From Pseudomonadota bacterium (GTDB taxonomy: Bacteria; Pseudomonadota; Gammaproteobacteria; Burkholderiales; Rhodocyclaceae): a DNA stretch of 64,000 bases. Of the stretch, positions 1-64,000 are shown in pieces (positions within the stretch are counted from its first letter, which is position 1; every line of letters begins with the position of its first letter). The stretch spans positions 124,001-188,000 of the forward strand of contig JAGTRU010000010.1 in the NCBI GenBank assembly GCA_018261905.1, read 5' to 3'. The notes beneath the pieces were generated by a model. The model was given only the letters and a program-made list of their open reading frames with translations, was not told the DNA's origin and ran no database searches. The translations under genes were made by a program, and so were the position numbers.

Positions 1-1
1 C

Positions 2-382
2 CAGCCGACCATTGATGCCGTCTTGCCGGCCTTCCGCGAATTTTGCGAGGAGACCGTGCTGATCGCCCACAACGCGGCCTTCGACATGCGTTTCCTGCAA
101 TTGAAGGAGGCCCGTACCGGCATCCGCTTCACCCAGCCGGTGCTCGATACCCTGCTTTTATCGGCGGTGGTGCATCCCAATCAGGAATCGCACAGGCTGG
201 ACGTCATTCTCGAACGCCTGGGCATCCACATTGCTACCCGCCACAACGCCCTGGCCGATGCGCTGGCCACCGGCGAGGTTTTTCTCAAGCTGGTGCCGCT
301 GCTCGCCGACCAGGGTATCGTCACCATGCGCCAGGCGCTCGAAGCTTCGGAAAAAACCTTTTATGCCCGGGTGAAGTATTAA
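2..382 (+). CDS. DnaQ-like 3'-5' exonuclease, C-terminal part (5' end outside window)
   Basis: The reading frame is open from the window edge, so the N-terminus with the ExoI motif is missing. What remains shows the ExoII motif HNAAFD and the ExoIII motif HNALAD typical of DEDDh exonucleases (DnaQ/epsilon superfamily), so the visible catalytic residues are intact. It would remove 3' nucleotides from DNA or RNA. The stop codon is followed one base later by the GTG of the DUF294 gene, which points to an operon and translational coupling. Whether the exonuclease is a stand-alone protein or the tail of a longer one cannot be seen. It differs from the second exonuclease-fold gene at 3428, which has lost the same motifs. 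Confidence 0.85.
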   Translation, partial: QPTIDAVLPAFREFCEETVLIAHNAAFDMRFLQLKEARTGIRFTQPVLDTLLLSAVVHPNQESHRLDVILERLGIHIATRHNALADALATGEVFLKLVPLLADQGIVTMRQALEASEKTFYARVKY

Positions 383-383
383 G

Positions 384-1454
384 GTGCCGCCGGCCATCGA
401 ACAGCTCCTGCCCTATCGCCAACTGGCCGATCTGCACGCCGACCTGGCCGCCCTCGCCGATCTGGCCGAGGCACCGCGCCTGGCCGGGCGTCTCGGCGAA
501 TTGCTGTATGCCCTGCTCGAGGCCGGGGCCGGCGGCCTGTTGCTGACGCGGATGATTTCGGCCCTCAACGACTGTCTGAGTGTCCGCGTCATCGAGCTGA
601 CGGCCCGCCAGCATCGTCTGCCGCCGGTCACCTGGTGCTGGCTGGCACTCGGTTCGGAAGGGCGGGAAGAGCAGACCTTCGTCACCGATCAGGACAACGG
701 CCTGATCTTCAGCGCCACCGATGCCCGGGAAGCCGACGCTTTGCGGGTCTTGTTCCTGCCCTTCGCCCAGGCGGTCAATGAGCAGTTGGCGGCCTGCGGT
801 TTCGCCCTGTGCAGCGGCCGGATCATGGCCGGCAACGCGGACTGGTGCCTGTCCGCCGACGAATGGCGCGAGCAGTTCATCGACTGGGTGCGCCGGCCGG
901 ACCCGGCGGCGCTACTCAATGCCAGCATTTTCTTCGACCTGCGACCGCTCTACGGCAGCTTCGAACTGGCCGAGGATTTGCGCAGCCTGATGCTTTCGCT
1001 GACCGTCGATACGCCGGCCTTCCTCCACCTGATGGCGGCCAATGCGCTGCAGGCCTCGCCGCCGCTGAGCTTTCGCGGCGAAGTGCTGGCCGCCGGCGGC
1101 AGCGCCGGCGACGAGCTGGATTTGAAAAAATTCGGCAGCCGGATCTTCGTCGACGCGGCGCGCATCTTCGCCCTGGCCGCTGGCGTCCGGCCGGTGGCCA
1201 GCCGCCTTCGCCTGCACCAGGCGGGGCCGCTGGCCGGCGTGCAGCCCGGGCAACTGGCAGCGATCGAAGCGGCCTTTTCCCATGTCCTGCGCCTGCGTCT
1301 CGAACAGCAGATGCTGGCCGCCCGGGCCGGCCAGCCGGCCAGCAATGTCCTCAAACCGGCCGCCCTGCACGACGTCGATCAGGCCATCTTGCGCGAATCG
1401 TTGCACCAGGCCAGGCACCTGCAGCAGCGTCTGAAGTTAAACTATGCACTCTGA
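384..1454 (+). CDS. DUF294 putative nucleotidyltransferase, short form
   Basis: A 356-residue protein starting at GTG, one base after the exonuclease stop. It carries the DUF294 nucleotidyltransferase-like domain with the signature GSEGREEQTFVTDQDNG (GS motif plus the D-x-D pair), followed by a DUF294_C domain near KKFGSRIFVDAARIFAL. It aligns almost end to end with the C-terminal half of the next protein (GSEGRDEQTFSTDQDNG, KKYGSRIFVDVARIYAL), so the two are tandem paralogues. It lacks the cyclic-nucleotide and CBS sensor domains of its neighbour. The substrate is unknown; the fold resembles GlnD/GlnE-type nucleotidyltransferases. It is likely co-regulated with the symporter further downstream. 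Confidence 0.85.
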   Translation: MPPAIEQLLPYRQLADLHADLAALADLAEAPRLAGRLGELLYALLEAGAGGLLLTRMISALNDCLSVRVIELTARQHRLPPVTWCWLALGSEGREEQTFVTDQDNGLIFSATDAREADALRVLFLPFAQAVNEQLAACGFALCSGRIMAGNADWCLSADEWREQFIDWVRRPDPAALLNASIFFDLRPLYGSFELAEDLRSLMLSLTVDTPAFLHLMAANALQASPPLSFRGEVLAAGGSAGDELDLKKFGSRIFVDAARIFALAAGVRPVASRLRLHQAGPLAGVQPGQLAAIEAAFSHVLRLRLEQQMLAARAGQPASNVLKPAALHDVDQAILRESLHQARHLQQRLKLNYAL

Positions 1455-1469
1455 GAAAAAGAGGTGGTT

Positions 1470-3425
1470 GTGAATACACAAGCCGAAGAGATGGGGACGG
1501 CGGAGCTTTCCTTGCGGCGGGAGGGGCGGCGGCGCGTCGCCGGGGGGACCTTGGCCTTTCTGAAGAATCATGCGCCGTTCAACAAGATGGCCAGTGAGCC
1601 CTTGCAGATTTTCGCCGAGCGGGCTCAATTGGTTTTTCATCCGGCCGGTAGTGAGATCGTCGGGCCGAATTCCGGCAACGTCCGCTTTTTCTATCTGATC
1701 GAGTCCGGCAAGGTGCAGGCCCGGCAGGCCGGTGAAGTGACGGTGACGGAATACTCAATCCTCAGTCTGGGCGCCGGGGAAAGTTTCCCAATCGGCGCCG
1801 TGACCGCCGGCCGCCCGTCGACCAATACCTATACGGCCGTCGATGACGTTTTCTGCTATCAGTTGCCGGCCGAGGATTTCATGGCGCTGATGACGAGCAG
1901 CCCGGAATTCAATTTATTCTGCACGCAGTACATCGCCAGTCTGCTCGACCAGTCGCGCCGCCAACTGCAATTGCAGTTCGCTCAGCGGGCCAACGAACAG
2001 CAGACCCTGAATTCGCCGCTGGCCGGTATCGGCTCGCGTTCGCCGGTCACCGTGGCGCCGCACACGCCGTTGCGCGCCGCCTTGGAAACCATGTCGGCGG
2101 CCGGCGTTGGTTCGCTCGTGATCGCCGATGAAGATCGCCTGCCGGTCGGCGTGTTTACCCGTTCCGATCTGCTCGACCGGGTGGTGCTGGCCGATTTGCC
2201 GCATGATGTGCCGATCAGCCGGGCCATGTCGGCGGCCCCGTTCAAGCTCGAAGAGCATGCCAGTGCCTACGATGCCATGTTGTTGATGGCGACCCACGGC
2301 ATCCGCCACGTCCTGGTCACCGACGCCGAGGGCAAGCTGACCGGCGTTGTATCGGAGCGCGACCTGTTCGCCCTGCAGCGCGTCGGCCTGCGCCAGATCC
2401 GCCAGTCGATCGATGGCGCGCACAATGTCGAAACCCTGCAGCAATCGGCGGCCGACGTCCGGCAACTGGCGTTCAACATGCTGGCCCAGGGAGTGGGCGC
2501 CGAACAACTGACGCAGTTCATCTCGGCCTTGAACGATGCCCTGACCCGTCGCGTCATCCAGCTCAATCTCGAACGGCACAATTTCGACGGTATCGACTGG
2601 TGCTGGCTGGCTTTCGGTTCGGAAGGCCGCGACGAGCAGACCTTCAGTACCGACCAGGATAACGGCATCGTCTTCGGCGTGCCCGAGGGGCAGGACGCGG
2701 CGCTCTTGAAGCAGCGTTTCCTGACCTTTGCCCTTGGCGTCAACCAGGATCTCGACCGCTGCGGTTTCCCTTTGTGCAAGGGCAATATCATGGCCAGCAA
2801 TCCGCAGTGGTGCCTGACCCTGGACGAGTGGATGGAGCAGTTCAGCAACTGGATCCGCGTGCCGCAGCCGGAGGCCCTGCTCAATGCCACCATTTTCTTC
2901 GACTTCCGGCCGCTGTTCGGCCAGGCCGAACTGGCCGAAACGCTGCGCCGCCACCTGTTGGCGCAGACCTCGTCGAACCCGATGTTCCTGCGCGCCATGG
3001 CGCACAACGCGCTCGACGTCGAACCGCCGCTCGGCAAGATCCGCGATTTCCAGACCGACCTCGAACCCGGTCAGCCGGGCAAGATCGATCTCAAGAAATA
3101 CGGCTCGCGCATCTTCGTCGATGTTGCCCGGATCTATGCCCTGGCGACCGGCGTGCACAACACCAATTCGGTGCAGCGCCTGCGTCTCGCCTCGAAGCGC
3201 CTGTCCATCCGCGATGACGAAATCAACGCCGTGCTTGAGGGGCTTAGCTTCATCCAGTTGCTGCGTCTGCAACACCAGTATCTGGAAGGCGAGCCGGGCA
3301 CCCAGGGCGACAACCTGATCAACCCGGATACGCTGAACGAACTGGACCGCCGCATTCTCAAGGAATCCTTCCGCCAGGCCCGAAAAATCCAGACGCGCCT
3401 CAAACTCGATTACCAGGTGCACTAG
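1470..3425 (+). CDS. cNMP-binding / double CBS / DUF294 nucleotidyltransferase protein
   Basis: About 651 residues. The domain order is a cyclic-nucleotide-binding (cupin-like) domain at roughly 15-130, two CBS domains at roughly 175-290 (regions SAAGVGSLVI and THGIRHVLVT), the DUF294 nucleotidyltransferase core with GSEGRDEQTFSTDQDNG, and DUF294_C. An in-frame GTG at 1464 is possible, but GAGG at 1461-1464 overlaps it; the GTG at 1470 has that Shine-Dalgarno at a workable distance, so I chose 1470. Proteins of this architecture are commonly encoded beside VC_2705-type sodium:solute symporters, as here, and are thought to link adenine-nucleotide or second-messenger sensing to carboxylate uptake. 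That link is family knowledge and inference, not shown by this sequence. Confidence 0.9.
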   Translation: MNTQAEEMGTAELSLRREGRRRVAGGTLAFLKNHAPFNKMASEPLQIFAERAQLVFHPAGSEIVGPNSGNVRFFYLIESGKVQARQAGEVTVTEYSILSLGAGESFPIGAVTAGRPSTNTYTAVDDVFCYQLPAEDFMALMTSSPEFNLFCTQYIASLLDQSRRQLQLQFAQRANEQQTLNSPLAGIGSRSPVTVAPHTPLRAALETMSAAGVGSLVIADEDRLPVGVFTRSDLLDRVVLADLPHDVPISRAMSAAPFKLEEHASAYDAMLLMATHGIRHVLVTDAEGKLTGVVSERDLFALQRVGLRQIRQSIDGAHNVETLQQSAADVRQLAFNMLAQGVGAEQLTQFISALNDALTRRVIQLNLERHNFDGIDWCWLAFGSEGRDEQTFSTDQDNGIVFGVPEGQDAALLKQRFLTFALGVNQDLDRCGFPLCKGNIMASNPQWCLTLDEWMEQFSNWIRVPQPEALLNATIFFDFRPLFGQAELAETLRRHLLAQTSSNPMFLRAMAHNALDVEPPLGKIRDFQTDLEPGQPGKIDLKKYGSRIFVDVARIYALATGVHNTNSVQRLRLASKRLSIRDDEINAVLEGLSFIQLLRLQHQYLEGEPGTQGDNLINPDTLNELDRRILKESFRQARKIQTRLKLDYQVH

Positions 3426-3427
3426 CC

Positions 3428-4096
3428 ATGTTTGGATTGAAGGATTTTCTGTTCAAGGGTGGCGCGCCGGCCCATCTTTCCGAAGAACTGCGGGCCGCCG
3501 TCGAAACCTGGCGCAAGTCGGCGGTGCCGGCGTTCGACGAGGCCCATTTCCACGTCCGTTACGTCGTCGTCGATATCGCCAGTAGCGGCCTCAAGCCGGA
3601 AAGCGACGAATTGCTGGAAATTGCCGCGGCCAGCGTCCAGCAGGCCGGGATCCTGGTGCCGGATGATGCCGGTTACCTCGACTTTTCCGGCCTGCGCGGC
3701 GACGATCCGGCGCTCGACCGGCAATTGCTGGCCTTCCTGCAATACGCCGCCAAGGCGCCGCTGGTCACCTATCATGTGCCCTACGTCGGCGGCTTTCTGC
3801 AGCGCGCCTACAAGGAACGTCTGGGGATCAATTTTCAGCCGCAGTGGGTCGATCTGGCCTGGCTGCTGCCATCGATGTTCGAGGAGAAATCGCATTCGCT
3901 GCAGACCCTCGATTACTGGCTCGATCTCTTCGGGCTGGGGGAGGGGGCCGGCCGGCGCGATGCGATGGACAACACGCTGTTGCTGGCGCGGATTTTCCAG
4001 ATGCTCTTGGTGCGGGCCAACGGCAAGGGCATCGACACCGCCCGTAAGCTGATCGACGAGTCGCGTGCCAGCAGCTTCCTGCGCCGGACGCATTGA
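3428..4096 (+). CDS. Exonuclease-fold (DnaQ-like) protein with degenerate active site
   Basis: 222 residues, start two bases after the preceding stop. The protein follows the DEDDh exonuclease pattern, but the catalytic residues are largely gone. ExoI reads D49-I-A51 where D-x-E is expected. ExoII reads HVPYVG (G121 where Asp is expected; compare HNAAFD in the gene at window start). ExoIII reads RRDAMDN (R177 and N182 where His and Asp are expected). Hydrophobic spacing around each motif is kept, so the fold is probably preserved without metal-dependent nuclease activity. A binding or regulatory role alongside the DUF294 proteins is inferred. It is not truncated or frameshifted, so this is not obviously a decaying gene. 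Confidence 0.8.
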   Translation: MFGLKDFLFKGGAPAHLSEELRAAVETWRKSAVPAFDEAHFHVRYVVVDIASSGLKPESDELLEIAAASVQQAGILVPDDAGYLDFSGLRGDDPALDRQLLAFLQYAAKAPLVTYHVPYVGGFLQRAYKERLGINFQPQWVDLAWLLPSMFEEKSHSLQTLDYWLDLFGLGEGAGRRDAMDNTLLLARIFQMLLVRANGKGIDTARKLIDESRASSFLRRTH

Positions 4097-4103
4097 GTCC
4101 CCG

Positions 4104-6140
4104 ATGTTTTCCCTGACCCGTCTGCAACGCTATTACCTGTACTACACCGGCTGCTTCCTGGCCTTTGTCTTGGCGCTCGCCGTCCTTGAGCAGCACGGCA
4201 TGCCACCGCGCTGGATCGGCTACGCCTTCCTCTTCTTCACCATTTCGATGTATGCCGTGATCGGCGTCGCCAGCCGGACTTCGGATGTTTCCGAGTATTA
4301 CGTCGCCGGTCGCCGGGTGCCCGCTTTCTTCAATGGCATGGCCACCGGGGCGGACTGGATGAGTGCCGCTTCCTTCATCGGTCTGGCCGGCACGCTCTAT
4401 CTTTCCGGTTACCAGGGGCTGGCTTTCGTGATCGGCTGGACCGGCGGTTTCGTCCTCGTCGCCTTGCTGCTGGCGCCCTATCTGCGCCGCTTCGGCGAAT
4501 ACACCATCCCGGATTTTCTCAGTGCCCGTTACGGTGGCAATGCCATCCGGATTGTCGCCGTGGTGGCCGCCATCCTGGCCTCCTTCGTTTATGTCGTGGC
4601 GCAGATTTACGGGGTCGGCGTCATCACCAGCCGTTTCGTCAGCCTGCAATTCGAAATCGGCGTCTTCGTCGGTCTCGCCGGCATACTCGTCTGCTCTTTC
4701 CTGGGCGGCATGCGGGCGGTGACGTGGACGCAGGTGGCGCAATACGTCATCTTGATCGTCGCCTACATCACGCCGGTCGCCATTCTTTCCTGGAACGTGA
4801 CCGGCAACCCGGTACCGCAACTGGTCTACGGGCATGTGCTGAAGGAAGTCGGGCGGCTCGAAGACAAGCTTTTCGACATGCCGGCCGAAGTCGAGGTGCG
4901 TAAGCTCTACCGCGAACGTGCCGACCTCTATGCCGAAAAGATCATGCAGTTGCCAAACTCGCTGATACTGGAACGCGAGCAGATTTCATCGCAGATCAAC
5001 GATCTGAAGGCGAGCGATACCCAGATGAAGGATATCGTCGCCCTGGAAAAGCTGCGTCGCGAGATGCCGCACGATCCGGACGAGGCGCGGGCGCGTTGGG
5101 AAGAGTCGATGTATACGGCGCTTGACCGGGCCAAACCGCCAATCCATCATGCCGAAGCCTTCCCCGGCCAAGACGAGGAGCAGAAGCTGGCGGCCCGGAT
5201 CAATTTCCTCGCCCTGATTTTCTGCCTGACGGTCGGCACCGCCGCGCTGCCCCATGTGCTAGCCCGCTATTACACGACGCCCACGGTCAGTCAGGCGCGC
5301 GAATCGGTGTTCTGGTCGCTGCTCTTCATTCTGGCCCTCTACATCACGGCGCCGGCCTATGCCGTGTTCGCCAAATACGAAATCTTTTCCCATCTGGTGG
5401 AAATTCCCATCGCCAAGTTGCCGGGCTGGGTCGCGGCGTGGACCAAGATCGGGCTGGTCAGTATCGAAGACATCAACCGCGATGGCATCCTGCAACTGGC
5501 CGAACTCTCGTTGAATCCGGACGTCATCGTGCTCGCCACGCCGGAAATCGCCGGCATGCCCTATGTCGTCTCCGGCCTGGTCGCCGCCGGTGCCCTGGCC
5601 GCCGCCCTGTCGACGGCCGATGGCCTGCTGCTGACCATTACCAGCGCCGTCTCGCACGACATCTACTACCGCATCATCCGCCCCGACGCCTCGACCCAAT
5701 TCCGGCTGGTGATTTCCAAATCGATGCTGCTGGTCGTCGCCGTCCTCGCCGCCACCGTGGCCGCCCAAAAACCGGGATCCATCCTGTCGATGGTGTCCTG
5801 GGCCTTCTCGATTGCCGGTTCGGCCTTTTTCCCGGCGCTGGTCCTCGGCATCTTCTGGCCGCGCGCGACCCGGGCCGGCGCCCTGGCCGGCATGCTGGTC
5901 GGCCTCTTGCTGAGCATCTACTACATCCTGCGCGTCGAGTTCGACGGCATCCCCCTACTCGGCATCAGCGGCCTGCACATGGCCCCGTGGTTCTACGTCC
6001 ATTCCACCTCGGCCGGCGTCTTCGGCGTCTTCGCCGGCTTTGTCACCATTGTCGTGGTCAGCCTGTTGACCAAGCCAGAGCCCGCCACCGAGCGATTTCT
6101 CAGCGCCATCCGCCAGGGCAAGCACGGGGGCGGGCGCTGA
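4104..6140 (+). CDS. Sodium:solute symporter, VC_2705 subfamily
   Basis: 678 residues from ATG 4104; an upstream in-frame ATG at 4065 lies inside the previous gene and adds only a non-membrane tail. Many hydrophobic segments match the SSS (SLC5) fold, with GADWMSAASFIGLAG and a TADGLLLTITSAVSHD-type region. The family takes up small carboxylates such as acetate with sodium. A hydrophilic, charged insert of about 115 residues (roughly 245-362) separates two membrane helices and looks helical. A later loop contains the EF-hand-like 12-mer DINRDGILQLAE at residue 456. The small-subunit gene overlaps its stop by one base. The neighbouring cNMP/CBS/DUF294 gene suggests regulated uptake. Confidence 0.88.
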   Translation: MFSLTRLQRYYLYYTGCFLAFVLALAVLEQHGMPPRWIGYAFLFFTISMYAVIGVASRTSDVSEYYVAGRRVPAFFNGMATGADWMSAASFIGLAGTLYLSGYQGLAFVIGWTGGFVLVALLLAPYLRRFGEYTIPDFLSARYGGNAIRIVAVVAAILASFVYVVAQIYGVGVITSRFVSLQFEIGVFVGLAGILVCSFLGGMRAVTWTQVAQYVILIVAYITPVAILSWNVTGNPVPQLVYGHVLKEVGRLEDKLFDMPAEVEVRKLYRERADLYAEKIMQLPNSLILEREQISSQINDLKASDTQMKDIVALEKLRREMPHDPDEARARWEESMYTALDRAKPPIHHAEAFPGQDEEQKLAARINFLALIFCLTVGTAALPHVLARYYTTPTVSQARESVFWSLLFILALYITAPAYAVFAKYEIFSHLVEIPIAKLPGWVAAWTKIGLVSIEDINRDGILQLAELSLNPDVIVLATPEIAGMPYVVSGLVAAGALAAALSTADGLLLTITSAVSHDIYYRIIRPDASTQFRLVISKSMLLVVAVLAATVAAQKPGSILSMVSWAFSIAGSAFFPALVLGIFWPRATRAGALAGMLVGLLLSIYYILRVEFDGIPLLGISGLHMAPWFYVHSTSAGVFGVFAGFVTIVVVSLLTKPEPATERFLSAIRQGKHGGGR

Positions 6141-6388
6141 TGCCGGATAGCGATCTGTTCTGGCGCAAGCAGCGCCGCCTGACCCTGTTACTTTTCATCC
6201 TCTGGCTGCTGCTGACCTTCGTCATGAACTGGTTCGCCCCCGAGCTCAACGAGCTAACGGTGTTCGAGTTCCCGCTCGGCTTCTACATGGGGGCGCAGGG
6301 CCTGCTCATCATCTATCTCGCCATCATCTGGTATTACAACCGCCGCATGCGCCAGCTCGAAGCCGAATACGGCAGGGCGGACGAGTAG
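6140..6388 (+). CDS. DUF4212 small subunit of sodium:solute symporter
   Basis: 82 residues; its ATG overlaps the symporter stop (TGATG), a coupling arrangement. The protein begins with a short charged stretch and has two membrane helices (LTLLLFILWLLLTFVMNW and FYMGAQGLLIIYLAIIWYY), followed by a charged cytoplasmic tail, matching the TIGR03647/DUF4212 family that always accompanies VC_2705-type symporters. It probably acts as an accessory subunit in the inner membrane. In many genomes the small subunit precedes the symporter; here it follows. Confidence 0.9.
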   Translation: MPDSDLFWRKQRRLTLLLFILWLLLTFVMNWFAPELNELTVFEFPLGFYMGAQGLLIIYLAIIWYYNRRMRQLEAEYGRADE

Positions 6389-6390
6389 GG

Positions 6391-6660
6391 GTGGTCTTTT
6401 TCCTGATCGGCGCCCTGCGCGCCATTGTCGAAATGCTCGGTCTCTGTCTGATCGGCCAGGCGGTCCTCTACCTGCTCTCCGGCCAACGGCGGCACGCCAA
6501 TCCGGTCTACCAGCTCCTCGATTTGCTGACCCGGGCACCCCGCCAACTTTGTGCCCGCCTGCTCCCGGCCAACAGTTCCCAGATACTGATCGCTATCGGC
6601 AGCTTCGTCATTCTGGCTTTTCTTTGGCTAGGACTGGCTTGGCTGCGAAAGTTCCATTGA
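6391..6660 (+). CDS. Small inner-membrane protein, unknown function
   Basis: 89 residues starting at GTG two bases after the DUF4212 stop, so it is very likely the last gene of the symporter operon. It has hydrophobic helices at roughly 2-30 and 65-85 with a basic middle segment (SGQRRHANP). I do not recognise a family with certainty. It may be an additional accessory membrane protein or simply co-transcribed. The tRNA gene begins 35 bases later. Confidence 0.7.
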   Translation: MVFFLIGALRAIVEMLGLCLIGQAVLYLLSGQRRHANPVYQLLDLLTRAPRQLCARLLPANSSQILIAIGSFVILAFLWLGLAWLRKFH

Positions 6661-6695
6661 CGAACCCGGTCTTTCTGCTACAATGCGCGCCTCTT

Positions 6696-6786
6696 GGAGC
6701 GGTGGATGAGTGGTTTAAGTCGCACGCCTGGAAAGCGTGTGTAGGGTAATACCCTACCGCGGGTTCGAATCCCGCCTGCTCCGCCA
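6696..6786 (+). tRNA. tRNA-Ser (anticodon GGA)
   Basis: A 91-nt class II tRNA. The acceptor stem GGAGCGG pairs with CTGCTCC (one G-U pair), followed by discriminator G and encoded CCA. The anticodon stem CACGC/GCGTG encloses the 7-nt loop CTGGAAA, with GGA at 6730-6732. The variable arm is long (GTAGGG/CCCTAC), as expected for tRNA-Ser, and the T-arm contains GGTTCGAATCC. It decodes UCC and UCU. Confidence 0.97.
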
Positions 6787-6796
6787 AGAAAAAATG

Positions 6797-6825
6797 AAAA
6801 AGCCCATGTAAACCATGGGCTTTTT
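6797..6825. terminator. Bidirectional intrinsic terminator after tRNA-Ser
   Basis: A 12-bp perfect stem AAAAAGCCCATG/CATGGGCTTTTT with a 5-nt loop. A-tract and T-tract on either side make it work for the tRNA on the plus strand and for the ligase gene ending at 6895 on the minus strand. Confidence 0.9.
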
Positions 6826-6894
6826 CTATTGGGATTTTGCTTTGTCGCTTAAGTCCGATTTTCTTCATCCGATAGTTTGAAGGCGGCCAGCGTA

Positions 6895-8235
6895 TCAGGT
6901 TTTTGCAGGGGCGTTTCTGGCGTACACAGCTTGTAGGTCGCTTTGGGTCAGCTTGCCGGTACTGTTGCGTGGTAGTGCCTCGACAAAGATCAGCGGTCTG
7001 GGCAGGAAGACGGGGTCGATCCGGTCGCGCAGCAGGTTCAGCAATTGCTGGCGCGGCAGATCGGGGGCGACGACCAGGGCGCATAGGCGGGTAATCCCCG
7101 TTGGCTCCTCGTGCTCCGGCAGGAAGAAGGTCCCGTCGACAACCCCGGGGATCGAGGATATCTGAAGATTGAGATAGGCCAGCGAGGTGCGTTTGCCGGC
7201 AATGTTGATCAAATCCGAGTGGCGTCCGTGCAGTATGAATTGGTTGGCGGAGAGTATTTCGATCGCGTCGGAGAGGGGAACCCGGCCCTCGACATGGCCG
7301 CCGGAGGCGAAGCACTGATCGTTTTCCGAGGTGAATCGAATGCCCGGTAACAGGGTCCAGGCCGGCCCGGCGGTGGTGCGGCGGCTGGCGGTTTGTCCCG
7401 ATTCCGTCGCACCATAGATTTCGTAGAGCGGGGCGGCGAAACGGGTTTCGGCGGCGGCGGCCAGGGCAGACGAGAGCGGCGCCGTTGCCGAGAGCAGCAT
7501 GTCCACTGGCGGTAACTGGAGGTCGGCGGCGACCAGGGTCGCTAGGTGGAAGGGGGTGGTCACCAGCAAGCGCGGCTGGGGGACTGCCTCCAGCGCTGTC
7601 AGCACGTCCTGGGGATAAAAGGGCTTGCCCGACGAGAAGCGGCAGTCGCCGTGCAGTGCCAGCAGCAGCGTCGATTCGAACCCATAGCTGTGCTGCACGG
7701 GGACCGTGCCGACGATGTTGCAAGCACCGCCGAGCAGACCAAGGGCCTGGGCTTCGGCGCGTCCGTTGCGGGCCAGCTTTGCCCACGACTTGTGGTGCGC
7801 CTGCGGCGTACCGGTCGAGCCGGAGGTGAACAGGATGGCGGCGCACTGCTCCGCCGCGATCTCGGGAATGCCGCTGATCTCGTGCCGGTCGGCGGTATCG
7901 AGGGCGGGGAAATCGAAACGCGGCAGAGTGGCCGAGTTGAACTCGGTGTCGCACAAACAGAAGGTTCCGGGATAGTCGTCTTGAATACGGCGCAAGGTTT
8001 CAGGCGATTGCGACGACGGTTGCAGACTGGTTTTCCCACTGATCAGGCCGGCGGCAAAGCCGACGGCAAAGAGGTAGCGATCCTGGCAAACGTTGAGGAG
8101 GTAAGGCCCGGAAGGCAGTTGGGCGGCCAAAGCATGGACGTCGGCCAGAAATTGGCGAATCGTGCGCGGGCCATCGGGGCGCCAAGCCAAAATATCGTCG
8201 AGGTCGCTTCGCGAAAGTAGTGGCACGGTACTCAT
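6895..8235 (-). CDS. AMP-forming acyl/aryl ligase (ANL superfamily)
   Basis: 446 residues from ATG 8235, which has CAGGAAG upstream; an earlier in-frame ATG adds 46 unlikely residues. It shows the ANL adenylation motifs: phosphate loop ILFTSGSTGTPQ, A5 region YEIYGATESG and C-terminal STGKLT with the A10 lysine. Such enzymes activate a carboxylic acid as an acyl-adenylate, then usually form a thioester with CoA or a carrier protein. At 446 residues it is shorter than typical acyl-CoA synthetases and resembles the compact ligases seen in aryl-polyene-type clusters, but no carrier protein, ketosynthase or dehydratase gene adjoins it here, so its substrate is unknown. Confidence 0.8.
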   Translation of the reverse strand: MSTVPLLSRSDLDDILAWRPDGPRTIRQFLADVHALAAQLPSGPYLLNVCQDRYLFAVGFAAGLISGKTSLQPSSQSPETLRRIQDDYPGTFCLCDTEFNSATLPRFDFPALDTADRHEISGIPEIAAEQCAAILFTSGSTGTPQAHHKSWAKLARNGRAEAQALGLLGGACNIVGTVPVQHSYGFESTLLLALHGDCRFSSGKPFYPQDVLTALEAVPQPRLLVTTPFHLATLVAADLQLPPVDMLLSATAPLSSALAAAAETRFAAPLYEIYGATESGQTASRRTTAGPAWTLLPGIRFTSENDQCFASGGHVEGRVPLSDAIEILSANQFILHGRHSDLINIAGKRTSLAYLNLQISSIPGVVDGTFFLPEHEEPTGITRLCALVVAPDLPRQQLLNLLRDRIDPVFLPRPLIFVEALPRNSTGKLTQSDLQAVYARNAPAKT

Positions 8236-8412
8236 GGGTTGGCTTCCTGGGAGCTGAAGTGGCAACGCGGCCAAGCTGGTGGGGTAGGGCCGGTCGTTTT
8301 TCGGAAATTCATGGATAAAGTGAAATTTTATTTGCTTTGCCAATAATGGCGAATAGCCCAGCGGTTTTTGCATAACAGCGAAAAAGAGCGCAAATCAGCG
8401 CTGGTCGGGGAT

Positions 8413-8458
8413 TTACCCACAGAAACGGTGGATAAGCCTGTGGAAAAGCTCTGTATAA
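8413..8458. promoter_or_regulatory. Cluster of four DnaA-box-like 9-mers in a 311-bp gene-free stretch
   Basis: The stretch 8236-8546 holds no convincing gene. Inside it lie four near-consensus DnaA boxes in 46 bp: TTACCCACA (8413-8421, plus), TTATCCACC (8427-8435, minus), TTTTCCACA (8439-8447, minus, full TTWTNCACA match) and TTATACAGA (8450-8458, minus). CCACAG and CTGTGG also form an inverted repeat. Possible roles are DnaA titration or DnaA-controlled transcription of the ligase gene on the minus strand. Confidence 0.45.
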
Positions 8459-8546
8459 GTGTGCTCGGGGGACGGGCGATAAAGGATGTTTATGGTGTTG
8501 CCTAATGCGTGAGCAGCAGCGGCCCGGTCGGCATCCTGCATTGCTG

Positions 8547-8777
8547 CTACTTGGCGCCGAGTGCGGCAAAAATCTTGCCGGTGAGTTTGACCGAGATGGG
8601 GATTGCCGCGAAGGAGGTGGCGGTGGCGATCGGCCAGGCAATGATGAAGGCATTCCCCCAGCGCGCCGGAAAATCTGGCTGAATGCCCAGGTTGAGCCAG
8701 GTGACGAAGCCGGTCATCAGGCCGGCCATGATGGCGGACATGATCACCGGCTGGATGTGCATTGGTTTGAGTTGCAT
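8547..8777 (-). CDS. DUF2798 small membrane protein
   Basis: 76 residues from ATG 8777. It has two membrane helices (PVIMSAIMAGLMTGFVTWLNLG and AFIIAWPIATATSFAAIPI) and the closing motif SVKLTGKI typical of DUF2798 proteins. Function is unknown. It stands alone: the upstream FKBP gene diverges and the ligase gene downstream is separated by 311 bases. The longer frame starting at 8945 adds 56 residues of non-membrane sequence and is rejected. Confidence 0.82.
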   Translation of the reverse strand: MQLKPMHIQPVIMSAIMAGLMTGFVTWLNLGIQPDFPARWGNAFIIAWPIATATSFAAIPISVKLTGKIFAALGAK

Positions 8778-8971
8778 GCGAGATGAGCCTGGAGGCAATG
8801 AATGGCGATGGATCAATTTTACCTTGGCGCCATGCCTTGCCACGACCGGCTGCCTTGTCGCGCGAAAAATCGCGGCATCGCGGCCCGGGCGATCTTCCGC
8901 ACTTGCCCGGGGCGCCGCTTCCCTGTACTTTGCCGCCTTCAGCAATCAAGGCGCAGGCCATGGAGAGAGTA

Positions 8972-9379
8972 ATGGTGCATTGGAACAAAATGGTAGTGAG
9001 CGGCATGCTGGCCCTGGTCTCGGCCGGAGTCTGGGCCGGAACGCCGGAGAAGACGGCTTCGGGTCTGGTCTACGAATCGCTCCAGGATGGTACCGGCCAG
9101 CCAGCCTCGCCGAGTGCCACCGTGCAGGTCAATTACCGGGGGACGCTGGCCAATGGCAGCGAATTCGATAGTTCCTACAAGCGTGGCCAGCCGGCGACCT
9201 TTCCGCTCAATCGGGTGATTCCCTGCTGGACCGAAGGAGTTGCCAAGATGCGCGAAGGCGGCAAGGCCAAGCTGACCTGTCCGCCGAGCATCGCCTACGG
9301 CTCGCAAGGGGCGGGTGCGGCGGTGCCGCCGAATGCGACGCTGACCTTCGAAGTCGAATTGCTCAAAGTGATGCGTTGA
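8972..9379 (+). CDS. FKBP-type peptidyl-prolyl cis-trans isomerase, exported
   Basis: 135 residues from ATG 8972, preceded by GGAGAG. The N-terminus VVSGMLALVSAGVWAG looks like a cleavable signal peptide, so the protein should be periplasmic. The single FKBP domain contains VQVNYRGTLANGSEFDSSY, the EGVAKMREGGKAKL segment and the IAYGSQGAGAAVPPNATL loop. It catalyses proline isomerisation during folding of exported proteins. A terminator follows directly, so it is probably monocistronic. Confidence 0.92.
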   Translation: MVHWNKMVVSGMLALVSAGVWAGTPEKTASGLVYESLQDGTGQPASPSATVQVNYRGTLANGSEFDSSYKRGQPATFPLNRVIPCWTEGVAKMREGGKAKLTCPPSIAYGSQGAGAAVPPNATLTFEVELLKVMR

Positions 9380-9398
9380 TTTATTGCGCTTGCTTGAC

Positions 9399-9430
9399 AA
9401 AAAAGGGCTGCCCGTCGGTAGCCTTTTTTA
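9399..9430 (+). terminator. Intrinsic terminator of the FKBP gene
   Basis: AAAAAAGGGCT pairs with AGCCTTTTTT around a short loop (one bulged G), ending in a T-tract 20 bases after the stop codon. Confidence 0.8.
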
Positions 9431-9449
9431 TCCTAGAAAACGCAATTGA

Positions 9450-9576
9450 ACCGCAGAGACGCTGAGGAAAAACAAAGGCTTGCCTGAATTGTTCGGCCCA
9501 CCTTCTGGGTGAGCGGCAAAAAACGATGCAAGCCACTGTTTTCACGTTCTTCTCTGCTCCTTTCCGACTCTGCGGT
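9450..9576. repeat. Intergenic element with terminal inverted repeat ACCGCAGAG/CTCTGCGGT
   Basis: A perfect 9-bp inverted repeat bounds 127 bp between convergent genes. The inside is less GC-rich and contains stop-rich sequence such as TTCACGTTCTTCTCTGCTCC. Similar 'accgcagagacgc' intergenic sequences recur in some bacterial genomes, so this may be one copy of a dispersed element; only one copy is visible here. Confidence 0.35.
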
Positions 9577-9607
9577 GAGGTTTTTAGGTTTGTCGCAGGA
9601 GGTGTCG

Positions 9608-10519
9608 CTAGTGCAGCTTGTCGGCGGCGCTGGCCGCGAACAGCGCGGCGACATCCTCGGCGCTGAAATGGTAGTCGCGGTTGCAGATGTCGTCGCGGAT
9701 GAGGATTTCGCCGTGCTGGGCGAGGATGGTTTCGGCATCCGCCCGGCCCAGGCCGCGGATCATGTCGGCCACCTTGGCGCGGTCTTCCGGGCAGTGATAG
9801 ACCACCGTCTGCGGCTCGTAGATGCGGATGCCGCGGGCTTCGATTTCCTCGTGGAAGAGACGGCCGAGCAGGGTTTCGGCATCCAGTTCCAGCAGTTCGG
9901 TTGGCTTGACGGTGGCAGCTAGCTGGCTGATACGGTTCCAGCCATCCGGGTCGTGGTTGTCGGCCTTATGTCCCGCCGGGACGGTATCCCCCGGGGGCGG
10001 CATTTTCTGCAGGAAAAGGCAGACTGCCGCCTGCGGGCCGGCGATGGCGAACAGGCGAGAGGGCTGCTGTTCCGACTGTTCGAGGTAGTGTTCGAAAATC
10101 GCCGCGATGCTGTCGCCGACCATCGGCACGTAACTCTGGTAAGGGCGGCGGGCGTCGGGTGTGTCGAGGCTCATCATTAGCTGGCCGCCCTGGGCGGCGC
10201 CGAGCAGTTCCGCTACTGGCGCCGGCAGGACCACCGGGTTGCTGCGCGCCATGCCGCGCATCTGCAGCAGTTCGTTGCAATCCATGACCAGCAACTGGAT
10301 CGGCCCGTTGCCGCGCAATTGCAGGGTGAGGCGGCCGGGCTGTTTCAACTGGCCGGCGATCAGCGCAGTGACGGCGGCGGTTTCGCCGAGTAGCTGGGCG
10401 ACGGTCGGCTGGTAATCCCGACCGGCCTGCATCTGCTGCCAGCAATCGCCGAGATGCACGACGGCGCCGCGGATGTCGAGGCCCTCGAAGAGGAAGCGGC
10501 GGATGGTGCTGACGCTCAT
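9608..10519 (-). CDS. hslO: Hsp33-family chaperone with two of four zinc cysteines replaced
   Basis: 303 residues, full length for Hsp33. The N-terminal chaperone domain and linker match the family (for example RGNGPIQLLVMDC, GQLMMSLDT). Canonical Hsp33 binds zinc through CxC and CxxC and is activated by oxidation of those cysteines. Here the first site reads C243-P-E245 and the second D276-D-I-C279, so one cysteine of each pair is gone, while the surrounding sequence (GLGRADAETILAQHGEI, YHFSAEDV) is conserved. Zinc binding and the redox switch are therefore doubtful, although the paired acidic residues might still coordinate a metal. Its ATG overlaps the stop of the upstream Spx/ArsC-like gene. 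Confidence 0.88.
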   Translation of the reverse strand: MSVSTIRRFLFEGLDIRGAVVHLGDCWQQMQAGRDYQPTVAQLLGETAAVTALIAGQLKQPGRLTLQLRGNGPIQLLVMDCNELLQMRGMARSNPVVLPAPVAELLGAAQGGQLMMSLDTPDARRPYQSYVPMVGDSIAAIFEHYLEQSEQQPSRLFAIAGPQAAVCLFLQKMPPPGDTVPAGHKADNHDPDGWNRISQLAATVKPTELLELDAETLLGRLFHEEIEARGIRIYEPQTVVYHCPEDRAKVADMIRGLGRADAETILAQHGEILIRDDICNRDYHFSAEDVAALFAASAADKLH

Positions 10520-10860
10520 TTCAGTTGTTCCATGTAGGTTTCCGGGCTGAAGCCGACCAGCAGTTGACTGCCGGTGTCGAGCACCGGCCGCTTGATCAGG
10601 CTGGGGTATTGCGCCATCAGCTTGAGTGCTTTGACTTCATCGACATCGGCTCGCTCTGCCTCGGCCAGCTTCTTCCACATCAGGCCGCGCGTGTTGAGCA
10701 GCTTCTGCCAGGTCGCGCGAGCGTTCCAGTCCGCCAGATGGGCCTCGGCGACGCCGGCCTTCTTGTAATCGATGAACTCGTAAGCGATACCGTTTTCCGT
10801 CAGCCAGGCGCAGGCTTTTTTCATGGTGTCGCAATTTTTGATGCCGAAGACTTTGATCAT
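10516..10860 (-). CDS. Spx/ArsC-like reductase family protein (YffB type)
   Basis: 114 residues. The N-terminal thioredoxin-like fold has the motif GIKNCDTMKKA, containing one cysteine where ArsC has its catalytic Cys. The sequence SLIKRPVLDTG near the C-terminus is typical of the ArsC/Spx family, in which an Arg contributes to the active site. YffB-type proteins are probably glutathione-dependent thiol reductases rather than true arsenate reductases. The stop overlaps the hslO start (ATGA), suggesting a joint role in thiol stress. Start ATG 10860 gives the normal family N-terminus. Confidence 0.85.
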   Translation of the reverse strand: MIKVFGIKNCDTMKKACAWLTENGIAYEFIDYKKAGVAEAHLADWNARATWQKLLNTRGLMWKKLAEAERADVDEVKALKLMAQYPSLIKRPVLDTGSQLLVGFSPETYMEQLK

Positions 10861-10909
10861 TGCAGGGGACTGTATTCGTGGAGAAAAGCGAATGATAACA
10901 GTGCCCGCC

Positions 10910-11548
10910 TCACGTCCGCTCCGGCGCCCGCGGCAGATCGGCCAGGCGTTGCAAAATGAGTTCGGCAACCCGCCGGCTGGCGGGCAGGAAGGTGTGGATC
11001 AGCGGCAGGCGGATTTCGTCGCCGATCCAGGCGGCGGCAACTTCCGAAGTCGCCACCACGCCGTCGTTCTCTTCGCCGCTGAACGGCCCGTACTTTCCCC
11101 GTGATCCGCGAATGCCGATCACCGCCGTTGTCGGCGCCGCCAGCGGGCCGATGCGCTGCATCCGTTCGGCACTGGCGAGCAGGCGACCGCAGTCGCCGGT
11201 GATCAGGCGATACGGCAATCGGTTCTGCAGGCGTTGCGCTAGTCGGGCCGGGCGCGTCGGAGAACCGAGCAGAAATACCTGCGCGGCCGGCCGGGTTCCC
11301 GGTGGCAGGGCATTGACTGCGGCGCGTAGCAAAACTCCGCCCAGCGAATGGCCGATCAGGATGTAGTCGCCCCGGGCGGCGAGTTCGCCAATCCGGGTGG
11401 CAAGGCGGGTGGCGATGCTGGAAAAGTCGTCGCGGCTGACGCTATAGCCGAAGGTCGCAGTCTGGTGGCCGGCGCGTTTCAACTGGCGGAGTAACGGCCA
11501 GCCCGAAAGCGGCGAGCGGCCCATGCCGTGGATGAAGAGTGCCTGCAT
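10910..11548 (-). CDS. Alpha/beta hydrolase
   Basis: 212 residues from ATG 11548. It begins with the oxyanion-hole segment LFIHGMGRSP, has the nucleophile elbow GHSLGG with the catalytic Ser, and keeps an Asp (EENDGVV) and His (LIHTFLP) in positions suited to a catalytic triad. No signal peptide is seen. The substrate is unknown; the short lid suggests an esterase or lipase-like enzyme. It is separated by 49 bases from the Spx/ArsC-like gene on the same strand. Confidence 0.8.
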   Translation of the reverse strand: MQALFIHGMGRSPLSGWPLLRQLKRAGHQTATFGYSVSRDDFSSIATRLATRIGELAARGDYILIGHSLGGVLLRAAVNALPPGTRPAAQVFLLGSPTRPARLAQRLQNRLPYRLITGDCGRLLASAERMQRIGPLAAPTTAVIGIRGSRGKYGPFSGEENDGVVATSEVAAAWIGDEIRLPLIHTFLPASRRVAELILQRLADLPRAPERT

Positions 11549-11696
11549 GCCCAATCGATGAGTGAGGTTAAAGAGTCCGCTGCGAGTGTTGAGAAATTTC
11601 CGGATTTTCGGAATTCGCCGCGGATTCAAATAAAGCGCGTAAAGCGCTGGCGACGATGATAAATGATTCCAGTCGGCCAGCGCAGTACGGAATCTC

Positions 11697-12260
11697 TCAC
11701 CAACCCATTTGTTGCCGATGTTGCATTTGATGGCTGGAGAACTCCGCCGTCGATAGCGCGCCATCGTGGTTGCTGTCGATGTCGGCGAAGGCCGGTGCAT
11801 TGGCCAGGCCGCGCATTGGGTAACCTTCCTGGGCGCGCTTGCTGATTCTTGCGCTACGGGCCTCGGTGAATTCGGCTTCGCTTATTTTTCCGTCCTTGTT
11901 CAGATCGTACTCGGCGAAGGCCGGCATGTTTCCGCCCGGCCCGGCGCCGCCGCCTGGCCGGCGGCCCATCGGGGCATTGGCTTGGGCCGAAAACTCCTCG
12001 GCGCTCAGTTTCCCATCATTGTTGCTATCGAGTGTGGCGAAGCTCGGCGCATTGCGCATCGGTCGTCCCTCGGCCCGTCGTTGTTCGCGAATGGCCTTGA
12101 ATTCTTCCGCACTGATCGAGCCATCGGAATTTTGATCGTAGGCGGAGAAGGGCAGGGGACCCGGGACCGAAGTCGGCTGAGCGTGGGCGCTCAGCGCAAG
12201 CGTCGCGCCCAAAAGGGCGGCGATGAGCCAGGCGCGGTGGGTGTTGGTTAAGGTTTTCAT
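11697..12260 (-). CDS. Exported EF-hand calcium-binding protein
   Basis: 187 residues from ATG 12260, preceded by CAGGAG. An N-terminal signal peptide (AWLIAALLGATLALSAHAQ) is followed by four canonical EF-hand loops: DQNSDGSISAEE, DSNNDGKLSAEE, DLNKDGKISEAE and DSNHDGALSTAE. A Gly/Pro-rich linker lies between the second and third. It likely binds calcium in the periplasm or outside the cell. The gene follows the ferric-reductase-like gene on the same strand after 171 bases, in which I see only its ribosome binding site. Confidence 0.9.
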   Translation of the reverse strand: MKTLTNTHRAWLIAALLGATLALSAHAQPTSVPGPLPFSAYDQNSDGSISAEEFKAIREQRRAEGRPMRNAPSFATLDSNNDGKLSAEEFSAQANAPMGRRPGGGAGPGGNMPAFAEYDLNKDGKISEAEFTEARSARISKRAQEGYPMRGLANAPAFADIDSNHDGALSTAEFSSHQMQHRQQMGW

Positions 12261-12431
12261 AAACTTACTCCTGATGGTTGGAACGGAGAGCAAAGCCTTC
12301 GGTAACGCCGAAGACTTCATGAAACTACGGGCCGGGATGCCGTTCGGTCCTTGGTAAGTCGCTAGCTGATGTTGCGAATATTTCGGGCGCATTGCCTTGT
12401 CCATGTCCTGGCTACAAGGCAACTCGCCGAT

Positions 12432-13751
12432 TTAGCGGAATTCGAAAATCTCCCGGTGAAACGCCTCGCGGGGCAGGCCGCAGCCGCTCAGGGTGTGCGC
12501 CAGGGCGGTGCCCCAGGCGGCCGGACCGCAGAACCAGACGCTGCTGCCGGGCTTCAGGCAGGCGCTGACGTCGCTCGGGTTGAGCGGGCCTTCGGCATCG
12601 GTCTGGCGGTGATGCAGGCGGACGCCGGCGGCGCGGCAGAGTTCGGCCAGTTGATTCGGGAAGCCGAGGGCGGCGCGGGTGCAGTAGAAAAAATCGGTAT
12701 CGGCGGTGGCCGGCGGATTGCTGGCCCGTTCCTCGAGTTTGGCGAGGAAGGGGGTGACGCCGATGCCGCCGGCCACCCAGACCTGCGGGGCGGTCGTCGC
12801 TGCGTCGCCGGCGGCGAAATCGAAGTTGCCGTAGGGCCCTTCGAGGACGACCTGCTGACCGACCCGGACGTTGCTCGGCAGGGCGCTGGTAAAGTCGCCG
12901 AGCGCCTTGATGGCCAGGGTCAGGGTGCGTTCCCTCGCGTTCCAGGCGGAGGCGATGGTGAAAGGATGGGCCCCTTCGCCGCGTCGCCCGAAATCGATAA
13001 ACAGGAATTGGCCGGCGCGATGGCCGGGCCAGTCGACCTGCGGGCGGCAGACGATTTCCAGTACCTGGTCGTCGTGTTGCCGGATGGACTCAATGCTGGC
13101 CGGATATTTCCGTTGGCGGCCGATGCGATTGGCCAGCGAGAGCACGGCCGGGACGACGCCGGCGGCGGCCAGGGCGGCGGTCAGCCAGCCGAGCGGGCTA
13201 TGCCAGAAGGAATCGGGCAGCAGGATCAGGCCGTGGAAGGCGCCGGCCAGGAAGACCGGGCCGAAAGCCTTGTGTACCAGCCGGAAATAGCGGTATGGAA
13301 TGCGCCGGATGAGGGCGACGACGACCAGGGCGAGCAGGATGTAGCCGGCCCATTCGCCGACCTCCTTGGCCAGCTCGACCCACATCTCGGGTTCGCCACG
13401 CGGGCCGCGCGGGCGATTCGGGCCGGCAATCCAGCCGGCTTTGGCCAGGTTCTTGGGCAGCCATTCCATCATCCAGTGGGCGAAGACCAGGACGCCGGCG
13501 CCGATGCCGATGTTCTTGTGCAGACGGTACAGCTTGTCGAGGCCGCCGAAGCGCTCTTCCAGCCATTGCGGCCGGCCGGCCAGCAGGATGCCGGCGCTCA
13601 TCCACCACAGGGCGAGCAGGCCGGAAAGGATGATCAGCGTCCGGCGCCAGGCCCAGAAGCCCTCCGGGTTGGCGGCGAGGACGTCAGGCAGGGCAAAAAT
13701 GCCCCACAGTCCGAGGGGAAGCAGGGCAAGTAAAACTAGAGGGCGTTTCAT
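12432..13751 (-). CDS. Ferric-reductase-like membrane oxidoreductase with FAD/NAD(P) domains
   Basis: 439 residues. The N-terminal half has about six membrane helices with histidines in HKNIGIGAGVLVFAHW and VHKAFGPVFLAGAFHG suited to haem binding, as in ferric-reductase-like transmembrane domains. The C-terminal half has an FAD-binding barrel (HPFTIASAW) and a ferredoxin-reductase NAD-binding domain (VAGGIGVTPFL, VWFCGPAAWG). It probably passes electrons from NAD(P)H across the inner membrane to a metal or oxygen species. No partner gene identifies the acceptor. Confidence 0.88.
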   Translation of the reverse strand: MKRPLVLLALLPLGLWGIFALPDVLAANPEGFWAWRRTLIILSGLLALWWMSAGILLAGRPQWLEERFGGLDKLYRLHKNIGIGAGVLVFAHWMMEWLPKNLAKAGWIAGPNRPRGPRGEPEMWVELAKEVGEWAGYILLALVVVALIRRIPYRYFRLVHKAFGPVFLAGAFHGLILLPDSFWHSPLGWLTAALAAAGVVPAVLSLANRIGRQRKYPASIESIRQHDDQVLEIVCRPQVDWPGHRAGQFLFIDFGRRGEGAHPFTIASAWNARERTLTLAIKALGDFTSALPSNVRVGQQVVLEGPYGNFDFAAGDAATTAPQVWVAGGIGVTPFLAKLEERASNPPATADTDFFYCTRAALGFPNQLAELCRAAGVRLHHRQTDAEGPLNPSDVSACLKPGSSVWFCGPAAWGTALAHTLSGCGLPREAFHREIFEFR

Positions 13752-13841
13752 GATGGCGTTGGTCTGCAGTTGCGATGACGTAAGTCTATGCCGTAACCGC
13801 CCGCCAAGCTGTCAGCATACCATTGCAGAATGTAAGCAAAT

Positions 13842-13870
13842 GAAAACCGCCTGACGGGCAGGCGGTTTTC
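13842..13870 (-). terminator. Intrinsic terminator of tex
   Basis: A 12-bp perfect stem GAAAACCGCCTG/CAGGCGGTTTTC with a 5-nt loop, seven bases after the tex stop codon. On the minus strand the stem ends in a TTTTC tract. Confidence 0.85.
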
Positions 13871-13877
13871 GCAGGGC

Positions 13878-16199
13878 TTAGCGTTTCAGCTTGGCGAAAG
13901 CCGAGGCCATCGCGTTGCCGGCTGGCGCCGGGCCGCTGCTGCGTTGTCCCGGCCTCGATTGGTTCTGGCCGCTACGCCCGCTTGGCGCGCCGTCGTGGCG
14001 TTTGGCCTGGCTCGGCTCGTCGCCCATGCGCATGGTCAGCGCAATGCGCTGGCGCTGCAGGTCAACTTCAAGCACCTTGACCTTGACCACCTGGCCGGCC
14101 TTGACGATGGTGTGTGGGTCCTTGACGAAGGTGTTGGACAGCGCCGAGACGTGTACGAGTCCGTCCTGGTGCACGCCGATATCGACGAAGGCGCCAAAGG
14201 CGGCAACGTTGGTGACGACGCCTTCGAGGATCATGCCCGGACGCAGGTCGGAAACCTTTTCGACGCCGTCGGCGAAGGTCGCCGTCTTGAACTCGGGACG
14301 CGGGTCGCGGCCGGGTTTTTCCAGCTCCTTGAAGATATCCTGCACGGTCGGCAGGCCGAAGCGTTCGTCGGTATATTTCGCCGGATTCAGGCCTTTCAGG
14401 GCGCGGCTGTCGCCGAGGATTTCCTTGAGCGGCTTGTTCAGTTCAACGATGATTTTCTCGACCACCGGGTAGGCTTCCGGGTGCACCGAGGAGCTGTCGA
14501 GCGGGTTGTCGCCGTTTGGCACGCGCAGGAAGCCGGCCGCCTGTTCGAAGGTCTTGTCACCGAGGCGCGGCACCTTTTTCAGCTCGTCGCGCGAGCGGAA
14601 GGCACCGTTGGCATCGCGATAGCTGACGATATTCGCGGCGAGGCTGCCGTTGAGGCCGGAAATGCGGGTGAGCAGTGGCACCGAGGCGGTATTGACGTCG
14701 ACGCCGACGGCATTGACGCAGTCCTCGACAACAGCATCGAGATTCTTCGCCAGCTTCGATTGCGACACGTCGTGCTGGTACTGGCCGACGCCGATCGATT
14801 TCGGGTCGATCTTGACCAGTTCGGCGAGCGGGTCCTGCAGGCGGCGGGCAATCGACACCGCGCCGCGGATCGAGACATCGAGATCCGGAAATTCCTTGGC
14901 GGCGAATTCGGAAGCGGAGTAAACCGAGGCGCCGGCTTCGGAGACGACGATTTTCTGCAGTCGGGCTTCCGGGTAACGTTTCATGACGTCCTGCACCAGC
15001 TTGTCGGTTTCGCGGCTGGCCGTACCGTTGCCGATGGCGACCAGCGACACGCCGTGCTTGGCGGCCAGGCGGCCGATGGTGGCAATCGAGCCGTCCCAGT
15101 CGCAGCGCGGTTCGTGCGGGTAGATCGTGGCGTGGTCGAGCATCTTGCCGGTGGCGTCGACGATGGCCAGCTTGCAGCCTGTGCGGATGCCCGGGTCGAC
15201 GCCCATGGTGACGTGCTGGCCGGCCGGGGCGGCGAGCAGCAGGTCCTTGAGGTTGCGGCCGAAAACGCGGATGGCTTCTTCCTCGGCGCGTTCGCGCAAC
15301 TCGTTCATGAGTTCGAGCTCGAGGTGGGTGTAAATCTTGACCTTCCAGGTCCAGCGCACGGTGTCGGCCAGCCACTTGTCGGCCGGACGGTTCTGCGGCT
15401 TGATGCCGAAACGCACGGCAATGCGCTGCTCGCAGGGATTCGGGCCGGCCTTGACGGCTTCCTCGTCGAGTTCGGAATCAAGGACCAGCGCCACCTGCAG
15501 CATGCCTTCGTTGCGGCCGCGCAAGAGGGCGAGGGCGCGGTGCGAGGGCATCGTCGTGACCGGCTCGGCGAAGTCGAACCAGTCGCGGAACTTGGCGCCT
15601 TCGGTTTCCTTGCCTTCGACGACGGTGGAGCGGACATGGCCGTGTTCGCTGAGATATTGGCGCAGGCCACCGAGCAGTTCGGCATCTTCGGCGAACTTTT
15701 CCATCAGGATCTGGCGGGCGCCGTCGAGGACGGCCTTGGTGTCGGCAAAACCGGCATCGACGTTGATGAATTTGGCGGCTTCATCTTCCGGCGTCAGGTT
15801 CGGGTCGGCAAGCAGGCCGAGCGCCAGCGGCTCGATGCCGGCTTCGCGGGCGATCTGCGCCTTGGTGCGGCGTTTCTGCTTGTAGGGCAGGTAAAGGTCT
15901 TCCAGGCGCTGCTTGGTTTCGGCGTCGCTGATCTCGGCTTTCAGTTCCGGCGTCAGCTTGCCCTGTTCCTCGATGCTGGCCAGGATGGCCGTGCGCCGGT
16001 CTTCGAGGTCGCGCAGGTAGGTCAGGCGTTCTTCGAGGTTGCGTAGCTGGGTGTCGTCGAGGCCGTCGGTCGCCTCCTTGCGGTAGCGCGAGATGAAGGG
16101 CACGGTGGCGCCTTCGTCGAGCAGGGTGATGGCGGCGACGACCTGGGTCGGGCGAACGCCGAGTTCAATGGCTATACGATGTTCAATAGGTGCGAGCAT
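13878..16199 (-). CDS. tex: Tex RNA-binding transcription accessory protein
   Basis: 773 residues, full length. It contains the Tex N-terminal helix-turn-helix region ([19 protein letters not shown]), a YqgF/RuvC-like core ([19 protein letters not shown]), helix-hairpin-helix segments ([28 protein letters not shown]) and a C-terminal S1 RNA-binding domain ([31 protein letters not shown]). The Gly/Pro/Arg-rich tail after S1 is low complexity. Tex binds nucleic acid and influences transcription and stress survival. An antisense 700-residue open frame over this gene is a GC-driven shadow. Confidence 0.97.
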
Positions 16200-16316
16200 G
16201 GATGCGGCAGTGCAGCAAAAGGGGGGTGAACTATGCGCAATCCGGACCTAAAATACAACCATGTTAAGTTGGTGTAGCATGCTTGCCATAAGCATTCCAA
16301 TCAAAAGGAGATATTC

Positions 16317-16760
16317 ATGAAAGTTGAAACCTATCTGTTCGGTGCCGTGGAAGTAAATCCGGAAAAAGTGATCAATTTCCCGAACGGTTTGGTCGGCTTT
16401 GAGCAGAGCAAGCGTTTTGCACTGGTTAATGACGAAGGCGGCGAGGATGCCGCCAGTTTTACGCTGCAGTCGCTGGACGATCCGGAGTTGGCCTTCCAGA
16501 TCGTTGATCCGACCTCGCTCGGCTTCAATTACGAGCTGGTCTTGAGCGATGTCGAGAATGCCCTGTTGCAGTCGCCTTCGAGCGACGATGTTGTCGTGAT
16601 GCAGGTGTTGTTTAAAAAGGAAGACGGCGAAAAGGCCGTGATCGGTGCCAATCTGCGGGCCCCGCTGATCATCAACACCAAGGCGCGTGTCGGTTTGCAG
16701 AAAGTGATGGAAACCTTCCGCCAGAACATGACGCTCTCCAATCTCTCCAGTTCGCTGTGA
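16317..16760 (+). CDS. fliW: Flagellar assembly factor FliW
   Basis: 147 residues with AAAGGAG upstream. It matches FliW: the [16 protein letters not shown] start region, [10 protein letters not shown] and the [18 protein letters not shown] signature. FliW binds flagellin and, where tested, antagonises CsrA allosterically to couple flagellin synthesis to secretion. csrA and flagellar structural genes are not adjacent here, so the gene is an orphan copy in a non-flagellar neighbourhood. Confidence 0.95.
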
Positions 16761-16795
16761 AATATCGGCGGCGCGCCCGACCGGCGCCGGCAAGG

Positions 16796-16826
16796 ACCAC
16801 CATCGATCCGAAGGTGGTTTTTTTTC
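16796..16826 (+). terminator. Intrinsic terminator of fliW
   Basis: ACCACC pairs with GGTGGT, followed by a run of eight or more T residues, 35 bases past the fliW stop. Confidence 0.75.
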
Positions 16827-16929
16827 GACCGTAAATTCGCTTTACCCGGGCTGCGCAGCCCTTTGGCGCTCGGGTCGGCTCGGCTGGGTTTGTTTCGCCT
16901 CACCCGGAAGTGGGCGGTGTTGGGCACTT

Positions 16930-17589
16930 TCAGCGTATCCGTTTGCTGATTTCGCCATTACAGGCATTGGCCACTCGGGCATATTCTTCGGCGGTATCGA
17001 TCAAGGCCTGGGCGGCTTCGACGCGTTTTATCTCGCGCAGGACGTAAGGTGTCCACCGTTCGTCCAGCTCACGCTGCAAGCGGGCGGCACTCTGTCCGGT
17101 CTGGCCGCGCCACGGCGAGGTGGTGGCGAAGCGTTGGTTGAGCAGGGTGGTCATCTCTTTTTCGATGCTGAGAACATGCTCCTGGTAGGTTTTGACATGA
17201 CGCATCTCGTGCTCGTAAATTTCCTTGTAGGCGCAACTGCCGGCGGGGAATTCTTTGGCGATGTAGACCGTCATCGGAGAAAAACCGAAGCTCAGCGTGA
17301 TCTGCGGGCTGGCGCATTCCCAGCGGCCGCTCGGCTCGACGAAGGACTGGATGTTCATGGCGAATTGCACGGTCGCGTTGCCGCGGGTCAGGCCGAGCAC
17401 TTGGCGCCCGGGGCGGGCCGCCGCGGCGCCGATGTTGGTCAGCGATTTGTAGCTGTAAGTGGTGTTGAAACTGAGGTGCGGCTCGAGTTGTTTGAGGCTG
17501 ACCGAGGGTTTCGGCAGCTCGTCGCACTGATCCGCCGCGGCCGGTATGGCCAGGAAGAGCAAGGGCAGCAAGTACCCGGCGTGGTTCAC
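16930..17589 (-). CDS. Exported protein with HExxH motif (DUF922-like)
   Basis: 219 residues if translation starts at GTG 17589, giving a signal peptide (HAGYLLPLLFLAIPAAAD); the longer frame overlaps the carbonic anhydrase gene in another frame and is rejected. The mature part contains YEHEMRHVKTYQEHV, an HExxH zinc-protease signature, in the context seen in DUF922 predicted secreted metalloproteases. Cysteines (DQCDEL, WECASP, GSCAYK, NACNGE) could form disulfides in the periplasm. It follows the gamma carbonic anhydrase gene by 17 bases on the same strand. Protease activity is inferred. Confidence 0.72.
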   Translation of the reverse strand: MNHAGYLLPLLFLAIPAAADQCDELPKPSVSLKQLEPHLSFNTTYSYKSLTNIGAAAARPGRQVLGLTRGNATVQFAMNIQSFVEPSGRWECASPQITLSFGFSPMTVYIAKEFPAGSCAYKEIYEHEMRHVKTYQEHVLSIEKEMTTLLNQRFATTSPWRGQTGQSAARLQRELDERWTPYVLREIKRVEAAQALIDTAEEYARVANACNGEISKRIR

Positions 17590-17606
17590 GGCTTGATCTC
17601 GCCGGC

Positions 17607-18128
17607 TTAGCAGGGCGCCAGCATCTCGCGATAGCGGCGGGCGTTGGCCACGTAATGGTCGGCCGATGTTTGCAAGCGGGCGACGTCCTCGTCGCTCAGT
17701 TCGCGCACCACCTTGCCCGGCGAGCCGACGATCAGCACGCGGTCGGGGAAAACCTTGCCTTCGGGAATCAGCGTATTGGCGCCGACGATGCAGCCCTTGC
17801 CGATCACGGCGCGGTTGAGGATCACCGAGCCGATGCCGATCAGGCTGCCGTCGCCGACCGTGCAACCGTGCAGCATGACCAGATGGCCGACGGTGACGTT
17901 GGCGCCGATGTGCATCGGGATGCCTTCGTCGGTGTGCAGCACCGAGCCATCCTGGATATTGCTGTTGTCGCCGATGTGGATCGGATCGTTATCGCCGCGT
18001 AGCGTGGCGTTCCACCAGATCGAGGCATTGGCGCCGAGGCGGATGTCGCCGATCAGCGTGGCGTTGGGCGCGACCCAGGCGTTGGCGCCGAGTTGTGGTT
18101 GTTTGTCGCCGAGGCGGTAGAGGGGCAT
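17607..18128 (-). CDS. Gamma carbonic anhydrase family protein
   Basis: 173 residues from ATG 18128 with AAGGAG upstream. The left-handed beta-helix hexapeptide repeats ([35 protein letters not shown]) and histidines at VLHTDEG and [10 protein letters not shown] match the YrdA/PaaY branch of gamma carbonic anhydrases, which bind a metal between subunits of a trimer. Many YrdA-like members have weak or no measured carbonic anhydrase activity. Upstream on the minus strand is the divergent MazG-like gene. Confidence 0.92.
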
Positions 18129-18223
18129 GTGGTCTCCTTCGATAATTGGTCGTGTTGTCTTGCCGGTCGCGGCCGATTTTACGCTAGCATCGCTAGCCTG
18201 ACGAACCACGCCGGAGACCCGAA

Positions 18224-18580
18224 TTGAGCGAATTTGCAAGCCTCACCGCCGCCCTGCTGGAATTTCGCGATGCCCGCGACTGGCGGCAGTTCCATACCCT
18301 GCGCAACCTGATCACCTCGCTCAATCTCGAAGCCGCCGAATTGCTCGAACTAACGCAATGGAAAAGCGATGCCGAAATCGATGCGTTGCCGGCCGATGCC
18401 AAAAGCGGCGAAGCGCTGCGCGACGAATGCGCCGACATCCTGCTTTACCTGCTGCTGATTGCCGAAACGAGCGGCATCGATCTGCTGGCGGCGGCGCGCG
18501 CCAAGCTGCTGAAAAATGCGGCCAAGTATCCGGTGGACAAGGCCCGCGGTTCGCGGGCCAAGTACACCGAACTCGGCTGA
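18224..18580 (+). CDS. MazG-like nucleotide pyrophosphohydrolase
   Basis: 118 residues starting at TTG 18224, with GGAGAC upstream and no ATG that would keep the N-terminal helix. The all-alpha NTP-pyrophosphatase motif ExxE...ExxD is visible as NLEAAELLE and [16 protein letters not shown]. Proteins of this length belong to the RS21-C6/dCTP pyrophosphatase group that hydrolyses noncanonical or surplus nucleoside triphosphates. It ends three bases before the convergent rlmJ gene. Confidence 0.85.
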
Positions 18581-18583
18581 AAA

Positions 18584-19429
18584 TTAGCTGGTTTGGCTTT
18601 CTAGCGTGTATTTGGCGCCGTCGCCCTGGGCGAGCAGCCGGGTCAGTACTGGCAGGGTTTCGTGCAGGGTCTTTTCCAGCGTCCACGGCGGATTGATGAT
18701 GAACATGCCGCTGCCGTGCATGCCGTAGCCGTCCTTGGCCGGGGCGCTGACTTCCAGGCTGGCGTGCAGCCAGTTCGGGGCGCCCAGGTTTTTCAGCTTG
18801 CTCGGCAGCTTGCGCGACTCCGGTTTGGAGAGCATCGGGTACCACAGCGCGTAAGTGCCGGTGGCAAAACGTTTCAGGGCTTCCTGCAGGCCGCTGACGA
18901 CATTGCTGTAATCGTCGCGGGTTTCGTAGGAAGGGTCGATGAGGACCAGGGCGCGGCGCGGTGGCGGCGGAAGGATGGCTTTCAGGCCGGCAAAGCCGTC
19001 GCCGGCGGTGATCATCACCTGGCGGCCGGCGCTGTTGAAGCAGCCCTGCAGCAGCTTGACGTCGGTGCTGTGCAATTCGTAGAGGCGCAGGCGGTCGCCG
19101 TCGCGCAGCATCTGGCTGGACAGCCAGGGCGAGCCCGGATACTGGCGCAGCTTGCCGTCCGGGTTGAGCATCCGGACGAAATCGACATAATCGGCAGCGG
19201 CCGGCGGCAGGCCGCTGGCTTCCCAGAGGCGGCCGATGCCTTCGGCGTACTCGCCGAGCTTGGTGGCATGCGCCGATTCCAGCGAGTAGCAGCCGGCGCC
19301 GGCATGGGTATCGATGATCCAGAAGGGCGCAGGTTTTTCGCCCATGTACTGGGCAATCTGCAGCAGGATCAGATGTTTGAGTACGTCGGCGTGATTGCCG
19401 GCGTGAAAGGCGTGGCGGTAACTGAGCAT
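18584..19429 (-). CDS. rlmJ: 23S rRNA (adenine(2030)-N(6))-methyltransferase
   Basis: 281 residues, family length. It begins with the diagnostic YRHAFHAGNHADVLKH segment, has the SAM-binding region IDTHAGAGCY and the catalytic motif IDPSYE (the DPPY-type motif of N6-adenine methyltransferases). It methylates A2030 of 23S rRNA. ATG 19429 is used instead of the in-frame ATG at 19453, because it yields the standard N-terminus. It diverges from the DUF3301 gene across 22 bases. Confidence 0.95.
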   Translation of the reverse strand: MLSYRHAFHAGNHADVLKHLILLQIAQYMGEKPAPFWIIDTHAGAGCYSLESAHATKLGEYAEGIGRLWEASGLPPAAADYVDFVRMLNPDGKLRQYPGSPWLSSQMLRDGDRLRLYELHSTDVKLLQGCFNSAGRQVMITAGDGFAGLKAILPPPPRRALVLIDPSYETRDDYSNVVSGLQEALKRFATGTYALWYPMLSKPESRKLPSKLKNLGAPNWLHASLEVSAPAKDGYGMHGSGMFIINPPWTLEKTLHETLPVLTRLLAQGDGAKYTLESQTS

Positions 19430-19451
19430 GGGCGCAGTATACTTCGCCGCC

Positions 19452-19793
19452 ATGCCTATTTACGAATCCATTTTCCTGTTGCTCGCCGCTCTCGGCGTCT
19501 GGCTCTGGCTGGACACGCTGAAAGCCCGTGAAATCGGCATTCTTGCCGCGCAGCGGGCGTGCGCCGACGAAGGTCTGCAATTTCTCGACGAGACCGTGGC
19601 CGGTACCTCAATCCGTCTGGCCCGCGACGATAACGGTCAGCTCAAACTGCGCCGCGTCTATGCCTTCGAATACAGCGACACCGGCGACAATCGCCGTTCC
19701 GGCAGCGTCACCATGCTCGGCCACGAGGTCGAGATCCTGCACGTCCGCCCCCACCTTTACGTGATCCCGAACCCCCATGAAACCCTGCATTGA
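19452..19793 (+). CDS. DUF3301 membrane-anchored protein
   Basis: 113 residues from ATG 19452. One N-terminal membrane helix (SIFLLLAALGVWLWLDTL) is followed by AREIGILAAQRACADEGLQFLDETVAGTSIRL-type sequence diagnostic of DUF3301. Function is unknown. Its 3' end overlaps the mutarotase start by 17 bases, so the two are co-translated. Confidence 0.88.
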   Translation: MPIYESIFLLLAALGVWLWLDTLKAREIGILAAQRACADEGLQFLDETVAGTSIRLARDDNGQLKLRRVYAFEYSDTGDNRRSGSVTMLGHEVEILHVRPHLYVIPNPHETLH

Positions 19794-20625
19794 AACCATC
19801 GATTTCCACGGCATTGAAGCCCTGCGCCTGCATGGCCCGAAAGACACCAGCGCCGTCATCAGCAAACTGGGTGGCCAGGTGCTCTCCTGGAAAACCTCCG
19901 ACCAGCGCGAGCGGCTGTTTCTTTCGGAAAAGGCGGTGTTCGACGGCAGCGTCGCCATGCGCGGCGGCATTCCGGTCTGCTTTCCGCAATTTGCCAGCCA
20001 GGGCGATTTGCCCAAACACGGTTTGCTGCGCACCAAACAATGGCGGCTGGAAACCGAGCGTACTGGTGACGATTTCGCCCTGGTTACGCTGGCCATCAAC
20101 GACGATGAACAGACGCGCGCCCTGTGGCCGCATCCCTTCCTCGCCGAACTCACCCTGATGATAGAGGCCGACCGCATCGACGTCGAGTTGAGCATCACCA
20201 ATACCGGCGGGGCGCCCTTTGAATTCACCGGCGCCCTGCATACCTACATCCGCCTGGTCCAGGTCGAGGATGCGGCGATTGAAGGACTGCGCGGCCACGA
20301 ATACCGCGATGCCGCCAACGGCAACGAACATCGCTACGACAGCGGCACCGAGCTGGTCGTCGAAGGCGAAGTCGACCGCGTCTATTTCGACGTCAAGCGG
20401 CCGCAACACCTGAAAGCCGGCAATCACAGCCTGGGCATCCAGGGCCAGGGCTTTCCCGATGTCGTGATCTGGAATCCCTGGGTCGATCTGTGCGCCGACC
20501 TCAAGGACATGCCGGCCGATGGCTGGCGGCATATGCTCTGCGTCGAGGCGGCGGCGGTGCGCGAACCGGTGGTGCTGCCGGCCGGCGAGGAATGGTACGG
20601 CCGGCAGACGCTGGTCGCCGTCTGA
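19777..20625 (+). CDS. D-hexose-6-phosphate mutarotase (aldose 1-epimerase family)
   Basis: 282 residues. It shows the YeaD-type aldose epimerase pattern: LGGQVLSWK, MRGGIPVCFPQF, KHGLLRTKQW (His-containing), ALHTYIRL and a late DVVIWNPW motif. It interconverts the alpha and beta anomers of glucose-6-phosphate and related sugars in the cytoplasm. It is translationally coupled to the DUF3301 gene. The region to the convergent adaptor gene is only 33 bases, with an imperfect GC-rich inverted repeat. Confidence 0.92.
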   Translation: MKPCIETIDFHGIEALRLHGPKDTSAVISKLGGQVLSWKTSDQRERLFLSEKAVFDGSVAMRGGIPVCFPQFASQGDLPKHGLLRTKQWRLETERTGDDFALVTLAINDDEQTRALWPHPFLAELTLMIEADRIDVELSITNTGGAPFEFTGALHTYIRLVQVEDAAIEGLRGHEYRDAANGNEHRYDSGTELVVEGEVDRVYFDVKRPQHLKAGNHSLGIQGQGFPDVVIWNPWVDLCADLKDMPADGWRHMLCVEAAAVREPVVLPAGEEWYGRQTLVAV

Positions 20626-20658
20626 GTCTATTGAATTAGCGGCGGGCCGGCCAGCCCG

Positions 20659-21813
20659 CTACTGCTGCACGACTTCCGGTGCCAGCGCCGCGGCCTTGAC
20701 CAGTTCGCCTTCCTTGAGCGGCTTGAGGTCGCGGGCGACGACCGGGGTGTGGTCGTCGAGTCCGCTCAGGATTTCCACCCAGTCGTCCCGGACCCGTCCG
20801 GTCTTGACCTCGATCGCTTCCAGCTTGTTGTCGGCGTCGAGCTTGAAGACGCGGGTCGTGCCGCCCTGGCTGAGGACGGCGGAGGCGGGGATGACCAGCG
20901 CCTTGCGCTTGCCCAGACCAATGCTGCCGGAAACATTGAGTCCCGCCTTGAGGTCGGTGCCGGCCGGCAGATCGACATAGGCCAGGCCGTTGCGCGTCTT
21001 CACGTCGACGGTCGGCGAGACCCGCCGGATGCGTCCCTTGACTTCGGGGCCGAGCGGACTCTTGATCAACACTTCCTGACCGGCGGCCAACTTCATCAGC
21101 AGTTCGCCCTTGATCTCGGCCCGCCATTCCAGGCGTCCCTGGCGGATCAGCCGGAACAGTTCGCTGCCGGCCTGGACGATGCTGCCTTCCGAGGCGGAAG
21201 AGGAAGAAATCACCCCATCGTCGGGGGCGCTCAGGGTGGCGAATTCGAGCTTGAGCTGCTGCCGCTTGACCTGGGCGCGGGCCGCGTTGAGGCGGGCTTC
21301 GGCGGTATGTTTCTGGGTTTCGTAGAGGGTCAGTTCCTGGCGGCTGACGCCGCCCGAGGGAGCCAGGCGATTGGCCCGTTCCAGGGTGGCCGCGGCTTGT
21401 GCCAGCACCGCCTCGGCTTCGGCCAGTTGGGCATTGGTGACATCGAGATCGGTTTCGACGGTGGCGGCATTGAGGCGGGCGAGCACCTGGCCTTTCTTCA
21501 CCGTCTCGCCCTCGCTGACCAGCACGCTGACCAGGCGCAGGCCGCCGACTTCCGTGCTGATGGCGGTTTCGTGCCAGGGCATGATGTTGCCGCTGGCCTC
21601 GATGCGGTCGGGCCACAGTTCGGTTTTCGGGCGGACCAGGGCGACGTTGCGGACGGGGGCGGGCGGCGGGGGCGGTGTCGTCGCCCGGGGCGCCGTCGCC
21701 GGTGGCGGCGCGGCGGTCGGGGTGGCGCTGAGCACCAGGGAGGTCGGCACGATCAGGGTAAGGGCGACGGCGGCGGCCGTGATACGGCGCCTGGTCGGCA
21801 GCAAGGATGGCAT
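20659..21813 (-). CDS. Periplasmic adaptor (membrane fusion protein) of an efflux system
   Basis: 384 residues from ATG 21813, eight bases after the outer-membrane factor stop. The N-terminus has one hydrophobic segment then a Pro/Ala-rich spacer. It shows the HlyD/RND adaptor layout: lipoyl-like half motif (GLRLVSVLVSEGETVKKGQVLARL), alpha-helical hairpin, second half motif (SAPDDGVISSSSASEGSIVQAG), beta-barrel and membrane-proximal domains. It would bridge an inner-membrane pump and the outer-membrane channel. No pump gene follows; the next gene is convergent. Confidence 0.9.
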   Translation of the reverse strand: MPSLLPTRRRITAAAVALTLIVPTSLVLSATPTAAPPPATAPRATTPPPPPAPVRNVALVRPKTELWPDRIEASGNIMPWHETAISTEVGGLRLVSVLVSEGETVKKGQVLARLNAATVETDLDVTNAQLAEAEAVLAQAAATLERANRLAPSGGVSRQELTLYETQKHTAEARLNAARAQVKRQQLKLEFATLSAPDDGVISSSSASEGSIVQAGSELFRLIRQGRLEWRAEIKGELLMKLAAGQEVLIKSPLGPEVKGRIRRVSPTVDVKTRNGLAYVDLPAGTDLKAGLNVSGSIGLGKRKALVIPASAVLSQGGTTRVFKLDADNKLEAIEVKTGRVRDDWVEILSGLDDHTPVVARDLKPLKEGELVKAAALAPEVVQQ

Positions 21814-21821
21814 GGCGGTAC

Positions 21822-23321
21822 TCAATTGGCGGCAGGGGCGCTGGTCAGGGCCGCGCTGCTCTGTGGTTGGGGGGATTCCGGCTCGTAGCGGGCGGCACCG
21901 CCGGTCGCCCGGTTGAGCGCGACCCAGGCCTGCAGTCGTTCCTGCTGGACGCTGAGCAGGGTTTCCTGGGCACTCAACATGGCGCGGCGGGCGTCTTCCA
22001 GTTCCAGGAGGTTGCTTGCCCCTTCGCGGTAACGGATGTCGACTGACTCGAAAAAGCTTTGATACTGGCTGGCAGAAAGGCGCGCGTTTTCGGCCCGCTC
22101 GTGGGCGGCGGCGTAGCGGGTCAGGGCGTCTTCGACTTCCTGGATGGCGCTGCGCGTCTTCGCCTTGAAATCGGCCAGGGCCTCCTCGTATTTCGATTTG
22201 GCGATGGCGACCGCCGCCTGGCGTCGGCCGCCATCGAAAATCGGCAGGCTCAACGATGGCCCGAACGACCAGGTGCCGAAGGACAGGGCGCCGCTGCTGC
22301 TGCCGCTCGCCGAATAGCCGAGCGCGCCGTTCAGCGTCAGGCGCGGATAGCGGTCGGCTTCGGCCAGCCCGATATTGGCCGACTCCGCCGCCAGCCGGCG
22401 TTCGGCCGAGCGGATGTCGGGGCGCTGGATGAGGGCCTGGCTGGGGATGGCGATGCTGAAATGCCGGGGGACGGGCAGACGGTCGAGGCCGGTCGGCTTG
22501 TCGGCCAGCAGTTCCATCAGGGTTGGGCGGGGAATGCCGGTCAGCCGGGTCAGCAGGTTTTCCTGGCGTTCGCAATAGGCCCGGGTGGCGGCGAGTTGGG
22601 TTTTTGCCTCGGCCACCGAGGCCCGGCTGCGGATCGCCTGGTAGGGCGCGGTAAACCCTTCCTTGACGCTGGCCGCCGTCAGCTTTTCGGTGGCCTGGCG
22701 GGAGGCGACGTCCTGTTCGCTGAGGGCGACATAGGATTGGCAGGCGCGGTAACTCAGGTAGGCGTCGGTGACGTCGGCTGCCAGGCTGACGCGGACATCG
22801 GCCAGCGTTGCCTGGCGCGCTTCGGCGCGGGCCAGTGCGCCTTCCTGGCCGCGCCGGACGGCGCCAAAAAGATCGAGTTCCCAGGAGGCGTTCATCGACA
22901 ACCAGGCCTCGTTGAAGGCGCCGCCGGTCGAATCGCTCTTCGCCCGCTGGCCGCCGGCGCCGCTGTCGACGCCGGGCAAGGCAGTGGCGTTGGCCTGGGC
23001 GTACAGCGAACGCGACTGGCTGACGCGGGCCAGTGCCGCTTCCAGGGTCGGGCTGGTCTGGAAGGCCTGGCTGACCAGGTCGTCGAGAACCGGGTCGGAG
23101 AGCTCGGTCCACCAGGTGGCGGCCGGTGCCGGTTCGGCGTTCGGCACTGCCGGTTGGCGGGCGACATCGGTCTTCGAGGTCCATTGGCCGGGCACCTCCG
23201 CCACCTCCGCTAAGTTCGGGGCGACATAGTTCGGTCCGACGGCGGTACAGCCGGAGAGTAGCGAGACGAGGCCGAAGACCAGCCAGTTCGCGTTGCGCCG
23301 GGTAGGAAAATGCACGTTCAT
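21822..23321 (-). CDS. Outer-membrane efflux lipoprotein (TolC/NodT family)
   Basis: 499 residues from ATG 23321, preceded by AAAGGA. The signal sequence ends in the lipobox LLSGC, so Cys is probably lipidated. Two OEP domains follow, with WWTELSDPVLDDLV near the start and the second-half signature GGRRQAAVAIAKSKYEEAL. It forms the outer-membrane channel of a tripartite exporter together with the adaptor encoded downstream. The LysR gene upstream is on the same strand but separated by 268 bases that include a strong hairpin. Confidence 0.92.
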   Translation of the reverse strand: MNVHFPTRRNANWLVFGLVSLLSGCTAVGPNYVAPNLAEVAEVPGQWTSKTDVARQPAVPNAEPAPAATWWTELSDPVLDDLVSQAFQTSPTLEAALARVSQSRSLYAQANATALPGVDSGAGGQRAKSDSTGGAFNEAWLSMNASWELDLFGAVRRGQEGALARAEARQATLADVRVSLAADVTDAYLSYRACQSYVALSEQDVASRQATEKLTAASVKEGFTAPYQAIRSRASVAEAKTQLAATRAYCERQENLLTRLTGIPRPTLMELLADKPTGLDRLPVPRHFSIAIPSQALIQRPDIRSAERRLAAESANIGLAEADRYPRLTLNGALGYSASGSSSGALSFGTWSFGPSLSLPIFDGGRRQAAVAIAKSKYEEALADFKAKTRSAIQEVEDALTRYAAAHERAENARLSASQYQSFFESVDIRYREGASNLLELEDARRAMLSAQETLLSVQQERLQAWVALNRATGGAARYEPESPQPQSSAALTSAPAAN

Positions 23322-23343
23322 TCCTTTTGCAAGGGGCGCGAAA

Positions 23344-23382
23344 TGGCCGACGCCAGCCACCGGTAGGTGCTGGCGTCGGCCG
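23344..23382 (-). other. Strong hairpin between lysR and the efflux operon
   Basis: GGCCGACGCCAGC (23345-23357) and GCTGGCGTCGGCC (23369-23381) form a 13-bp perfect stem with an 11-nt loop, extended by a G-T pair. It sits about 20 bases upstream of the outer-membrane factor start on the minus strand. There is no long T-tract, so it may be a leader structure, an attenuator or an operator dyad rather than a simple terminator. Confidence 0.5.
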
Positions 23383-23589
23383 GAAACAAGAGATTGTTCA
23401 GCATGGTGGGTTGCAGATTGCCACAGCAGGTTGGGCGCTTGGGGCGATGCTTCTGAGCGGCATCGGAATTTGATTGGCCAAGGATGCCGCCTTGCCGCCA
23501 GAAATTCAATTGAAGTTTTGCAACAGCTTGTATCCGTCGCCGCCGGTGCGGGCGGCAGTTTACGCGCCGGGCGTGACGACAAAAGGCCT

Positions 23590-24447
23590 TCAGTGCGTTG
23601 GTCGGGCCGCCGCCGCGATGGCATTGGCCAGGGTTTTCAAGGCACCCATCGGCGGCGCATCGCGCAGGCAGATCATACCGGTCGGTACCTGGCTGATGTC
23701 ATCGGGCAAGGTTTCGATGCATAAGTCGGCGGCATGTGGCGACTGTTCGACGACGCGGCGCGGCATCAGCGTCCAGCCCAGGCCAACGGCGACGCAACCG
23801 AGGATGCCTTCGAGCGTGCCGAATTCCATGGCATCGGCGACGGCGTGGCCGGTGGCGCGTTGCCAGGCGAGCGCCCGGCTGCGATAGGCGCAGCCTTCGC
23901 GAAAGAGGATCAGCGGCTGCAGGACCGGGTTGGCGCCTTTGGCGGAGATCTGCACCAGTTCTTCGACGACCAGTTCAGAAAATACCAGTTCCGGGTGCAC
24001 CACCGGGCCGGCGACGAAGGCGCAGTCGAGCTTGTGGGTCAGCACCTTTTCGGCAAGCTTGGCGCTGGTGTCGGTCATGACCCGCAGTTCGATGCCCGGA
24101 TGTTCGCCGCGCACGGCTTTCAGGGCGGCCGGCAGGTGCAGCGCGGCGAAGGTTTCCATGGCGCCGATGCGCAATTCGCCGACGCTTTCGCCGACCTGGC
24201 GCACGGCGGCGCTGGTCTGGCGTTCGAGGAGCAGCATGCGGCGGGCGTAATCGAGCAGGACGCGGCCGGAGGGTGCCAGTTCCAGGCCGCGGCCCTTGCG
24301 GAAAAACAGCTCGGCGCCGAGTTCCTCTTCCAGCCGGCGGATGCGGCCGGTGACGTTGGACTGCACGGTGTTCAACTTGCGCGAGGCGGCGAGGATGCCG
24401 CCTTCTTCGACGACGGCCTGGAAGGTGCGCAGGGCGACGAGTTCCAT
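23590..24447 (-). CDS. LysR-family transcriptional regulator
   Basis: 285 residues from ATG 24447. The N-terminal winged helix-turn-helix (LRTFQAVVEEGGILAASRKLNTVQSNVTGRIRRLEEELG) and the C-terminal substrate-binding domain are complete. It diverges from the MFS gene at 24549; the 101-bp spacer holds a dyad suited to LysR binding, so it probably controls that transporter and itself. The inducer is unknown. Confidence 0.92.
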   Translation of the reverse strand: MELVALRTFQAVVEEGGILAASRKLNTVQSNVTGRIRRLEEELGAELFFRKGRGLELAPSGRVLLDYARRMLLLERQTSAAVRQVGESVGELRIGAMETFAALHLPAALKAVRGEHPGIELRVMTDTSAKLAEKVLTHKLDCAFVAGPVVHPELVFSELVVEELVQISAKGANPVLQPLILFREGCAYRSRALAWQRATGHAVADAMEFGTLEGILGCVAVGLGWTLMPRRVVEQSPHAADLCIETLPDDISQVPTGMICLRDAPPMGALKTLANAIAAAARPTH

Positions 24448-24468
24448 ATCTATCTCCAATTGAGAATG

Positions 24469-24483
24469 GTTTGTTCGAAACAA
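24469..24483. promoter_or_regulatory. Dyad in the lysR/MFS divergent promoter region
   Basis: TTTGTT and AACAAA flank a 3-bp centre within the 101-bp spacer between divergent genes. LysR regulators bind interrupted dyads of this kind; binding is inferred. Confidence 0.45.
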
Positions 24484-24548
24484 ATCATTTGAATGGATAT
24501 CGTAACCCGTTTATCGTTGGTGAATCAAAAAATATAAAGGACGGCCCC

Positions 24549-25760
24549 ATGAACGAACAGAGACAACGCCTGCAGGTGCTGAGCGCCGGTATTTTCAGCC
24601 TGGTCCTGGTGCTCGGTGTCGCCCGTTTTTCCTACACGCCGCTGCTGCCGCTGATGCAGCAGCAGGCCGGGCTGGGCGTCGCCGAGGCCGGTTGGCTGGC
24701 GGCGATCAATTACGCCGGTTACCTGAGCGGGGCGCTGATCGCCTCGCTGATCAGCGATCTGGTGTTGAAAGACAAGCTCTACCGGATCGGCATGGTCGTC
24801 GCCATTGTCTGCACGGCCATCATGGGCCTGACCACCGATTTCACGATCTGGGCGTTGTCGCGTTATTTCGCGGGCTTGTCGAGCGCCGCCGGCATGTTGC
24901 TCGGCACCGGCCTGATCCTCAACTGGCTGATTCGCCACAATCATCGCAGCGAACTGGGCATCCACTTCGCCGGCATCGGTATCGGCATCGCCGGCTGCGC
25001 CGCGGTGGCGGCGCTGATGAACCATTGGCTGGACTGGCGCGAACAGTGGTTCGTGTTCACCGCCATCGGTTGCCTGCTGCTGGTACCGGCCCTGCGCTGG
25101 CTGCCGGCGCCGGATACCAGCGGCGTCACCAAGACCGGCCAGGTGCTTGAGGACAAGCCGCCCAGTCCGCTCTTCCTGCGCCTGTTCATGGCCTCGTATT
25201 TCTGCGCCGGCTTCGGTTTCGTCGTCAGCGCCACCTTCATTGTCGCCATCATCAACCATCTGCCGGGCCTGAGCGGGCAGGGCAACCTGGTCTTCCTGGC
25301 GATCGGCCTCGGGGCGATTCCGGCCTGTTTCAACTGGGATCTGATCGCCCGCCGTACTGGCGATCTGAACGCGCTGATCCTGGCGGCGCTGTTGCAGATC
25401 GTCGGCATCCTCATGCCGGTGGTGGTCGGCGGCCTGCTCGCCTCGTTGTTCGGCGCGCTGCTCTTCGGCGGCACTTTCGTCGGTATGGTCAGCCTGGTAT
25501 TGACCATGGCCGGACGCTATTACCCGACCAAGCCGGCCAAGATGATGGGCAAGATGACGCTTTCCTACGGCGTGGCGCAGATCATCGGCCCGGCCATCAC
25601 CGGCTGGCTGGCCACCCAACTCGGCAGCTACAACGCCGGGCTGTATGTTGCGGCCGGCGTGATGCTGGTCGGGACGGCGCTGCTGGTGGTGCTCAAGGCG
25701 GTCGACAAGCGCGATAGCATGGTCAAGACTGGCGCCTTCAAAAGCTGCGCGCAGATTTGA
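24549..25760 (+). CDS. MFS transporter, YbfB/YjiJ family
   Basis: 403 residues from ATG 24549 with AAAGGA nearby. About twelve hydrophobic helices are seen. The opening [24 protein letters not shown] is typical of the YbfB/YjiJ (DUF1228) branch of the major facilitator superfamily. The substrate is unknown. It is divergent from, and probably controlled by, the LysR gene at 23590. Confidence 0.88.
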
Positions 25761-25859
25761 GGCAACGGCTATTGCCGGAAAACGACGCGATCGGCAACTT
25801 TGCTTATGCTTGCCGGTCTCTATGCTCAGACGATCACATGCCAACAAGGAGAATACGCA

Positions 25860-26842
25860 TGTTCAAGGGAATCCTGATCACCAAGGATGAGGCCGGCTAC
25901 CGTGCCGCTTTCCAGGAAATCGACGACGCCGTGCTGCCGGAAGGCGATGTCACGGTCCAGGTCGAGTGGTCCACGCTCAATTACAAGGACGGCCTGGCGA
26001 TTACCGGCAAGTCGCCGGTGGTGCGCCGTTTCCCGATGGTGCCGGGGATCGATTTTGCCGGCACGGTGAGCGAAAGTTCGAATCCGGCCTGGAAAACCGG
26101 CGACGCCGTCATCCTTAATGGCTGGGGCGTCGGCGAGACGCATTGCGGCGGCCTGGCTGGTATGGCGCGGGTCAAGGGCGAATGGCTGGTCGCCCGCCCG
26201 GCGGCCTTCACGGCCCGGCAGACGATGGCCATCGGCACGGCCGGCTACACGGCCATGCTCTGCGTGCTGGCCCTGGAAAAGCACGGCATCAAGCCGGAGG
26301 ATGGCGAAATCCTGGTCACCGGCGCCAACGGCGGGGTGGGCAGCGTCGCCATCGCCTTGCTCGCCAAACTCGGTTACATGGTGGTTGCCTCGACCGGCCG
26401 GCCGACTGAAGCCGATTACCTGAAGTCGCTCGGGGCCACCGCCATCATCGAGCGCAGCGAACTGGCGACGCCCGGCAAGCCGCTCGGGCGCGAACGCTGG
26501 GCCGGTGTCGTCGATACCGTTGGCAGCCATACGCTGGCCAATGCCTGCGCCACCACCAAGTACCGTGGCGCGGTCGCCGCCTGCGGTCTGGCCGGCGGCA
26601 TGGATCTGCCCGCTTCGGTGGCGCCCTTCATCCTGCGCGGCGTGACGCTCTACGGCATCGACAGCGTCATGGCGCCGCTCGCCGTGCGTCAGGAAGCCTG
26701 GCAACGCCTGGCGCGCGATCTCGATCCGGCCAAGCTGGAAGCCATCACCCATGAAATTCCGCTGTCCGGGGCGGTTGCCGTCGCTGGCGATTTGCTCGAC
26801 GGCAAGGTGCGCGGGCGAGTGGTGGTCGACATCACGCGCTGA
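25860..26842 (+). CDS. YhdH/YhfP family quinone oxidoreductase (acrylyl-CoA reductase-like)
   Basis: 327 residues from ATG 25860 with AAGGAG seven bases upstream. It is a zinc-independent MDR-superfamily protein: N-terminal GroES-like domain ([31 protein letters not shown]) and Rossmann domain ([21 protein letters not shown]). Members reduce activated double bonds with NADPH; AcuI homologues reduce acryloyl-CoA. The exact substrate here cannot be told from sequence. Confidence 0.9.
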
Positions 26843-26884
26843 GGCGGTTTTGTCGTAAACCTGCCGCCGTTGTTTGCGGCCTGA

Positions 26885-26931
26885 AAAGACCAGGTCATTG
26901 ATTTCAATGGAATCGATGCCTGGTCTTTCTC
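26885..26931 (+). terminator. Hairpin terminator after the YhdH-like gene
   Basis: AAAGACCAGG pairs with CCTGGTCTTT (10 bp), with an inner CATTGA/TCAATG hairpin in the loop, followed by TTTCTCTTGCTT. It lies just upstream of the CooA-like gene. Confidence 0.65.
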
Positions 26932-26947
26932 TTGCTTCGGGCAGCGT

Positions 26948-27628
26948 ATGGACGCCATTCAACACACCACTGAAAAAGCCAGCCGTGCCGCCGAACGCTG
27001 GTTGCAGGAACTTGGCCGCTCCGGCCTGCCCGGCGGCTTCGAGCAGCGCGAACTGGGCAAGGGCGGCTTGCTGTCCACGCCCTCGGCTGCCAACAACCAG
27101 GTCTTCATCGTGCACAGCGGCCGCCTGCGCGTCTACCTGGCCGGCGAAAACCGCGAACTGACGCTGACCTTCCTCGAAGCCGGCGACATCTACACGACGC
27201 ACACCCCGACCTATGTCGAAGCCGTCGCGCCGAGCACGTTGTGGCTGATCGACACCGCCTCCTTCGCCCGCAAGCTGGCCAGCGATCCCTCGGTAACGCC
27301 GGTCATGATGCGCGTCCTCGGCGGCATGCTGAACAATGCCGTCAAGCTCATCGAAGACCTCGCCTTCCGCGAAGTGCCGGCCCGCCTGGCACGCTTCCTC
27401 CTCGGCCTCGCCAACCGCCGCGGCCTGGTCTGCGACGAAGGCCTGCTCGTACCGCTCGACCTCGGCCTCGAAGACATCGCCAGCCTGCTCGGCACGACGC
27501 GGCAAAGCGTTTCCTTGCTGATCAACCAGTGGGAACGCGAAGGCCTGCTGCAACGGCAGGGCCGGCGGACGCTGCTGGTTCGTTCGTTGCGGGCGCTGGC
27601 CGAGCGCTGCCCGGATCCGGTGGGCTGA
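26948..27628 (+). CDS. CooA-like Crp/Fnr-family regulator (candidate haem CO sensor)
   Basis: 226 residues: an N-terminal effector domain, long dimerisation helix and C-terminal helix-turn-helix (LEDIASLLGTTRQSVSLLINQWEREGLL). It resembles Rhodospirillum rubrum CooA more than CRP or FNR: GRLRVYLAGENRELTLTFLEAGD aligns with the CooA GRLRVYL-GE-RE segment, and IEDLAF matches its C-helix. The CooA haem ligand His77 corresponds to His85 here (IYTTHTP). CooA Cys75 is Thr83, a change tolerated in CooA homologues outside R. rubrum. No FNR-type cysteines are present. A CooA-type palindrome and cowN lie 1.1 kb downstream. Confidence 0.75.
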   Translation: MDAIQHTTEKASRAAERWLQELGRSGLPGGFEQRELGKGGLLSTPSAANNQVFIVHSGRLRVYLAGENRELTLTFLEAGDIYTTHTPTYVEAVAPSTLWLIDTASFARKLASDPSVTPVMMRVLGGMLNNAVKLIEDLAFREVPARLARFLLGLANRRGLVCDEGLLVPLDLGLEDIASLLGTTRQSVSLLINQWEREGLLQRQGRRTLLVRSLRALAERCPDPVG

Positions 27629-27764
27629 GCGATTCAACATTGACCGCCAAGACGCGACTCCGGGCGACAAAAAATCGACTTGATATTCCATATGATTCAC
27701 TGCACGATGCCGATATGAGCACCATTTTTCTACAGCGTCGTTAGTGGCTACAAATGGAATTGTC

Positions 27765-28529
27765 ATGCACAAAATAAGCACGATATCGAAACACTTATCG
27801 CAAATGGCCGCTTTATGCGTCCTGCTCGTAGCCTCTGGGTGCGCAAGCTACACAACCCCAGGAGCAGGCGTAAGCGTTGGGAACCTATCGCAGGCAGATG
27901 CCGATATTGGAGAAATACTGAAACGGCAACCCGCCGCAACATTTCCCGCGCGCCTAGCCGTTGCTCGCATTCAAGCATCCGGCTACTACTCTCGGAACAA
28001 TGGAAATTGCTATGGCACTGGGCAGTATTGCGTGCTAACAACGCGTGATATTGAGACGGAAAAGGATTTTGAACGGCTATCTAAGACGGCTATGGTCGCA
28101 GATATGGCCATGATGAGTCGGATGATTCTTCCCGCAAAACTCGAATCGACTAAGGAACTACGACGGGCTGCAGCATCATTAAAAACTGATCTTCTTTTGG
28201 TCTACTCAGTCGACACTGGCTTTAACATCGAAAACACCGATATTGGCCCATTGGCTATGCTTTCTCTCGGATTTCTTCCAACCAAGAAAGCACGTGTTAC
28301 GTCCACCGCTTCTGCAGCAATTTATGACGTTCGAACAGGGTTTCTATATGGGGTTGCGGAAGCTACTACAACCGAGGAGCAGCGAGGAACTTTTTGGTCC
28401 AGCTCGGAGGCTGTCGACAACGCAAGAGTTAAAGCAGAAGCAGAGGCATTCAAAAAACTGGTTGGAGAACTGGAGGTTCTTTCTGCCAATGTAGTTCGCC
28501 AGCATGCGCAAAGACCTCCCCACAGCTAA
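27765..28529 (+). CDS. Putative lipoprotein, unknown function
   Basis: 254 residues from ATG 27765 (a GTG at 27744 is also in frame). The signal sequence ends in ALCVLLVASGC, a lipobox, so the protein is probably lipidated. I do not recognise the mature part; it contains segments DLLLVYSVDTGFNIENTDIGPL and SAAIYDVRTGFLYGVAEAT, reminiscent of proteins that report on envelope or stress functions. Base composition is clearly more AT-rich than the flanking genes, which suggests separate ancestry. The 299 bases that follow hold only a terminator and the cowN promoter region. Confidence 0.7.
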   Translation: MHKISTISKHLSQMAALCVLLVASGCASYTTPGAGVSVGNLSQADADIGEILKRQPAATFPARLAVARIQASGYYSRNNGNCYGTGQYCVLTTRDIETEKDFERLSKTAMVADMAMMSRMILPAKLESTKELRRAAASLKTDLLLVYSVDTGFNIENTDIGPLAMLSLGFLPTKKARVTSTASAAIYDVRTGFLYGVAEATTTEEQRGTFWSSSEAVDNARVKAEAEAFKKLVGELEVLSANVVRQHAQRPPHS

Positions 28530-28707
28530 CCCTAGGCTTACCGGATAGCTGAACAGTAGCGGTTTCCTTCATCATCGTGGCGGCGTCGCTGCCGGTTAGC
28601 TTCGCGTTTCAGGGCATCCGCTTTTCCGAACTAGCTACTTCCGCTCGGGGTACAGAATTGCCTTTGGGATGTAAATTCGTTAGCGGGATTGATGGCCTTT
28701 TTTGTCA

Positions 28708-28739
28708 CCCCCAGCGCCTTGGGGTCTAGGCGCTGGGTT
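28708..28739 (+). terminator. Intrinsic terminator upstream of cowN
   Basis: CCCAGCGCC pairs with GGCGCTGGG (9 bp) around a 10-nt loop, followed by TTTT. It isolates cowN from the lipoprotein transcript. Confidence 0.75.
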
Positions 28740-28756
28740 TTGCTCTTAACAGGAAC

Positions 28757-28772
28757 TGTCGGCTGGCCGACG
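28757..28772. promoter_or_regulatory. CooA-type palindrome upstream of cowN
   Basis: TGTCG-N6-CGACG, with a perfect 14-bp core GTCGGC-TG-GCCGAC, centred about 64 bases before the cowN ATG. CooA of R. rubrum recognises TGTCA-N6-CGACA; spacing is identical and only the outer base of each half-site differs. Binding is inferred. Confidence 0.55.
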
Positions 28773-28828
28773 GAATTGTTTTGGGCCGGCCTTTACAGTG
28801 GCACCCGTCAATATTCAGGGAGCCTCGC

Positions 28829-29146
28829 ATGGAAACCAGCAAATCAGCACCGCCGGATTGCGGTTGCGGCAAGAAGGTCGACCGCTACGTCACCTTCAAC
28901 GACATCGATTGCGCCGGCAACGCCCGTCGCCTGATGGAGTGCATCGAACGCAACGTGCCGAACGCCAAGCGTACGGCGCCGTTCTGGCCGTATTTCATGG
29001 CCAAGCGCCAGCCGAAGAGCGGCACGGCGCCGGACGACCTGTTCCTGATCCACTGCCACATCAACGTCATTCGCGAGCTGTTCGACGAGTGCGGCGATAC
29101 GGCGGCGCAGACCTTGCTGACCCAGGTCGAGGAAGAGTGCTGCTGA
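28829..29146 (+). CDS. cowN: N2-fixation sustaining protein CowN
   Basis: 105 residues from ATG 28829. The core DRYVTFNDIDCAGNARRLM, FWPYFMAKRQPKSGTAPDDLFLIHCHINVIRELF and the ending LLTQVEEECC match CowN. CowN lets nitrogenase work in the presence of carbon monoxide, probably by binding near its active site. An extra N-terminal CGCGKK stretch precedes the conserved region. The upstream CooA-type palindrome and nearby CooA-like gene suggest CO induction. No nif genes are in the window, but the gene implies that the organism fixes nitrogen. A decayed partial copy lies at 30267. Confidence 0.93.
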   Translation: METSKSAPPDCGCGKKVDRYVTFNDIDCAGNARRLMECIERNVPNAKRTAPFWPYFMAKRQPKSGTAPDDLFLIHCHINVIRELFDECGDTAAQTLLTQVEEECC

Positions 29147-29174
29147 GTGCTTAGGGCCGAGCCTCTTCCCGCAA

Positions 29175-30185
29175 CTAGCCAGCACACTCGCGAAATACAT
29201 CCTGCAATTCCGGATGGCCTTCCGTCGCGGCGACCAGTTTGTCGGAAAGTGGCCGGATGGCTTCAGCCATCGCGGTCGGGACGGCTTGCCAGGCATCCGT
29301 CAGTAAATGCGCTTCGCTGTCGGCAATCAGTCCTCCGAGAACGAGGGCTTGCCGCCTGTCCTTTTCCGCCTTTTCCTGGAAGCCGCGCCGTTGCGTGCTG
29401 GCATACAGCTTGTGCCAGACGAAGCGGGCGGCCTGGGGCAGCTTGACCGGGATGCAGTGACCACCGGCCAGAATGGCCGCCGGCTCCGGATTTTCGAGCA
29501 GGTAGTCGTAGAACGGAACGGCCTGCGCGCACCATTCGAGCTCGGGTACGGCGACGATGGTGCCAAGGACATCGCCGGGCGTCAGCACGTCGACGCGCAG
29601 CCCTTGTACGCCTGGTAACTTGACTGATGTTGATGGCGTGTGCGACGGCATGCCGGGAACGGGAACAAACGGCAAGCCGGTTGCCTTGATCGTTTCAAGA
29701 AAAGAGAGCGGGGCGGCGAATTTGAGCGGTTTGCCTCGGGCGATGTCCACGTCCTGCGTTCGTGCGGCGACGGTCATGCCGCCCAGTTCGTTCAACCAGG
29801 CCATGAATGCCAAAGTGCCGACAAGTATCAGGCCGGCCTCGAAGGCATGCCGGTTGTGCAATTCGACCATGACGCGTGCGACGGATTTGTCGGCGACCTG
29901 GAAGCCCAGCTTGCGGAGATTGGATACTTGTTTGGCGACCCATTCGTGATACGCAATTTGCTGGCGAATGCTTTCGAGCTTGTCGGCATCCATTTCGTTA
30001 CAGATGAACTTCTCTTCGCTCTTTCCGGGTACGGGATAAAAGACGCGATACCAATAGGCGTGACCGGTTCCCGCTCTGAGCGTGAGCGAGCCGGGCGTAC
30101 CAGGAAGCAACTCGCCTGCGGACAGGGTGCGTTCCTTGAGCTCTGCGTACTGGGTACGAAAAGCGAGTTCGTGTGTCCGGTACAA
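29175..30185 (-). CDS. GSU2403-type nucleotidyltransferase-fold protein
   Basis: 336 residues starting at TTG 30185; the only nearby ATG is followed at once by a stop. The central part carries a nucleotidyltransferase-fold pattern (LVGTLAFMAW followed by ARTQDVDIARG), as in the NTP_transf_8/GSU2403 family and, more distantly, AbiEii-type toxins. The rest is helical. The gene lies between intact cowN and a truncated cowN copy, so it looks inserted. Its promoter region contains four copies of an 8-bp operator-like motif, suggesting tight repression. No antitoxin or regulator partner is adjacent. Function unknown. Confidence 0.75.
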   Translation of the reverse strand: MYRTHELAFRTQYAELKERTLSAGELLPGTPGSLTLRAGTGHAYWYRVFYPVPGKSEEKFICNEMDADKLESIRQQIAYHEWVAKQVSNLRKLGFQVADKSVARVMVELHNRHAFEAGLILVGTLAFMAWLNELGGMTVAARTQDVDIARGKPLKFAAPLSFLETIKATGLPFVPVPGMPSHTPSTSVKLPGVQGLRVDVLTPGDVLGTIVAVPELEWCAQAVPFYDYLLENPEPAAILAGGHCIPVKLPQAARFVWHKLYASTQRRGFQEKAEKDRRQALVLGGLIADSEAHLLTDAWQAVPTAMAEAIRPLSDKLVAATEGHPELQDVFRECAG

Positions 30186-30190
30186 AGCCG

Positions 30191-30260
30191 TTACCCCATA
30201 AAATAAAAATTAATGGGGTAATCGTAGCATTACCCCATAAAAATACAATTCGTGGGGTAA
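30191..30260 (-). promoter_or_regulatory. Four-copy operator array and promoter of the nucleotidyltransferase gene
   Basis: TTACCCCA occurs at 30191-30198 and 30230-30237, and its complement TGGGGTAA at 30214-30221 and 30253-30260. Each inverted pair is spaced by exactly 23 bp. On the minus strand TTGTAT (30243-30248) and TACGAT (30221-30226), 16 bp apart, form a plausible promoter embedded in the array, 36 bases before the TTG start. Confidence 0.6.
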
Positions 30261-30266
30261 TTAACC

Positions 30267-30379
30267 AAATCAGTGCCGCCGGATTGTGCTTGCGGCAAGA
30301 CGGCGAGTCGCTACGTGCCGAATGCGGCGATACGGCGGCGCAGACCTTGCTCACTCAGGTCGAGGAAGCGTGCTGCTGA
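30267..30379 (+). pseudogene. Decayed, internally deleted cowN copy
   Basis: The first 45 bases match the 5' part of cowN (translated KSVPPDCACGKTASRYV versus KSAPPDCGCGKKVDRYV). The last 60 match its 3' end (ECGDTAAQTLLTQVEEACC versus ECGDTAAQTLLTQVEEECC), but in a different frame. About 60 codons between them are missing and there is no start codon. It is therefore a remnant of a duplicated cowN and marks the far side of the nucleotidyltransferase insertion. Confidence 0.85.
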
Positions 30380-30383
30380 ACCG

Positions 30384-31277
30384 TCAGAGCAGGGCGGGCA
30401 AACGCTCGCTCAGGAAGTCGAGCAGGCAGGCGATGCGCGCCGAGAGTGCGGTATTGCGGTAATAGACGGCGTTGATTGGTTGAAATGAGGCAAGCGTGGC
30501 GCTGCTAAATAGCTCGACGAGGCGGCCCGTCGCCCGATCTTCGCGGGTCATGAAATCGGACAGGAAGACAATGCCTTCACCAGCCAGCGCCAGTTGGCGC
30601 AAGGTTTCGCCGCTGGAGGCGGAGAGTGCCGGGGTGATGGTCTGCCCCTCTGTCTCGCCCTGGCGCAATGGCCAGGTATTCAAGGAGCCCGGTGTGATGA
30701 AGCCGAGACAGCTATGCCCGGCCAGTTCGGCCGGCGTTTCCGGTTGGCCGCGGCGCGCCAGATAGCTCGGGGCGGCCAGGATGCGCCGGCGGCTCTGGCC
30801 AAGCGGGCGGGCGTGCAGGGTTGAATCCTGCAGGTGGCCGATGCGGATGGCGACGTCGGTACGGCGCTCCAGCAAATCGATGAATTGGTCGCTGCTGGCC
30901 AGTTCGAGCTCGATGGCCGGGTAGGCGCGCCGGAAATCGCCGATCAGCGGCACCATGACATGCAGCATGAAGGGCGAGGCCGTATCGAGCCGCAGCCGCC
31001 CGGCCGGCGCCTGGCGGCGGACTAGCAGCGACTCCTCGGCGGCGTCGATGGCGTCGATGATCTGCCGGGCGTGGCCGAGAAACAGCTTGCCTTCCTCGCT
31101 CAGTTCGATGCGCCGCGTCGTGCGGTTGAGCAGGGTGGTGGCGAGTTTTTGTTCGAGGCGGCCGAGGGCGCGGCTGATGCCCGAGGTGGTCTGGCCGAGT
31201 TGCTCGGCGGCGGCGGTGATCGAACCGCAGTCGATGACGCTGGTGAAGGCTTGCAGTTCTTCGGTGCTGATCTTCAT
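30384..31277 (-). CDS. LysR-family transcriptional regulator
   Basis: 297 residues. It has an N-terminal winged helix (LQAFTSVIDCGSITAAAEQLGQTTSGISRALGRLEQKL) and a complete effector domain (APAGRLRLDTASPFMLHVMVPLI). It diverges from the MFS gene at 31381 with a 103-bp spacer, the usual layout for a LysR protein controlling an efflux transporter. Its stop lies five bases from the end of the cowN remnant. Confidence 0.92.
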   Translation of the reverse strand: MKISTEELQAFTSVIDCGSITAAAEQLGQTTSGISRALGRLEQKLATTLLNRTTRRIELSEEGKLFLGHARQIIDAIDAAEESLLVRRQAPAGRLRLDTASPFMLHVMVPLIGDFRRAYPAIELELASSDQFIDLLERRTDVAIRIGHLQDSTLHARPLGQSRRRILAAPSYLARRGQPETPAELAGHSCLGFITPGSLNTWPLRQGETEGQTITPALSASSGETLRQLALAGEGIVFLSDFMTREDRATGRLVELFSSATLASFQPINAVYYRNTALSARIACLLDFLSERLPALL

Positions 31278-31380
31278 ATTGTTGATTTTCAGTCAAGTAT
31301 GTTTGGCATATAACCGGGTTTTTCGGCAAGAGTAAAGCGCGGAGACTGCGTTCTTCGTCATTTCGACCGGAGTCTTCGCC

Positions 31381-32553
31381 ATGCCTATTGCCCTTCTCGC
31401 GCTGACCGTCAGCGCTTTTGCCATCGGTACCACCGAGTTCGTCATCGTCGGGCTGCTCCCGACGATTGCCGCCGACCTCGGTGTCAGCCTGCCTTCAGCC
31501 GGCCTGCTGGTCAGCCTTTACGCCCTTGGCGTGGCGGTCGGTGCACCGGTATTGACGGCGCTGAGCGGCCGCCTGCCGCGCAGGTTCCTGCTGCTCGGCC
31601 TGATGGCCTTGTTCACTGTTGGCAATCTGCTGGCCTGGCAGGCGCCCAGCTATGAAACGCTGATCATCGCCCGCATCCTGACCGGCCTGGCGCACGGCGT
31701 CTTTTTCTCGATTGGTTCGACCATCGCGACCAGCCTGGTACCCAAGGAAAAGGCGGCGAGCGCCATTGCCATCATGTTTACAGGCCTGACCGTCGCGTTA
31801 GTCACCGGCGTGCCGCTCGGCACCTTCGTCGGCCAGCATTTCGGCTGGCGTGCCACTTTCCTTGCCGTCTCGATGCTCGGCGTGATCGCCTTCCTGATCA
31901 GCCTGTTCTTCATTCCCGGCAATATCCGGCATCAGGCGCCGGCTTCCTTGCTGCGCCAACTCGAAGTGCTGACCAAGCCGCGCTTGCTGCTGGTCTATGC
32001 CAAGACGGCGCTCGGCTACGGCGGCTCCTTCATCGCCTTCACCTTCCTGGTGCCGATCCTGCAGGATGTCAGCGGTTTCAGTGCCAACGCGGTCAGCCTG
32101 GTATTGCTGGTCTATGGCGTGTCGGTCGCTGCCGGCAATATCTGGGGCGGCAAGCTGGCTGACAAGCACGGTCCGATCCGTGCGCTGCAGGTGATTTTTT
32201 CGCTGCTGGCACTGGTCCTTTTTGCGCTGACCTTCACTGCGCCGCATCCATGGCTGGCGCTGGCAACGATCATGGTCTGGGGCGCCGTCGCCTTCGGCAA
32301 TGTGCCGGGCCTGCAGGTTTATGTCGTGCAGCAGGCCGAGCGTTATGCGCCGCATGCCGTCGATGTCGCTTCCGGGCTGAATATCGCTGCGTTCAACATC
32401 GGCATTGCCGGCGGTGCCTGGCTGGGCGGCCTGATCGTCGCCGATTCGGGATTGATGACCACCCCGTGGGTCGGGGCCCTGGTCGTGCTTCTGGCGCTGG
32501 CCATTACCACCTGGAGCGGTCGCCTCGATCGGCGGGCTCTGGCTCTTGCCTGA
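31381..32553 (+). CDS. MFS efflux transporter (AraJ/YdhP-like)
   Basis: 390 residues with about twelve membrane helices. The N-terminus LTVSAFAIGTTEFVIVGLLPTIAADLGVSLPSAGLLVSLYALGVAVGAP is diagnostic of the AraJ/YdhP sugar-efflux-like branch of the DHA1 drug:H+ antiporters. It is divergent from the LysR gene at 30384 and probably under its control. The substrate is unknown. Confidence 0.9.
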   Translation: MPIALLALTVSAFAIGTTEFVIVGLLPTIAADLGVSLPSAGLLVSLYALGVAVGAPVLTALSGRLPRRFLLLGLMALFTVGNLLAWQAPSYETLIIARILTGLAHGVFFSIGSTIATSLVPKEKAASAIAIMFTGLTVALVTGVPLGTFVGQHFGWRATFLAVSMLGVIAFLISLFFIPGNIRHQAPASLLRQLEVLTKPRLLLVYAKTALGYGGSFIAFTFLVPILQDVSGFSANAVSLVLLVYGVSVAAGNIWGGKLADKHGPIRALQVIFSLLALVLFALTFTAPHPWLALATIMVWGAVAFGNVPGLQVYVVQQAERYAPHAVDVASGLNIAAFNIGIAGGAWLGGLIVADSGLMTTPWVGALVVLLALAITTWSGRLDRRALALA

Positions 32554-32723
32554 TTTTGTTCTGGGCAGCGTGGCCTCGGTCGCGCAGGCCTGCTTGCCTG
32601 CTGTTATTCGCGACCATTTCAAGGATGATAGAGCCACTTGGCTTCTCTCTGGGTGTATTGGGCAGTGGCATCCTGATTCGCCGCGAGGTAGCGCGCGGCG
32701 CCTAAGATAGCCGGCCAGACTGG

Positions 32724-32739
32724 TGGCACACTCCCTGCT
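32724..32739 (+). promoter_or_regulatory. Candidate sigma-54 promoter
   Basis: TGGCAC-N5-CTGCT gives the GG-N10-GC spacing of -24/-12 elements, 105 bases before the hypothetical gene at 32845. The 291-bp spacer 32554-32844 otherwise holds only that gene's ribosome binding site. Confidence 0.5.
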
Positions 32740-32844
32740 TTTTACTCCGGCTACTCCTGATTTTCTGAATACGGATGAACAACTGGCAATAACGCCGGTA
32801 GCCAGTCTCGGCAACGGCAAAATTTACCGTGAGGGGAAACTGAA

Positions 32845-33612
32845 ATGGATATTCACAACATTGGCACACCGATCACCGCCAGTCAGCGTCACGGCTACCG
32901 CGAAACGCCGGGGAGCAGCTTTTACGAGACCTACCAGTCAGCATTCAAGGCGCAGAGCACCGGCAATGCAAACGGCACGGCGACGCTGGCCGAAAAATCG
33001 CTGGAAGATATCTTGGGCACGACGCACACCGAACTTTCAGCCCTGCGCGGCGTCAGTCAGCAATGCCAGGCAACTTATGCCGCGGTGCTGGATAAAGCTT
33101 ACAGTTCGGGGGGCATGCTAAACGCCCGCCAGTTTCTTGGCTCGCTGTCCGCTCTGGAACTGGATGCAGTACGGCAGAATCATTGCTTGGCCGCGCCAAT
33201 CAATACCGCTGGATTGAGCGAAGAAGGCGCCGAAAATCTTCTGCTGCCGGAAGGTTACAGCGTCGACTTGAACCACGACGGCATTGATGAAGTTGGGGCG
33301 GCGCGCACCGCATCTTTTCCGCCCAAGGATGCCCCTGCCGATTTCAAGGAAGCCTGGTTCCAAGCCACGGCCAATATGGATCCGGGAATGATGATGACCT
33401 ACGGGCTGATGATGCACGACGCCGTCTATGGCATGCAGATCAACGGTCAGAGCCAGGGCTCCCTCTACGCGGCTGACGACACCGATAGCTACCGCAGCAT
33501 CATCAGCAACTACTTGGCATCGCTGGAGGCCAACAAGGGCTTCCTGGTCGAGGGGCAGTATGAGCGTGACAAGGCTTTCTTCAGCAAGCTGCAGTCACTG
33601 CTAGCCGCCTGA
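32845..33612 (+). CDS. Hypothetical protein
   Basis: 255 residues from ATG 32845, preceded by GAGGGG. No signal peptide or membrane helix is evident. I do not recognise the family. Visible features are a Ser/Gly/Thr-rich N-terminal region, an EF-hand-like [13 protein letters not shown] stretch with conserved-looking spacing, and a Met-rich segment ([15 protein letters not shown]). A candidate sigma-54 promoter upstream suggests nitrogen- or motility-linked expression. It is monocistronic: the next gene starts 196 bases later behind its own TATAAT box. Confidence 0.7.
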
Positions 33613-33808
33613 AGAGCTGAGCTGCTCAGCGTGGGGTGACATCTCAGCGCCTCGCGTATTTTTTGCGCGGGTAATACCTTCCAAATTTTGGGCCATTTTG
33701 CGGCTGGCCGCAGCAATTGGCCGTATTGTGGCGGTGTCGTGTAAGCACAAACGGTTGCCTGGCCGGCAAAGGTATAATTGCCGCCTTTCCGCATTTCCAA
33801 GCCCCGCC

Positions 33809-35383
33809 GTGACTCCCCTCGAAACTGAAATCGCCCGCCGGCGTACCTTTGCCATCATTTCCCACCCTGACGCCGGTAAGACGACGCTGACCGAAAAGCT
33901 GCTGTGGTTCGGCGGCGCCATCCAGGTGGCCGGCGAAGTGCGCGCCCGCAAGGCTTCGCGCCATGCAACCTCGGACTGGATGGAGCTGGAAAAGCAGCGC
34001 GGCATTTCGGTGACCTCGTCGGTGATGCAGTTCCCCTACCGCGAATGCATGGTCAACCTGCTCGACACGCCGGGCCACGAGGACTTTTCGGAAGACACCT
34101 ACCGCACGCTGACGGCCGTCGACTCGGCGGTCATGGTCATCGACTCGGTGAATGGCGTTGAAGCGCAGACGATCAAGCTGTTGAACGTCTGCCGTATGCG
34201 CGACACGCCGATCCTCACCTTCATCAATAAGCTCGACCGCGAAGGCAAGGAGCCGATCGACCTGCTCGATGAAATCGAGTCGGTGCTCGGCATCCAGTGT
34301 GCGCCGATGACTTGGCCGATCGGCATGGGCAAGCGTTTCCGCGGCGTCTATCACCTCTACGACGACGCCATCGCCTTCTTCGATCCGCAGGCCGAAAAGG
34401 GTACGGCCGAGATCATCCAGGGCCTCGACAATCCGCGTCTCGACGAGTTGATCGGCAGCCAGGCCGACGAACTGCGCCTGGACATCGAACTGGTGCGCGG
34501 CGCTTCGCACGCCTTTGATGCCGAGGCTTACCTGAATGGCCAGCAGTCGCCGGTGTTCTTCGGTTCAGCAGTCAATAACTTCGGTGTGCAGAGCCTGCTC
34601 GATGCCGTGGTCGACCTGTCGCCGGCGCCGATTGCCCGGCCGGCGGTGAGCCGCCAGGTCGATCCGAATGAGCCGAAATTCTCCGGTTTCGTCTTCAAGA
34701 TCCAGGCCAACATGGACCCCAAGCACCGCGACCGCATCGCTTTCCTGCGCGTCTGCTCGGGCCGCTTCGAACGCGGCATGAAGGTCAAGCAGGGGGCCGG
34801 CGGCAAGTTCATCGCCGTCAATAACGCCATCACCTTCATGGCCCGCGACCGCAGCACGACCGACGAAGCCTATCCGGGCGACATCATCGGCATCCCCAAC
34901 CACGGCACCATCCGTCTCGGCGAAACCTTCACCGAAGGCGAGGATTTGCGCTTCACCGGCATTCCGTCCTTCGCGCCGGAGCATTTCCGCCTGGCCCGCA
35001 TCGCCAATCCGCTGAAAATCAAGCAACTGCAGAAGGGCCTGCAGCAATTGGCGGAAGAGGGCGCGACGCAGCTCTTCCGGCCGCTGTCCGGCACCGACCT
35101 GATCCTTGGCGCGGTCGGTACGCTGCAGTTCGACGTGGTGGCCAGCCGCTTGGAAAACGAATACGGCGTGCAGGTCATTTTCGAGAGCTACAATTGCTCG
35201 ACGGCGCGCTGGATTCATGGCGATCCGGTCGAACTGCGGCAATTGTCCGATCGCTACAGCGCCAACGTGGCGCTCGACGGGGCCGATGATCCGGTCTATC
35301 TGGCGCCGAACAATGTTTATCTGAACATGGTCAAAGAGAAATACCCCAATTTGCGCTTCCTCGAAGCGCGCGAGGTGATTTGA
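33809..35383 (+). CDS. prfC: Peptide chain release factor 3
   Basis: 524 residues from GTG 33809. The GTPase motifs are intact: G1 [10 protein letters not shown]3 DTPGHEDF, G4 NKLD. The RF3-specific start [15 protein letters not shown] and domains II-III follow. RF3 recycles RF1 and RF2 from the ribosome after termination. A TATAAT box lies at 33773-33778. The upstream in-frame extension to 33698 lacks an RF3-like sequence and is rejected. Confidence 0.96.
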
Positions 35384-35386
35384 AGC

Positions 35387-35426
35387 AGTTATTAGTTGGT
35401 AGTCGGTAGTTGTTAGTTGTTAGTTT
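35387..35426. repeat. Degenerate tandem TAGTTG/GTTAGT repeats
   Basis: About 40 bases between prfC and moaE consist of imperfect repeats of a 6-7-bp unit (TTAGTTGGTAGTCGGTAGTTGTTAGTTGTTAGT). It is low complexity; spacing is irregular and there are no CRISPR-like spacers. Confidence 0.6.
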
Positions 35427-35451
35427 GCCAGGCAAGCAAATGGAGGGCAGG

Positions 35452-35904
35452 ATGACGGTTCGTGTTCAGGAAGCGGATTTCGATATGACGGCCGAGCTCA
35501 TCGGGCAGCGCGCCGACGACGCCCGGGTTGGCGCGCAGGTCAGCTTTCTTGGCCTGGTCCGCGATATCAACGAAGGCCAGGGTGTCTCGGAAATGGCCCT
35601 GGAGCACTATCCGGGCATGACCGAGAAGGCGCTGGAAGAAATCGTCAGCGAGGCCAAGGGCCGCTGGGATATTTACGACGCCCTGGTCATTCACCGCGTC
35701 GGGCCGCTCCGGCCCTGCGAGCAGATCGTGCTCGTCGCCGTGACCAGCGCCCATCGCGGCGAGGCGTTTGCCGCCTGCGAATTCATCATCGATTACCTGA
35801 AGACGCGCGCCCCGTTCTGGAAGCGCGAAGTGACACCGGCTGGGGCGCACTGGGTCGATGCCCGCGATGCCGACGATAGCGCGGCGGCGCGCTGGCAGAA
35901 ATAA
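35452..35904 (+). CDS. moaE: Molybdopterin synthase catalytic subunit
   Basis: 150 residues from ATG 35452 with GGAGGG upstream. MoaE features are present: GAQVSFLGLVRDINEGQGVSEMALEHYPGMTE, RVGPLRPCEQIVLVAV, SAHRGEAFAACEFIIDYLKTRAPFWKRE with the catalytic Lys residues. It transfers sulfur from MoaD to precursor Z in molybdenum cofactor synthesis. moaD and other moa genes are not adjacent in this window. Confidence 0.96.
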   Translation: MTVRVQEADFDMTAELIGQRADDARVGAQVSFLGLVRDINEGQGVSEMALEHYPGMTEKALEEIVSEAKGRWDIYDALVIHRVGPLRPCEQIVLVAVTSAHRGEAFAACEFIIDYLKTRAPFWKREVTPAGAHWVDARDADDSAAARWQK

Positions 35905-35906
35905 AA

Positions 35907-35935
35907 ACGGGGAGCCTGGGCTCCCCGTGGTTTTT
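35907..35935 (+). terminator. Intrinsic terminator of moaE
   Basis: ACGGGGAGC pairs with GCTCCCCGT around a 4-nt loop and is followed by GGTTTTT. It may also serve the convergent chemoreceptor gene. Confidence 0.85.
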
Positions 35936-35947
35936 GCGCTTGGCCGC

Positions 35948-37582
35948 TCAGGTCTTGAACTGGGCCACCGACTGATGCAGGGAATCCGACAGGGTGTGTA
36001 GCTGGCGGGCCGCATCGGCCGTCTGGCGGACGGCGATGGCGCTTTCCTCGGACATCTGGGCGATGGTTTCCAGCTTGCGGGCGATTTCGTTGCCGGCCAC
36101 CCCTTGTTCGCGAATGGCATCGGAAATGCCATTGACCACTTCGGTCACCCGCAGCGCACCGTCGCGAATCCGGTTGATCGAGTCGCCGGCCTGATTGGCC
36201 AGCTCGACGCCGGTGCTGACCTGCTCGACGCCGGCCTGCATGCTGCTGACGGCGCTCTTGGTGCCGCTCTGGATCTTGCTGACCATGCCGCCGATTTCAG
36301 TGGTGGACAGGCTGGTCCGTTCGGCCAGTTTGCGCACTTCGTCGGCGACCACGGCAAAGCCGCGCCCCTGTTCGCCGGCCCGCGCCGCCTCGATGGCGGC
36401 ATTGAGGGCGAGCAGGTTGGTCTGGTCGGCGATTTCGCGGATGGTCTTGACGATGGAGGTGATCTGGTCGGACTGGTGGCCGAGGTCTTCGACGATGGTC
36501 GAGGAGGCCTGGACGGCTTCGGAAATCCGCCGCATCTCGGTTGCTGCGCTGTGGATGACGGCGGCGCCTTCCTGCGAAATGGTGCCGGCCTGCTGCGAAA
36601 TACCGTGCGCTTCGGCGGCGCTTTCGGTGACCTGATCGATGCTGACCGCCATTTCTTCGACCGAGGCCGCCATCGACGAGGCGGCATCGCTCTGTTGACG
36701 GGCCCGGTCGGCGACCTCTTCCGAGGCGCTGAGTAGCTGGTTGGCGGCGCTGGAAACCTGCTGGGCATTGCCGATGATGGTCGAGATCATGCTGCGCAGG
36801 GTGTCCTGCATGCTGCGGATATTGGCCAGCAGGCTGCTTTGGTCGCCGACTTCGACTTCAACCGTCGTCGTCAGGTCGCCGGAGGCAATGCGCCGGGCGA
36901 CGGCCGAGGCGACGGCCGGGTCGCCACCGAGCGTGCGGATGATGTTGCGTGAAACGAGCAGCAGTGAAATGGCGATGAAGCCGCCGATGCCGATGCCCCA
37001 GAGGAGCAGGGTGATGGCGTCGGAGCGGAATTTGGCATCGACGTCGTCGATGTAGATGCCGGAACCGATGACCCAGCCCCAGGGTTCGAAGCCCTTGACG
37101 TAGGAGATCTTCGGGACACCTTCTTCGGAGCCCGGTTTCGGCCACAGGTAATCGACGAAGCCGGCGCCGTTCTTCTTGACCATGTCGTTGAAGGCGACGA
37201 ACAGGAGTTTGCCGTTCTTGTCCTTGAGCTGGTCGAGTTTCTTGCCGTCCAGTTCCGGCTTGATCGGATGCATGACCATCTCGTCCTTGAGGTCGTTGAT
37301 CCAGAAATATTCAACCTTGTCGTAACGCAGGGCGCGCAGCACGTTGATCGCCGCTTTTTTGGCCTCGTCCTGCGACAGACGGCCGTCGCGGGCTTCTTTT
37401 TCGTAATGGGCCGCGGTGGCATGCGCCACTTCGACCAGATTGCGCACCTTGTCCTGGCGATCGCCCAGCATCTGGCTTTTGCCGTTGATCAACAGCACGG
37501 TAAACAGCAGGAGTAGTGCTGCTATGGTTGCTACGGTCATTGCCGCGAGCTTGCCGCGCAATGTCATTCCTTGTCCGGTCAT
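35948..37582 (-). CDS. Methyl-accepting chemotaxis protein
   Basis: 544 residues. A first membrane helix at about 10-32 is followed by a periplasmic single-Cache domain ([22 protein letters not shown] and [37 protein letters not shown]), a second helix ([21 protein letters not shown]), HAMP, and the cytoplasmic signalling domain with the hairpin tip [41 protein letters not shown]. sCache receptors of this type often sense small carboxylates. An alternative start five codons downstream is possible. No CheW-binding pentapeptide methylesterase tail is visible. Confidence 0.94.
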
Positions 37583-37672
37583 GGTTCCACCCCTGCGCTA
37601 TGTTTATCCGACAACTTCTTGGGCTAATCTAGCATTGTTGCCGTGAGCTGACATTGTAACGAAATTGCGCAG

Positions 37673-37699
37673 TTGAAATTTGGCGCATTGTCCTCATCT
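37673..37699 (+). promoter_or_regulatory. Sigma-32-type heat-shock promoter of clpB
   Basis: TTGAAA (37673-37678), a 13-bp spacer, then CCTCATCT (37692-37699) matches the RpoH pattern CTTGAAA...CCCCATnT with one mismatch in the -10 element. It lies 37 bases upstream of the clpB ATG. Confidence 0.8.
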
Positions 37700-37735
37700 G
37701 CCGGATATCAAAGCCATTTCCCGTGAAGGACCGCC

Positions 37736-40318
<2,583 letters not shown>

Positions 40319-40335
40319 GTGGGAGGCGGCTAAAC

Positions 40336-40369
40336 AAAAAAGGCGATGCCGTCAGGCACCGCCCTTTTT
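40336..40369 (+). terminator. Intrinsic terminator of clpB
   Basis: AAAAAAGGCG pairs with CGCCCTTTTT (one bulged C) around a 14-nt loop, ending in a T-tract 18 bases after the clpB stop. The A-tract also suits the convergent gene. Confidence 0.8.
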
Positions 40370-40388
40370 CAATCCCTGCTGGTCTCGA

Positions 40389-40688
40389 TCAGCAGTTGCC
40401 TTTCTTGGCCTGGCCCGGCGGGCAGTGCCCGCCGTCCTGATGCGGCACGCCCCGGTTGCCGCGGCCGGTATAGTATTTCTCGCCACGCGGGCCGCGATGT
40501 TGTTTCCAGTAAGCCTGGTCGCGCCAGTCGTAACCGTCCCAGTAATAACCGCGATCGTCGCGGCTGCCGAAGGTGATGGTGACGCCCGGCGCCTGGACGC
40601 GGACGTTGCCGAGATTGACATTGACGTCCACGGCGTTGGCAAAGCCGGGGAGGATAGCGATCAGGGCGGTGAGTAGAAGCTTTTTCAT
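40389..40688 (-). CDS. Small exported DUF2502-like protein
   Basis: 99 residues. The signal peptide (MKKLLLTALIAILPGFANA) is followed by VNVNLGNVRVQAPGVTITFGSRDDRGYYWDGYDW, the YpeC/DUF2502 pattern of short periplasmic proteins, then a Gly/His/Lys-rich tail with two cysteines (GGHCPPG and the terminal NC). Function is unknown. It is convergent with clpB and divergent from the DUF1684 gene. Confidence 0.78.
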   Translation of the reverse strand: MKKLLLTALIAILPGFANAVDVNVNLGNVRVQAPGVTITFGSRDDRGYYWDGYDWRDQAYWKQHRGPRGEKYYTGRGNRGVPHQDGGHCPPGQAKKGNC

Positions 40689-40770
40689 GGGCGGGGTCCT
40701 GGTTGGGAAGCGGTTGAGAAGATAATCTTCCGGGTTGATAACGGATTATCGGCCGAATAGTTTAAGAAGG

Positions 40771-41568
40771 ATGGTGAATATCTTGGATGACCTGAAAACC
40801 TGGCAGGCACAGCGGTCGGCCGAGTTGCAAGGGGCCGATAGCTGGCTTGGGCTGTGCGGCCTGTTCTGGCTTGAACCCGGCGTCAATAGTGTCGGCAGCG
40901 CGCCGGGGGCGTGCGTCGAATTGCCGTCCGGCCCGAGCCATCTCGGCGCTATCGAATGGGGCGAGGCTGGTTTGCGCTGGTTTCCCGCGGGCGGTGGCAT
41001 GGTCGAGCTGCAAACCGACCTGGCCGGCCAGCCGACGGTGATCGAATATGCCAATCTCGCCTTCTTCATTGTCGACCGCGCGGGCAAGCTGGCGGTCCGC
41101 CTGCGTGACCGCGCCTGGGCCGCCAGTCGCCCGTTTGCCGGCCTGAGCTATTTTGATTTCGATCCGGCCTGGCAAATCGAGGCGCAGTGGTTACCGCTCG
41201 ACCCGCCCCTGAGCATGGAAGTGCCCAATGTGTCGGGCGAACTGAAAATGGTCGAGGTGTCGCACCGGGCGGTTTTTGTGGTGAATGGGCAAAGCGTCAG
41301 CCTGCTGCCGATGGCGGTCGGGCCGCAGGAAGTGTTTTTCGTTTTCCGCGACCACAGCAGCGGCCGCCAGACCTACGGGGCCGGGCGTTTCCTGAAGGCT
41401 GCGCCGGCGATCAATGGCCAGATCACCCTGGACTTCAACCGGGCCTACAACCCGCCCTGCGCGTTCACGCCATTTGCCACCTGCCCGCTACCGCCGCCGG
41501 AAAACTGGCTGCCCTTTGCCGTGCCGGCCGGTGAAATGAAACCCCGGCTCGGTGCCGCCGCGGTCTGA
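40771..41568 (+). CDS. DUF1684 family protein
   Basis: About 265 residues from ATG 40771; AAGAAGG abuts that ATG, so GTG 40774 could be the true start. The C-terminal signature is strong: FVFRDHSSGRQTYGAGRFL, LDFNRAYNPPCAFTPFATCPLPPPENWLPFAVPAGE. DUF1684 proteins are widespread, soluble and of unknown function; the conserved cysteines in the PPCAF/TCPLPPP motif may bind a metal. No operon partner is evident. Confidence 0.9.
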   Translation: MVNILDDLKTWQAQRSAELQGADSWLGLCGLFWLEPGVNSVGSAPGACVELPSGPSHLGAIEWGEAGLRWFPAGGGMVELQTDLAGQPTVIEYANLAFFIVDRAGKLAVRLRDRAWAASRPFAGLSYFDFDPAWQIEAQWLPLDPPLSMEVPNVSGELKMVEVSHRAVFVVNGQSVSLLPMAVGPQEVFFVFRDHSSGRQTYGAGRFLKAAPAINGQITLDFNRAYNPPCAFTPFATCPLPPPENWLPFAVPAGEMKPRLGAAAV

Positions 41569-41672
41569 GGATTCAGGGCGCTGAACGGGGCCCGCCTAAC
41601 CTCTGGCGGGAGTCCCGGCGAGTCCGGGTAATAGCCGTCGCACGCCCAGCGGCCGGTCTTCTCAAAAAATTG

Positions 41673-41743
41673 GTGCAGTGCACAAAAAGTTCTTGACGCG
41701 GCTTATTCTATGGATAGAATGGAGTCATGTTGCGGCGCAGCAA
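41673..41743 (+). promoter_or_regulatory. Phasin promoter with flanking palindromes
   Basis: A sigma-70 promoter TTGACG (41693-41698), 16-bp spacer, TAGAAT (41715-41720). The -10 is one arm of ATTCTA-TGGA-TAGAAT. Upstream is the palindrome GTGCA-G-TGCAC (41673-41683) and downstream TTGC-N6-GCAA (41730-41743). PhaR-type PHA regulators bind TGC-rich dyads of this sort, so these are candidate operators. Confidence 0.6.
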
Positions 41744-41790
41744 ATAATGCCGGCCCGCGAGGATTACCCCAACCCTTAAGGAGATTCGCC

Positions 41791-42345
41791 ATGTTCACCA
41801 AACCTGAAGATTTCGCCAAATCCGGCTTCAACTTCGCCCTGTTCTTCGCCAATGCCACGTTTGAAGGCTTCGAGCGTCTGGCCCTGTTGAATCTGGCTGC
41901 CACCCGTTCCGCTTTCGAAGCCGCGGTTGCCAACCTGACGACGCTGCTTGGCGCCAAGGATGTCAATTCCCTGGTCAGTCTGCACAAGGAACTGTCGGCC
42001 CCGACCATCGAAAAGGGTCTGGAATATTCGCGTAACGTGATCTCGATCGCGGCCGAAACCAAGGAAAAGATCGCCAAGGAAGTTGAAACCCACGTTGCCG
42101 ATGCCAACGCCAAGGTTTCCGGTCTGGTCGAAAAGGCCCTGGCCGCCGCCCCGGCTGGTTCCGAAGTGGCCGTGGCCGCTGTCAAGACCGCCATCAAGTC
42201 CGCTAACGAAGCTTACGAAGGCCTGAACAAGGTTGCCAAGCAAGCCGCCGAAGTTGCCGAAGCCAGCGTTTCCGCTGCCACCGCCGCCACCCTGAAGGCA
42301 AGCAGCGCTGCCGCACCGAAGGCTTCGGCCAAGAAGGTTGCCTAA
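41791..42345 (+). CDS. Phasin (polyhydroxyalkanoate granule protein)
   Basis: 184 residues from ATG 41791 with AAGGAG upstream. The N-terminal FAKSGFNFALFFANATFEGFERLALLNLAATRSAFEAA segment fits the Phasin_2 family; most of the remainder is amphipathic helix, ending in an Ala/Lys-rich tail (KASAKKVA). Phasins coat polyhydroxyalkanoate granules and set their number and size. The strong promoter and its own terminator indicate an abundant single-gene transcript. Confidence 0.93.
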   Translation: MFTKPEDFAKSGFNFALFFANATFEGFERLALLNLAATRSAFEAAVANLTTLLGAKDVNSLVSLHKELSAPTIEKGLEYSRNVISIAAETKEKIAKEVETHVADANAKVSGLVEKALAAAPAGSEVAVAAVKTAIKSANEAYEGLNKVAKQAAEVAEASVSAATAATLKASSAAAPKASAKKVA

Positions 42346-42392
42346 GTTCGGAAAGCAAATCTGTCCGGATGATTATTCCGGATGAGTTGCCC

Positions 42393-42420
42393 AAGCCCTC
42401 GAAGTTCGAGGGCTTTTTTT
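42393..42420 (+). terminator. Intrinsic terminator of the phasin gene
   Basis: AAGCCCTCG pairs with CGAGGGCTT around a 5-nt loop, followed by seven T residues. Confidence 0.92.
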
Positions 42421-42454
42421 CGTGAGAGAATGCCTCACATAAGGTATCCGGGGG

Positions 42455-43234
42455 ATGGCAGTGCAGGACGAGAACGGGCGACGCAAGCTGACGGAAGAAG
42501 AGAGCGAGCAGCTCATCAGTCAACACGCGCCCCTGGTCAAGGCCATTGCCAAGTCGCTGTACAAGAAATTGCCGGCCAGCGTCGAACTCGATGATCTGGT
42601 GCAGGATGGATTCGTCGGTTTGTTGGGGGCGGTCCTGGTGGCGACCAAGGAAATGGCCGATGGTCATTACCTGAACTACATCTCGCAACGGGTCCGCGGC
42701 GCCATGCTCGATGGCCTGCGCGAGATCGATCCCGGCTCGCGGGCGGTGCGGCGACAGATGCGGCGCGTCGAACAGGCGATCCAGCAACTCGAACACCAGC
42801 TCGGGCGATCGCCGAGCGAAGGCGAGATTGCGCTGGCCCTGGCCATGCCTTTGCGCGAATACCAGTTGCTGCTGCAGAAAGCGCACGGCTACACGCTGTT
42901 TTCCCTGGATGACTTCGACGACCGGGCGGCGCCGAGCGCCTTCCTCGAATGGTGCCTGGCCAACCAGTCGGACCCCAGCGCCGCGCTCGACCGGCGGGCC
43001 CTGCAGCAAAAGCTGCTGATCGCCATCAGCGGCCTGGCGGTACGCGAAGCCGAAGTGATGCACCTGCGTTACCTGGGCGATCTGCCGGTGCGCCAGATTG
43101 CCCGACGTCTCGAGCTGAGCGAGGGGCGGATTTGCCAGATCCACGCCCAGGCAATCGCCAAGTTGCGCGCCGCCGTGATTGGCCGTGCCGACTCGCCCGC
43201 CTTGCTGGCGCCCCGTCGGCGCATCCCGGCCTGA
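42455..43234 (+). CDS. FliA/WhiG-type RNA polymerase sigma factor
   Basis: 259 residues. Region 2 (HAPLVKAIAKSLYKKLPASVELDDLVQDGFVGLLGAV, HYLNYISQRVRGAMLDGLRE), region 3 (RRVEQAIQQLEHQLGRSPSEGEIALALAM) and region 4 (VMHLRYLGDLPVRQIARRLELSEGRICQIHAQAIAKL) are present, with the RGAMLDGLR motif typical of the sigma-28 group. It would direct transcription of late flagellar and chemotaxis genes or a related regulon. No flagellar operon adjoins it, so it could be a second, divergent FliA-type factor. The start lacks a clear Shine-Dalgarno. Confidence 0.88.
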   Translation: MAVQDENGRRKLTEEESEQLISQHAPLVKAIAKSLYKKLPASVELDDLVQDGFVGLLGAVLVATKEMADGHYLNYISQRVRGAMLDGLREIDPGSRAVRRQMRRVEQAIQQLEHQLGRSPSEGEIALALAMPLREYQLLLQKAHGYTLFSLDDFDDRAAPSAFLEWCLANQSDPSAALDRRALQQKLLIAISGLAVREAEVMHLRYLGDLPVRQIARRLELSEGRICQIHAQAIAKLRAAVIGRADSPALLAPRRRIPA

Positions 43235-43249
43235 ACGGGCGGGCCGGAA

Positions 43250-45620
43250 CTACTTGCGGCCGGCCCGCACCAGCTTGCCCTTGCCGCCGCGACTGCCGCG
43301 GCAGATTTCCAGGCGTTCGCCCTTGAGTTTGGCGGCGGCGCCATCGACGACCGGAATGATGTCGTCGAGCGCCGTCTTGCCGGGCGCCGCGTCGATCAGC
43401 TTGAGACCGCGCCCCTTGGCGAGCTGACGGACTTCCTCGATGTTGAACACCAGGGCGCGGCCGTCCCTGGTCAGGCAGGCAATCTCGCCGGCCGCCGGGG
43501 CCGGCATGAAGACGGCCGGCGCTTCGCCATCGCCCAGGCTGAGGAAGGCCTTGCCGGCCTTGCCGCGCGACAGGAAATCGCTGCCCTGACAGCGGAAGCC
43601 GTAGCCGCCATCGGCAGCGACCAGGTAGAGGGCGTCGTTCTTGATGGCCAGTGCCAGGCAGAGCTTGCCGCCATCCTGGAAATCGGCCAGCGAGGTGGCC
43701 GGGATGCCGTCGCCCTTGCCGCCGGGAATGTCCGAGGCGGGGAGGGAATAGGCACGGCCATTGGTGTCGAGCAGGACCAAATGGTCGACGGTGCGGCAGG
43801 GCAGGCAGGCGAGCAGGCTGTCGCCGGAGCGGAAAGTCAGTTGCGTCGGGTCGATGTTGTGGCCCTGACGCGAGCGCAGCCAGCCGTGTTTCGAGACGAT
43901 CAGCGTGGTCGGCTCGTCGACGATGGAAACGGTCTTGGCGTCCGACATGGTGACCTTGGCGTCGGCTTCGATCAGGGTGCGGCGGTCGTCGCCGTATTTC
44001 TTCGCATCGGCCTCGATTTCGCTGGCGACACAGGCGCGCAGTTCGCTTTCGGAATCGAGCAGCTTGTTCAGGCCGGCCGCTTCGGCGCGCAGCTTGGCGA
44101 GTTCCTCGCCGATCTTGATGCCTTCCAGCCGAGCCAACTGGCGCAGGCGGATTTCGAGGATGTCTTCGGCCTGGATCTCGGAGAGCTTGAAATGCGCGAT
44201 CAGGTCGGCCTTGGGGTCGTCCGATTCGCGGATGACCTTGATCACCTTGTCGATGTCGAGGAGGACGGCCAGGCGGCCTTCCAGGATGTGGATGCGCTTT
44301 TCGGCGGCGCTCAGGCGGTGGCGCGTGCGCCGTTCGACGGTGGCCAGGCGGAAACGGCACCATTCGGCAATCATGCTGTACAGCGAAGCCTGGCGCGGCG
44401 TGCCGGTGACGCCAAGGACCGTCAGGTTGATCGAGGCATTGGTTTCCAGGCTGGTGTGGGCGAGCAGCATGCGCACCAGATCGTCCTGGCCCTGGCGCGA
44501 ACTGGCCGGCTCGATGACCAGGCGCACGGCGTGTTCCTTGCCCGATTCGTCGCGCACGCCGGATTCGGAAATCGACGACAGGAAGGCCGCCTTGAGGTTG
44601 AGCTGTTCCGGCGTGAACACCTTCTTGCCGGCCTTTTCCTTGGCCACCGGGTTGGAGCAGGCTTCGATTTCCGACATCACCGTGGCGGTGGAGACGCCCG
44701 GTGGCAGTTCGGTGATGACCAGCTTCCACTGGCCGCGAGCGAGGTTCTCGATCTTCCACTTGGCGCGCACGCGCAGGCTGCCGCGGCCGCTCTTGTAGGT
44801 GGCGGCAATTTCCTCGGGCGAGGAAATGATCTGCGCGCCGCCCGGGTAGTCGGGGCCGGGAATCAGCGCCAGGACTTCGTCTTCCGTGAATTCCGGGTTT
44901 TTGACGAGGTTGACCGCTGCGGCGGCTACTTCGCGCAGGTTGTGGGCCGGGATTTCGGTGGCCATGCCGACCGCGATGCCGGAAGCGCCATTGAGCAGGC
45001 AGAAGGGCAGACGCGCCGGGAGCAGTGCCGGTTCGTCGTTGGCGCCGTCGTAATTGGGCTTCCAGTCGACCGTGCCCTCATCGAGTTCGGCGAGCAGCAG
45101 TTCGGCGATCGGCGTCAGGCGGGCTTCGGTGTAGCGCATGGCGGCGGCGTTGTCGCCGTCGCGCGAGCCGAAATTGCCCTGGCCGTCGACGATGGGATAG
45201 CGCAGGCTCCAGTCCTGGGCCATGCGCACCATCGCGTCATAGACCGAGGAATCGCCGTGCGGATGGTATTTACCGATCACATCGCCGACGACGCGCGCCG
45301 ACTTCACATGGCGCGGGCTCTTGTACAGGCCCATCCGGTGCATGGCGTAGAGAATGCGGCGCTGCACCGGCTTCTGGCCGTCGGCGGCCGTATTCGAGGT
45401 AACGGCGGGCGGCGTAGTTGGCGGGCGAAGGAATATCCGAGGCCGGGCCGGAGGCCGAAGGCGGCAGGTCGGGGGGCGGGGCGGAAGAGAGTTCGGGCGG
45501 CAAATCGGGCGCCGCGGCCGATGGCGCTTCCGGCGTCGCGGCGGCGGGCTGGGCTGGTGTTTCCGGTTCGCCGGCAGCCAGTTTGGCGCTGGCGTCGAAA
45601 AGGTTGAGCTGGTCGGTCAT
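43250..45620 (-). pseudogene. parC: DNA topoisomerase IV subunit A (parC), reading frame broken by a deletion
   Basis: The body ([12 protein letters not shown] onward to GKLVRAGRK) is a full ParC: the catalytic Tyr in [30 protein letters not shown], and C-terminal beta-propeller blades. The N-terminus starts at ATG 45620 ([14 protein letters not shown]) in a different frame and runs to YAARRYLEY. ParC normally has about 14 residues between this Tyr and DGQKP (A-M-S-V-V-K-G-R-A-L-P...). Here only 7 bases remain, a net loss of about 35 nt near 45395-45405 that shifts the frame. parC is essential, so an assembly or sequencing artefact is likely; a real mutation cannot be excluded. parE is not adjacent. 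Confidence 0.85.
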
Positions 45621-45779
45621 GGTCTTGCGTCGGCATCCTGAATCAAGTCGGCGGCAAATTTATCATAGGGCGCCAGCCCCTGGCGGCAATTCGTCCGAGT
45701 TGATGCGTGGACGAACGGTGTCGAGGCGGGGGAGGTGAAGTCCGTTAGTGTTTGTTGGGTGATAGTAAAGAACTAAAAA

Positions 45780-45908
45780 TAGGCTAATAATCTAATTTGT
45801 TGTTGATATTGGCCTAAAAATAGACTGTTGTAACGTTTTTAAATTAAAAGACTATAATTAGCCTGTGAGTGGTTTTTTGTTTAGATAAAAGGCTAATAGT
45901 AGGCTATG
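45780..45908 (+). promoter_or_regulatory. Repeated AGGCTAAT motifs in the hipBA promoter region
   Basis: The 285-bp spacer before hipB is AT-rich, unlike its surroundings. AGGCTAAT occurs at 45781-45788 and 45890-45897, its complement ATTAGCCT at 45857-45864, and a partial TAGGCTA at 45900-45906 overlaps the hipB start. A TATAAT lies at 45853-45858, with TTGTAA 19 bp upstream. This is the layout of an autoregulated toxin-antitoxin operator. Confidence 0.6.
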
Positions 45909-46235
45909 GATGTTTATCGGATGACCAACGATGAGCTGGCTGCGCAGCTAGCCGCCAGCCTCAAGGCCTGGCGCGTTTCGCCCAACGGCGCGGCGCTGAC
46001 CCAGGCCGATCTGGCGCAGAAGTGCGGCATCGGCCTGACGCCGCTGAAGCGCTTCGAGAAAACCGGCGCCATCACCCTGCGCAACCTGATCGCCATCCTG
46101 CGCGCGCTGGATCTGCTTGACGGCCTGCAGAATCTGGTGCCCGACGCCGACAGCCCGGGGCCACTCGACGTGCTGGCCACGGCGCAGAAGAAGTCCGGCC
46201 AGGTCCGCCAACGCGCGCCGCGCTCGAAGGGGTAG
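45906..46235 (+). CDS. HipB-like antitoxin, XRE-family regulator
   Basis: 109 residues. A helix-turn-helix lies at ALTQADLAQKCGIGLTPLKRFEKTGAITLRNLIAILRAL, followed by a short basic tail (QKKSGQVRQRAPRSKG). It is likely the DNA-binding antitoxin that represses the operon through the repeated upstream motif and neutralises the adjacent kinase. The stop is three bases before the hipA-like start. No clear Shine-Dalgarno precedes the ATG, which overlaps an operator repeat. Confidence 0.88.
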   Translation: MDVYRMTNDELAAQLAASLKAWRVSPNGAALTQADLAQKCGIGLTPLKRFEKTGAITLRNLIAILRALDLLDGLQNLVPDADSPGPLDVLATAQKKSGQVRQRAPRSKG

Positions 46236-46238
46236 GCA

Positions 46239-47519
46239 ATGGATGACATTCGCGCCGTCCAGCTCAATATCTGGGGGCTGTTCGCTGGTGCTGTGGCGCC
46301 GCTGCGCAACAAGCCCGGCTACTACGAATTCAGCTATGCGCCGGAATTCGAAAAAGGTGGGCTGGAAATCTCGCCCATCCTGATGCCGCTCAAGGCGAAA
46401 CGGCGCTTCAGTTTCCCGGCGCTGGCCCAGGAAACCTTCCACGGCCTGCCCGGCCTGCTGGCCGATGCGCTGCCCGACAAGTTCGGCAATGCGCTGATCG
46501 ACGAATACCTGGCCCGGCGCGGCATTCTGCCTGGCGACATCATGACTTTGCAACGCCTGCTCTACGTCGGGCGGCGCAGCATGGGGGCGCTCGAATTCGA
46601 GCCGGCCGAAAAGGCCTTACGCGGCGCCGCGGCCAGCTTGCCGCTCGATATGGCGCACCTGGTCGAGGATGCGCGGCGGGTGCTCAAGGGCGAGTTTTCC
46701 AGCATCGCCCAGGACATCATCGATATCGGCAGTTCGGCAGGCGGGGCGCGCGCCAAGGCCGTGATCGGCTGGAACCGCCAGACCAATCAGGTGGTGTCCG
46801 GTCAATTCGACGTGCCCGATGGCTTCGAGCACTGGCTGCTCAAGTTTGATGTCGGTGGCGACGGCGAACTCGGCATCACGGCCGGTTTCGGCCGCATCGA
46901 ATACGCGCACGCGCTGATGGCCGCGGCGGCCGGCATCGAGATGAGCGAATGCCGGCTGCTCGAAGAGGGCGGCCGAGCGCATTTCATGACCAAACGTTTC
47001 GACCGGGTCGGCAACGCCAAGCTGCATGCCCAGTCGCTGTGCGGCCTGCTGCATCTCGATTTCAACATGCCCTATGTGCATGGCTACGAGCAATACCTGC
47101 GCACCGTGCTCGGCCTGCGCCTCGGTGCCGATGCGTTGGAACAGGCCTGGGCGCGCTGCGCCTTCAATGTCGCCATCGTCAATTGCGACGACCACAGCAA
47201 GAATTTCGGCTTCCTGATGGATCGTTCCGGCCAGTGGCGCCTCGCCCCGGCCTACGACACCTGCTTCGCGCACAATCCGGGCGCCGGCCGGTGGACGCGC
47301 CAGCACCAGATGCAGGTCGGCGGCAAGACCTGGGACATCGGCGTCGACGACCTGCTCGCCCTCGCCAAGACCTACGACATCCGCCGCGCCAGTGACCGCC
47401 TGCAGCAGATCCGCGAAGCCGTCGCCCGCTGGCCGGAGTTCGCCGCAACAGCTAGCGTGGCCGAGGCGGAAGTCGGAAAAATAGCGGCTTTGCAGCCGGC
47501 TTGGGCGAAGCCGGCCTAG
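46239..47519 (+). CDS. HipA-like serine/threonine kinase toxin
   Basis: 426 residues. HipA features are in order: an N-terminal subdomain with FHGLPGLLADALPDKFGN, a Gly-rich phosphate-binding loop GSSAGGARAKAV, FMTKRFDR, the catalytic segment NCDDHSKNFGFLMD (N-x-D-D-H-x-K-N) and LAPAYD for metal binding. HipA kinases phosphorylate aminoacyl-tRNA synthetases or other targets and halt growth. It is co-transcribed with the HipB-like gene. The pair sits next to the broken parC in locally AT-rich DNA, consistent with lateral acquisition of a toxin-antitoxin module. Confidence 0.9.
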   Translation: MDDIRAVQLNIWGLFAGAVAPLRNKPGYYEFSYAPEFEKGGLEISPILMPLKAKRRFSFPALAQETFHGLPGLLADALPDKFGNALIDEYLARRGILPGDIMTLQRLLYVGRRSMGALEFEPAEKALRGAAASLPLDMAHLVEDARRVLKGEFSSIAQDIIDIGSSAGGARAKAVIGWNRQTNQVVSGQFDVPDGFEHWLLKFDVGGDGELGITAGFGRIEYAHALMAAAAGIEMSECRLLEEGGRAHFMTKRFDRVGNAKLHAQSLCGLLHLDFNMPYVHGYEQYLRTVLGLRLGADALEQAWARCAFNVAIVNCDDHSKNFGFLMDRSGQWRLAPAYDTCFAHNPGAGRWTRQHQMQVGGKTWDIGVDDLLALAKTYDIRRASDRLQQIREAVARWPEFAATASVAEAEVGKIAALQPAWAKPA

Positions 47520-47556
47520 CTGTCGTGGACAGGCGGTGGCGGGCGCGTTGACTGGC

Positions 47557-48480
47557 CTACTTGTTGCGTTGCGCCAGCAGGCGCCCACCGCTCGCCACGA
47601 AATGGATGGGCGCGATTTGTTGCAGGGCGCTTGGCGCGGTGGACTCGTCGCCGATCAGGAAAACGCCGCTGACGCGGATTTCCCCCAACCGAGCGTCATC
47701 AAGCACGATGGGCTGTTTGCGGAAACGGTTCAATTCGGTGATGACCTCGGCCAGCGGTGTGGCATCGAAGGCGAGTTGTCCCCTGGTCCAGTTCAGTGCG
47801 CTGCGGCGTTCGATGTTGAGTACCGGACCGATCTTTCCGTTTTCGACAACCGCGGCTTCGCCGGCGTTCAGGCGTAGTGGCGGCTGCGCCTTGGCCGCGG
47901 GGAGAATGTCGACAATGCCTTCGGCCACCGTGACGCGGGTGTGTCGGGTGTCGGTCAGGACGGCGAAGCGGGTTCCGATGTCGCGGATGGTATTGCCGCC
48001 GGCCGTGATTGCGAAAGGCCGTTGACGGTCGACCGCGACGTTGACGGCAATTTCGCCGGCCAGCAGATCGATGCTGCGTTGCTTGTCATCGATGCTGATG
48101 CGCAGACGGCTATGGGGGGCAATATCGAGTTCGCTGCCGTCGTCCAGTTCTACATGCCGGACTTCGCCGGCTTCGGTCGACACCTGTCCGTCGAACCAGT
48201 GCAGGCCGAGCCAGCCACAAACGAGGATGACGCAGCCCAGGGCCAGGCCCCGCTGCACCGTTTGCCGTGCCGGCGGGGCTTGCCGCTGCAGGCGGGATGA
48301 ATCGTCCCAGATCTGTTCGAGGATCTTGAACTCCCGGGCATGTGCCGGGTCGGCGGCGAGCCATCTGGCGAAGGCGGCCCGTTGTTGTCCGGAAACCGAT
48401 TCGCCGCGCAGGCGGGCGAACCAGAGCGCGGCTTCTTCCTGGATTTGTTGCTCTTGAGAGGGGGGCAAGGACGGCGGCAT
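47557..48480 (-). CDS. FecR-family anti-sigma/sensor protein
   Basis: 307 residues from ATG 48480. A cytoplasmic N-terminal domain (EEAALWFARLRGESVSGQQRAAFARWLAADPAHAREF, DUF4880-like) precedes one membrane helix (GLALGCVILVCGWLGLHWF), a periplasmic FecR domain (DGSELDIAPHSRLRISID, GTRFAVLTD) and a C-terminal STN-like DUF4974 region (LAEVITELNRFRKQPIVL). It relays receptor occupancy to the FecI-like sigma factor. The sigma-factor stop is 32 bases upstream on the same strand. Confidence 0.93.
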   Translation of the reverse strand: MPPSLPPSQEQQIQEEAALWFARLRGESVSGQQRAAFARWLAADPAHAREFKILEQIWDDSSRLQRQAPPARQTVQRGLALGCVILVCGWLGLHWFDGQVSTEAGEVRHVELDDGSELDIAPHSRLRISIDDKQRSIDLLAGEIAVNVAVDRQRPFAITAGGNTIRDIGTRFAVLTDTRHTRVTVAEGIVDILPAAKAQPPLRLNAGEAAVVENGKIGPVLNIERRSALNWTRGQLAFDATPLAEVITELNRFRKQPIVLDDARLGEIRVSGVFLIGDESTAPSALQQIAPIHFVASGGRLLAQRNK

Positions 48481-48512
48481 GCGCCGGATTTTCGGGAGGG
48501 CCGGGCGGGCTG

Positions 48513-49052
48513 TCAATTGCAGACCAACTGGCTGGCCCGGAGTCGGCGCAAGTGGAGCATGGCGTTGGCCAGATGCTTTTCCACGGTTTTGGCCGAAATG
48601 GCTAGCTGCTCGGCAATCTGGTTTTGGGTCAGGGTGTCGAAGCGATGCAGGAAAAAGACCTGGCGGCATTTGGCCGGCAGCGACTGGATGTCGTTGGCCA
48701 GGGCAAACAGCTGTTGGCGCGCCGCCGCGATGCGCGCCGGATCGGCGATCGGGTCGGGCAGACTGTCCTGAAAATCGTCGATGGGAACAAGGATCGGCCT
48801 GGCCCGGCTGGCGCGCAGCAGGTCGATGACCAGATTCCTGCCGGCATGGAGCAGGAAAGCCCGGGGGTTGTAAATGGCTTCTTCGGGAGGCTTGATCAGC
48901 AAGCGCAAGAAAACGTCCTGGGCGGCATCCCGTCCTGCTTCCGGACAATCGAGCCGGCGGCTGAGGTATTGCCGCAATTCGTCGAAGTGATCGCGATACA
49001 ACTGCGTCAGGCTGATCTCGTTATTCAGGTTGGAAGCAAGGGAGGATGACAT
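48513..49052 (-). CDS. ECF sigma factor, FecI-like
   Basis: 179 residues from ATG 49052; the in-frame TTG at 49058 adds two residues. It has only regions 2 (LYRDHFDELRQYLSRRLDCPEAGRDAAQDVFLRLL) and 4 (LPAKCRQVFFLHRFDTLTQNQIAEQLAISAKTVEKHLANAMLHLRRL), as in FecI-type ECF factors. It forms an operon with the FecR-like gene and diverges from the STN-containing TonB receptor gene across a 157-bp spacer. It is likely to drive the receptor and the RiPP genes beyond it. Confidence 0.92.
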   Translation of the reverse strand: MSSSLASNLNNEISLTQLYRDHFDELRQYLSRRLDCPEAGRDAAQDVFLRLLIKPPEEAIYNPRAFLLHAGRNLVIDLLRASRARPILVPIDDFQDSLPDPIADPARIAAARQQLFALANDIQSLPAKCRQVFFLHRFDTLTQNQIAEQLAISAKTVEKHLANAMLHLRRLRASQLVCN

Positions 49053-49209
49053 GGGCAAATGCTAATGGCGACAGCAGTCTTCTCCAATGCGGCATGTTGC
49101 CGCAGGTGCCGGTTTTTCGGGGGGGCGAGGTAGGGAAAGGTTCGGCGATTTCGTCTTGGAAGGTAGAGGCACATTTCGTTGCCGTTTTGCCATAACCAGG
49201 GGGAAATAC

Positions 49210-51486
49210 GTGTTGCAAAGCAAATCGATGGCGCGTCCGGCGGCGCTGCGGAAACTACTGATCACCACAATGATCCTGGCCTGCCATAGTGTTGCGGCTT
49301 TTGCCGCTCCGGATATCAGGGTCGATATTGCGGCTCAGCCACTTTCTTCCGCCCTGCGTGATTTGGCCAGCCAGGCCGGGGTGCAATTGGTATTTGCGGC
49401 CGAGACGGTGGGGGCTGCCAAGGCGCGCGCCATCAAAGGTGAAATGAGCGTCGATGCCGCTCTCCGCAAACTGCTGGTCGGCAGCGGGCTGGAGTTCCGC
49501 CAGGACGGTGACAACAGCTATGTCATCGTGCGCAGCGAGCACAGCGAGAACGTGCTGCCGGAAATGGTGGTCACGGCGACGCGGACGGAGCGCGCCGTGG
49601 ATGAGGTGCCGGCGAGCGTCAGCGTGATTGGCCGCAAGGAACTCGCCCAGCGCAACCTGAACAACCTTCAGGAATACCTGCGCACAGTCGAGGGGGTCGA
49701 GGCAGGCCAGCTATTCTCGGTTCCCCATGCCAGCAGCATCGATATTCGTGGTGTTGGCGGTTCTTACTCGGCGCCAACGAGCAAGGTTCTGCTGGACGGG
49801 ATGAATACCGATGCCATCGTTTCTCAGGTGCAAGGGAACGGAGGCCTCAATTTTCTTTCTCCCTGGGATGTGGAGCAGGTGGAAGTGGTGCGGGGGCCCG
49901 CTTCGGCCCTGTACGGGCCGGAGGTCGTCGGCGGGGTGGTCAATCTGATACCCAAACGCTGGCGTGGCGATATGGGGGGTGAAATCCACGCGGGTTATGG
50001 CAGTCACGACACTTCCCGCGTTGGTGCGGCTATGGGCAGCGCCGGAGAGATCGGTGACTTCCGGATTTCCACCTACAGCGCCAGGAGTGACGGCTTCATT
50101 GCCCAGCGCCAACCGGATACTCCGGGGGGGATGATTTCCGTCGATCTGGCGCCGCGAAACTGGACGGACAAGAAAAATAGTTTCACCGGTGCATTACGGC
50201 CATCAGAACGGCAAGAGGTCACTTTTGCCTATCAGGATTTTGCCACCCATTCCTTCACCATGGGGGGGCACCCCAATCGGTATCTCAATCTCGATGGTCA
50301 GACCTGGACAGTGGGCTACAGGCATGAATTGGGCGATTCGGGCAGCATCAAGGCAGGCTATCGGGAAACTCGTCTCGATCAGCGTTTCGGTTTTGACAAC
50401 GAGTATCTCTGGGGCACTCCCGGCGATCTGGGGCTGGCGGCCAAGGGGGCAAAGTCCAGCAATTCTTCGGAATTCAACCTGCAGGTCGATTGGAACATCA
50501 CGCCCGACAACACGGTGATTGCCGGCTATAGCAGGAGTACCGGCGAGTTTGAACTGAATAGCATGTTCGGCAACGTAGATCGCAACAAGTCGACGGTCGA
50601 TGGCCTGTATATTCAGGATGAAGCCAGGATGGGGTCGTGGAAGCTGGTCATGGGAGGGCGACAGGATTACATCCGTATGTACGGCGATACGGAAAATGGT
50701 GTCGAAACCAATCCCAGCTCTTCCGTCAGCGTTTTCAATCCACGTCTCGGAGCCCAATACGAGTGGAACGATTCGACATCCCTTTATGCCTCTGCCGGCA
50801 CCGCCTACGTACCTGCCACCAATTCAGCCAAGTTTCTTGACGGAGATGTACCCAACAGCAGTCTGAAACCCGAAAAATCCGTTTCCTACGAAATCGGACT
50901 GCGTACCCGGCAAAAGTATGGCGATTTCAAACTTGCCGTATTTCATACCTTGTATCAGGACAAGATCAACCGGGTGGAAATTGCTCCCGGGGTGGGACAA
51001 AACCAGAACATCGACCGGGTTGAGGTCCTGGGGGTGGAACTGGGCTGGAAAGCCCGCTTCCGGGAAGCCTGGAATCCCTTTCTCAATTACAGCTATACCG
51101 ATTCGACCATTAAAGCGGATGTCGCCAATCCTCAGAACGTCGGCACACGCATGCCGCAGACTTCGGTACACAAATTGAATCTGGGGCTGCTCTATGCACC
51201 CGGCGGTGACTGGTCTGCCAGCGTCAGCAGCACCCTGCGCAGCAGCCAGTATGTCCGGCAATGGTATTGCCCGACGAACAACACCAATACCTATGAATGC
51301 CATCTGGATGGCTACTTTACCGCCGATGCCAGGCTGACTCGCGTTATCAGGCCTTTTGGGGACAAGAGCAGCTGGAATGCCTGGATCGCCGTCAACAACT
51401 TGGGTGACAAGCACTATCGCCAGTATTACCCCTTTGAATACTCCGACGGTCGTACCTGGACGGTGGGTATCGATGGGAAATTTTAA
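49210..51486 (+). CDS. TonB-dependent receptor with N-terminal signalling (STN) domain
   Basis: 758 residues from GTG 49210, which has AGGGGG upstream; ATG 49228 is an alternative. A signal peptide is followed by an STN domain (DIRVDIAAQPLSSALRDLASQAGVQLVFAAETV), a TonB-box-like LPEMVVTATRTER, a plug domain (VVRGPASALYGPEVVGGVVNLIPK) and a 22-stranded-barrel region ending in SDGRTWTVGIDGKF with terminal Phe. STN receptors signal through FecR/FecI when ligand binds, matching the divergent genes. Its location directly upstream of the peptide gene suggests that it takes up the modified peptide or its metal complex. Confidence 0.93.
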   Translation: MLQSKSMARPAALRKLLITTMILACHSVAAFAAPDIRVDIAAQPLSSALRDLASQAGVQLVFAAETVGAAKARAIKGEMSVDAALRKLLVGSGLEFRQDGDNSYVIVRSEHSENVLPEMVVTATRTERAVDEVPASVSVIGRKELAQRNLNNLQEYLRTVEGVEAGQLFSVPHASSIDIRGVGGSYSAPTSKVLLDGMNTDAIVSQVQGNGGLNFLSPWDVEQVEVVRGPASALYGPEVVGGVVNLIPKRWRGDMGGEIHAGYGSHDTSRVGAAMGSAGEIGDFRISTYSARSDGFIAQRQPDTPGGMISVDLAPRNWTDKKNSFTGALRPSERQEVTFAYQDFATHSFTMGGHPNRYLNLDGQTWTVGYRHELGDSGSIKAGYRETRLDQRFGFDNEYLWGTPGDLGLAAKGAKSSNSSEFNLQVDWNITPDNTVIAGYSRSTGEFELNSMFGNVDRNKSTVDGLYIQDEARMGSWKLVMGGRQDYIRMYGDTENGVETNPSSSVSVFNPRLGAQYEWNDSTSLYASAGTAYVPATNSAKFLDGDVPNSSLKPEKSVSYEIGLRTRQKYGDFKLAVFHTLYQDKINRVEIAPGVGQNQNIDRVEVLGVELGWKARFREAWNPFLNYSYTDSTIKADVANPQNVGTRMPQTSVHKLNLGLLYAPGGDWSASVSSTLRSSQYVRQWYCPTNNTNTYECHLDGYFTADARLTRVIRPFGDKSSWNAWIAVNNLGDKHYRQYYPFEYSDGRTWTVGIDGKF

Positions 51487-51557
51487 TTACGACGATGGAT
51501 GCATGTCTCCTCCTTTTCCCGGCCACCCCTGAAACCACTCATTGAAAGGAATCAATC

Positions 51558-51701
51558 ATGGAACAGAAAACTGAAATGCAAATCGAGGAAGTTGTTTTCG
51601 AATCGCTGGAAGGTTGTAACGAGGCGTTTGAGAAGTTGACCATGGCCGCCTGCTGTAGCACTCAAGGTGGCCCGATGTGTGGCTGCGGCCACAAGATGTA
51701 A
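51558..51701 (+). CDS. Putative Cys-rich RiPP precursor peptide
   Basis: 47 residues from ATG 51558 with AAAGGA upstream, too short for routine gene calling. An acidic leader-like N-terminus (MEQKTEMQIEEVVFESLEGC) is followed by a core-like C-terminus CCSTQGGPMCGCGHKM. Five cysteines (20, 32, 33, 41, 43), His45 and Met40/Met47 are candidate crosslinking or metal-binding residues. It is followed after 66 bases by three radical SAM/SPASM genes and an ABC exporter. This position, composition and size fit a ribosomally made, post-translationally modified peptide. I do not recognise its family. Confidence 0.82.
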   Translation: MEQKTEMQIEEVVFESLEGCNEAFEKLTMAACCSTQGGPMCGCGHKM

Positions 51702-51732
51702 ATCCTTCAACCACTGAACTGATGTAAATCAA

Positions 51733-51751
51733 GGGGATGGTCGGGATCCCC
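51733..51751 (+). other. Intercistronic hairpin between precursor and maturase genes
   Basis: GGGGAT pairs with ATCCCC around a 7-nt loop, without a T-tract, 16 bases before the first radical SAM start. It could stabilise the upstream mRNA or lower readthrough, so that more peptide than enzyme is made. Confidence 0.45.
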
Positions 51752-51767
51752 ATTGGAGATGACAGCC

Positions 51768-53201
51768 ATGATAGAAGCTCGGGATTTTCACGTATTCAGC
51801 AAAGATGAACAGCATTATCTGTTCCTCGCCCAACCAGTGGCGATCTTCAAAATCGACGCCTCTACTGCCGATGTCTTGGCCAGAAAGGAAAGCGGTGCAG
51901 CACTGGAGGATGTTGAACAGGAACAACGCTGGCAGAAGGTGCAGGATTTCATCGCAGGTTACTGCGCAAAGAGCCCGGCTGCCAAGGTCATGCGCAGGCC
52001 GGAAGACATCACCGACAAGGTGATGGGGATTTATCTTTTTGTTTCTCAGGAGTGCAACCTGAAGTGCTCCTATTGTTACGGTGACGAAGGGGAATACGGG
52101 AAACGGGGCCGCATGGGGGAGCAAACCATGGAACAGGCCATGGAAGCCTTTTTCTCCAGGGGCCAAGGCAACCACTTTCTTATCTTCTTCGGTGGCGAAC
52201 CTCTAATGAATTTCCCGCTGATGAAGAAAACCGCTGCGCTGGCCGAATCCTACCGGGAGTCGGGGAAAGGCGATATCGGCTTCGGCATCGTCACCAACGG
52301 TACTTTTTGCAATCCAGAGATCAAGGAATTCTTCGACAACCACATCGTCGACGCCACCTTCAGTCTGGATGGTCCTGGCGACCTCAACGACAGCCAGCGT
52401 GTCAGCAAGGACAGCCGCAGCGTCTTCCATACCGCGCAAGACAACATCCGCACATTGACCGCCGGCAACCGCTTCAACTGGGCCTTCCGCTCCATCGTCA
52501 CCTCGGCCGGACATGACCGGGTTGCGGAAATTTACGACACCCTGGAGCAATTCGGGCCGGGCGGGATTGGCATCGTCAATGTGGATGTACCCAAGGACAG
52601 TCCTCTGCATCTCGACGACGAGCAGTACCGGAAGTTCGTTGCCCAGATCACCGATATCAATCGCAAGGGCTTGCGCAGCTTCATTGAAGGCGAACAAGCT
52701 GTCGCCTTCGAATACCCTTTCTACGTCCTGTTCCACTTCGTTTCCCGTAGCCATGCTCTCTACCACTGCAATGCCGGGACCAATCTGCTGGCCGTAACGG
52801 CGGAGGGCGACGTTTATCCCTGCCATCGTTTCGTCGGCGAAGAAGCCTTCCGCATGGGCAATGTGGACGATCCCGAACTGCGCAGCAGCGACCGTTTCCA
52901 GAATATTCGCCAGCAATTCGTCGATGCCACGGTAGATAACCGGCCGGGCTGCCGGGACTGCTGGGCCCGCTACCTGTGCGGCGGGGCCTGCGCCAAGTAC
53001 TCCTACGCTGAACACGGCGACATGCGGCAACCGGTGGAACGCCACTGTTACTACATGAAGACGGTGATCGAGAATATTCTGCCCGACATCGTTTCCGTCA
53101 TCAGCGATCCTCAGGCCAGGAGCAGGCTGTCGACCCGGCTGCAACGGGCTATCAGCAACCGTCACGGCAGTCATAGTCTCGATGCCGCCCAACCTGCGTG
53201 A
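51768..53201 (+). CDS. Radical SAM/SPASM peptide maturase 1
   Basis: 477 residues from ATG 51768, with GGAG nine bases upstream (an ATG at 51759 lies too close to it). The first ~60 residues (DFHVFSKDEQHYLFLAQPVAIFKID) look like a peptide-recognition, RRE-like domain. The radical SAM cluster motif is C96-x3-C100-x2-C103 (ECNLKCSYCY), followed by FFGGEPLMN and TNGT. The SPASM domain has YHCNAGT, VYPCH, CRDCWARYLCGGAC and a final Cys (ERHC), enough ligands for two auxiliary iron-sulfur clusters. Such enzymes form thioether, C-C or similar crosslinks in RiPP precursors. It overlaps maturase 2 by 20 bases. Confidence 0.93.
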   Translation: MIEARDFHVFSKDEQHYLFLAQPVAIFKIDASTADVLARKESGAALEDVEQEQRWQKVQDFIAGYCAKSPAAKVMRRPEDITDKVMGIYLFVSQECNLKCSYCYGDEGEYGKRGRMGEQTMEQAMEAFFSRGQGNHFLIFFGGEPLMNFPLMKKTAALAESYRESGKGDIGFGIVTNGTFCNPEIKEFFDNHIVDATFSLDGPGDLNDSQRVSKDSRSVFHTAQDNIRTLTAGNRFNWAFRSIVTSAGHDRVAEIYDTLEQFGPGGIGIVNVDVPKDSPLHLDDEQYRKFVAQITDINRKGLRSFIEGEQAVAFEYPFYVLFHFVSRSHALYHCNAGTNLLAVTAEGDVYPCHRFVGEEAFRMGNVDDPELRSSDRFQNIRQQFVDATVDNRPGCRDCWARYLCGGACAKYSYAEHGDMRQPVERHCYYMKTVIENILPDIVSVISDPQARSRLSTRLQRAISNRHGSHSLDAAQPA

Positions 53202-54546
53202 TTGGCACGTCGTCGCAGACGACAAGGCCAGCCTCCTGTTCTTTCCCCGGAGCTACCGGCTTTTCCGGATAGCTCCGGAAGAAGGGCGGCAACTGGCCGA
53301 ATGGCATGCAGGGAAAAGTATCTCCCCGCCGTCTCGCTTCGCCCAACTGATCGAGTCGGAAGCTGGACAGCCCATTCCCGCGGATGCGGGAGGCTGGGGC
53401 GAAACGGACAATCTCTGTCTGTACGTGGCCCACGATTGCAACCTCCGCTGCACCTACTGCTACAACCAGCAGGGCCGGGTCGCCGCCCCGGGGCGGATGA
53501 TGGACCCGGCTGTCGCAGAGACGGCTTTCCGTCGCTTCTTCGCCTCCCCGGGCAAGCGCTACAGCGTGGCCATGTACGGGGGAGAGCCCCTGCTCAACTT
53601 CCGCGGCATCCAGTCCATGGTCGAAAGGGGCCGGGCCGTGGCAAGCGCGCGGCGGACCGAAGTCGCCTTCAGCATCACCACCAACGGCATGCTCCTCAAC
53701 CGGCGCCGCATCGACTACCTGGCAGCCAACTTCGCCTCCATCAGCGTCAGCGTGGACGGGCCGCCGGCCGACCACGACCGTTTTCGCATCGCTCCCAAAG
53801 GCAGCGCCTATGCCCGCATGTACAAGCATCTGCCGGCCCTGAAGGCTGCATGCGGCGACCGGCTCTCCCTGCTCGGCACCCTGACCGGCGGGACTGCCGA
53901 ACGCTATGCGGAGACCCTGGACCATCTACGGCAGCTAGGCGGCCCGAAAGCCACCCTATCGCCGGTGGAAGGTAATGCTGACAACCCCTCCGGCATGAAC
54001 GCCGAGCAGTTCGCGGCCTACTCCCGCCAGCATGCCCAGCGCTGCAGCGACGCCATCGCCGCGGGACTGGAGGACGACGCTCCGCGCGAAGCAGTCAACG
54101 TGGTAGTCAACCTGCTCACCCAGCGCCGCCTGCGCCGCTTCTGCGCCGCTGGGGCCAACCCGGCAGTGGCCGCCGACGGCTCCCTCTACGCCTGCCACGG
54201 GCTGGTCGGAAATCCCAGCTTCTACATGGGATCGGTAACAGCGGAGGCGGATGAAAACTGGCAGCGGGTCCAACGCCAATTCGCCGCACTGGACGTAGAC
54301 CGCATGGCTGCATGCGCCACCTGCTGGGCCCGCTATCTCTGCGGCGGCCAGTGCTACGCCCAGGCCTACTTCCACAGCGGCGATGTGGCCCGACCCGATC
54401 CCCGCTATTGCCAGCATGTCCGCCGGAGCTTGGAAGCCAGTTTGCTGGCTTTCCAGCAAACTGTGGCCGACGAGACCGGGCGCCGCCGGCTCTATCTCCG
54501 GGCCAGGCAACTCATCGGTGCAAGCAGGGACGCCCCCCATGTCTGA
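53182..54546 (+). CDS. Radical SAM/SPASM peptide maturase 2
   Basis: 454 residues from ATG 53182. An N-terminal domain related to that of maturase 1 (LRDWHVVADDKASLLFFPRSYRLFRI) precedes the radical SAM motif C86-x3-C90-x2-C93 (DCNLRCTYCY), then MYGGEPLLN and TNGM. The SPASM cysteines are complete: FCAAGAN, LYACH, CATCWARYLCGGQC and RYC. It is a paralogue of maturase 1 but diverged, so it probably modifies a different residue or step. It overlaps both neighbours (20 and 8 bases), which implies co-translation. Confidence 0.93.
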   Translation: MPPNLRDWHVVADDKASLLFFPRSYRLFRIAPEEGRQLAEWHAGKSISPPSRFAQLIESEAGQPIPADAGGWGETDNLCLYVAHDCNLRCTYCYNQQGRVAAPGRMMDPAVAETAFRRFFASPGKRYSVAMYGGEPLLNFRGIQSMVERGRAVASARRTEVAFSITTNGMLLNRRRIDYLAANFASISVSVDGPPADHDRFRIAPKGSAYARMYKHLPALKAACGDRLSLLGTLTGGTAERYAETLDHLRQLGGPKATLSPVEGNADNPSGMNAEQFAAYSRQHAQRCSDAIAAGLEDDAPREAVNVVVNLLTQRRLRRFCAAGANPAVAADGSLYACHGLVGNPSFYMGSVTAEADENWQRVQRQFAALDVDRMAACATCWARYLCGGQCYAQAYFHSGDVARPDPRYCQHVRRSLEASLLAFQQTVADETGRRRLYLRARQLIGASRDAPHV

Positions 54547-55669
54547 GCCACTGGAGTGTCTGTATCTGCTGGTTGCCGGCGATTGCAACCTGCGCTGTTC
54601 CTACTGCTACGCCGATGGCGGCGCCTATGGCCGCAGCTCTGCGGCGATGAGCCAAGCCACCATGGAGGCGGCCCTTACCCGCCTGATGCCGAGGAATGGC
54701 GAACTGATGCTCTCCTTCTTCGGCGGCGAGCCCATGCTCAACTGCACCCTGATCCGCCAAGCCATTGCCTTCGCCCGCGACCGGGGCGAACGGCTGGGCA
54801 CGACCGTGCGTTTCGCCATGACTACCAACGGTACAGTGCTCGACGACGACGGACTGGATCTGCTGCGACAGCACTTCTCCCATGTCGCCGTCAGCCTCGA
54901 CGGCCCCCGGGAAAACACCAACCACGGGCGCCGTTTCCTACAGGGAGAAGGGGATGTCTACGGATGCATCCGCCGCAACCTGGAACGCCTGCGTGGTGCC
55001 GGGATTCCCTATTCCCTGCGCGGCACCGTCGCTGAAGAGCGAGCCGGCGAGGTGGCATCGTCGGTGCGTCATCTGGCTGAGCTTGGCGCTACCTGCTGGC
55101 GTATCGAGCCGGCGGCTGGCCGGCGCTGGCAAAAGGAGGCCTGGCGGCGCTTCGGCGACGGCATGGCGGAACTGGGCAGGGATTCCCGGGAGGCGTTGCT
55201 GCAGGGCAATCCCATGCCGGTGCCCGGCGATATCTACCGGGCGGCAGCCCACCGCCTGCACGGGCGCCGCCAGCATTTCCCTTGTCCGGCCGGGCAGCGC
55301 ATGTTGGCCGTCAGTACCAATGGCGACGTCTTTCCCTGCCACCAGTTTGTTGCCCATGCCGAAGCGCGACTGGGCAATGTCCACGACCCACAGCCAGCGG
55401 ATTTCACTGACACTGCCTTGGCCCGCGCCCTGGCGGAAAATGCCGTCGAGAATCGGCCGCGCTGTCGCACCTGTACCATTCGTCACCTGTGCGGCGGACA
55501 GTGCCCGGTGCATTGCCTGAGCCAGAGCGGCGATCTGGCCCAACCCTCCGCCGACTACTGCGCTCTGCAGCACCGATTGCTGACGCCCACGCTGCGCTTT
55601 GTGGACGAACTGCTGTCCAGCCGGGAAGGGGAGACGCGGCTGCGGCATCTGCTGGGCGACGGGACATGA
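54539..55669 (+). CDS. Radical SAM/SPASM peptide maturase 3, lacking the N-terminal domain
   Basis: 376 residues from ATG 54539, which overlaps the maturase 2 stop; a longer frame from 54383 would run back through that gene and is rejected. The radical SAM motif appears almost at once (C16-x3-C20-x2-C23, DCNLRCSYCYADGG), so there is no room for an RRE-like domain. FFGGEPMLN and TNGT follow, and the SPASM part has PCPAGQ, VFPCH, CRTCTIRHLCGGQC and a final Cys (DYC). It may depend on maturase 1 or 2 for precursor recognition. Its stop overlaps the ABC ATPase start (ATGA). Confidence 0.92.
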   Translation: MSEPLECLYLLVAGDCNLRCSYCYADGGAYGRSSAAMSQATMEAALTRLMPRNGELMLSFFGGEPMLNCTLIRQAIAFARDRGERLGTTVRFAMTTNGTVLDDDGLDLLRQHFSHVAVSLDGPRENTNHGRRFLQGEGDVYGCIRRNLERLRGAGIPYSLRGTVAEERAGEVASSVRHLAELGATCWRIEPAAGRRWQKEAWRRFGDGMAELGRDSREALLQGNPMPVPGDIYRAAAHRLHGRRQHFPCPAGQRMLAVSTNGDVFPCHQFVAHAEARLGNVHDPQPADFTDTALARALAENAVENRPRCRTCTIRHLCGGQCPVHCLSQSGDLAQPSADYCALQHRLLTPTLRFVDELLSSREGETRLRHLLGDGT

Positions 55670-56409
55670 CGGCCATCAAGATTGAGGCCCTGACCCTGGG
55701 ATACCCCAACGGCCGCATTGCTGTCAGGGAGCTCTCACTTTCCATCTCCCGCGGGGAGATCTTCGGTCTGCTGGGTCTTAACGGTGCCGGGAAGAGCAGC
55801 CTGATCAAGGCCATCTCCACCCTGCTGCGGCCCCACCTCGGCAGCATCCAGGTGCTGGGCATGGATACCCGGCAGCAGGCGGCAAGGATCAAACGCCGCA
55901 TCGGCGTCGTGCCCCAGGAGAACAACCTGGATACCCGACTCGATATCCGCCAGAACCTGCTCTTCCATTGCCGCTATGCCGGTATGCCGGAGCGTCTTGC
56001 CGCCGCCCGGGTCGAACATTGGTTGCAGCGCCTGAATCTGCAGGGCCATACGGAGGAATCGATATTCCGGCTCTCGGGCGGCACCAAGCGCAAGATCATG
56101 CTGGCCAAGGCCTTCCTCACCGACCCCGAGCTTCTGATCCTCGACGAGCCCAGCGCCGGCCTGGACCCCGGGGTCCGCGACGTGCTCTGGGAACAGATTC
56201 GCCAGTTCCGCCAATGTGGCGGCACGGTTTTCCTCTCTACCCACTATCTGGAGGAAGCGGAAGAACTCTGCGACCGCATCGGGGTATTGCACCAGGGCAG
56301 CCTGGCCGGCATGACCCGTCCGGCAGACGGCCTTCGCCTGGAGAGCGGCCTGGACGTGGCCGAGTTCTTTCGCCAAGCCGTGGAGCCTGCCCCATGCGTT
56401 TCGCCCTGA
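55666..56409 (+). CDS. ABC transporter ATP-binding protein
   Basis: 247 residues from ATG 55666. Walker A GLNGAGKSS, Q-loop VVPQENN, signature LSGGTKRKIMLAK, Walker B LLILDEPSAGLDP and switch His STHYLEEAEEL are all present, in the CcmA/DrrA-type exporter pattern. With the permease encoded next (16-base overlap) it forms an ABC-2-type exporter, most likely for the mature peptide or for self-protection. No peptidase domain is fused, so leader removal would need another enzyme. Confidence 0.93.
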   Translation: MTAIKIEALTLGYPNGRIAVRELSLSISRGEIFGLLGLNGAGKSSLIKAISTLLRPHLGSIQVLGMDTRQQAARIKRRIGVVPQENNLDTRLDIRQNLLFHCRYAGMPERLAAARVEHWLQRLNLQGHTEESIFRLSGGTKRKIMLAKAFLTDPELLILDEPSAGLDPGVRDVLWEQIRQFRQCGGTVFLSTHYLEEAEELCDRIGVLHQGSLAGMTRPADGLRLESGLDVAEFFRQAVEPAPCVSP

Positions 56410-57152
56410 CTTTGCTCTATCGCAACCTGATCATCGCCCGAGCCGATGCCCGCTACACTTTCATCCGCACGGTTCTCCAGCCGGCCATTTATCTGCTCGT
56501 CTTTGGTCTGGTCGTTGGCAGGCTGATGCCCAATGGAGCCGGTGGCTACGGCGCCATCGTTGCCCCTGGCATCATTGCCATCTCGGTCGTCTCCGCCCCC
56601 CTGATCGCCATCAGCAGCTATCTCCTTACCGGCTATTACTTCCGCACGATGGAAGAGTGGCTGCTGGCGCCGGTCAGCCTGCGCACGGTGTTCCTTTCCA
56701 TGGTCTTCGCCGGCCTCTGTAGCAGCCTGGTCAATGCACTCCTGGTGGGTGGGCTGGCCTGGGCCATCCTCGGCTTGGTACCGCAGTCGCCGGGACTACT
56801 GCTAGCCGTGGTGAGCGGCGGCGGGCTGCTCTTTTCCCTGCTGGTGATGTTGGTGCTGCTGATCCCGGAGCGCCCCGAAAAAGGCCAGGAACTGTTCGCC
56901 CTGCTGATGATGGTGATGACCTTCCTCGGCTGCACCTTCTATTCCCTGGAAATGCTGGACGAGCCCTTGCGTTCGTTGGCGCTGTTGCTGCCCACCACCT
57001 ATGTCAGCGAAGGGCTGCGGGCGGCCTACCTGCCGGCCGGCCCCCATTTGGCCGTCCGCCCCTTGCTCCTCGGCCTTGGTCTCGTCACCCTGGCGCTATA
57101 CCCGGCTGCCGCGTGGGCGTTCCGGCGGCGCCTCGGCCACTTTACATGGTAA
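56394..57152 (+). CDS. ABC-2-type permease
   Basis: 252 residues from ATG 56394. Six membrane helices are visible, with the ABC-2 signature around LVFAGLCSSLVNALLVGGLAWAILG and LLPTTYVSEGLRAAYLPAG. It is the membrane half of the exporter with the preceding ATPase. Its stop overlaps the start of the second TonB receptor by seven bases, tying export and outer-membrane uptake genes into one transcript. Confidence 0.92.
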   Translation: MRFALTLLYRNLIIARADARYTFIRTVLQPAIYLLVFGLVVGRLMPNGAGGYGAIVAPGIIAISVVSAPLIAISSYLLTGYYFRTMEEWLLAPVSLRTVFLSMVFAGLCSSLVNALLVGGLAWAILGLVPQSPGLLLAVVSGGGLLFSLLVMLVLLIPERPEKGQELFALLMMVMTFLGCTFYSLEMLDEPLRSLALLLPTTYVSEGLRAAYLPAGPHLAVRPLLLGLGLVTLALYPAAAWAFRRRLGHFTW

Positions 57153-59044
57153 GAAAGTTTTTTTTGCTCTGCTTGTTTGTTCCGCCGCCGCTTGCCTACG
57201 GCGGCGATGTGGATGTAGGTACCCGCATCACCGCCGCTGACATCGCCGCGGAACGTCCTGCCGGTTTGACCGAGTTGTTGCGGCAAAAAGTCGGCCTGGA
57301 TGTAAACAACGGCAGTATTACTATGCGGGGAGTTCGAGGCATTGCCATTTGGGTGGATGGATTTTCCTCTTCGGCAACTGAACTGGAATTAATCCGTCCT
57401 GAGCAGGTGGAATTGATCGAGATATTCCGCGGCGCAGCTTCTTCACGCTTTGGCGCCGAGGCCATGGGGGGGGCGATTGCGGTGACGACGCGGCGGGCCG
57501 GCGGTCGGCAGAATGCTGCGGTCAACCTGACGCAGGGGCTGGATTCCCGTGGCGGCAGCTATAACCGGGTGGGCGGCAGCGGCGAGCGCGCCGAGCTGGC
57601 CTGGGCCTTACTGGCGGAAAGCCGTGAGGACAAGGGCTTCCGTGCCGTGCCGCACTCGCCTTTTCCCTACCAGATTACGGTGGCCGACGAGCATGGCCGC
57701 GGTACTTCCGTGGACGGCAAGCTGGCCTGGAACGGCAGCGACGTTGCCAGTTCGCTGAACCTCAAGCACTCGGACAACCATTCGTTTTTCGGACGGCCGA
57801 ACTGGGCTTTCGACTGGCAAACCGATACCGCCCGCAGCCAGTTCTCCTGGAAGGTGAACGAACGCTGGTCGCTGGAGGCCGCCTTGGGCGAAGATCGTTA
57901 CGCCACGGCCGGGGTGCGGGATCGCGGTACTGGAATCGACACTGCCGGCCTGGCGGCAGATCAATGGCTGACCCAGAATTCTCGCCAGCTTGAGGCCTCG
58001 GCGACGCTGTCTTGGCAGGACGGCGGCTGGCAGGGACGGCTGGGCGGCAGCTCGATCGAACTGTCGGAACAATTCAGCGCCAGCGATTACGCCAGCCGCG
58101 CCCTGCGCGCGCAGGCTGATTCGTTGATCCGCAAGGAGGCGTTGTTCGCTGCCGGTGAACTGCCGCTCGGCGCCGGTCGTCTGGAACTGGGCCTGCGCCG
58201 CGACTGGCAACGCTATGTGTCGTCGCGCGTGTTCGACGCCGGCCCGCCCGGCCAGGAAACGCGGGGCGGCGGCGTGGTCAAGGCCGCCACCAGCCCGAAA
58301 ATTGCGCTGTCCTGGCCGCTGGGCGAGACCCTTCGCTTGCGCGGCAGCCTGGGCAGTGGTTTCTCGCCGCCGCAGGCGACGCAGCTTTACAACGGCTATG
58401 TCAGCGCCGGTTCGGTGACGCTGGCCAATCCCTCCCTGAAACCGGAGCGTTCGACCACCGCCGACCTCGCCCTGCTGGGCAGCATGGCGGGCGGTAACGG
58501 CGGCATCACCCTGTTCGCAACGCGCTGGCAGGACAAGATTGCCGTGCGCATCCTCGATTACGGCTCGCCGGTGGTGCAGCAAACGCAAAACGTCGGTGAA
58601 GTGCTGGCGCACGGGCTGGAAACGCACTGGTCGCAGCCCTTGTTCGAGCGCTGGCAGCTCAATGCCAATTACACCTACACCCGGACCCGTATCGTCCGCG
58701 ACCAATCGGCGCCGCAACTGGTCGGCAACGCCTTGCCGGACATGCCCCGGCACAAGGCAAATTTGGCGCTGAATTACGCGTCGACCGCTGGGTTTTCCGC
58801 CCGCGCCAAATGGCGCCTGGTCGGCAGCGCCTATACCGACGAAGCCAATACCGTGGTCGATAGCCAGGGCTATCGCTGGAAAAAGTCGGCCTACGACGTG
58901 CTCGATCTGGCGGCAAGCTGGCGGGCAAAAAGCTGGGAAGCAACGCTGGCGCTGGACAATGTCTTCGACCGTGACTACGTCAGCGGGTTTTTCTGGCATG
59001 GCGAACCGCGCACCCTGCGCGGCGAATTCATTTTGCGTTTTTGA
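57146..59044 (+). CDS. TonB-dependent outer-membrane receptor, short form
   Basis: 632 residues from ATG 57146. A signal peptide (FFLLCLFVPPPLAYG) leads straight to a plug domain (ITMRGVRGIAIWVDGFSSS, EIFRGAASSRFGAEAMGGAIAVTTRRAGG) and a beta-barrel ending in GEFILRF with terminal Phe. No STN domain is present, in contrast to the receptor at 49210, so it is a transporter without the FecR-type signalling part. It overlaps the permease gene and nearly abuts the propeller-cytochrome gene. Confidence 0.93.
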   Translation: MVRKFFLLCLFVPPPLAYGGDVDVGTRITAADIAAERPAGLTELLRQKVGLDVNNGSITMRGVRGIAIWVDGFSSSATELELIRPEQVELIEIFRGAASSRFGAEAMGGAIAVTTRRAGGRQNAAVNLTQGLDSRGGSYNRVGGSGERAELAWALLAESREDKGFRAVPHSPFPYQITVADEHGRGTSVDGKLAWNGSDVASSLNLKHSDNHSFFGRPNWAFDWQTDTARSQFSWKVNERWSLEAALGEDRYATAGVRDRGTGIDTAGLAADQWLTQNSRQLEASATLSWQDGGWQGRLGGSSIELSEQFSASDYASRALRAQADSLIRKEALFAAGELPLGAGRLELGLRRDWQRYVSSRVFDAGPPGQETRGGGVVKAATSPKIALSWPLGETLRLRGSLGSGFSPPQATQLYNGYVSAGSVTLANPSLKPERSTTADLALLGSMAGGNGGITLFATRWQDKIAVRILDYGSPVVQQTQNVGEVLAHGLETHWSQPLFERWQLNANYTYTRTRIVRDQSAPQLVGNALPDMPRHKANLALNYASTAGFSARAKWRLVGSAYTDEANTVVDSQGYRWKKSAYDVLDLAASWRAKSWEATLALDNVFDRDYVSGFFWHGEPRTLRGEFILRF

Positions 59045-59061
59045 CTGGCAAGGAGTGCTGC

Positions 59062-60402
59062 GTGCGCAAACGACCGATTTTCTCCGTTCTCTTTAGCCTG
59101 GCCGTGCTGCTGGCGACGCCGGCCCAGGCTTGCCGGCCTTTCGGCTCGTACGGTTTTGCCGAAGATGCCGAGGGGGGCATATGGTTTACCGAAGGGGACA
59201 ACAATGCCGTGTCCCGCCTGTCCATAGACGGTACGGTCATTTCCCATCCTCTCCCAACGCCAGCGGCGGAACCGTCGTCAGTGGCCGTAGACCGGGCTGG
59301 CAATGTCTGGTTTGCCGAGATGGACGGTCGCCGTATCGGCCGTCTGGTACCGGATGGTCATCTCGACGAGTACCCGGTGCCCTTCGGGCAACCCTTCCAG
59401 GTGGCCGTGGATGGCCATGGGGAGGTTTGGTTCACGGTGCTGGCGGAGCACCAACATGGCGAAGCTGGTCACCAGCACGAGCCTTCGCCCTCTGGTATCG
59501 GCCATCTCGACAGGGCAGGTCAACTACGCTTTTATCCGGTACCAGGCGGTTGGCCCAGTGCCATTGCCTTCGATAGCCGGGACCAGGCCTGGGTCACCCT
59601 GCAACTGCCGGACCAAGGGGGGCGCGGCTCCCAAGGCAGATTGCTGCGCTTGTCCAGGGACGGCCAGTGGCAGGAAGAAAAGGCCTGGTCCAGCCCTAGC
59701 TGTCCGCGCAATCTTCTTGCCGACCAACAGGGCGGCTTGTATTTTTCTGATGGTTGTCGCCACAGTGTCAGCCACCGAAATGGCAGCGGCAGCCTGCGGG
59801 AGTGGCCTCTTCCAGGCGATACGCGTATTCAGGGGCTATCCCTGGCACCGGATGGGCGTTTGTGGTTTACGGATAGGGCTACCCTGGGTTACATGGATCG
59901 ACACGGTCACGCGGTTTTCCTGCGGCGCCCCGCCATCGGTGATGCCACGATGGCGGTACTGGCGCTGCGCAACGGCGACCTGGTGTTCTCCGAGTTCTAC
60001 AACTACAACATCAACCGCCGAACGAAGACCGGAGAGTACGTCGAACATCTGGTCAATATCGAGGAACGCCGGGGCAGCCGCGAAGTGCGCGACGGCGAAG
60101 TCTGCTACGTGCAATTCGCCGCGCGCATCGCCGGCAAGGCGGAGATGGACAATAAAAGGGCCGAGGAAGTGCGCAGCGGCCAGTTCAAACCCGACGGTGC
60201 CGGCACGGAAAAGCTGGTTGAACAAAAATGCCTGGCCTGCCACGACGCCCGCCGCCTCCTGCTGTCGCGGCGCAGCGACTGGACGCCGAGCCTGACGCGC
60301 ATGCACTCCTACCGCCAGCTACGCGGCGTGGCGCCGCTGACACCGGAGGAGACGGCGCGACTGGTGCGTTATTTCAACGCGTATTACGGACTCGGGCATT
60401 AG
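59062..60402 (+). CDS. Secreted Vgb-like beta-propeller with C-terminal c-type haem motif
   Basis: 446 residues from GTG 59062, which has AAGGAG seven bases upstream. The signal peptide (IFSVLFSLAVLLATPAQA) is followed by repeated blades of the virginiamycin B lyase type (GGIWFTEGDNNAVSRLSIDG, GNVWFAEMDGRRIGRLVPDG, GRLWFTD). A His-rich loop EHQHGEAGHQH interrupts the propeller. Near the C-terminus CLACH is a covalent haem-binding motif, with Met residues downstream as possible axial ligands. The protein may oxidise, crosslink or bind the peptide or its metal in the periplasm. It is the last gene of the run. Confidence 0.82.
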   Translation: MRKRPIFSVLFSLAVLLATPAQACRPFGSYGFAEDAEGGIWFTEGDNNAVSRLSIDGTVISHPLPTPAAEPSSVAVDRAGNVWFAEMDGRRIGRLVPDGHLDEYPVPFGQPFQVAVDGHGEVWFTVLAEHQHGEAGHQHEPSPSGIGHLDRAGQLRFYPVPGGWPSAIAFDSRDQAWVTLQLPDQGGRGSQGRLLRLSRDGQWQEEKAWSSPSCPRNLLADQQGGLYFSDGCRHSVSHRNGSGSLREWPLPGDTRIQGLSLAPDGRLWFTDRATLGYMDRHGHAVFLRRPAIGDATMAVLALRNGDLVFSEFYNYNINRRTKTGEYVEHLVNIEERRGSREVRDGEVCYVQFAARIAGKAEMDNKRAEEVRSGQFKPDGAGTEKLVEQKCLACHDARRLLLSRRSDWTPSLTRMHSYRQLRGVAPLTPEETARLVRYFNAYYGLGH

Positions 60403-60588
60403 GCGGCACTGCGTCGGAATGCCGGCGGGGAGGTTGGTTGCAGCAAGCGCGCCGCAGCCGTGGATGGGAGCGATGCGCTTCCGCAGCTGTAGCGGAAAAC
60501 AAGTCGATGCATGGGCAACAATGCTCTGGACGGACCCGGCCGGACTTGCTATTACTATTCCTTCGGGATGACCTGGTCAGGCTGAATC

Positions 60589-63261
60589 ATGGAACACACC
60601 GGCATGCAGATCGCCCGCCTCGCACCGGCCGAGGCGCTGGCGGCACTGGACAGCAGTGCGGCGGGGCTGAGTGGCACGGAAGCGCTGCGCCGCCTCGGTG
60701 AGTTCGGCGCCAACCGGGTGGCCGCCGCGGCGCGCCAGCCGGTCTGGCTCAGTCTGCTCGGCGAGTTCATCCATTTCTTTGCGCTGATCCTCTGGCTGGC
60801 TGCCGGGCTGGCCTTCACCGCCGCCTGGATGCAGCCGGGCGAGGGCATGTTCGAACTCGGCCTGGCCATCGTCGGCGTGATCCTGATCAATGGCGGCTTT
60901 TCCTTCTGGCAGAGCTATCGCGCCGAGCAGGCGCTGGCTGCGCTGGAAAAGCTGCTGCCGCAGCAGGTCAAGGTGCGGCGCGACGGGCGCGAGCAGGACA
61001 TTGCCGCCGACCAGCTGGTGCCTGGCGACATTCTGCTGCTCGCCGAAGGCGCCAAGGTGCCGGCCGATTGCCGGCTGATCGAAAGCTGGAGCCTGCGCGT
61101 CAACCTGGCGACGCTGACCGGCGAAACCTATCCCAAGGCGCGCAGCGAAGCGGCCGAGCCGGCCGGTGCCGTCGATCCGCTGGCCGCGCACTGCCTGCTG
61201 CTGGCCGGCACGCTGGTCGTTTCCGGCGAGGGCAGCGCCGTGGTGTACGCCACCGGCATGCGTACCGAGTTCGGCCATATCGCGCACCTGACACAAAGCA
61301 CGGGCGATACCGAGTCGCCGCTACAGGCCGAGATCCGCCGTGTCTCGCGCCTGCTGGCGCTGCTCGCGCTCGGCCTGGGTGTCGTCTTCTTTGCGCTCGG
61401 CGAGGTGATCGGGCTCAATTTCTGGGTCAATCTGATGTTCGCGATCGGCATTATCGTCGCTAACGTGCCGGAAGGCCTGCTGCCGACGGTAACCCTGTCG
61501 CTCGCGCTGGCGACGCAGCGCATGGCGAAGCGCAACGCGCTGGTCCGCCATCTGCCGGCGGTCGAGACCATGGGCTGCGCGACGGTGATCCTGACCGACA
61601 AGACGGGCACCCTGACGCAGAACCGCATGGCGGTGCGCGAATGGTTTGCCGGCGGCCGTCACCATCTCGCCGCCGAACACTGGCCGGCAGCGCGCGAGCC
61701 GCATCTGCGCGCCGTCGCCCGTTTCTGCCACAGCCTCAAGTTTACCGACGGCCAGCCGAGCGGTGACCCGATGGAAGTCGCGCTCTGGCAGTTCGCCGGC
61801 GAGTTGCCGATGGACTGGAAATTTGCCGGTGAGATCGCCTTCGACGCCGAGCGGCGCCGGATGTCGGTCTATAGCCGTGCCGCCGACGGCAGCGGCGTGC
61901 TGCTCTGCAAGGGCGCGCCGGAGAACGTGCTGCCGCTATGCACGACCTGGCTGGCCGGCAATACCTCGCGCCCCTTCGATGCCGAAGCGCGCGAAGCCTA
62001 CCGCGTTGCACACGAAGACCTGGCCAGCCGCGGCCTGCGCGTGCTCGCCTGCGCCTGGAAGCCGCTGGCGGTCGACGCCGCTGCCGACGAAGAAAACCTT
62101 GCCCTGTGCGGCCTGATCGCGCTTGAAGACCCGCTGCGACCCGACGTGCGTGAAGCGGTCGGGCGCTGCCACACGGCCGGACTGCGCGTCATCATGGTCA
62201 CCGGCGACCACCCGACGACCGGCCTGGCGCTCGGCCGCGAGGCCGACCTGATCCGCGGCCTGACGCCGCGCGTGCTGATCGGCGACGAGGTGCGCCGGAT
62301 GAGTGCTGCGGAACTGCAGATCGCGCTTGATGCGCCAGAAGTCCTCTTCGCCCGCGTCAGCGCCGAGCAGAAAATGCTGATCGTCCAGGCCCTGCAGGCC
62401 AAGGGTGAGGTCGTCGCGGTCACCGGCGATGGCGTGAACGATGCGCCGGCGCTGCGCCTGGCCGACATCGGCATCGCCATGGGGCTGTCCGGCACCGACG
62501 TGGCGCGCGAGGCGGCCGACATCGTGCTGCTCGACGATCACTTCGGCACCATCGTCAATGCCATCGAGGAGGGGCGGGCGGTCTATGAAAACATCCGCAA
62601 GTTCATCACCTACATCCTGACCTCGAACATCCCGGAGCTGATTCCCTACCTCGCCTTCGTGCTTTTTCGCATCCCGCTGCCGTTGACCGTGATCCAGATC
62701 CTCGCCGTCGATCTCGGCACCGATATGCTGCCGGCCATCGCGCTCGGCGCCGAAAAGCCGTCGCCCGACATCATGCAGCGCCCACCGCGGCCGCGCGGCG
62801 AACGCCTGCTCTCGGGCGGCCTGCTTGCCCGCGCCTACCTCTTCCTCGGCCCGCTCGAAGCGCTCGGCGCGCTCGCCACCTTCTTCTTCGTGCTGCACGG
62901 CTTCGGCTGGCAGTACGGCGAAACGCTGGCAATCGGCGACCCGCGCTACCTGCAGGCGACCGCCGCCTGCCTGATGGCGATCGTATTGGCGCAGATGGTC
63001 AATGTCTTCGTCTGCCGCCACCCGCGTCTGCCGGCCTGGCATTTCCCGCTCTTCGAGAACCGCTGGCTGTTGGCCGGCCTGGCCAGTGAAGTGGCGCTGA
63101 TGGCGGCGATTCTCTACACGCCCTGGGGCAACAGCCTGTTCGGCACGGCGCCACTGCCGCTGGCGGTGTTTCTCTACGCCTTGCCGTTTGCGCTGTTCCT
63201 CGGGCTGGCCGAAGAATTCCGCAAGTGGCTGCTCAGACGCGGCTCGACAAAGGTCGAATAA
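60589..63261 (+). CDS. P-type cation-transporting ATPase (P2 class)
   Basis: 890 residues. It has an N-terminal cation-ATPase domain, TLTGET (actuator), IIVANVPEGLLPTVTL (the PEGL ion-site motif of Ca2+- and Na+/K+-type pumps, not the CPx motif of heavy-metal pumps), the phosphorylation motif DKTGTLTQN, KGAPENVLP nucleotide-binding region, VTGDGVNDAPAL hinge and C-terminal helices. The transported ion is probably Ca2+, Na+ or K+, not copper. It starts 186 bases after the RiPP-type locus and is probably a separate unit; the spacer shows nothing else. Confidence 0.93.
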   Translation: MEHTGMQIARLAPAEALAALDSSAAGLSGTEALRRLGEFGANRVAAAARQPVWLSLLGEFIHFFALILWLAAGLAFTAAWMQPGEGMFELGLAIVGVILINGGFSFWQSYRAEQALAALEKLLPQQVKVRRDGREQDIAADQLVPGDILLLAEGAKVPADCRLIESWSLRVNLATLTGETYPKARSEAAEPAGAVDPLAAHCLLLAGTLVVSGEGSAVVYATGMRTEFGHIAHLTQSTGDTESPLQAEIRRVSRLLALLALGLGVVFFALGEVIGLNFWVNLMFAIGIIVANVPEGLLPTVTLSLALATQRMAKRNALVRHLPAVETMGCATVILTDKTGTLTQNRMAVREWFAGGRHHLAAEHWPAAREPHLRAVARFCHSLKFTDGQPSGDPMEVALWQFAGELPMDWKFAGEIAFDAERRRMSVYSRAADGSGVLLCKGAPENVLPLCTTWLAGNTSRPFDAEAREAYRVAHEDLASRGLRVLACAWKPLAVDAAADEENLALCGLIALEDPLRPDVREAVGRCHTAGLRVIMVTGDHPTTGLALGREADLIRGLTPRVLIGDEVRRMSAAELQIALDAPEVLFARVSAEQKMLIVQALQAKGEVVAVTGDGVNDAPALRLADIGIAMGLSGTDVAREAADIVLLDDHFGTIVNAIEEGRAVYENIRKFITYILTSNIPELIPYLAFVLFRIPLPLTVIQILAVDLGTDMLPAIALGAEKPSPDIMQRPPRPRGERLLSGGLLARAYLFLGPLEALGALATFFFVLHGFGWQYGETLAIGDPRYLQATAACLMAIVLAQMVNVFVCRHPRLPAWHFPLFENRWLLAGLASEVALMAAILYTPWGNSLFGTAPLPLAVFLYALPFALFLGLAEEFRKWLLRRGSTKVE

Positions 63262-63303
63262 GTGGGCTATCCGAGGAGTTCCGCGGTATTCGGGAAAGCC
63301 TGG

Positions 63304-64000
63304 CTAGAGCAAGCGCTGGATCAGACCGGCCAACCACTCCTTGAGGCGGAGGATGATGGCGCGTCGTTCCCAGTCGTTTGGGTCGATCGCTTCGGACGAG
63401 GCGAGGTCCACGGCGAACATGTCCAGCATCTGGGCACCGAATTCGCGCCCGATAACCACCGCGTTGATTTCGTCATTGTCGAGAAAGCTACGCCAGTCGA
63501 GGTTGGTTGAGCCGACACATGACCAGACCCCATCAATGACGGCCGTTTTTGAATGGAGCAGGGCGCCGCGTCGCTCGTAAATCTTGACGCCGGCCTTGAG
63601 CAAACTCGAGTAGTGGGCGCGCCCGGCGTGAAAGGTACTGCCCGAATCGGAGTGGCTGGGCAGGATCAGTCTGACCTCGACGCCCCGTCCCGCCGCCTCG
63701 GTCAGAGCCTTCAGCAATTGCGGGTCCGGAACAAAGTAGGCCTGGGTCAGATAGACCTGTTTTTCGGCGTTGCCGATGGCCGAGATCAGTGTCAGGTAGA
63801 TCAGACTGTAGGGATCGTCCGGCGTGCTGCCGATGGCGCGAACGATCTCCTGGCCCGCGTTTTTCTGCACCGGAAAATACGTTTTCGGGGCGAGCGGCTT
63901 GCCGTGTTGTTTTTCCCAGGTTTCGATAAACAGTTTTTGCAGTTCGGTGACGACCGGGCCTTCGATCTGCAAATCGGTATCGCGCCAGGCCACGGGTTTT
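63304..64000 (-). CDS. Phospholipase D / cardiolipin synthase-like protein, C-terminal part
   Basis: The frame stays open to the window edge, so the N-terminal part is missing. The visible 232 residues include WRDTDLQIEGPVV, AYFVPDPQLLKAL and the second HKD motif HSKTAVIDG with SCVGSTNLDWRSFLDNDEINAVV after it. This is the C-terminal catalytic half of a two-HKD phosphatidyltransferase, such as a ClsB/ClsC-type cardiolipin synthase acting in the inner membrane. The first HKD motif should lie beyond the window. Confidence 0.9.
   Translation of the reverse strand, partial: KPVAWRDTDLQIEGPVVTELQKLFIETWEKQHGKPLAPKTYFPVQKNAGQEIVRAIGSTPDDPYSLIYLTLISAIGNAEKQVYLTQAYFVPDPQLLKALTEAAGRGVEVRLILPSHSDSGSTFHAGRAHYSSLLKAGVKIYERRGALLHSKTAVIDGVWSCVGSTNLDWRSFLDNDEINAVVIGREFGAQMLDMFAVDLASSEAIDPNDWERRAIILRLKEWLAGLIQRLL

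Follow-up and report, generated by a model that had tools for sequence, protein, structure and literature searches.

A radical SAM peptide locus with predicted export, re-uptake and FecIR-type sensing, possibly for copper, in a Rhodocyclaceae bacterium

Gene content and layout

A cluster of genes in a 64,000-nt window of a Rhodocyclaceae genome (GCA_018261905.1, contig JAGTRU010000010.1, positions 124,001-188,000 of the forward strand; all coordinates refer to this window) is best explained, with about an even chance of being right, as encoding a copper-scavenging peptide made by radical SAM enzymes, exported, taken up again and sensed through FecI and FecR, of which we infer the metal, the chemistry and the transport. 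At the sequence level the evidence comprises gene content, precursor conservation, the existence of receptor-only genomes, divergence of the locus as a block, a shared palindrome and arm complementarity. All genes listed in an earlier sequence-only reading, from FecR to the propeller protein, were recovered at essentially the same coordinates, and the overlapping or nearly touching gene order described for 51768-60402 was borne out with the starts chosen here. The features are as follows (evidence in brackets).

47557..48480, minus strand: FecR-type anti-sigma regulator (PF04773, PF16220)
48513..49052, minus strand: FecI-type ECF sigma factor (Sigma70_r2, r4_2)
49088..49104, no strand: predicted regulator site, palindrome TGCGGCATGTTGCCGCA, common to copper-handling genes (genome pattern count)
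49128..49159, plus strand: predicted ECF-type promoter-like element AGGTAGGGA...CGTCTTGG (pattern scan)
49210..51486, plus strand: TBDT1, TonB-dependent receptor with STN signalling domain (STN, plug, barrel; start likely)
51517..51530, plus strand: predicted stem around the peptide gene, 5' arm
51558..51701, plus strand: precursor peptide, 47 aa (relatives P0001-P0006 and 50 profile matches)
51732..51746, plus strand: predicted stem, 3' arm, upstream of rSAM1
51768..53201, plus strand: rSAM1, radical SAM/SPASM maturase with RRE-like N-terminus (domain matches; AlphaFold2 model)
53182..54546, plus strand: rSAM2, radical SAM/SPASM maturase (PF04055, TIGR04085)
54539..55669, plus strand: rSAM3, radical SAM/SPASM maturase without N-terminal extension (PF04055, PF13186)
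55666..56409, plus strand: ABC transporter ATPase, DrrA/NodI-like (Pfam/NCBIfam matches)
56394..57152, plus strand: ABC-2 permease, predicted exporter (PF01061)
57146..59044, plus strand: TBDT2, TonB-dependent receptor without STN (plug and barrel)
59062..60402, plus strand: Vgb-type propeller protein, secreted, with a CxxCH c-heme motif at the C-terminus (PF24684; Vgb fold match)

ATG 49087 is probably not the start of TBDT1; since the conserved palindrome (49088) and the ECF-like promoter (49128) are found at that place, GTG 49210 is the likelier start. We recognised no leader protease, an Rfam scan of 44-64 kb returned no family above its gathering score, and neither sigma-70 promoters (3 versus 3.0 in shuffles) nor terminators (11 versus 10.9) were in excess.

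Precursor peptide and flanking arms

The precursor has one Cys in its leader and four within its last 16 residues, the core following the pattern CC-x3-GG-x2-C-x-C, and matched no family in Pfam or NCBIfam. Cysteines at +9 and +11 occur in 31/31 type A cores; these cores were picked by CC-x3-GG, so only positions outside that motif count as conserved (P0005 and P0162, which match neither core pattern, were left out). Conservation beside the maturases had been set beforehand as a test of the sequence-only reading, which came through it: the precursor lies in the gap upstream of rSAM1 in all 11 triple-maturase loci that cover the gap, counting the window and G022, where rSAM1 is a fragment, and beside the maturase in all six single-maturase loci, from Methylobacter, Methyloversatilis, Phaeospirillum and Schekmanbacteria.

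The peptide gene is flanked by complementary arms, and arms of one locus pair better with each other than with those of other loci. Contiguous arms as good as the real ones arose in 0-2 of 200 shuffles (eight loci), and none of 20,000 permutations equalled the pairing of arms with their own partners, with the own 3' arm being the best partner in only 6/11 loci. Folds with at least 10 enclosing pairs were found in 11/11 loci, yet also in 7 to 39 of 60 flank shuffles; the fold by itself is weak evidence, and the case for a stem therefore rests on the contiguous arms and own-partner pairing. The single-maturase loci show no such arms (in five of the six, 71-192 of 200 shuffles did as well, and in L027 11/200).

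Radical SAM maturases

All three window maturases contain the CxxxCxxC motif and the SPASM cysteines, the SPASM domain of rSAM2 being missed by Pfam PF13186 and reported by TIGR04085. Among 27 maturases checked, the CxxxCxxC expression matched 26, the exception being the G022 fragment. At least 57 relatives of rSAM1 with 51-94% identity (P0007-P0063) are found among the best 120 of 443 matches. The AlphaFold2 model of rSAM1 (pLDDT 82.6) has as its best fold match CteB, a thioether-forming maturase; its N-terminus is RRE-like.

The sequence-only reading was also open to refutation if the maturases fell into families with other known substrates, and it stands here too, as none exceeded an equivalog cut-off among the 25 best NCBIfam matches of each. 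For Nif11-like TIGR04064 (cut-off 518.7 bits) the scores were 235.8 for rSAM1 and 186.5 for rSAM2, the best of each, and 213.1 for rSAM3, and no Nif11 precursor was found; for PapB NF047865 (340 bits) they were 220.2, 176.9 and 226.8, the last being the best for rSAM3; and for SCIFF TIGR03974 (425 bits) 192.2, 183.6 and 177.1. The maturase tree excludes L029 because its maturase is split over two frames, and its outgroup consists of eight of nine loci (L031 was not recovered).

Receptor-only genomes and block divergence

Of the 399 genomes of the order, own genome counted, three carry rSAM1, and the same three carry the propeller. Among 76 genomes of the same genus the propeller is present in six, a full rSAM1 in three and an rSAM1 fragment in one. 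Three genomes (G434, G458 and G022) have kept TBDT1, TBDT2 and the propeller while intact maturases and the exporter are gone, and these three proteins therefore form a separable uptake half. FecI and FecR are adjacent in two of the three; in G458 FecR was not matched and a FecI-like gene has 36% identity only. Such relatives possibly live off the peptide of their neighbours. Elsewhere, no TBDT2 was found within the fetched stretch of Accumulibacter 66-26 (L016), and neither the propeller nor TBDT2 within that of Phaeospirillum (L024).

Between the window and a genome of the same genus, G436, the plug and barrel of TBDT1, the peptide, the maturases and the exporter differ as one block, the flanks of which are 87-93% identical, and the TBDT1 signalling domain, FecI and FecR are nearly the same. 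Judged from these alignments, the signalling domain of the sensor-receptor stays with FecI/FecR while the ligand-binding part diverges with the peptide block.

Regulatory elements and the choice of metal

FecI, FecR and the STN-domain receptor are adjacent in the window, as in FecIRA surface signalling. The palindrome 35 bp upstream of fecI has eight sites in the genome, versus one for the reversed pattern. Copper-handling genes lie near four of the other seven (SCO1/SenC, NosL, a multicopper oxidase, and an operon with PCuAC ~1.2 kb on) and TonB/receptor genes near two (a TonB/Exb-receptor and two divergent receptors), leaving one site without a clear neighbour; at PCuAC and three other sites the palindrome falls within a mechanically listed ORF. 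With 0-1 mismatch it lies upstream of TBDT1 in 8/13 triple-maturase or receptor-only loci, and it is missing before TBDT1 or fecI in 5/13. An ECF-type promoter pattern was seen in five of the 18 loci scanned.

The palindrome points to copper, though it resembles RegA/RegR redox boxes. The same export and re-import system could instead serve iron, zinc, nickel, a soft metal or several metals, in which case the palindrome would respond to oxygen or redox conditions via a RegA/RoxR-type regulator. Iron is the metal for which FecIR/STN systems are best known. RegR controls both nos and copper-homeostasis genes in Bradyrhizobium, according to passages of PMC4064962. The copper-handling genes beside the palindrome argue against this reading, as does the lack of any clear Fur box among the 15 promoter stretches scanned (11/19 in the window, equalled by 50/100 shuffles; 13/19 at best, in HGW-1, equalled by 3/100), and we regard it as rather unlikely.

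The propeller-cytochrome and the role of the peptide

The propeller protein is secreted, of Vgb type and with a single CxxCH motif; the fold matches listed cover the propeller part only. The place of Vgb His270 is apparently taken by Met, Phe, Leu or Val, and by His in 0/14 (register by eye, from alignment and model). Receptor-only genomes retain the protein together with the receptors, as expected of an apo-enzyme, which raises the alternative that the peptide is a PQQ-like redox cofactor or electron shuttle for the propeller-cytochrome, scavenged through the receptors much as PqqU imports PQQ. rSAM1 resembles QhpD below the cut-off (196/453 bits) and the cytochrome part is weakly QhpA-like (E 0.007). 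STN/FecR/FecI sensing and the exchange of the sensor barrel with the block, however, fit a secreted, variable ligand better, and the four invariant core cysteines suit metal binding or cross-links, so that a cofactor seems improbable.

Many radical SAM thioether peptides are antibacterial and the ATPase is DrrA-like below the cut-off (211.2/312.45 bits), but that the product is a sactipeptide- or ranthipeptide-type antibacterial entering rivals via TonB receptors, with the ABC genes for export and immunity, is very improbable, as both receptors were retained where maturases and exporter are absent, in two genomes together with neighbouring FecI and FecR genes, the reverse of selection for escape from a toxin.

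Proposed mechanism

For the copper-scavenging peptide we propose that the palindrome would bind a regulator linked to copper or redox state, which would set the level of FecI/FecR, and that the stem may raise or protect precursor mRNA. Through its RRE-like domain rSAM1, and probably rSAM2 too, would hold the leader while the three maturases cross-link the CC-x3-GG-x2-C-x-C core, most likely by thioethers; a protease encoded elsewhere would remove the leader and the ABC-2 transporter likely secretes the peptide. The two receptors and the propeller-cytochrome likely retrieve the copper-loaded peptide and free the metal, TBDT2 being a putative second importer and the propeller-cytochrome acting after uptake, perhaps by reducing the metal. 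Loaded peptide on the TBDT1 barrel would act through STN, FecR and FecI on the ECF-like promoter, giving positive feedback of the kind known from the FecIRA circuit.

The proposal of the sequence-only reading that a metal-binding peptide is exported and taken up again is partly supported by the receptor-only genomes and the copper-gene palindrome. By analogy with metallophore systems, FecI, FecR and the STN receptor speak for a copper peptide; thioether formation, which would consume Cys thiols able to bind copper, speaks against it. That the locus is the founding case of a radical SAM ribosomal chalkophore apart from the methanobactins, with one or three CteB-like enzymes as its makers, the ligand part of the receptor and the biosynthetic genes swapped together as a cassette while the signalling domain stays fixed, and the product stolen by relatives holding the receptor half, is a tentative proposal that we rate somewhat below even.

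Comparison with known systems

The layout had been likened to a methanobactin operon. Passages of PMC3621798 describe group I mbn operons with a small Cys-containing precursor, an STN-type TonB receptor, a FecI/FecR-like pair and an exporter, some with a secreted heme protein partner, and in these respects the likeness holds. The locus is not a methanobactin operon, however, because the cluster contains no MbnB-type gene; PF05114 (the MbnB family) is absent from the cluster proteins and is matched in the genome only once, on a different contig (G000:C50:61655-62437). In place of MbnB/MbnC-type genes there are three radical SAM enzymes, the exporter near the precursor is of ABC-2 rather than MATE type and is joined by two TonB receptors, and a propeller-monoheme protein replaces MbnP/MbnH. 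MbnH is diheme.

CteB is the closest fold and CteB/SCIFF and the PapB ranthipeptides are among the closest maturase families listed, but all three maturases fall below their equivalog cut-offs, the precursor has no family match, and those systems are not known to include TonB receptors or FecIR. The FecIRA/siderophore systems share FecI, FecR and an STN receptor in divergent or adjacent layout, and differ in that the predicted ligand here is a peptide from the same operon and no clear Fur box is present. Unlike Virginiamycin B lyase, the propeller is secreted and has a c-heme domain. The abstract of PMC13097082 describes peptidic thiooxazole metallophores made by MNIO enzymes and that of PMC12538549 a copper-binding RiPP from Microbulbifer; these too are ribosomal peptides tied to metal binding, whereas the maturases of the locus differ from the MNIO enzymes in being radical SAM enzymes. 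Among the literature matches listed, no paper treats this gene set.

Significance and flanking genes

Known bacterial copper-acquisition systems are few, and the ribosomal ones among them rest on MNIO chemistry. If true, a radical SAM route would mean a further family of peptides serving metal uptake in methanotrophs, in sulfur and iron oxidisers and in other bacteria of freshwater or wastewater. New in this analysis are the receptor-only genomes, the block divergence from G436, the copper-gene palindrome and the complementary arms. Producers and receptor-only species within one genus offer a built-in test of cheating, and the divergence of the block where signalling and ligand-binding parts meet offers a natural experiment on receptor specificity following its ligand.

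A P-type ATPase and HipA were considered as cluster parts and rejected; among 11 other loci they are matched in G436 only (98 and 95% identity) and are therefore regarded as shared flank. In a comparison among the ORFs that flank 16 loci, few beyond cluster genes and overlapping ORFs were common to two loci, among them one shared by L018 and L021 (78%) and another by L017 and L021 (56%).

Gene Content and Conservation

All elements named in the sequence-only reading are present in the window, the peptide by an ORF scan and the other ten genes by ORF and family (Pfam and NCBIfam) scans:

47557–48480, minus, FecR
48513–49052, minus, FecI
49210–51486 (likely), plus, STN-bearing TonB-dependent receptor (TBDT1)
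51558–51701, plus, 47-residue Cys-rich precursor peptide
51768–53201, plus, radical SAM/SPASM maturase (rSAM1)
53182–54546, plus, second maturase (rSAM2)
54539–55669, plus, third maturase (rSAM3)
55666–56409, plus, ABC ATPase
56394–57152, plus, ABC-2 permease
57146–59044, plus, TonB-dependent receptor without STN (TBDT2)
59062–60402, plus, secreted propeller-cytochrome

The locus lies on contig 39 of a genome of ∼4.9 Mb, and all three maturases have the CxxxCxxC and SPASM cysteines. It is flanked by HipA (46239–47519) and a P-type cation ATPase (60589–63261), neighbors that, among the loci compared, are common only to the window and G436, a genome of the same genus. An MNIO gene (PF05114) elsewhere in the genome (C50:61655–62437), unrelated to the locus, perhaps belongs to a second peptide pathway.

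The locus is real and conserved. Including our own genome, rSAM1 was found in 3/399 order, 3/369 class, and 1/398 phylum genomes and in 4/76 genomes of the genus, one of the four being a fragment. The propeller is part of the system, being found in the same 3/399 order genomes, and in 6/76 of the genus. When 8000 candidates were scored, the best 120 of 443 matches to rSAM1 included 57 relatives at 51–94% identity and a shorter one at 63%, after which identity falls to 34–35%. Among the best 80 of 397 loci in a single GTDB contig scan, seven carry three maturases (59–68% identity), belonging to Accumulibacter sp. 66-26, two Sulfuricella, Gammaproteobacteria HGW-1 and STE_91, Thiobacillus, and Gallionellaceae UBA2239. 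All eleven genes occur in eight loci (window, L017, L018, L019, L021, G435, G436, and G552); L016 is missing TBDT2, and contig ends truncate L020, L022, and L028. L021 and G070 probably come from one genome, as do L017 and G097.

The precursor sits in the gap upstream of rSAM1 at all 11 loci covering that gap. A small Cys peptide fills the same gap in all six single-maturase loci, from Methylobacter (L023, L025, L026), Phaeospirillum (L024), Schekmanbacteria (L027), and Methyloversatilis (L029). A peptide profile search gave 50 clusters, 31 of type A, 17 of type B (core C...G[PR][MK]C), and 2 of neither. In type A cores, picked by CC-x3-GG, positions +9 and +11 are invariably Cys and +12 Gly (31/31), and +8 is mostly Met (24/31).

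In a 46-row tree, rSAM1, rSAM2, and rSAM3 were each split off by their own branch in all bootstraps, and together with the single maturases were separated (100/98) from 9 of the 11 outgroup rows. The exceptions were P0077, placed among the Methylobacter enzymes, and P0084, on a long branch. The latter, a Methanothrix protein named SCIFF maturase at its source, groups with the maturase clade; there may be an archaeal version.

Among the single-maturase loci, the maturase of the Methyloversatilis MAG is split over two frames (L029 9827–11385). The permease reading frame of Methylobacter marinus A45 is broken in two, and an ORF on the opposite strand lies between the parts (L023 15644–18012). The heme motif is CX3CH rather than CxxCH in all five single-maturase propellers aligned (L023, L025, L026, L027, L029).

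Regulation and Function

A 17-bp palindrome, TGYGRCA-N3-TGYCRCA, lies 35 bp upstream of fecI. Among 13 loci examined at this position, it is exact in the window, G436, G435, G022, and Accumulibacter 66-26, differs from the pattern at one base in G434, G458, and Thiobacillus, and was not found in five. An ECF-like promoter follows it in 5 of 18 loci scanned. The palindrome occurs at eight places in our genome, versus one for a reversed control; the other seven are C67:22276, C67:42399, C67:43944, C38:133547, C33:15524, C26:106292, and C56:125. Five of these sites adjoin genes for SCO1/SenC, NosL, a multicopper oxidase, TonB (accompanied by a receptor and by TolQ/ExbB- and TolR/ExbD-like proteins), and a pair of divergent receptors; one of the pair is PqqU-like and the other has weak similarity, at 108.9 of 472.45 bits, to TonB-dependent copper receptors. 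In each of the five, the palindrome is 26–97 nt before the first Met/Val. At another site PCuAC lies ∼1.2 kb downstream beyond two unannotated ORFs, and the seventh sits at the end of a contig, where no gene is clear.

This palindrome, common to copper-handling genes, is the main ground for a copper reading. Against it, copper chaperones serve respiration generally. In addition, RegR redox boxes resemble the palindrome, and both nos and copper genes are under RegR control (PMC4064962). The sites possibly constitute a copper or redox regulon. The best-supported reading is a copper-acquisition peptide made by radical SAM enzymes, with the metal, cross-links, export, and uptake all predicted; the locus would work like a methanobactin or siderophore system. 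A methanobactin operon, whose layout it had been said to share, was rejected as its identity.

Proposed Exchange of the Biosynthetic Block

The window and G436 share a chromosomal site, with DNA identities of 89.6% (44697–49628) and 93.2% (59926–63228) on either side of a stretch (∼49500–57200) of mostly 0.46–0.79 identity in 200-base windows. Identity recovers to 86.6% in TBDT2. It is low again in the middle of the propeller (∼59200–59926), between conserved ends, as if this region meets a variable ligand. Protein identities (%) are FecI 95, FecR 93, TBDT1 50, rSAM1 62, rSAM2 39–41, rSAM3 40, ABC proteins 56 and 51, TBDT2 86, propeller 66, and P-type ATPase 98. Within the TBDT1 ORF, identity is 0.90–1.00 over residues 1–120, 0.77 and 0.70 over 121–180, and then 0.27, with Pfam placing STN at 99–149 and the plug at 172–284. 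Thus, the resident FecI/FecR kept the signaling domain, and the part of TBDT1 that binds the ligand goes with the biosynthetic block. The rSAM1 tree joins G435 and G436 to Thiobacillus, and the window to Accumulibacter 66-26 among others (82/92). We infer that the block was swapped by recombination.

Within the genus, the complete set is found in our own genome, G435, and G436. Three further genomes (99–100% complete) hold partial sets: FecR-FecI plus TBDT1-TBDT2-propeller (G434); TBDT1-TBDT2-propeller plus a distant FecI-like gene, with no FecR match (G458); and FecR-FecI, TBDT1, peptide, a 152-residue rSAM1 frame, TBDT2, and propeller (G022). A search of all three for rSAM1 returned that fragment alone. 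Receptors and propeller, retained in these genomes, thus make up a half that persists without production. Such bacteria may live on peptide made by neighbors; alternatively, such a locus could be a stage on the way to loss.

Complementary Arms around the Peptide Gene

Triple-maturase loci have complementary arms, one before the peptide start and one before rSAM1 (window 51517–51746; same place in L096, L016–L021, L118, L120, and L136). Their pairing score was reached by 0–2 of 200 shuffles in each of eight loci. Across 11 loci, pairing with the own partner averaged 36.7 versus 27.8 with arms of other loci, the own-partner sum was matched by none of 20,000 permutations, and the own partner was best in 6/11. 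The arms may well act in the RNA; alternatively, they might be a DNA inverted repeat. Compensatory differences occur in L019 and L021, and at L017, L018, L021, and L118 there are T-runs downstream of the 3′ arm. The predicted fold wraps the peptide gene in 11/11 loci, but shuffled flanks also wrap it, with at least 10 pairs, in 7–39 of 60 cases. Single-maturase loci, judged by eye, have a local hairpin in the precursor gap instead.
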